Assembly (NCBI GenBank): GCA_945949035.1
Contig: CAMFDH010000005.1
Span: 1 to 20,457, forward strand
DNA from: an uncultured Actinomyces sp.
Lineage (GTDB): Bacteria; Actinomycetota; Actinomycetes; Actinomycetales; Actinomycetaceae
DNA: 20,457 nucleotides
Reading direction: 5' to 3'
The notes beneath the pieces were generated by a model that was given only the letters and a program-made list of their open reading frames with translations, did not search any database and was not told where the DNA came from. Numbering within the stretch: position 1 is the stretch's first letter; every line of letters begins with the position of its first letter. The translations under genes were made by a program, and so were the position numbers. Below are positions 1 to 20,457 of this stretch, one piece after another.

Positions 1-1
1 T

Positions 2-490
2 ACCGAGGCTCAGAAGAGTGCTCAGGAGAGGCTGGAGAGCCTCCTCGCCCTCATCGAAGGCTGGGTCGAGGTCGTCACCACCGAGGCGATCAGCCCCTAC
101 CTTCCCCACGCCGCTCAGCTGCGTGAAATGATGCGCCGCCGTCGGGTTACCGGATCATCCGGTGAGATGCTCCTGCGACGTCTCGTCGGCATCGAACTTC
201 GTCCTCGCCACACACGAAGTGCCGCGACGATCTTCCGCAAGGTTCAAGAGGCCGACGGAGCTGAAGCTCGCGATGCACTCTGGTCCCACCCGGACAGGGT
301 CCCCACCCCCGCGCACCTCGCCGAACCAGAGACGTTCTTCGATGAGTTGCCCACCGATCCCGAACTGAGTGAACTGGACAGTCAGCTTTCCGCTCTCCTT
401 GAGGGGACCCTCGGCTTTGATGACTCGGTGCCGAAGAGCATGCGAGGTGAGAACCCCGGTGATCCCAAAGGCTCTCCTGAAGCTGACTAA
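2..490 (+). CDS. Zinc-dependent metalloprotease of the DUF2342 family, C-terminal part (5' end outside window)
   Basis: The frame is open from base 2, so the gene starts outside the window; 162 codons plus a TAA stop are visible. The visible residues run from a tryptophan-containing helix (EGWVEVVTTEA) through a basic segment (MRRRRV) and a conserved block (GIELRPRHTRSA), then an acidic, proline-rich tail. I recognise this as the C-terminal end of the actinobacterial DUF2342 proteins, usually annotated as zinc-dependent metalloproteases; the HExxH metal site would lie in the missing part and cannot be checked here. The substrate is unknown. In many actinobacteria this gene sits beside a ThiF-like gene, uvrD2 and nudC, exactly as here, which supports the assignment. 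The tail after the conserved block is poorly conserved and may be disordered. Confidence 0.75.
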   Translation, partial: TEAQKSAQERLESLLALIEGWVEVVTTEAISPYLPHAAQLREMMRRRRVTGSSGEMLLRRLVGIELRPRHTRSAATIFRKVQEADGAEARDALWSHPDRVPTPAHLAEPETFFDELPTDPELSELDSQLSALLEGTLGFDDSVPKSMRGENPGDPKGSPEAD

Positions 491-518
491 GCTCCCACAG
501 AACACCGTCTGATAAGAG

Positions 519-527
519 TTATCCACA
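519..527 (+). other. Isolated perfect DnaA box
   Basis: The nonamer TTATCCACA matches the consensus DnaA-binding box at all nine positions. It lies in the 125-base gap between the metalloprotease gene and the ThiF-like gene. I noticed no second perfect copy nearby and no AT-rich unwinding region, so this is not an origin. It may be a DnaA titration or regulatory site, or chance. Confidence 0.3.
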
Positions 528-567
528 GGTAGACGAAACTGCGGGCGGAGCCTTGCATTCTGGGCGA

Positions 568-596
568 AGGTTAGGGGACGAAAGTTCCCCTTACCT
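568..596 (+). other. Hairpin-forming inverted repeat upstream of the ThiF-like gene
   Basis: The arms AGGTTAGGGGA (568-578) and TCCCCTTACCT (586-596) pair over 11 positions with one mismatch, around a 7-base loop. It lies 78 bases past the metalloprotease stop and 20 bases before the ThiF-like start. There is no U-tract, so it could be a factor-dependent terminator, a 5'-leader structure or an operator. Confidence 0.4.
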
Positions 597-615
597 ACTA
601 CCGGGCGGTGATTTG

Positions 616-1575
616 ATGAGGACGTTACGTCCGCAGACATTTATCGGAGAGATTGAGCCAGGAAAACTTCAAGTCGGCTCTGCCATTCCTCGAACGGTTA
701 TCTTCTCTGATCTGGCTCAGTCCGAGGTCGAATGGGTCCGGGGACTTGCCTCGCCGCCAGCTCGGTCCTTTCGGACCGCCGCGCAGGCAATCACACCAAA
801 GGACCGTCTCTCTGAACGCCAGCAGGAAATCCTCACGATGCTGGACTCGGTAGGACTTCTCGCGGAGGAAGTGAATCCCCTCGGAAACCTGCGCATGCGT
901 ATCTCGGGGCTAGACCGTATTGGCTCAAGGATTGCCATCCTGCTCGCCGAAGAGGGGGCCCGAGAGATTGAGTTGCGTGACCGCAGGGTAGTTGATGAAG
1001 TAGCACCTCCGGCGTTCACAGAGTCCGAGTTTGGCAAGAGGCGGCAGAGTGTCCTTTCCCGCTACTTGCGAGAACGGTATTCGGGCCTTCGGGTTGGGGG
1101 TCTCGGAATCCCTGATCTTGCCGTGATCTGCTCTCCGGGAGTGTGGGACCACGGGGTTCTGGGTCGGCTGCTCTCCGAAGACATACCCCACCTTCCCGTA
1201 ATCCGTCGCGATCATGAGGTGCAGGTGGGTCCCCTGATAGTTCCGGGAGTCACTGGATGCGCGGTGTGCGCGGACCTCACGGTCCAGGACTCCTACCCCC
1301 TGTGGGCCATGTCGTCACTGGCCATCGCCGCCGCTCCCCCTCCGTACACCCCGGCGCACATGTGTCTCACTGCGGCCGGCCTTGCCGTCATGCTGATCAA
1401 CAGTGCCGCCACAGGGGACGCCCCTTCCGGCGCGAAAACGCCCACGGGAGTGCAAAGCGTTTCGCATTCCTTCACGGTTGGGCCGACGGGGGTTGAGGTG
1501 CGCGAGTGGTACCCCCACCCCAGGTGTTCCTGCGGAATCGGTCCCCTCACGATCCCGGCTCCGATGGCTGCCTAA
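616..1575 (+). CDS. ThiF/E1-like protein, degenerate (cyclodehydratase-like), function unknown
   Basis: This 319-residue protein begins MRTLRPQTFI. I chose ATG 616 because a GGCGGTG purine stretch lies 5-6 bases upstream and family members start near this point; TTG at 613 or 553 are alternatives. A Rossmann-like segment (about residues 95-130, ISGLDRIGSRIAILLAEEG) replaces the usual glycine-rich nucleotide loop, and the region is weak for a true adenylating enzyme. A paired-cysteine signature follows: CAVC (215-218), in the typical setting VGPLIVPGVTGCAVC, and CSC (304-306) in HPRCSCG. These are probably zinc ligands. Such proteins resemble the leader-binding or E1-like partners of azole-forming peptide systems and are usually annotated as ThiF-family or TOMM-related. 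No precursor peptide is visible nearby. The stop codon overlaps the uvrD2 stop on the other strand. Confidence 0.7.
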   Translation: MRTLRPQTFIGEIEPGKLQVGSAIPRTVIFSDLAQSEVEWVRGLASPPARSFRTAAQAITPKDRLSERQQEILTMLDSVGLLAEEVNPLGNLRMRISGLDRIGSRIAILLAEEGAREIELRDRRVVDEVAPPAFTESEFGKRRQSVLSRYLRERYSGLRVGGLGIPDLAVICSPGVWDHGVLGRLLSEDIPHLPVIRRDHEVQVGPLIVPGVTGCAVCADLTVQDSYPLWAMSSLAIAAAPPPYTPAHMCLTAAGLAVMLINSAATGDAPSGAKTPTGVQSVSHSFTVGPTGVEVREWYPHPRCSCGIGPLTIPAPMAA

Positions 1576-3650
1576 TCAGGCAGGTAGCCGCGAACCATCC
1601 TGAGAAGGGGGGTGCCCCAGTTCTCAAGCTTGACTGCCCCGATTCCCCTCAGTGCCCCGAGCTGCTTGAGTGTGCGCGGCTTGGCCTCAGCTATACCGCG
1701 CAGGGCTGCATCCGTGAGGATCGTGTAGGCGGGTTTGTCCACCTCACGAGAGACACCCAGCCGCCACTGCCGCAGTTCTTCGAAAAGTTCCCGCGTTTCT
1801 TCGTCCGCCTCTTCAAGGAACAGCTTGTTGAGGTCGCTGGTCTTCGGCTTTCCGATGGAAGCACGCTTGCTGTCCGAGGCCGTCCACCTTCCGCGTGATG
1901 TTTCCTCTCGGGGCCACATTGGACTGAGGAAACGACTGACGGCGCGTTTGCCTTTACGATCCGCTGACCGAGCCTGGGAGTACGAGATGCAGAGATGCTC
2001 TCGAGCGCGAGTGACCCCCACGTAAAGCAGTCGGCGCTCTTCCTCAACCCCCTCGGGTGTCGTTGCGAGCGAGATTGGCATCAGCCCCTCAGACAGCCCG
2101 GCAAGGAACACAGCGTCCCACTCGAGCCCCTTGGCCGCATGGAGTGTCGAGAGGACCACTCCTTCAACCGTGGGGGCCGCTTTGGAAGCCGAACGTTCTT
2201 CAAGCTCCGAGACAAACTGCTCTGGAGACCTGTCAGGATTGCGTCGGGCAAGCTCAAGCAGTGCGTCAAGGTTGGCCCAGCGGTCACGCACGGCCCCTGC
2301 CGTTGCAGGAGCCTTCTTCTGCCACCCTAGGGTTCCGATAACCTCGGAGACCATTCCCACCAGATCCGTGGTTTCCTGCCCGGCCAGGCTACGGACTCTG
2401 GCCTGCTGGCGGATGAGAAGGATGGCACGTTTGACCTCTTCTCGGTCAAAGAACCGGCTGCCACCGTGGACCTGAAACGGGATCCCTGCATCGGAGAACA
2501 CTTCTTCAAACGCCTCTGACTGTGCGTTCACCCTGTACAAAACCGCGATCTCTGAAAGCGCCACACCCTGCTGTCGCAAGCCCTTGATTTTCTCAGCGAT
2601 TCCCTCAGCTTCCGCGAGGTCGTCAGCGTAGCGATCGTAGGTCACCGCCGGCCCCATTGGTCTTTGTGCCTGCAGCCTGACGGCTCCGGGTAGCCCGAGC
2701 GAACGGGACTTGCCATCCATTCCCTTGGCGCTGGCGACCACCTGGTTGGCCAGTGCCACCACCTGCGGGGTGGAACGGTAGTCACGGACCAGCTGCACCA
2801 CACGGGCGCCTTTCATCCGCTTCGGAAACTCTTCGAGATACATGGCGGACGCACCGGTAAACGAGTAGATGGTTTGAGCCACGTCACCAACCACGCAGAT
2901 ATCAGTGCGCTCACCCCTCCAGAGGTCGAGCAGGTGCTGCTGAACCGGGGAGACGTCCTGATACTCATCAACCACAAAGTTGCGATAACGAGCCCTGACA
3001 GATCGCGCCACGTCTTCGCGATCTTCGAGCATCCCGCACTGCAGCAGCAGTACATCTTCGAAATCTATGGCGTTGCGATCTGACTTAGCCTGCTCATACG
3101 CCTCATAAAACCTGGAGAAATCGGAGAAGTCGAGGTCCGCGGGCGGGGTTCTATCCATCTTTCTCGCGTAGTCCTCATACCCTTCGGGACCCACCATCGA
3201 CACCTTGGCCCACTCAACCTCGGCAGCCAGGTCACGTACGACCAGCCGGTCAGCCCGAACGCCGACCCTGCTGGCAGCAGAGGCAACGACACCCGCCTTG
3301 TGGGGCATGAGGTTCGGCAGCGGCCCACCGGTGACCCGGGGCCAGAAGTACCCCAGCTGCTTCAGCGCAGCCGCGTGGAACGTCATCGCCTGGGCCCGGC
3401 CAGCACCGAGTTCTCGAAGGCGCACCGCCATCTCTGCGGCGGCCTTCGAAGTAAAGGTCACGGCTAGAACGGTGCCCGGATCAACAGCCCCCACCGCATT
3501 GCCGTAGGCGATGCGGTAGGTGATGGCCCGCGTCTTTCCGGTCCCCGCACCTGCCCGAACGCAAAGCGGACCGGACACCTGCAGGGCGACCTCCCGCTGC
3601 TGGGGATCAAGTGCGTCAAGCAGCTCTTCAGGACTACCCTGGCCGATCAT
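1572..3650 (-). CDS. uvrD2: ATP-dependent DNA helicase UvrD2 (superfamily 1A) with HRDC domain
   Basis: A 692-residue 3'-5' DNA helicase that unwinds DNA during repair and replication in the cytoplasm. Visible motifs are Walker A AGAGTGKT (33-40), DEYQD (228-232), VGDVAQTIYSFTGA (254-267), motif V LSTLHAAKGLEWDAVF (500-515) and motif VI VTRARE (546-551). A C-terminal HRDC domain follows (about 620-690, including LKQLGALRGIGAVKLENWG). The HRDC tail separates UvrD2 from UvrD1/PcrA. Between motif VI and HRDC (about 555-625) there is no cysteine, whereas mycobacterial UvrD2 carries a four-cysteine module there; that is a real difference. The ATG start overlaps the nudC stop by 4 bases, so the two genes are co-transcribed and translationally coupled. 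The stop overlaps that of the convergent ThiF-like gene. Confidence 0.95.
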   Translation of the reverse strand: MIGQGSPEELLDALDPQQREVALQVSGPLCVRAGAGTGKTRAITYRIAYGNAVGAVDPGTVLAVTFTSKAAAEMAVRLRELGAGRAQAMTFHAAALKQLGYFWPRVTGGPLPNLMPHKAGVVASAASRVGVRADRLVVRDLAAEVEWAKVSMVGPEGYEDYARKMDRTPPADLDFSDFSRFYEAYEQAKSDRNAIDFEDVLLLQCGMLEDREDVARSVRARYRNFVVDEYQDVSPVQQHLLDLWRGERTDICVVGDVAQTIYSFTGASAMYLEEFPKRMKGARVVQLVRDYRSTPQVVALANQVVASAKGMDGKSRSLGLPGAVRLQAQRPMGPAVTYDRYADDLAEAEGIAEKIKGLRQQGVALSEIAVLYRVNAQSEAFEEVFSDAGIPFQVHGGSRFFDREEVKRAILLIRQQARVRSLAGQETTDLVGMVSEVIGTLGWQKKAPATAGAVRDRWANLDALLELARRNPDRSPEQFVSELEERSASKAAPTVEGVVLSTLHAAKGLEWDAVFLAGLSEGLMPISLATTPEGVEEERRLLYVGVTRAREHLCISYSQARSADRKGKRAVSRFLSPMWPREETSRGRWTASDSKRASIGKPKTSDLNKLFLEEADEETRELFEELRQWRLGVSREVDKPAYTILTDAALRGIAEAKPRTLKQLGALRGIGAVKLENWGTPLLRMVRGYLPD

Positions 3651-4585
3651 TCCAGACCACCTTCAAGCCAGGCATTGATGACTGTGTGAGCCACCGCAGC
3701 TGGACCGGGCAGCACCACGGTCCCCTTCGTAACTGCCTCTCGGAGTTCTGCCCGTGAGAAGAACCTGGCCTGATCAATCTCTTGCATATCAGGTGTCGGT
3801 TCTGTCATCTGTGTTCGAGCCGTGTAGGTGAGCATCAGGGAGCGGGGCCTAGGCCAAGGCTGCGAACCAACGTACTGCAGGTCAAATACCTCCAGGGACA
3901 CCTCTTCACGCAGCTCTCTCAAGACGGTCCGTTCGGCACTTTCGCCGGGGTCGACGTAGCCGGCGGGCAGCGACATGCGCAGCGGAGACCAGTTGGTGTT
4001 GTGAACCAGGAGAAGACGGTCATCGGGGTCCAGCACCGCCGCGATAATTGCCGGATCCGTCCTCGGGTACTCGAGGTGACCGCATTTCCCGCACTGAGCT
4101 GTCCACCCAGCCGAGCGCACCTTCAGCTCACCACCGCAACGAATGCAAAACCGTGTCGCACGGTGCCAGGCCAACAGTGCGGTGGTCTGGGTGGCAAGCA
4201 GCGAAAGTTCATGATCCGTGAGGTGGGGAGCAAACTGCATCAGGTCCATCCACCCCACTCCCTCTGGCAGGAGGCTTGTCAGCGCACCCTGCTCCAGAGC
4301 CTCTTCCGAGACCGCGATGGCGATTCTGGGGGATCCATCAAGATCGCGTCCCATGAACCAGATCCGCTCCGGCCCCACTGCGGAGACAAGATCCTGCAGC
4401 TCTTCCCCCACGGGAGTCCACAGCACCGTCTTTTCGCCCTCACCAAGCACCGCGAACTCACCGTGTTCACGCGCCACCACGACCATCGTCGTCCCGTCTA
4501 GTTCCATCGCGTCCGTGGCAAAGGAATCACGATGGTAGGTCGCGGAGTCAAAATCTCCGCGGGCAAGGGCAAAATCAAACATCAT
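3647..4585 (-). CDS. nudC: NAD(+) diphosphatase / NAD-capped RNA decapping Nudix hydrolase NudC
   Basis: A 312-residue Nudix enzyme that splits NAD(H) into NMN(H) and AMP; in E. coli it also removes NAD caps from RNA. A zinc ribbon is formed by Cys147, Cys150, Cys165 and Cys168. The Nudix box spans 209-231 (GYVDPGE, seven residues, then RELREEVSL) with all its acidic residues, but the usual glycine before the last hydrophobic residue is serine (230). The NudC signature reads SQPWPRPRS (241-249), with Arg246 where the family has phenylalanine. I chose ATG 4585 because TACGGT stands 6 bases before it, fitting a leaderless -10 element, and the upstream open frame encodes implausible Arg-rich residues; ATG 4582 is an alternative. 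The gene overlaps uvrD2 downstream and diverges from rph. Confidence 0.92.
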   Translation of the reverse strand: MMFDFALARGDFDSATYHRDSFATDAMELDGTTMVVVAREHGEFAVLGEGEKTVLWTPVGEELQDLVSAVGPERIWFMGRDLDGSPRIAIAVSEEALEQGALTSLLPEGVGWMDLMQFAPHLTDHELSLLATQTTALLAWHRATRFCIRCGGELKVRSAGWTAQCGKCGHLEYPRTDPAIIAAVLDPDDRLLLVHNTNWSPLRMSLPAGYVDPGESAERTVLRELREEVSLEVFDLQYVGSQPWPRPRSLMLTYTARTQMTEPTPDMQEIDQARFFSRAELREAVTKGTVVLPGPAAVAHTVINAWLEGGLE

Positions 4586-4591
4586 GGATCC

Positions 4592-4597
4592 ACCGTA
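4592..4597 (-). promoter_or_regulatory. Candidate -10 element of leaderless nudC mRNA
   Basis: On the minus strand TACGGT (TAnnnT pattern) is followed by exactly 6 bases and then the ATG of nudC, the geometry of a leaderless actinobacterial promoter. A short GGTGG overlaps this site and could instead act as a weak ribosome-binding site. No convincing -35 was seen. Confidence 0.45.
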
Positions 4598-4692
4598 TCG
4601 CCTCCCTCCGACAGTTCGGCACCACCGTCCTCGTCCTCGGGATAGAGGCAGAACACATGAACTGTGGGCCCGGCACCAAATCCGCAACCGCC

Positions 4693-4698
4693 TAGGAT
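4693..4698 (+). promoter_or_regulatory. Candidate -10 element of leaderless rph mRNA
   Basis: TAGGAT is followed by 6 bases (GAAGCC) and the rph ATG. This matches TAnnnT plus a start site at the start codon. The AGGA inside it could alternatively be a ribosome-binding site with 8-base spacing, so the assignment is ambiguous. Confidence 0.45.
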
Positions 4699-4704
4699 GA
4701 AGCC

Positions 4705-5484
4705 ATGACGAAGACAACACGTAAAGACGGCCGCGCGGTCGATGAAGCACGTCCCGTAAAGATCACCAGGGGTTGGACCTCCACCGGCGAGGGATCAGTC
4801 CTCATCGAAACCGGCAACACCCGGGTACTCTGCGTAGCCTCATTCACCGAGGGCGTTCCCCGCTGGCGCAAGGGCGGAGGCGAAGGGTGGGTCACCGCCG
4901 AGTACGCCATGCTCCCCCGCTCAACCAACGAGCGTAACCAGCGCGAGTCCGTCCGCGGCAAGATCGGCGGCAGAACCCACGAGATCTCCCGGCTGATCGG
5001 CCGAAGCCTGCGCAGCTCAGTCAACCTCAAGGCCCTCGGTGAGAACACCGTGGTGATCGACTGTGACGTCCTCGTCGCCGATGGTGGAACCCGCACCGCC
5101 GCAATCACGGGTGCCTGGCTCGCCCTCCACGACGCCATCACCTGGGCTGTTGACAAGGGAATTATCGCGAAGAGCAACCAGCACAGGGTCCTCACCGACT
5201 CTGTCGCCGCAGTGTCGGTGGGCATTGTTGACGGCCGACCCGTCCTCGATCTGCCCTACGTCGAGGACGTGGCAGCTGAGACGGATATGAACGTGGTTGG
5301 ACTTGGCAGCGGCGGACTGGTTGAGGTGCAGGGCACAGCCGAGGGCGCTCCCTTCAGCAGGGGCGAACTGACGCAGATGCTGGACCTGGCTGAAAAGGGC
5401 CTGCACCGGCTCAACTCGCTCCAGGCCAGGGCCATACTCTCTCCGCTGGGCGTTGAGATCACCAGCGAAGAGCTGGGACTGTGA
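4705..5484 (+). CDS. rph: Ribonuclease PH
   Basis: A 259-residue phosphate-dependent 3'-5' exoribonuclease that trims tRNA 3' ends by phosphorolysis, releasing nucleoside diphosphates, as a hexameric ring. Recognisable blocks are the N-terminal RKDGRA, the [14 protein letters not shown] segment, the phosphate-binding [10 protein letters not shown] (about 129-138) and the [18 protein letters not shown] block that precedes the C-terminal helices. The length matches the family (about 240-260). It diverges from nudC across 119 bases and overlaps rdgB by 4 bases (GTGA), so the pair is one operon. The rph-rdgB pairing is common in bacteria and, in mycobacteria, lies beside murI and a metallo-hydrolase gene, as here. 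Confidence 0.97.
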
Positions 5485-6095
5485 GCTCACCCGCCCTTGT
5501 CATCGCGACGGCGAACTCCCACAAGATCGAAGAGATCACCGCTCTACTGAGCTCGTTCCTTCCCGGATTCGACGCCGGTTCCGTCGCCACCATGGCGGAC
5601 TACGATGTTGACTCTCCGGTGGAGGACGGGCTCACCTTTGCGGACAACGCCCTCATCAAGGCCCGACACCTGGCTGAGCAGACCCAACTACCGGCCCTCG
5701 CGGATGACTCCGGGATTGCAGTTGACGCCCTCGGCGGATCCCCCGGGGTGTTCTCCGCCCGCTGGGCAGGCAGGCACGGTGATGACGCAGCAAACCTCAA
5801 CCTGCTTCTAGCTCAGCTCAGCGACGTCTCTGACGAACAGCGCGGGGCCAGGTTCGTCTGCGCCGTCGCCCTCGCCCTCCCGGACGGGACAGCGGTGGTT
5901 ACCGAGGGAACAGTAGAGGGCAGGCTAGCCCGTTCCCCTCGTGGTGAAGGAGGGTTCGGCTACGACCCAATCTTTGTGCCCCAGGGGTTCGACAAGACGA
6001 CTGCGGAGCTAACGGCTGCTGAGAAAAACAGCATCTCGCACCGCTCGCGAGCCATCCGCGCGATGGAACCACACCTGGCCGGGCGGATCGGCTAG
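5481..6095 (+). CDS. rdgB: XTP/dITP diphosphatase (non-canonical purine NTP pyrophosphatase, RdgB/HAM1 family)
   Basis: A 204-residue house-cleaning enzyme that hydrolyses dITP, XTP and related deaminated purine triphosphates to monophosphates, keeping them out of DNA and RNA. Family motifs are [12 protein letters not shown] (7-18, nucleotide-binding loop), LADDSGI and [13 protein letters not shown] in the central part, [10 protein letters not shown] near 153-162, and a late SHR motif. Its GTG start overlaps the rph stop, indicating translational coupling. Its TAG stop is read within CTAG, whose complement is the stop of the convergent metallo-hydrolase gene, leaving no room for a terminator between them. 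Confidence 0.96.
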
Positions 6096-6889
6096 ATCAC
6101 CCAGGTGTCGCCGGTGCGGGCGACGTCGATCGTGCCGGAGTATGAGGAACTCGCCTCTGCGAGCGCGACCTCAGGCTCAGTCCACGGTTGGATGTGCGTG
6201 AGGACGAGGTGCCTCACGTCCGCCTCTGTTGCCAACTCACCCGCCCGAACCCCGGTGAGGTGGATTCCACGCGTCTGAAGCTCTTCGGTAAATCCGCATT
6301 CTGCCAGGAGGATGTCGACTCCCCGCGCCATTTCAACCATTTGCTCGCAGCTGTCCGTATCACCGGTGTAGGCGATCGTCACGACTTCGCCGTCCCCATC
6401 AGATGACGGCCCTTCGATTCGGAAACCGTAGGACTCAACCGAGTGGTACCCGGGGAAGGCCGTGATTGTCATCGGGCCCACCTGGATGACACGGCCGCTG
6501 GAGAGAGGTTCGAATGCGAAGCAACCCTCCATTTCCTCCGTGGTGGCGTAGCCGTCAATCTGCATGATGCGATCAAAGATATCGGCGGGTCCGGCCGTGA
6601 GCAGCGCCGGCCTCGAACCCTCGGGGTGCCACTTGAGGAAAACGTAGTAGGAAATGACGTCGGCCAGGTGGTCAGCGTGACCGTGGGAGATGAACAGACC
6701 GTCGACCTCCTGCGGATCAACGTGGTTCCACAACTGACCGAAAGAGCCCGGACCCAGGTCGAGGACGATCGAAAAGGTGCGTGTCTCCCCGGTCTCACTG
6801 TCAACCCCGTCGGCCTGGACCAGAGAGCTGGATGTGGGCGAAGACGGCCCCGACATTGATCCGGTGGCACCCAAAATTGTCAGCTTCAC
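6092..6889 (-). CDS. Metallo-beta-lactamase-fold hydrolase (relative of mycobacterial Rv1339)
   Basis: A 265-residue MBL-fold protein with the metal motif HGHADH (69-74), a second histidine in FPGYHSVESYG (149), the metal-bridging aspartate in YTGD (177) and a final histidine in LVLTHIQPW (232). The length and single-domain form resemble RNase Z-like and phosphodiesterase-type MBL proteins. Its position next to murI and rph is that of Rv1339 in Mycobacterium tuberculosis, reported as an atypical cyclic-AMP phosphodiesterase; a similar activity here is inferred from context and family only. The GTG start overlaps the murI stop by 4 bases, so it is expressed with murI. No signal peptide is seen, so the protein is probably cytoplasmic. 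Confidence 0.85.
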   Translation of the reverse strand: MKLTILGATGSMSGPSSPTSSSLVQADGVDSETGETRTFSIVLDLGPGSFGQLWNHVDPQEVDGLFISHGHADHLADVISYYVFLKWHPEGSRPALLTAGPADIFDRIMQIDGYATTEEMEGCFAFEPLSSGRVIQVGPMTITAFPGYHSVESYGFRIEGPSSDGDGEVVTIAYTGDTDSCEQMVEMARGVDILLAECGFTEELQTRGIHLTGVRAGELATEADVRHLVLTHIQPWTEPEVALAEASSSYSGTIDVARTGDTWVI

Positions 6890-7767
6890 AGGCGCTCCTC
6901 GTCTTCTGTGGTCGCGGCGACCTCCCGTGCACTCGCTGCACTCTCAACCTCGAGCTCTACGGTGAGTGGCTCAACTCCGGATACCTCCGGTCCCAGGAAG
7001 CGGCGGGCCAGGGTCGAAAACTCAGGGTTGGGTGCAGTCGAGTAGAAACGATATGTCGGCGTGTCACCGGGCTGGCGCGGCGAATGCAGCAGGTCGAGGT
7101 CGACGAGGGCGGAGTAGGTTGCGTTGGCTGTGGCTTCCGAAGAGGCGACCAGGCGCACGCCGGGTCCCAACTCTCGTGCCAGAACACCGGTCAGAAGCGG
7201 GTAGTGGGTGCACCCGAGGATCACCGTGTCAACATCGGCCTCAACCAGGGGGGCCAGGTACTCTCGCGCAGCGGCCGTGACGGACTCACCTGTCGTCTCG
7301 CCACGCTCGACGAACTCAACGAACTTTGGGGCACTGCTCTGGGTCACCCTGATCCCTGGAACCGCACCAAGCGCGTCCAGGTACACGCCCGAGCGAACGG
7401 TCGCGGCTGTCCCCAGGACGCCGATGCTGCCGTTGCGGGTGGTTGCTGCTCCCCCACGAGCCGCAGGTGTCACAACCTCTATCACCGGGATACCCATCTT
7501 GGCGTAGCGCTCTCGGGCGTCCCTCAGGGCGGCTGCCGTAGCGGTGTTGCAGGCAATCACCAGGACTTTGCAGCCCAGCTCAACCAGCTGGTCCAGGCCC
7601 GCAAGCGTCAGTTTCCGGACCTCGCTGAGTCTGCGCGGACCGTAGGGCGTATGGGCGCTGTCACCGAGGTAGACGACGTCCTCACCCGGAAGTTGGTCAA
7701 TGATGGCGCGAGCTACCGTCAGGCCGCCCAGGCCTGAGTCAAAAACTCCGATTGGCGCATCGTTCAC
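6886..7767 (-). CDS. murI: Glutamate racemase
   Basis: A 293-residue cofactor-independent racemase that makes D-glutamate for peptidoglycan. The N-terminal block APIGVFDSGLGGLTVARAI contains the conserved Asp-Ser pair. The two catalytic cysteines are in VIACNTATA (Cys73) and LGCTHYPLL (Cys186), and PYGPR is also conserved. I chose GTG 7767 because family proteins begin within a few residues of the GVFDSG motif and TAAAGT stands 7 bases before it (leaderless pattern). The GTG at 7887 would add 40 residues that look unlike coding sequence. A roughly 30-residue acidic tail (EVESAASAREVAATTEDEERL) extends beyond the usual end. The gene is followed in the same operon by the MBL-fold hydrolase. Confidence 0.95.
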   Translation of the reverse strand: MNDAPIGVFDSGLGGLTVARAIIDQLPGEDVVYLGDSAHTPYGPRRLSEVRKLTLAGLDQLVELGCKVLVIACNTATAAALRDARERYAKMGIPVIEVVTPAARGGAATTRNGSIGVLGTAATVRSGVYLDALGAVPGIRVTQSSAPKFVEFVERGETTGESVTAAAREYLAPLVEADVDTVILGCTHYPLLTGVLARELGPGVRLVASSEATANATYSALVDLDLLHSPRQPGDTPTYRFYSTAPNPEFSTLARRFLGPEVSGVEPLTVELEVESAASAREVAATTEDEERL

Positions 7768-7774
7768 GATTCTG

Positions 7775-7780
7775 ACTTTA
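7775..7780 (-). promoter_or_regulatory. Candidate -10 element of leaderless murI mRNA
   Basis: On the minus strand TAAAGT is followed by 7 bases and the GTG of murI. No purine-rich ribosome-binding site is present before this GTG, so leaderless translation is the simplest reading. A CTGACC about 19 bases upstream is a possible -35. Confidence 0.5.
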
Positions 7781-7840
7781 TGACAATTTGAGGGGGTGCG
7801 GTCAGAAAGGTTCGTGAGTCCTCCCACCTCGTGACGCGTT

Positions 7841-7858
7841 CCATTACCGAGGTAACGG
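7841..7858. promoter_or_regulatory. Inverted repeat between murI and pncB, candidate operator
   Basis: CCATTACC and GGTAACGG form 8-base half-sites with one mismatch, separated by 2 bases; the inner TTACC-GA-GGTAA is perfect. It lies about 60 bases upstream of pncB and 70 upstream of murI in their shared 151-base divergent region. It could bind a dimeric regulator; which one is unknown. Confidence 0.4.
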
Positions 7859-7906
7859 TGGCGAATCTGCCAGATAGTTCGTGTCACACCTTGGTCCCAG
7901 AAGGGC

Positions 7907-7912
7907 TACCGT
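7907..7912 (+). promoter_or_regulatory. Candidate -10 element of leaderless pncB mRNA
   Basis: TACCGT is followed by 6 bases and the pncB ATG. There is no ribosome-binding site at normal spacing (an AGAAGG stretch is 14 bases away), which favours a leaderless transcript. Confidence 0.45.
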
Positions 7913-7918
7913 TAGCCT

Positions 7919-9280
7919 ATGGCTGCTTCAGATTCCACTGCCCTGTTGACCGATAAGTATGAGCTGACGATGGTCGACGCCGCGATTCACTCCGGTGTTG
8001 CCAACAGACGCTCTGTCTTTGAGCTGTTTGGGCGCAGGTTCAGTAGTTCCCGCCGCTACGGGGTTGTAGCGGGAACGGGACGCATTCTTGAGGCGCTGGC
8101 GCGCTTCCAGTTCGACGACGACCAGATTGCGTGGTTGGAAGACCAGCGGTTCCTCAGTAAGGAGGCGCTTGATTTCCTAGCTGACTTCAAGTTCTCCGGG
8201 GACATCTACGGCTATGCCGAGGGCGAGATCTATTTTCCGGGCTCCCCCCTCATCACCGTCGAGGGCACATTTGCAGAGGCGACGCTGCTTGAAACACTGC
8301 TGCTTTCTGCCCTGAACTTTGACTGTGCGATCGCCTCTGCGGCCTCACGCATGACCATTGCCGCCCACGGACGCCCCTGCATCGACATGGGGGCGCGTCG
8401 CACCCACGAGCGCGCAGCTGTTTCGGCCGCCCGCGCTTCAGTTATTGGTGGATTTGTCGCCACCTCAGACCTTGAGGCCGGACGCCGGTATGGAATCGAC
8501 ACCGTCGGTACCTCAGCACACTCATTCACTTTGATTCAGGACTCTGAAAAGGATGCGTTTGCCGCGCAGATCGCAACCCTGGGCCCCGGAACCACGCTTC
8601 TGGTGGATACCTACGACATCCACCAGGGAGTCATCAACGGTGTCGAGGCCGCCCGCGCTGCCGGTGGTGAGCTGGGTGCGGTGCGTATCGACTCCGGCGA
8701 CCTCGTAGCTCATGCCTTCCAGGTCCGAGAGCAACTCGATTCCCTGGGGGCCCACTCAACCAAGATTGTCGTCACCTCAGACCTTGATGAGTACGCGATT
8801 GCCTCTCTCGGAGCGGCCCCTGTCGATACCTACGGTGTGGGCACAAAGCTTGTCACCGGATCCGGTGTCCCAACTGCCGCCCTGGTCTACAAGCTTGTCG
8901 AGCGTGAGGGGCAAAACGGAGAGTCGATTCCCGTTGCGAAACTCAGCGAGTCGAAGGGAACCGTTGGCGGTCGCAAGGTTGCCGGACGCCTCTACAGCCC
9001 CGACGGCCGCGCGGTGCAGGAAGCCCTGGTCATGGGCGCCTCAACTGAAGAGAGCACCAAGCGTCTGGAGGACGCGGGGGCCCGCCTGCTGCAGGTTCCC
9101 CTGGTGAAGGACGGGGCGATTCTTGCGGAAGGCTGGACACCGGAAGCCACCCTTCAGGCCCAGGAGCGCCACCGCATCTCTCGCAATGAGCTCCCCTACC
9201 AGGCTTGGCGACTCTCAGATGGCGAACCCGGGGTTCGCACCCGCTACTACGACGCTGAGACACCGATCGAACGGTTCTAG
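7919..9280 (+). CDS. pncB: Nicotinate phosphoribosyltransferase
   Basis: A 453-residue enzyme of NAD salvage that converts nicotinate and PRPP to nicotinate mononucleotide, with ATP hydrolysis. It shows the N-terminal ALLTDKYELTMVDA, the ETLLLSALNFDCAIASAASR helix, DMGARRTHE, and GTSAHSF with His201, the residue that is transiently phosphorylated in this family. LVDTYD and the IRIDSGDL-like segment (VRIDSGDL) are PRPP-site elements. The length is normal for the actinobacterial type. It diverges from murI. In mycobacteria pncB1 also lies a few genes from murI with clpS beside it; no clpS is present here. The downstream gene is convergent after 31 bases. Confidence 0.96.
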   Translation: MAASDSTALLTDKYELTMVDAAIHSGVANRRSVFELFGRRFSSSRRYGVVAGTGRILEALARFQFDDDQIAWLEDQRFLSKEALDFLADFKFSGDIYGYAEGEIYFPGSPLITVEGTFAEATLLETLLLSALNFDCAIASAASRMTIAAHGRPCIDMGARRTHERAAVSAARASVIGGFVATSDLEAGRRYGIDTVGTSAHSFTLIQDSEKDAFAAQIATLGPGTTLLVDTYDIHQGVINGVEAARAAGGELGAVRIDSGDLVAHAFQVREQLDSLGAHSTKIVVTSDLDEYAIASLGAAPVDTYGVGTKLVTGSGVPTAALVYKLVEREGQNGESIPVAKLSESKGTVGGRKVAGRLYSPDGRAVQEALVMGASTEESTKRLEDAGARLLQVPLVKDGAILAEGWTPEATLQAQERHRISRNELPYQAWRLSDGEPGVRTRYYDAETPIERF

Positions 9281-9311
9281 GTCGAGGTAGCGGGCACGAC
9301 GCCCAGTTCAG

Positions 9312-9584
9312 TTACTCGGCGAAAGGCCAGTTCTTTCCCTGGTTGCCGACCTCATCGCGCAGTGCCTTGCAGCGTGGGCAGACAGGGTACTTCTTCGCAT
9401 CCCGGGTGGGAACCCAGACCTTGCCGCAGAGGGCGACCACAGCCTGGCCCGTAATCGCAGCCTGGTTAGCGCGGTCCTTACGCACAAAGTGCGCGAAGCG
9501 ATCCGCGTCCCCGTCACCCTTGCTGGGCTTGACCTTCGGCAGTTCGAGGACGTCTGAGCCTCCCAGAGGGGCCTGCTGAGTCAT
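9312..9584 (-). CDS. DUF3039 domain protein, small cysteine-containing protein
   Basis: A 90-residue protein with the hallmark segment VVALCGKVWVPTRDAKKYPVCPRCK (about 49-73). Three cysteines in this region (a lone Cys, then CPRC) suggest a zinc-binding knuckle. This is the DUF3039 family, widespread in actinobacteria and of unknown function. The start is only 5 bases after the nagB stop, and its likely ribosome-binding site (GAGGAC) lies inside the last nagB codons, so translation is probably coupled. It has no signal peptide or membrane segment. The functional link with nagB is not evident from the sequence. Confidence 0.85.
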   Translation of the reverse strand: MTQQAPLGGSDVLELPKVKPSKGDGDADRFAHFVRKDRANQAAITGQAVVALCGKVWVPTRDAKKYPVCPRCKALRDEVGNQGKNWPFAE

Positions 9585-9589
9585 GGCTA

Positions 9590-10381
9590 TCAGTCCTCGA
9601 GGGCGGAGAGAGCCTGCTCGCCCTCATACGCCGCGCGGTAGTAGTCCTTCAGCTTCAGTTTGGAAGCTGCGGCCTCATCCACCAGGATCGTTGCGTCATT
9701 GTGGAACTGCAGGACCGAAGCCGGCCACAGTGCACTGACGCCACCCTCAACAAGAGCAGCAACGGCGTCCGCCTTCTGCTCACCCTGGGCAATCAGGACC
9801 ACAGACTTGGCGCGGCCAATAGTTGCCAGTCCCTGGGTCAGGCAGAAGCGTGGCACCTGGTTGATGTCTCCGTCGAAAAAGCGAGCGTTATCCACGCGGG
9901 TCTGCTCGGTGAGGACCTGGGTGTGGGTGGTAGATGAGAGCGAGCCACCAGGCTCATTGAAGGCAATGTGTCCATCGGTGCCAATGCCAAGGATCTGCAG
10001 GTCAACACCGCCTGAAGCCACAATCTTCGCCTCATACTCATCCGCGGCCCTCTTCGGGTTCGCCGCGTTGCCGTCCGGGCCGTTGACCGCGCCCTCGGCA
10101 AAGTCGACCTTAGAGACGAACACCCGCTTGATGAACTCTGCATACGACTCGGGGTGGCCCTTGGGCAGGCCAACATACTCATCCAGCAGGAAGGCGGTGG
10201 CGTCCTTGAATGACACCTCACCGGCCTCATAGCGACGAATCAGTTCGTCGTAGACGGGAACGGGCGATGAACCGGTGGCAAGTCCGAGAACCGCGTTCGG
10301 CTTGCTTGCCAGCAGGTTGGTGTAAAGGTCAGCGGCGGCCTTTGCGATCTCTTCGGTCGACGACAAGATGACGATGTTCAT
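9590..10381 (-). CDS. nagB: Glucosamine-6-phosphate deaminase
   Basis: A 263-residue enzyme that converts glucosamine-6-phosphate to fructose-6-phosphate and ammonia, the last step of amino-sugar catabolism. The phosphate loop LATGSSP (34-40), the DEYVGLP motif with Asp67, and LGIGTDGHIAFNEPG with Asp136, His138 and Glu143 match the catalytic set known from E. coli NagB. The ATG is preceded by CAGGAG with 6-base spacing. nagA and an amino-sugar transporter are not adjacent. The gene ends with two in-frame stops in a row (TGA TAG) and is followed by the DUF3039 gene. Confidence 0.96.
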   Translation of the reverse strand: MNIVILSSTEEIAKAAADLYTNLLASKPNAVLGLATGSSPVPVYDELIRRYEAGEVSFKDATAFLLDEYVGLPKGHPESYAEFIKRVFVSKVDFAEGAVNGPDGNAANPKRAADEYEAKIVASGGVDLQILGIGTDGHIAFNEPGGSLSSTTHTQVLTEQTRVDNARFFDGDINQVPRFCLTQGLATIGRAKSVVLIAQGEQKADAVAALVEGGVSALWPASVLQFHNDATILVDEAAASKLKLKDYYRAAYEGEQALSALED

Positions 10382-10434
10382 TCACAGCTCCTGAAGCGGG
10401 GTTGGTGAGTACTACCGTCCAATCTTAAGCCCGA

Positions 10435-10467
10435 AGCGGGGGTGAGGAAACTTTCCCCACCCCCGCT
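10435..10467 (-). terminator. Hairpin terminator downstream of hup
   Basis: Two 16-base arms (10435-10450 and 10452-10467) are almost perfectly complementary. On the minus strand the only exception is a G-U pair, while on the plus strand it is an A-C mismatch, so the structure suits transcripts coming from hup. It lies 64 bases past the hup stop and before the nagB start. The closing loop is very tight and no clear U-tract follows. Confidence 0.6.
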
Positions 10468-10530
10468 ACGAAGGTTTGCTATGTGTTCCGCCGGTTTCGC
10501 ACCCTTAGGTCACGAAAGTGGCGAGTCACA

Positions 10531-10812
10531 CTACTTTCCTACGGCTGCCTTAAGCGTCGAACCTGCGGTGAGCTTCACGCCAAAGCCAGCAGGAATCTGA
10601 ATTTCCTCACCGGTGCGCGGGTTGCGACCGGTGCGAGCAGCGCGCTCGACGCGCTCTACCGACAGCAGACCGGTTACGCGAACCGACTCGCCCTCTGACA
10701 GAGCATCAATGATTACGGACTGGAACGCTCCAAGGGCGGAATCAGCCTGGGCCTTGGTCAAACCCGAACGTTCAGCCATCTGTGCAACGAGTTCAGTGCG
10801 ATTGATCGACAT
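10531..10812 (-). CDS. hup: HU-family nucleoid DNA-binding protein
   Basis: A 93-residue histone-like protein that binds and bends DNA without strong sequence specificity as a dimer. The N-terminal helices (NRTELVAQMAERSGLTKAQAD) are followed by the beta arm with the intercalating-proline motif GRNPRTGEEI (62-71) and the end KLTAGSTLKAAV. It lacks the long lysine/alanine-rich tail of mycobacterial HupB and so is of the short type. A good ribosome-binding site (AGAGGA, complement of 10819-10824) precedes ATG. The gene has its own promoter at 10867-10895 and a hairpin terminator, so it is probably monocistronic. Confidence 0.96.
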   Translation of the reverse strand: MSINRTELVAQMAERSGLTKAQADSALGAFQSVIIDALSEGESVRVTGLLSVERVERAARTGRNPRTGEEIQIPAGFGVKLTAGSTLKAAVGK

Positions 10813-10866
10813 TAGTCATCCTCTTGGTAGGTGAAGCAACTCAAGCCACTGACGTGACATACGGAA

Positions 10867-10895
10867 ACGCTACACATCAAAGGGTGGTTTGTCAG
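10867..10895 (-). promoter_or_regulatory. SigA-type promoter of hup
   Basis: On the minus strand CTGACA (5 of 6 to TTGACA) and TAGCGT (TAnnnT) are separated by exactly 17 bases. Transcription would start near 10860, giving a leader of about 48 bases that contains the AGAGGA ribosome-binding site of hup. Confidence 0.6.
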
Positions 10896-10940
10896 GTCCC
10901 AACCGTTGAAATGCCGCGCATTGTGGCAAATTACGCCAGG

Positions 10941-12470
10941 TTAGCCACCGATCTCTTCAGCAAGCTTCGCCAGCAGCCTCGCGCCGAAGCCGGTTGCGCC
11001 CCGACGAACCCAGCGATCATCCTTAGAACTGACCGATGGGCCAGCAATATCAACGTGGACCCAGGGCACATCTGCGACGAAGTTCGACAGGAACAGACCG
11101 GCCGTAATGCTGCCCGCTCCCCTGTTGGACAGGTTGGCGTTCTGCAGGTCAGCCAGCGGCGATTCCATGTTCTTCATGTAGCGCTTGTGCAGCGGCAGCT
11201 CCCAGACCATTTCACCGGTCGCGTCTGCGGCCTGCTCGACCTCATCCAGCAGTGCGTCACTGTTGCCCATCACAGCGGCGACGTCATCACCGAGGGCGAT
11301 GATCTGGGCGCCGGTCAGGGTCGCGATATCGACGATCCACGCGGGGTTGGTCTCGGCTGCAAGAGCCAGGGCATCCATGAGGATCAGGCGACCCTCGGCA
11401 TCGGTGTTGGTGACCTCAACGGTCTTGCCGTTACGTGCGGTAATGATCTCGCCGACTCGCATGGAGTTACCCGAAATCATGTTGTCCGTGGTGGGCAGCC
11501 ACGCATCAACCGGCGTGGTGACCCCGAGGTCGACCATGGCTGAGAAAGCACCCAGGATCGCTGCGGCGCCACCCATATCCGTCTTCATATCAACCATCGA
11601 CGAGGCGGGCTTCAGGCTGAGGCCTCCCGAGTCGAAGGTGATTCCCTTGCCAACCATGGCGAGGCGCTCGGCAGAAGCAGGGGTGTCGGCGGGAACGAAA
11701 CGCAGCTTGATGAGGCGGGCTTCGTACTCGGAACCACGGTTCACTCCAACGATGCCGCCACAGCCCATTTCAACCAGCTCGAGACGATCGATCACCTCGG
11801 CCTCAAAACCGAACTCATCGGCAAGTCGTACCGCAACTTCCGCGAGGGTCCGAGGGGTCAGGTGCGCAGGAGGTGCGTTCGTCAGGTCGCGGGCAATGTA
11901 GGTTGCGCGCGCGTAGGCCACGGCTCGGTGCAGTACGACCTCGAACAGCTCGCTTACGTCCGCCTCGCCCCCGGCAATCGTCAGGGAGGCGAGGGGCTTG
12001 GCCCTGTCGTCCTCATTCTTGAACGACGACAGCGAGTAGTTGGCGAGAAGAACGCCCTCGACAACAGCCTGAGCCTGGGTCGGAATGGTCGCTTCAGTCA
12101 GGACCACACACACCTGGGTTCGCTTGCCAAGTGCGCCGGATACGGCGGCGCCGGCCTCACGGTACGCATCATCATCCAGACCGTCCTCGTCACCAAGGCC
12201 AACGAAGATCGTGGTGGCACCGGTCGTGGAAGGAACGGTCATCGTCTGGCCAAGCTTGGCTTCGAACCCAGCCCCCGCCAGGGACTCGAGGTCCCAGCCT
12301 TCGACCGGCGCACCCGCCGAGTCGGAGGTGACCAGGTAGGCAACTGCGCAGGCCGAGTCGGTCTTGCAGGTAATGTCCTCTTCCGACGCGAGGTAGCGCA
12401 GCGACAGATTGCTGAGGGCGCTCAGGCCGGGAAGTAGATCGATGTTGTAAGAATCGTGTACCGAAACCAC
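10941..12470 (-). CDS. pepA: Leucyl aminopeptidase (M17 family)
   Basis: A 509-residue cytoplasmic metallo-aminopeptidase that removes N-terminal residues from peptides, with two metal ions in each subunit of a hexamer. The M17 catalytic domain shows VGKGITFDSGGLSLKP (about 273-288), MKTDMGGAAA and the signature NTDAEGRLILMDAL (355-368), which together supply the lysine, aspartate and glutamate metal ligands and the active-site arginine. The N-terminal domain is the variable macro-like part. I chose GTG 12470 because AGGTGG (complement of 12479-12484) stands 8 bases before it; GTG 12482 is the longer alternative, without a ribosome-binding site. It diverges from the formate-channel gene across about 170 bases. 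Confidence 0.94.
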   Translation of the reverse strand: MVSVHDSYNIDLLPGLSALSNLSLRYLASEEDITCKTDSACAVAYLVTSDSAGAPVEGWDLESLAGAGFEAKLGQTMTVPSTTGATTIFVGLGDEDGLDDDAYREAGAAVSGALGKRTQVCVVLTEATIPTQAQAVVEGVLLANYSLSSFKNEDDRAKPLASLTIAGGEADVSELFEVVLHRAVAYARATYIARDLTNAPPAHLTPRTLAEVAVRLADEFGFEAEVIDRLELVEMGCGGIVGVNRGSEYEARLIKLRFVPADTPASAERLAMVGKGITFDSGGLSLKPASSMVDMKTDMGGAAAILGAFSAMVDLGVTTPVDAWLPTTDNMISGNSMRVGEIITARNGKTVEVTNTDAEGRLILMDALALAAETNPAWIVDIATLTGAQIIALGDDVAAVMGNSDALLDEVEQAADATGEMVWELPLHKRYMKNMESPLADLQNANLSNRGAGSITAGLFLSNFVADVPWVHVDIAGPSVSSKDDRWVRRGATGFGARLLAKLAEEIGG

Positions 12471-12629
12471 GGAATAAACCACCTAACAGAGATTTGGTGC
12501 GGCAAACTGCCGCCACCCTCCATGTTAGGCGACCTCTAACCATGGCGATAGGCCGCCGGTGAGCGCGGTATCGGTCACGTCGGGCCCCGACTGGGACGAA
12601 GTGGCCAGATCGGTCCCCGGGCGGTCTGG

Positions 12630-12635
12630 CAGGAT
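12630..12635 (+). promoter_or_regulatory. Candidate -10 element or ribosome-binding site before the formate channel gene
   Basis: CAGGAT followed by 6 bases and GTG resembles the TAGGAT-6-ATG layout of rph, but the first base departs from TAnnnT. AGGA could equally serve as a ribosome-binding site. Kept at low confidence for that reason. Confidence 0.3.
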
Positions 12636-12641
12636 CTAGGC

Positions 12642-13466
12642 GTGCTAACACTCTCTGAAAACCTCGATTTGCAAGCCAATACCGCGGTGGCCAAAGTCGA
12701 TTCTCTAAGGAAGCCCGGTCGGCTCTTCGTCTCGGGAATGATGGCGGGCATCTACATGGGTATCGGCGTCATCCTCATGGTCTCCACCGCCGGTCCTCTT
12801 TTTGCCGCAGGCGACGGCTTCGGCAAGCTGGTCAGCGGACTGGTCTTTGGTGCGGCCCTGACCCTGACGGTGTTCGCCGGCGCTGACCTCGCAACCTCGG
12901 CCATGATGATCCTGCCGCTGGGTGTGTTGATGAGGACGACGCGCCTGGGTCAGTCTGCCGCCACGCTCGGCTTCATCGTCCTCGCCAACGCGGTTGGTGC
13001 ACTCTTCTTCGGGGCCCTCATTGTCGCGTCGGGGGTGCTGGTATCAAATCAAGCTGCCGGGACGATGCTTTCTGACATGTTGGCCAGCAAGGCGGCTGAG
13101 AGTCCCCTTGAACTTTTCACACGCGGCGTCCTCTGCAATGTCCTGGTCTGCCTTGCCATCTGGATGTCATCGCGCGTCAGGTCAGACGGCACGAAGATCG
13201 CCCTTATCTTTGTGGCCATCACCGCGTTCATCGCCTCGGGATACGAACACGTGGTCGCCAACATGACGACCTACACCATCGGAATCCTCACCGGTGATCC
13301 GAACGGAACGCTCGCCCTCTACGGATACAACTTCCTCTGGGTGGGCCTGGGGAACCTGGTCGGAGGCGCCGTGGTGGTAGCCCTCGCCTACTGGGTCATC
13401 GGAGGGCGTCCTCGCCTCGACACCCTGGTCGAAGCCCCCGCGAGTGAGCGTGCAACCGTCAAATAG
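12642..13466 (+). CDS. focA: Formate/nitrite transporter, FocA-type
   Basis: A 274-residue pentameric membrane channel of the FNT family with six hydrophobic segments in each subunit. It follows E. coli FocA closely: GADLATSAMMI (80-90; FocA has GADLFTS), CNVLVCLAIWMS (165-176), and ASGYEHVVANM (198-208), whose His203 matches the central-pore histidine of FocA. It ends GLGNLVGGAVVVALAYW. This points to formate export or import, and so to mixed-acid fermentation; NirC-type nitrite transport is less likely but not excluded. No pyruvate formate-lyase gene is adjacent. The start is GTG. The next gene, on the same strand, begins 108 bases later with its own ribosome-binding site. Confidence 0.88.
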   Translation: MLTLSENLDLQANTAVAKVDSLRKPGRLFVSGMMAGIYMGIGVILMVSTAGPLFAAGDGFGKLVSGLVFGAALTLTVFAGADLATSAMMILPLGVLMRTTRLGQSAATLGFIVLANAVGALFFGALIVASGVLVSNQAAGTMLSDMLASKAAESPLELFTRGVLCNVLVCLAIWMSSRVRSDGTKIALIFVAITAFIASGYEHVVANMTTYTIGILTGDPNGTLALYGYNFLWVGLGNLVGGAVVVALAYWVIGGRPRLDTLVEAPASERATVK

Positions 13467-13574
13467 TGCCGATTTCGGCCCTGGACCATCCCTATCGTGA
13501 CATGGTGGAGCAGCAGGCGATCCGCCCGGGTTAAATAGCCTAGCGAATAATTGTGCACATTTAAGGAGTGGACT

Positions 13575-14369
13575 ATGTCCGACCAGGTCAAGGTAGTCAA
13601 ACCTAGGAAGCAGAACGCCTTCACCAGGGGTGTCGCCGGATGCTTCTCACCCGAAGCCATGTTCGCAACCATGGCTATCGAGTTCATAGGCGCGGCCTGG
13701 ATCGCACTGCGCTACAGGTTCAACCGAACCGGATTGCTCACCATCTCCCTGCTCGTCTTCCTGGGGATCTTCCAGCTGGCTGAGTTCCTGGTTTGCGAGA
13801 CCGTGGTGACCGGACTCTCCTGGGCCCGCATCGGCTACATGTCCATCACTATGCTGCCGCCTCTTGGCATCAGCCTGGCCATGTCGATTGCCGGAAAGAA
13901 GTCCCTGATCGGCCAGATCGTCATGTACGTGGGTGCCGGCCTTTTCATCTTCTACTGGGGTTTCACCGGCTGGGGCATCACCTCCGATAAGTGCGAGGGC
14001 AACTACGTCTTCTTCCAGGCTGCCAATGATGCCATGTGGCTCTACGGCACCTACTATTACGTCCTCCTTGGAATCGGTACCTTCCTGTCGTTCTGGTTGG
14101 GAAGTAAGATCGCTGAGCGGAAGACCCGGCACGCCCTCTACTGGCTGGCCATTGGCTACCTGGTCTTCATCATCCCGACCACCGCCGTCGCCGTAATTGA
14201 TCCCGCCACCCGCTCCTCGATCCCCTCGGTCATGTGTGGCTTCGCTGTCCTGCTCGCCCTCGTCCTCATCTTCGCTGTCATCCCAATGGCTGGGACCAAG
14301 CGCCCCTGGGGAAATGCGCCTGTCGAGGGCGACGGCGCCAAAAAACACGATGACGAGCTGGTTGGCTAA
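13575..14369 (+). CDS. Seven-helix integral membrane protein of unknown function
   Basis: A 264-residue protein whose ATG follows AAGGAG with 6-base spacing. Seven hydrophobic segments can be read: about 29-46, 52-72, 79-101, 112-133, 156-173, 185-206 and 214-236. A short basic N-terminus and a charged C-terminal tail (EGDGAKKHDDELVG) flank them. Residues 22-70 contain GCFSPEAMFA, IALRY and FQLAE, a pattern like the MCFSA...Q..E opening of the DUF6629-type membrane proteins; this resemblance is from memory and tentative. Polar residues within helices (FQLAE, WARIGYM, MLPPLG) suggest a sensor, ligand-binding or transport role rather than an anchor. It follows focA and converges on the exonuclease gene 16 bases away. 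Confidence 0.75.
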   Translation: MSDQVKVVKPRKQNAFTRGVAGCFSPEAMFATMAIEFIGAAWIALRYRFNRTGLLTISLLVFLGIFQLAEFLVCETVVTGLSWARIGYMSITMLPPLGISLAMSIAGKKSLIGQIVMYVGAGLFIFYWGFTGWGITSDKCEGNYVFFQAANDAMWLYGTYYYVLLGIGTFLSFWLGSKIAERKTRHALYWLAIGYLVFIIPTTAVAVIDPATRSSIPSVMCGFAVLLALVLIFAVIPMAGTKRPWGNAPVEGDGAKKHDDELVG

Positions 14370-14385
14370 CTGACGGAGCCTCCGC

Positions 14386-14946
14386 TTAGTTCTGACGGCC
14401 TCTTCGGACAGAGACATGTTTCGACAAGTCGGTAATGTCCAAGAGGTCTGTCAGAGCTAAGAGGATCCCGGCTGCCGCCTCTGCATCAGCCGAGGCATCG
14501 TGGTGTTGAAATGGGGAAAGCCCCAGGTGCGCCGAGACAGAGGGCAACCGGTGTGAGGTAAGATCGAGGTGGGCCTTGGAAAGCCTCAGGGTGCAAACCC
14601 ACTTATTCTTCGGTGGTTCTAGCCCACAGACAGTGTTGGCCTGCTCAATAACGCTGCGGTCAAAGGGCACGTTGTGGGCAACTAGAAGATCATCCCCGAT
14701 GAAGTCCTCGACCTGGCCGGCCACTCGCGCCCATCGGGGTGCTCTCACGACATCCTCCGGGTAGATTCCATGGACTTGGATGTTGCGGTACTCGAAATAG
14801 TCGAGACCAGCAGGAGGACGAACCAGCGATGAGAATCGTTCCACCACGTGACCTGCTCTGACTCTGACCAGTCCAACGGCGCAGACGGACCCCCTCTTGG
14901 CGTTGGCCGTTTCAAAATCGATGGCCGTAAACGAAACTCGCGTCAC
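14386..14946 (-). CDS. DEDDh 3'-5' exonuclease (DnaQ/epsilon-like)
   Basis: A 186-residue stand-alone exonuclease of the DnaQ fold. The metal-binding set is complete: Asp10 and Glu12 in FTAIDFETAN, Asp96 in HNVPFDRSVIE, and the ExoIII motif HDASAD with His149 and Asp154. It likely degrades DNA or RNA from 3' ends; whether it acts in proofreading, repair or RNA turnover cannot be told. No BRCT, helicase or GIY-YIG domain is attached, unlike larger actinobacterial relatives. The start is GTG, preceded by a GAAGAAG purine stretch. It diverges from the DUF624 gene and converges with the membrane protein gene. Confidence 0.9.
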   Translation of the reverse strand: MTRVSFTAIDFETANAKRGSVCAVGLVRVRAGHVVERFSSLVRPPAGLDYFEYRNIQVHGIYPEDVVRAPRWARVAGQVEDFIGDDLLVAHNVPFDRSVIEQANTVCGLEPPKNKWVCTLRLSKAHLDLTSHRLPSVSAHLGLSPFQHHDASADAEAAAGILLALTDLLDITDLSKHVSVRRGRQN

Positions 14947-15020
14947 AGATACTCACTTCTTCAAGAACCCTCCCAACCCTAGCGGTGGATAGGGCGGCGT
15001 ACTTCCCGCCGGCGACCAAC

Positions 15021-15026
15021 TAAGCT
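15021..15026 (+). promoter_or_regulatory. Candidate -10 element of leaderless DUF624 gene mRNA
   Basis: TAAGCT is followed by 7 bases and the GTG start of the DUF624 gene. No ribosome-binding site is visible in front of this GTG, so a leaderless transcript fits. Confidence 0.45.
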
Positions 15027-15033
15027 CAAGCCT

Positions 15034-15660
15034 GTGTTCGCCCGACTATTTAATCCAGACGCCCCCTTTTGGGTAGCGGTTGGACGTATCGCTGACCTGG
15101 TGTGGCTCAACGTCCTCTTCGTCCTGACCTGCCTCCCCATCGTCACCGCGGGAGGCGCACTTACCGCCCTTTACGACACCGTGTGGCGTCTCGGAGAGGA
15201 TCGCGGCGGATCTGTGACGCGAGAGTACTGGAGGTCCCTGAGGGAAAACTTCTGGCGTAGCACCGGCTACTGGGCATTCTTCCTCCCGATCGGCGGCGCC
15301 CTCACCCTCAGCTGGATCGCGCTACCAATCGCTGAGTTGGCTGTGATCAAGGTGCTTCTGACGCTGGTCTACCTGATTGTTTTTCCATTCCCCTGGTTCC
15401 TCCAGGCCCGCTTTTCCAACACATTTTGGGGAACACTGAAGAACTCGGTGGTTATTCCACTGGTACGGCTCCCCTTCGCCTTCGGAGTCGTCCTCATCAA
15501 CATCGTGCTCCTATGCCTGGTGATCTGGACCATCATCGATCTTCCCCAGATCATCCCTCTCTTCGTTCTAGCCGGGTTCGCCTTCCCCACCGCTGCCTCA
15601 ATGCCCCTGCTTAATCGGGCTATTTCGCCGTGGACCGGCACCTCAACCGAGGAGGCATAG
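15034..15660 (+). CDS. DUF624 (YesL-family) membrane protein
   Basis: A 208-residue protein with the family opening FNPDAPFWVAVGRIADLVWLNVLFVLTCLPIVTAG: an aromatic segment, then the first membrane helix ending in the typical LPIVTAG. Further hydrophobic stretches lie at about 75-93, 100-122, 140-165 and 170-190, giving four to five helices. YesL/DUF624 proteins are found next to sugar ABC transporters in Firmicutes and actinobacteria and are thought to assist uptake or its control, but their biochemical role is not known. Here the binding-protein gene begins 202 bases downstream behind its own operator, so the two may be separately controlled. A hairpin follows the stop. Confidence 0.88.
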   Translation: MFARLFNPDAPFWVAVGRIADLVWLNVLFVLTCLPIVTAGGALTALYDTVWRLGEDRGGSVTREYWRSLRENFWRSTGYWAFFLPIGGALTLSWIALPIAELAVIKVLLTLVYLIVFPFPWFLQARFSNTFWGTLKNSVVIPLVRLPFAFGVVLINIVLLCLVIWTIIDLPQIIPLFVLAGFAFPTAASMPLLNRAISPWTGTSTEEA

Positions 15661-15674
15661 GCACTTCTACCCAG

Positions 15675-15700
15675 AGGCGCCGGCGAACAGGCTGGCGCCT
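15675..15700 (+). terminator. Hairpin downstream of the DUF624 gene
   Basis: Arms 15675-15684 and 15691-15700 pair over 10 positions including one G-U, with a 6-base loop, 14 bases past the stop. No U-tract follows, so it may need a factor or act as a 3' protector. Confidence 0.5.
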
Positions 15701-15756
15701 TCGTGGCAACTAGTAAATCGAGCCCCGAGGGATGTGCAAAAGGTTTCTCAGCCAGG

Positions 15757-15762
15757 TACTCT
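15757..15762 (+). promoter_or_regulatory. Possible -10 element of the sugar-uptake operon
   Basis: TACTCT fits TAnnnT and would place the start of transcription about 8 bases before the palindromic operator, a position suited to repression. The -35 region is poor, so this is a weak call. Confidence 0.25.
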
Positions 15763-15776
15763 AGAGCCGTCGACGT

Positions 15777-15794
15777 TCCGGAAACGTTTCCGGA
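15777..15794. promoter_or_regulatory. LacI-family operator (perfect 18-base palindrome)
   Basis: TCCGGAAACGTTTCCGGA is identical to its reverse complement and contains the GAAACGTTTC core with central CG typical of LacI-family operators. It ends 68 bases before the ATG of the binding-protein gene. The LacI-family gene at the end of the same locus is the obvious candidate to bind it; that pairing is inferred. Confidence 0.8.
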
Positions 15795-15862
15795 GACTTG
15801 AGCACCGCACTCATAGTGGAGTGAGACTGTCAAAACCGACTCTTCTTTCAGGAGACACATTA

Positions 15863-17224
15863 ATGAACAAGAAGTTCGTAAGAATCGCTGCCAGCAGCGC
15901 CGCTGTGGCCCTACTGGCCGGCACAATGACTGCTTGCAGCAGTAGCTCTGACACCCCGGCCTCCGGCGACGCTGGTGGGGATGCAAGTGAGGGGCAGGTC
16001 TACTACCTGAACTTCAAGCCAGAAGTTGCAGATGCATGGAAGGCACTCGCCAAGACCTACACCGAGGAGACCGGTGTTCCGGTCACCGTGGAGACCGCAG
16101 CTTCAGGCACCTACGATGCCACTCTGAAGTCAGAGATGGCCAAGTCCGGTGCTCCGACGCTGTTCCAGGTGGGCGGACCAGTCGGTCTTTCCGTTTGGGA
16201 CGACTACACGGCTGACCTGTCCGGAAGCGCTATCTACAGCAGCCTCAAGGACGAGAGCATGGCCCTGAAGAACTCTGATGGCGTGGTCAAGGGTGTTCCC
16301 TACGTCGTCGAGACCTACGGCATCATCTACAACAAGCAGCTCCTCAATGAGTACATCGCCCTCCCCGATGCCGCAGTCAAGTCGGTAGATGAGATCAACA
16401 ACTTTGACACGCTGAAGGCAGTTGCTGAGGGAATCCAGGCGAACAAGGAAGCCCTGGGAGTAGAGGGCGCATTCACCTCTGCAGGATTTGATTCCTCCTC
16501 CGACTGGCGCTTCAAGACGCACCTGGCGAACATTCCCCTGTACTACGAGTTCGAGGAGACCGGTGTAACCGGCCAGCCGGAGACACTCGAGGGTACCCAT
16601 ATGGACAACTACCAGGCCATCTTCGACCTGTACATCAACAACTCGACCACTGAGCCCTCGCTACTCTCCGGTAAGACCATTGACGATGCGAACTCTGAGT
16701 TCGCCCTCGGCAAGGCCGTCTTCTACCAGAACGGCACCTGGGCTTACAACGACATCAAGGATGCGTCAGTAGCCGATGAGGACCTCGGGATGCTCCCCAT
16801 CTACATTGGTGCCGAAGGTGAAGAGATGCAGGGTCTGGCAACTGGCTCTGAGAACTTCTGGGTCATCAACTCACAGGCATCAGAGGCCGATCAGAAGGCT
16901 TCCCTGGACTTCCTTGAGTGGGTCATTACCTCTGACGCTGGCCGCGAAGCCATCACCAACACCATGGGCTTCGTAACCCCGTTCTCAACCTTCGAGGGCT
17001 ACGAGTCAACCAACCCGCTGATCCTTGCTGACAACGAGTACTTCGCTGCAGGCAAGACCCCGGTTTCATGGAACTTCACCGTCATGCCTTCTGACGAATG
17101 GAAGAACGGCGTTGGACAGGCCCTCCTTGGTTACGCTCAGGGCAACAACGACTGGGAGACCGTGCGCGCTGCCTACGTGGACAACTGGGCCAACGAAGTA
17201 GCCCTCTCCACCTCAGGCGAGTAG
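15863..17224 (+). CDS. Sugar ABC transporter substrate-binding lipoprotein
   Basis: A 453-residue family 1 (MalE-like) extracellular binding protein. ATG 15863 is preceded by AGGAGA with 7-base spacing. A signal peptide is clear: MNKKFVR, a hydrophobic stretch, then TMTACSSSS, whose cysteine (27) should be lipidated and anchor the protein to the outer face of the membrane. A Ser/Gly/Asp-rich linker follows. The mature part starts VYYLNFKPEVADAWKALAKTYTEETG, as usual in this family, and includes GVPYVVETYGIIYNK and FWVINSQASE. The many aromatic residues suit an oligosaccharide ligand, but the sugar cannot be named. It is first in the operon with two permeases and is separated from them by a strong hairpin. 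Confidence 0.93.
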   Translation: MNKKFVRIAASSAAVALLAGTMTACSSSSDTPASGDAGGDASEGQVYYLNFKPEVADAWKALAKTYTEETGVPVTVETAASGTYDATLKSEMAKSGAPTLFQVGGPVGLSVWDDYTADLSGSAIYSSLKDESMALKNSDGVVKGVPYVVETYGIIYNKQLLNEYIALPDAAVKSVDEINNFDTLKAVAEGIQANKEALGVEGAFTSAGFDSSSDWRFKTHLANIPLYYEFEETGVTGQPETLEGTHMDNYQAIFDLYINNSTTEPSLLSGKTIDDANSEFALGKAVFYQNGTWAYNDIKDASVADEDLGMLPIYIGAEGEEMQGLATGSENFWVINSQASEADQKASLDFLEWVITSDAGREAITNTMGFVTPFSTFEGYESTNPLILADNEYFAAGKTPVSWNFTVMPSDEWKNGVGQALLGYAQGNNDWETVRAAYVDNWANEVALSTSGE

Positions 17225-17245
17225 CTACACCCAGCTAGAAGATAT

Positions 17246-17278
17246 GTCCCGGGATACCAAGTGTTGGTATCCCGGGAC
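17246..17278 (+). other. 15-bp perfect hairpin between binding-protein and permease genes
   Basis: Arms 17246-17260 and 17264-17278 are perfectly complementary around a GTG loop. The structure lies 21 bases after the binding-protein stop and 22 before the permease start. Such hairpins protect the upstream mRNA or cause partial termination, giving more binding protein than permease. The following TCTTAAAT is not a strong U-tract. Confidence 0.75.
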
Positions 17279-17300
17279 TCTTAAATCACAAGGAAAACCG

Positions 17301-18140
17301 ATGCACAAATCCTTCAATCGGTGGGGGGCGCTGTTCGCAGGACCTACAGTCATCGCCTTCATGATTGGGTTCGTGATCCCATTCTTCATGGGTCTATACC
17401 TGTCCTTCACCCGCTTCACGACAGTCACCTCCTCGAAGTGGGTGGGCCTAGATAACTACAAGGCCATCCTCGGTGACTCAAACTTCGTCCACTCGCTCTG
17501 GTACACCTCACTCTTCACCATCGCCACAACGATCATCATTAACGTGATTGCCTTCGCCATCGCATACATGCTGGTGAAAGCCATCAAGGGTCGGAATATC
17601 TTCCGCTCGGTCATCTTCATGCCGAACCTCATCGGCGGCATCGTGCTCGGTTGGATCTGGCTCCTGCTTCTCAACGGAGTTCTAGCCCACTGGGCACGAA
17701 CCATCGTCACCAGTAGCACCGATGCTTTCTGGGGCATGGTCATCGTCACCTCATGGCAGCAGATCGGCTACATGATGGTCATCTACATTGCAGGGTTGCA
17801 GTCGATTCCGACTGATGTTCTGGAGGCAGCGAAGGTGGATGGAGCAAACGGCAGGCAAACCCTGCGCCAGGTTGTTCTTCCCCTGGTCATGCCCTCGATC
17901 ACCGTGTGTACGTTCCTCACACTGACCTCGGGCTTCAAGATGTTTGACCTCAACCTCTCCCTCACCAATGGCGCTCCCGGAAGGGGTTCTGAGCTTCTCG
18001 CGCTCAATATTTTCAACACCTTCTATGGACGACCCGGGTTCGAGGGCGTTGGCCAGGCTAAAGCAGTGATCTTCCTGATCATTGTCGCTGTCATTGCTCT
18101 GATTCAGAACCGCTATGCCCGGTCGAAGGAGAACGTCTGA
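17301..18140 (+). CDS. Sugar ABC transporter permease (MalF-like)
   Basis: A 279-residue inner-membrane subunit with about six helices. ATG 17301 has AAGGA 6 bases upstream; the longer open frame from 17244 reads through the hairpin and is not credible. The family opening FAGPTVIAFMIGFVIPFFMGLYLSF is followed by GLDNYKAI. The cytoplasmic EAA loop, which docks the ATPase, reads PTDVLEAAKVDGANGRQTLRQVVLPLVMPS. It forms a heterodimer with the next gene's product, and the stop and start of the two genes overlap by one base (TGATG), showing coupling. No ATPase subunit is encoded in the locus. Confidence 0.94.
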   Translation: MHKSFNRWGALFAGPTVIAFMIGFVIPFFMGLYLSFTRFTTVTSSKWVGLDNYKAILGDSNFVHSLWYTSLFTIATTIIINVIAFAIAYMLVKAIKGRNIFRSVIFMPNLIGGIVLGWIWLLLLNGVLAHWARTIVTSSTDAFWGMVIVTSWQQIGYMMVIYIAGLQSIPTDVLEAAKVDGANGRQTLRQVVLPLVMPSITVCTFLTLTSGFKMFDLNLSLTNGAPGRGSELLALNIFNTFYGRPGFEGVGQAKAVIFLIIVAVIALIQNRYARSKENV

Positions 18141-18973
18141 TGACTGATGTGAAACGCCCCCGCGCATGGACCGTATTTTTCTCGATCCTCTCGATCGCCT
18201 ATCTGTTCCCAATCATCCTGGTGGTGATCAACTCCTTCAAGGGGAAGATCTACATCAATGACAACCCATTCGCACTCCCGAACTCAACGTCTTTTGCTGG
18301 GTTTGAGAACTATCTGCGTGGGATCGCACAGACCGACTTCTGGATGACAATCATCTGGTCGCTGGTGATTACCGTTGGCTCGGCATTCTGGATCCTTCTA
18401 TTCACCTCGATGACCGCCTGGTGGATCGTCCGTGCCAACACCAAGTTTGCGATGTTCCTCTACGTCGTGTTCCTGTTCTCCATGGTGGTTCCCTTCCAGA
18501 TGGTCATGTTTACCCTGTCGTGGTTGACGGACTTCCTCGGACTGGGAAATCCAGTTGGACTGTGGATCATCTACCTGGGTTTTGGTGCAGGACTTGCCGT
18601 CTTCATCTTCACGGGTTTCGTCAAGGCGATTCCCTACGAGTTGGAGGAAGCAGCTCGCATCGATGGTTGTGGGCCAATCCGCACCTACTTCCTCGTGGTG
18701 TTCCCTGTGCTCAAGCCAGCGGTGATCACTGTCGCGATCCTCGAGGTGATGTGGCTGTGGAACGACTACCTACTCCCCTACCTCACTCTTGATCTGAAGA
18801 AGTACAAGACCATTCCAATCGCGGTCCAGTACCTCAAGGGTGGTTTTGGAACTGTCGACATGGGGTCGATGATGGCCATTTTGGTTTTGGCCATCATTCC
18901 CGTGGTGATCTTCTACCTGTTCAGCCAGAAACACATTATTGAAGGTGTGATTTCTGGTGCGGTGAAGGGGTAA
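18140..18973 (+). CDS. Sugar ABC transporter permease (MalG-like)
   Basis: A 277-residue partner permease. After a short basic N-terminus come a first helix (VFFSILSIAYLFPIILVVINSF), the WWIVRAN segment, VPFQMVMF, and the EAA loop PYELEEAARIDGCGPIRTYFLVVFPVLKP, then the conserved WNDYLLP of MalG-type subunits. The length is normal. Its ATG overlaps the stop of the preceding permease by one base. An 11-bp hairpin follows 6 bases past its stop, before the LacI-family gene. Confidence 0.94.
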   Translation: MTDVKRPRAWTVFFSILSIAYLFPIILVVINSFKGKIYINDNPFALPNSTSFAGFENYLRGIAQTDFWMTIIWSLVITVGSAFWILLFTSMTAWWIVRANTKFAMFLYVVFLFSMVVPFQMVMFTLSWLTDFLGLGNPVGLWIIYLGFGAGLAVFIFTGFVKAIPYELEEAARIDGCGPIRTYFLVVFPVLKPAVITVAILEVMWLWNDYLLPYLTLDLKKYKTIPIAVQYLKGGFGTVDMGSMMAILVLAIIPVVIFYLFSQKHIIEGVISGAVKG

Positions 18974-18979
18974 GCGTAT

Positions 18980-19013
18980 TGGTGGGGAGGTAGCCTTTGG
19001 GTCCTCCCCACCA
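18980..19013 (+). terminator. Hairpin between the permease operon and the LacI-family gene
   Basis: Perfect 11-bp arms (18980-18990 and 19003-19013) enclose a 12-base loop, just after the permease stop. There is no good U-tract. It could terminate most transcripts while letting some read through into the regulator gene, for which I see no clear separate promoter. Confidence 0.6.
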
Positions 19014-19029
19014 CACCATTTGGAATCTC

Positions 19030-20103
19030 ATGATCACTATCAAAGAGCTGGCCTCAATCTGCGGGGTCTCTATAAGCACGGTCTCAAGAGCCATGAATGG
19101 CCGTGAGGACGTCAACCCTGAGACTCGCAAAGCCGTACAGAACGCGGCAAAGAAGTACGGTTACGTGCCGAACACGGCAGCCCGAAACCTCAAGCGCCCC
19201 CCGTCACGCACCATCGCAGTGATTGTCCAGGGTGAGACCTCGCCACTCCTCATGCAGGGCCTGGTGAAACTGGACGAGTCCCTACGCACTGAAGGCTATG
19301 AAGCAATCCTCTGCCATGTTTCCGATCGTCGGGCCAATGTCGCCACGATCGAGAATCTCATTGTTGGCGGACACTACTCCGGAGCTATCTTTCTAGGACG
19401 CTACGGCGACGATGACGGTGTCCAGGCGACCGAGTTGAGTAAGTCGCTCGCACGCATGAAGGTTCCCCTTGTTTTCTGCACGACCAAGGACTTCTCTGGA
19501 TCTTCACTTCGCCACCCTTCCGTGTCGGTGGATGATGTTGGAGGCTCGATAAGAGTCACCAAGCACCTGATTGAACAGGGGCATACACGCATCGGATTCG
19601 CCCTCATCAACCCCCATGTTCCCCCTGAAAGCGAGCATGTGTGGATGCTTCGCTTCCAGGGTTTCAAACGCGCACTCAGGGAACACGGAATAGAGCCCGA
19701 CCCTGACTTGGAGATTGTCGCCGTCGATCACAGCCAGCCGTACTCCATGGCAAACGCGTACGCCTCTACTATGCACTGGCTCGAGTCACGGAGCCATGAC
19801 TACACAGCGATCGTGTCTTCCTGTGATGCGGTGGCCGTGGGTGTGATTAGAGCACTAAATGATGAGGGCATCAGAGTCCCCGAGATGGTGTCTGTGACTG
19901 GGTTTGATGGTCTTGACTTTGGCCGTTACGCCAACCCTTCACTAACCACTCTGATTCAACCCATTGACCTGATCGCCAAGTACACCGTCTCATCGCTTCT
20001 AAAAGCGATTGCCGGTGACTCACCTACGCCCCCGCACCATGCTGTTGAAGGGGAGTTCTACCTGGGAGAATCAACCGCTCCCCTGTCGAGAGACGGTGAC
20101 TAG
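19030..20103 (+). CDS. LacI-family transcriptional regulator
   Basis: A 357-residue regulator. The N-terminal helix-turn-helix (TIKELASICGVSISTVSRAM, residues 3-22) is followed by the hinge helix (YVPNTAARNLKR, about 45-56) and a periplasmic-binding-protein-like sensor domain (TIAVIVQG onward, including VSVDDVGGS, DAVAVGVIRALNDEGI and VTGFDGLDFGRYANPSLTTL). It should bind a palindromic operator as a dimer and release it, or bind it, when a sugar is present. ATG 19030 places the helix-turn-helix at the usual distance from the N-terminus; GTG 18997 would start inside the upstream hairpin loop. The ribosome-binding site is weak (GGAA). It most likely controls the adjacent uptake operon through the palindrome at 15777-15794. 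Confidence 0.93.
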   Translation: MITIKELASICGVSISTVSRAMNGREDVNPETRKAVQNAAKKYGYVPNTAARNLKRPPSRTIAVIVQGETSPLLMQGLVKLDESLRTEGYEAILCHVSDRRANVATIENLIVGGHYSGAIFLGRYGDDDGVQATELSKSLARMKVPLVFCTTKDFSGSSLRHPSVSVDDVGGSIRVTKHLIEQGHTRIGFALINPHVPPESEHVWMLRFQGFKRALREHGIEPDPDLEIVAVDHSQPYSMANAYASTMHWLESRSHDYTAIVSSCDAVAVGVIRALNDEGIRVPEMVSVTGFDGLDFGRYANPSLTTLIQPIDLIAKYTVSSLLKAIAGDSPTPPHHAVEGEFYLGESTAPLSRDGD

Positions 20104-20138
20104 GGGCAGCCTCCTGCTGGCCCAAACCCACGCAGCAA

Positions 20139-20169
20139 GAACCCCGACATCACAATGATGCCGGGGTTT
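20139..20169. terminator. Rho-independent terminator, likely bidirectional
   Basis: An arm at 20140-20152 pairs with 20156-20168 over 13 positions with one A-C mismatch and a CAA loop; the stem core is ACCCCG/CGGGGT. It is flanked by AAGA on one side and TTTG on the other, so it can end lacI-type transcripts rightwards and RNA-gene transcripts leftwards. Confidence 0.7.
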
Positions 20170-20175
20170 GCTTTG

Positions 20176-20207
20176 TGGAGATGGCGGGAATCGAACCCAT
20201 CCTGGCC
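20176..20207 (-). other. Detached 3' end of a tmRNA/tRNA gene: probable attachment site of an integrated element
   Basis: On the minus strand the sequence reads a T-arm (GGG-TTCGATT-CCC) followed by GCCATCTCCA, the shape of a tmRNA or tRNA 3' end; CATCTCC would pair with a GGGGATG 5' end as in tmRNAs. The rest of the RNA is missing: protein-coding sequence begins about 20 bases further on. The outer T-stem no longer pairs (AT against GC). A terminator lies just beyond its 3' end. Together this is the usual appearance of a duplicated RNA-gene 3' end left at one border of an integrated phage or island. Confidence 0.65.
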
Positions 20208-20226
20208 TTGGATCGTAAGAATCTAT

Positions 20227-20457
20227 CTAGACTCTTGCGGTGTGCTCCATACGTAAATCCAGATCGTATGCTGGACTGAACCTGCTCTCCAGAACGTCAC
20301 GGACGAGCCTCATGGCACTTCCACTGAAGTAGTTACTGTGGGTTACCTTCACTGTCTCCAAAGAGTCTGACCCCACAAGCACGATATCCATGCGGCGGTC
20401 ACTATTCTGTGCATCCCGCTCAGCTTTTTCGTAGGCGTCTGTTGCGGTTCTGGAGTC
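20227..20457 (-). CDS. Unidentified protein, C-terminal 76 residues; possible RelA/SpoT-domain protein tail (5' end outside window)
   Basis: The minus-strand frame is open from the window edge to a TAG at 20227-20229. It reads AYEKAERDAQ, then DIVLVGSDSLETVKVTHSNYF, a short segment, and LVRDVLESRF before an ending rich in charged residues. The order AYxxAE, DIVLV, DS and NYF resembles the C-terminal end of stand-alone RelA/SpoT-domain proteins (which usually read DVVLV...AYPNYF); this is pattern recognition from memory and the synthetase core is out of view. If correct, the protein would handle (p)ppGpp-like nucleotides. It lies immediately inside the presumed att site, so it is probably the last gene of a mobile element. 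Its codon third positions look less GC-rich than those of its chromosomal neighbours. Confidence 0.5.
   Translation of the reverse strand, partial: DSRTATDAYEKAERDAQNSDRRMDIVLVGSDSLETVKVTHSNYFSGSAMRLVRDVLESRFSPAYDLDLRMEHTARV

Follow-up and report, generated by a model that had tools for sequence, protein, structure and literature searches.

An orphan tmRNA 3' end beside a CapRel-type antitoxin-like gene: a probable border of an integrated element in an uncultured Actinomyces sp.

Introduction

Close to the right end of a contig from an uncultured Actinomyces sp., a short piece of sequence on the minus strand resembles the 3' end of a stable RNA gene and is followed, towards the contig end, by a protein-coding gene of lower GC content. 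The locus raises the question of whether a mobile element has been integrated here, into which RNA gene, and with what kind of gene at its border. A first-pass annotation had proposed such a border at a tmRNA or tRNA 3' end, with chromosome on the left side and the element extending rightwards. The available text of the Islander report (PMC4383910) describes 3919 islands integrated into tRNA or tmRNA genes, finds tmRNA more enriched among the integration targets than any tRNA type, and places the T-stem region among the usual crossover zones of the integrases in such RNA genes.

The window, by which we mean the whole stretch of DNA analysed (20,457 nucleotides), is the whole contig C5 of an assembly with 303 contigs and 1.69 Mb that is 85% complete. 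In our reading, an element has very probably inserted at the 3' end of the tmRNA gene; positions 20175–20198 would be its distal border, and a CapRel-type module would lie next to it. The features at the right end of the window are as follows.

20134–20172, minus strand: hairpin, probable terminator (folding z score; same place as the tmRNA hairpin of congener G003)
20175–20198, minus strand: orphan tmRNA 3' end (exact match to the tmRNA 3' ends of congeners)
20199–20226, no strand assigned: spacer between border gene and probable att core, inside the proposed element (alignments to G003 end at 20198)
20227–20457, minus strand: antitoxin-like gene of a CapRel-type pair, its 5' end cut by the contig end (match to the C-terminal part of the PADLOC profile PDC-S33)

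Results

The RNA piece is the 3' end of a tmRNA gene

Positions 20175–20198, read on the minus strand, are letter for letter the last 24 bases of the one-piece tmRNA of congeners, an identity which settles the choice between tmRNA and tRNA in favour of the former. These 24 bases comprise three T-stem bases, the T loop, the 3' strand of the T stem, the 3' strand of the acceptor, the discriminator and one further base; the fragment thus extends to the tmRNA 3' end including the discriminator base, as the Islander approach demands of a displaced fragment. Folding gave three T-stem pairs in the window fragment as opposed to five in the tmRNA of G003, so that identity with the tmRNA breaks off inside the T arm. 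The T arm and acceptor 3' strand that had been seen standing alone are therefore indeed an orphan tmRNA 3' end, which holds only part of the T arm.

By calculation, 2.5e-8 chance copies of the 24-mer are expected in the assembly, and no other copy with up to three mismatches was found elsewhere in it. A 23-base pattern of the segment occurred in 15 of 59 genomes (own included), once in each; at 14 of these loci the segment ends a complete tmRNA called by ARAGORN, and the fifteenth locus is the window itself. Among 213 genomes of the taxonomic family, a 22-base version appeared by pattern match in 38 (own included), again in single copy, and the other 37 showed no second exact copy, so that no precedent was found at the tmRNA site within the family. 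Taken together, the 24 bases are a probable att core, that is, a displaced fragment.

No intact RNA gene ends at the fragment, which the first-pass annotation had named as a point to be checked: ARAGORN called neither a tRNA nor a tmRNA gene in the window, and the Rfam covariance search returned no credible match. In the slice at the contig end no match to RF00023 was obtained, whereas a slice of G003 of equal length, reaching the same distance over its tmRNA, scored 82.6 bits (E 9.4e-33) for this model. An intact tmRNA merely cut by the contig end was rejected on this comparison. The nearest tmRNA-type match in the window was beta_tmRNA (9.7 bits, E 0.52, far under the cut-off of 84), and the best covariance match of the slice was a weak one to a microRNA family (E 0.035); these, like the snoRNA and lncRNA matches, lay far under their gathering scores and were discarded. 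A two-piece or permuted tmRNA was likewise rejected, since ARAGORN called one-piece genes in G001, G002, G003 and G005 and no permuted-tmRNA match appeared in the window.

The 24-mer was also looked for in viral contigs, where it occurred in 50 stretches, 26 of them with an ARAGORN tmRNA around the match. A crude recombinase motif within 4 kb of the match was present in none of the 50, so that the viral contigs offer no attP model, and the junction sequence (fragment plus border DNA) was absent from them.

Terminator and chromosome on the left

The left part of the window was compared with G003, a close relative whose tmRNA gene is intact.

5481–14368, no strand assigned: chromosome collinear with G003 (gene order by tblastn, right end by blastn)
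14369–20134, no strand assigned: stretch with no counterpart in G003 (blastn of the interval)

Ten window genes are found in G003 in the same order with 88–100% protein identity (tblastn; the labels FNT, AcT, NagB, PepA, MurI and similar were assigned by eye), and the right end of this collinear stretch aligns by blastn at 90% over 868 bases. About 195 bases past the last collinear gene, G003 carries its intact tmRNA, an uninterrupted target at the same place; the comparison with a relative lacking the insertion, for which the earlier reading had called, is thereby provided. Positions 14369–20134 amount to 5.77 kb in the window against 156 bases between the same neighbours in G003. Past this stretch the G003 alignment restarts at 20135 and stops at 20198, covering 64 bases at 80% identity, the 24 fully identical bases included. 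The left side is accordingly chromosome, as had been supposed, once the 5.8-kb stretch is passed.

The hairpin at 20134–20172 bears out the terminator that had been placed on the 3' side of the fragment. Its fold z was −5.0 for 20128–20200 on the minus strand and −3.5 for 20110–20175 on the plus strand, and on the minus strand it folded better than 200 of 200 shuffles, as did the G003 hairpin. Outside the 24 identical bases it is about two-thirds identical to the tmRNA hairpin of G003; a simple terminator scan for T runs did not list it. It is probably the terminator of the original tmRNA gene, and now probably also serves the border gene and, for transcripts arriving from the left, the LacI-type gene.

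The 5.8-kb stretch encodes an exonuclease-like protein, a DUF624 protein, a solute-binding protein, two permeases and a LacI-type regulator (five of the six named by Pfam; the first permease, 17244–18140, by eye). Relatives of the transport genes with 69–74% DNA identity sit elsewhere in G003, G004 and G005, so that the window copy is not an orthologue in place, and a scan of genome contigs with the LacI-type protein as query gave a single, distant locus.

As this stretch is missing from the same place in G003 and has a GC content of 56.0% against 61.5% for bases 1–14369, the sugar-transport genes might themselves be the insert, with chromosome on the right side. We regard this as the least credible of the alternatives, close to negligible. 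With the tmRNA on the minus strand, its 3' fragment marks an element to the right; a hairpin at the place of the G003 tmRNA terminator separates the stretch from the fragment; neither a second fragment left of the hairpin nor any tmRNA fragment at about 14370 was found; no integrase was seen in the 5.8 kb; and a relative of the border gene exists in only one of five congeners, about 380 kb from its tmRNA. An element extending rightwards, as first proposed, agrees with the strand of the tmRNA 3' fragment, with the lower-GC gene to its right and with the end of the G003 alignment at 20198.

Two observations on the stretch may be recorded. Between the solute-binding-protein and first permease genes, 17245–17279 (plus strand) is a 15-base inverted repeat with a 3-base loop and a fold z of −5.05, for which the Rfam listing of mir-551 is a chance match. 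In other sugar-transport operons an intercistronic mRNA hairpin favours the binding protein, and this is probably its role here too. At the opening of the stretch, 14386–14946 (minus strand) encodes a DEDDh exonuclease-like protein (RNase_T by Pfam) that matches PADLOC PDC-S48 (E 6.9e-32) and a Cas-associated DEDDh profile (E 1.1e-30); the DNA of this gene gave a single 37-base match (in G001) among five congeners.

The border gene encodes an antitoxin-like protein

The gene beyond the fragment has its stop codon at 20227–20229 and 76 codons within the window. It had been described as foreign-looking and about 20 bases away: its foreign look stands, given a GC content of 51.7% for 20199–20457 against 61.5% for bases 1–14369, but the distance is 28 bases. 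The piece present matches positions 288–331 of PDC-S33 (E 1.1e-5), and the accessory or defence gene anticipated at the border thus takes the form of an antitoxin-like gene. No Pfam match was obtained for it; it matches phrog_22117, of unknown function (E 3e-7).

A complete copy, P0015, has 102 amino acids, is 99% identical to the border-gene piece and matches positions 266–330 of the 349 of PDC-S33 (E 3.8e-7). It is listed for two contigs, possibly from the same sample as the window, the longest of which has 1465 bases, so that neither is the window's contig. As a separate observation, 20230–20283 (minus strand), which adjoins the probable att core, encodes about 18 C-terminal residues in excess of most of ten aligned relatives. 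A literal YXXY (Y..Y) occurs in one of 45 proteins of the border-gene family and is absent from P0015. Searched against the PDB with E values up to 10 allowed, the profile of these small proteins matched none of the CapRel chains.

Most relatives follow a RelA/SpoT-type match

The family profile matched in 14 of 396 genomes of the order and 10 of 396 genomes of the phylum (own included in both). A RelA/SpoT-type tblastn match lies upstream on the same strand at 10 of the 13 non-own order loci (the exceptions being L140, L141 and L142), at seven of nine phylum loci (not at L171 and L174; the match at L170 is weak) and at all six loci in viral contigs (two with identical gene pairs). Over all sets, such a match precedes the antitoxin relative at 23 of 28 loci. 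One viral copy of the pair is located between RecT and large-terminase genes. Queries with the antitoxin against 50,697 phage records found no match, and those against plasmids found one weak match (Vibrio, 40% identity, E 3e-3).

The upstream partner in the viral copy beside RecT is a protein of 238 residues, RelA/SpoT by Pfam, which matches positions 8–232 of PDC-S33 (E 3e-49) and shares 27.5% identity with the annotated RelA/SpoT protein of phage SJ46. Its best PDB matches (9e-18) were 9erv and 7ztb, both structures of CapRel SJ46 according to the consulted parts of PMC9712102 and PMC11578894. Since the partner and the small protein match the N-terminal and C-terminal parts of PDC-S33, respectively, together they look like one fused protein in split form. 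We infer that PDC-S33 stands for CapRel-like proteins, from the N-terminal match to the 7ztb-like toxin, and the border gene would then look like the antitoxin of an unfused CapRel-type toxin–antitoxin pair. A 340-amino-acid frame that hinted at a fused form was rejected because it lies in a different frame from the toxin match.

Among the 59 genomes (own included), G003 alone holds another relative of the border gene. At its locus (L031, 995–1668) an incomplete RelA/SpoT-type frame is followed by an 84-amino-acid antitoxin-like gene, an arrangement that, from its sequence, looks like a decayed CapRel-type pair.

At four loci in four genomes (L135 600–1743, L136 639–1719, L175 399–1686 and L140 1320–1698) a complete tRNA gene stands roughly 100–250 bases upstream of CapRel-type genes on the same strand, although L140 gave no toxin match and the toxin start at L175 is estimated. 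At five of 22 non-own genome loci, leaving out L139 with its doubtful 98-nt call, a tRNA gene and the antitoxin relative are no more than about 1.5 kb apart; set against ten non-adjacent tRNAs in 381 kb, this has a Poisson chance of 0.04, and an enrichment of tRNA genes near CapRel-type genes is too weak to claim. Seven relative loci, L135, L136 and L140 among them, were examined over 381 kb in all; four of them contributed the 14 tRNA calls. No tRNA end recurred as an exact copy and no crude integrase motif turned up around them, so that tRNA-bounded elements are not proven there.

The far side in the assembly

No intact tmRNA was found in the 85%-complete assembly, and neither the 5' part of the tmRNA nor smpB had a DNA match in it. 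In G003, whose tmRNA starts with GGGGATG as the first-pass annotation had expected of the intact gene, the 5' side continues with smpB-, M23 peptidase-, ftsX-, ftsE- and prfB-like genes (named by eye). A G003 query from the terminator to ftsE matched in the assembly only 20135–20198, contig C183 and one short stretch of C131. C183 starts inside the M23-like gene after smpB, 1.38 kb beyond the 5' end of the tmRNA in G003. Its start and the end of C5, compared with G003, place the two contigs face to face across a gap, in which the element, the tmRNA and smpB should be.

The sole PF00589 recombinase of the assembly is flanked by dprA- and rpsB-like genes (named by eye) and looks like the chromosomal xerC; no island-type integrase was seen in the assembly, nearly all of the element being outside the contig. 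The sole RelA/SpoT protein found, a synthetase of 255 residues, sits beside galactokinase- and NUDIX-like genes (named by eye) and was rejected as partner of the border gene.

Neither an intact tmRNA nor smpB was found here, and a deletion or illegitimate recombination, without any site-specific enzyme, might have truncated the gene and left no intact copy. Such a rearrangement is very improbable in our judgement, because tmRNA is nearly universal in bacteria, because the assembly is 85% complete and the missing stretch is the very one where element, tmRNA and smpB should be, and because the break falls in the T stem, a usual integrase crossover zone in the available account of PMC4383910.

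The contig stops only 259 bases past the fragment, in an assembly of 303 contigs. Twenty-four bases are within the range of small assembly k-mers. The end of the host tmRNA could consequently have been joined to another sequence through a shared 24-mer, the host tmRNA itself being intact. We consider an artefact of this kind unlikely, if less so than a rearrangement: it needs a further molecule in which these 24 bases adjoin the border gene, which would be an element with the att core; there is no significant tmRNA remnant to the right of the fragment; a relative of the border gene exists in a congener, G003; and the complete 99% copy is found on two contigs of at most 1465 bases (possibly of the same sample).

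Discussion

The integration model is carried by the fragment, by the covariance control and by the synteny. Against it stand the failure to find a second fragment copy, an intact tmRNA or an island-type integrase in the assembly, the lack of a precedent among the family genomes and the modest identity of the hairpin to that of G003; the CapRel assignment has against it the PDB search by sequence, the near-absence of YXXY and the scarcity of matches in phage and plasmid records. An integrative element, probably a prophage or an island with a tyrosine integrase, would have recombined into the tmRNA 3' end, and the 24 bases brought in by the element would have restored an intact tmRNA. On the minus strand the resulting order would be intact tmRNA, element, 24-base fragment, old tmRNA terminator and chromosome, of which the window would hold the fragment, the old terminator, the chromosome and the element's first 259 bases; the rest of the element, its integrase and the intact tmRNA at the far side would lie beyond. 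The border gene reads towards the fragment, so that the old tmRNA terminator could end its transcript. A toxin, presumably a tRNA pyrophosphokinase of RelA/SpoT fold, may be encoded just past the contig end, and the antitoxin would block its activity until a phage protein relieves the block.

The locus resembles the islands described in the available part of the Islander report (PMC4383910) in its displaced 3' fragment reaching the end of the gene, in the break in the T-stem region, in the terminator hairpin on the chromosome side and in an accessory-type gene at the border. It differs from their full signature in that the window holds one border only, intact tmRNA and integrase being absent from the assembly. 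In a similar way, the module is like the unfused CapRel/ATcapRel and PhRel/ATphRel pairs in the consulted sections of PMC9712102, with the small protein corresponding to the C-terminal and the RelA/SpoT partner to the N-terminal part of the profile; as in such pairs of Actinobacteria and phages, its relatives follow a RelA/SpoT-type gene, and some are found in prophage contigs. What sets the window apart from these pairs is that the contig end truncates its border gene and that its toxin would lie outside the contig.

CapRel is an anti-phage toxin–antitoxin system. The same sections of PMC9712102 describe its fused form as the prevailing one outside Actinobacteria and the pair as usually unfused within them, so that the split form is already known. 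Both the type of insertion and the type of cargo are well known. A literature search of partial coverage found no report of a tmRNA integration site with a CapRel-type pair, which is weak evidence. CapRel-type pairs shut down translation by modifying tRNA ends. One could speculate that unfused CapRel-type pairs are regular border cargo at tRNA and tmRNA sites, where the terminator of the RNA gene would end the antitoxin transcript, and that they block the toxin without YXXY; as a general rule this seems doubtful to us, and we would not expect it to hold. In the parts of PMC9712102 and PMC11782079 available to us, YXXY is a neutralisation motif of CapRel SJ46 and of ATfaRel2, whereas 44 of the 45 proteins of the border-gene family are without it.

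Overall, a mobile element that is otherwise missing from the assembly is located here at one of its ends to the exact base, at the strength given above, and the gene adjoining that end is identified. The locus adds an actinobacterial CapRel-type gene, with a predicted function in defence, at an RNA-gene integration site, and that nearly all members of this antitoxin family lack YXXY is a minor point on which the toxSAS neutralisation model can be tested.
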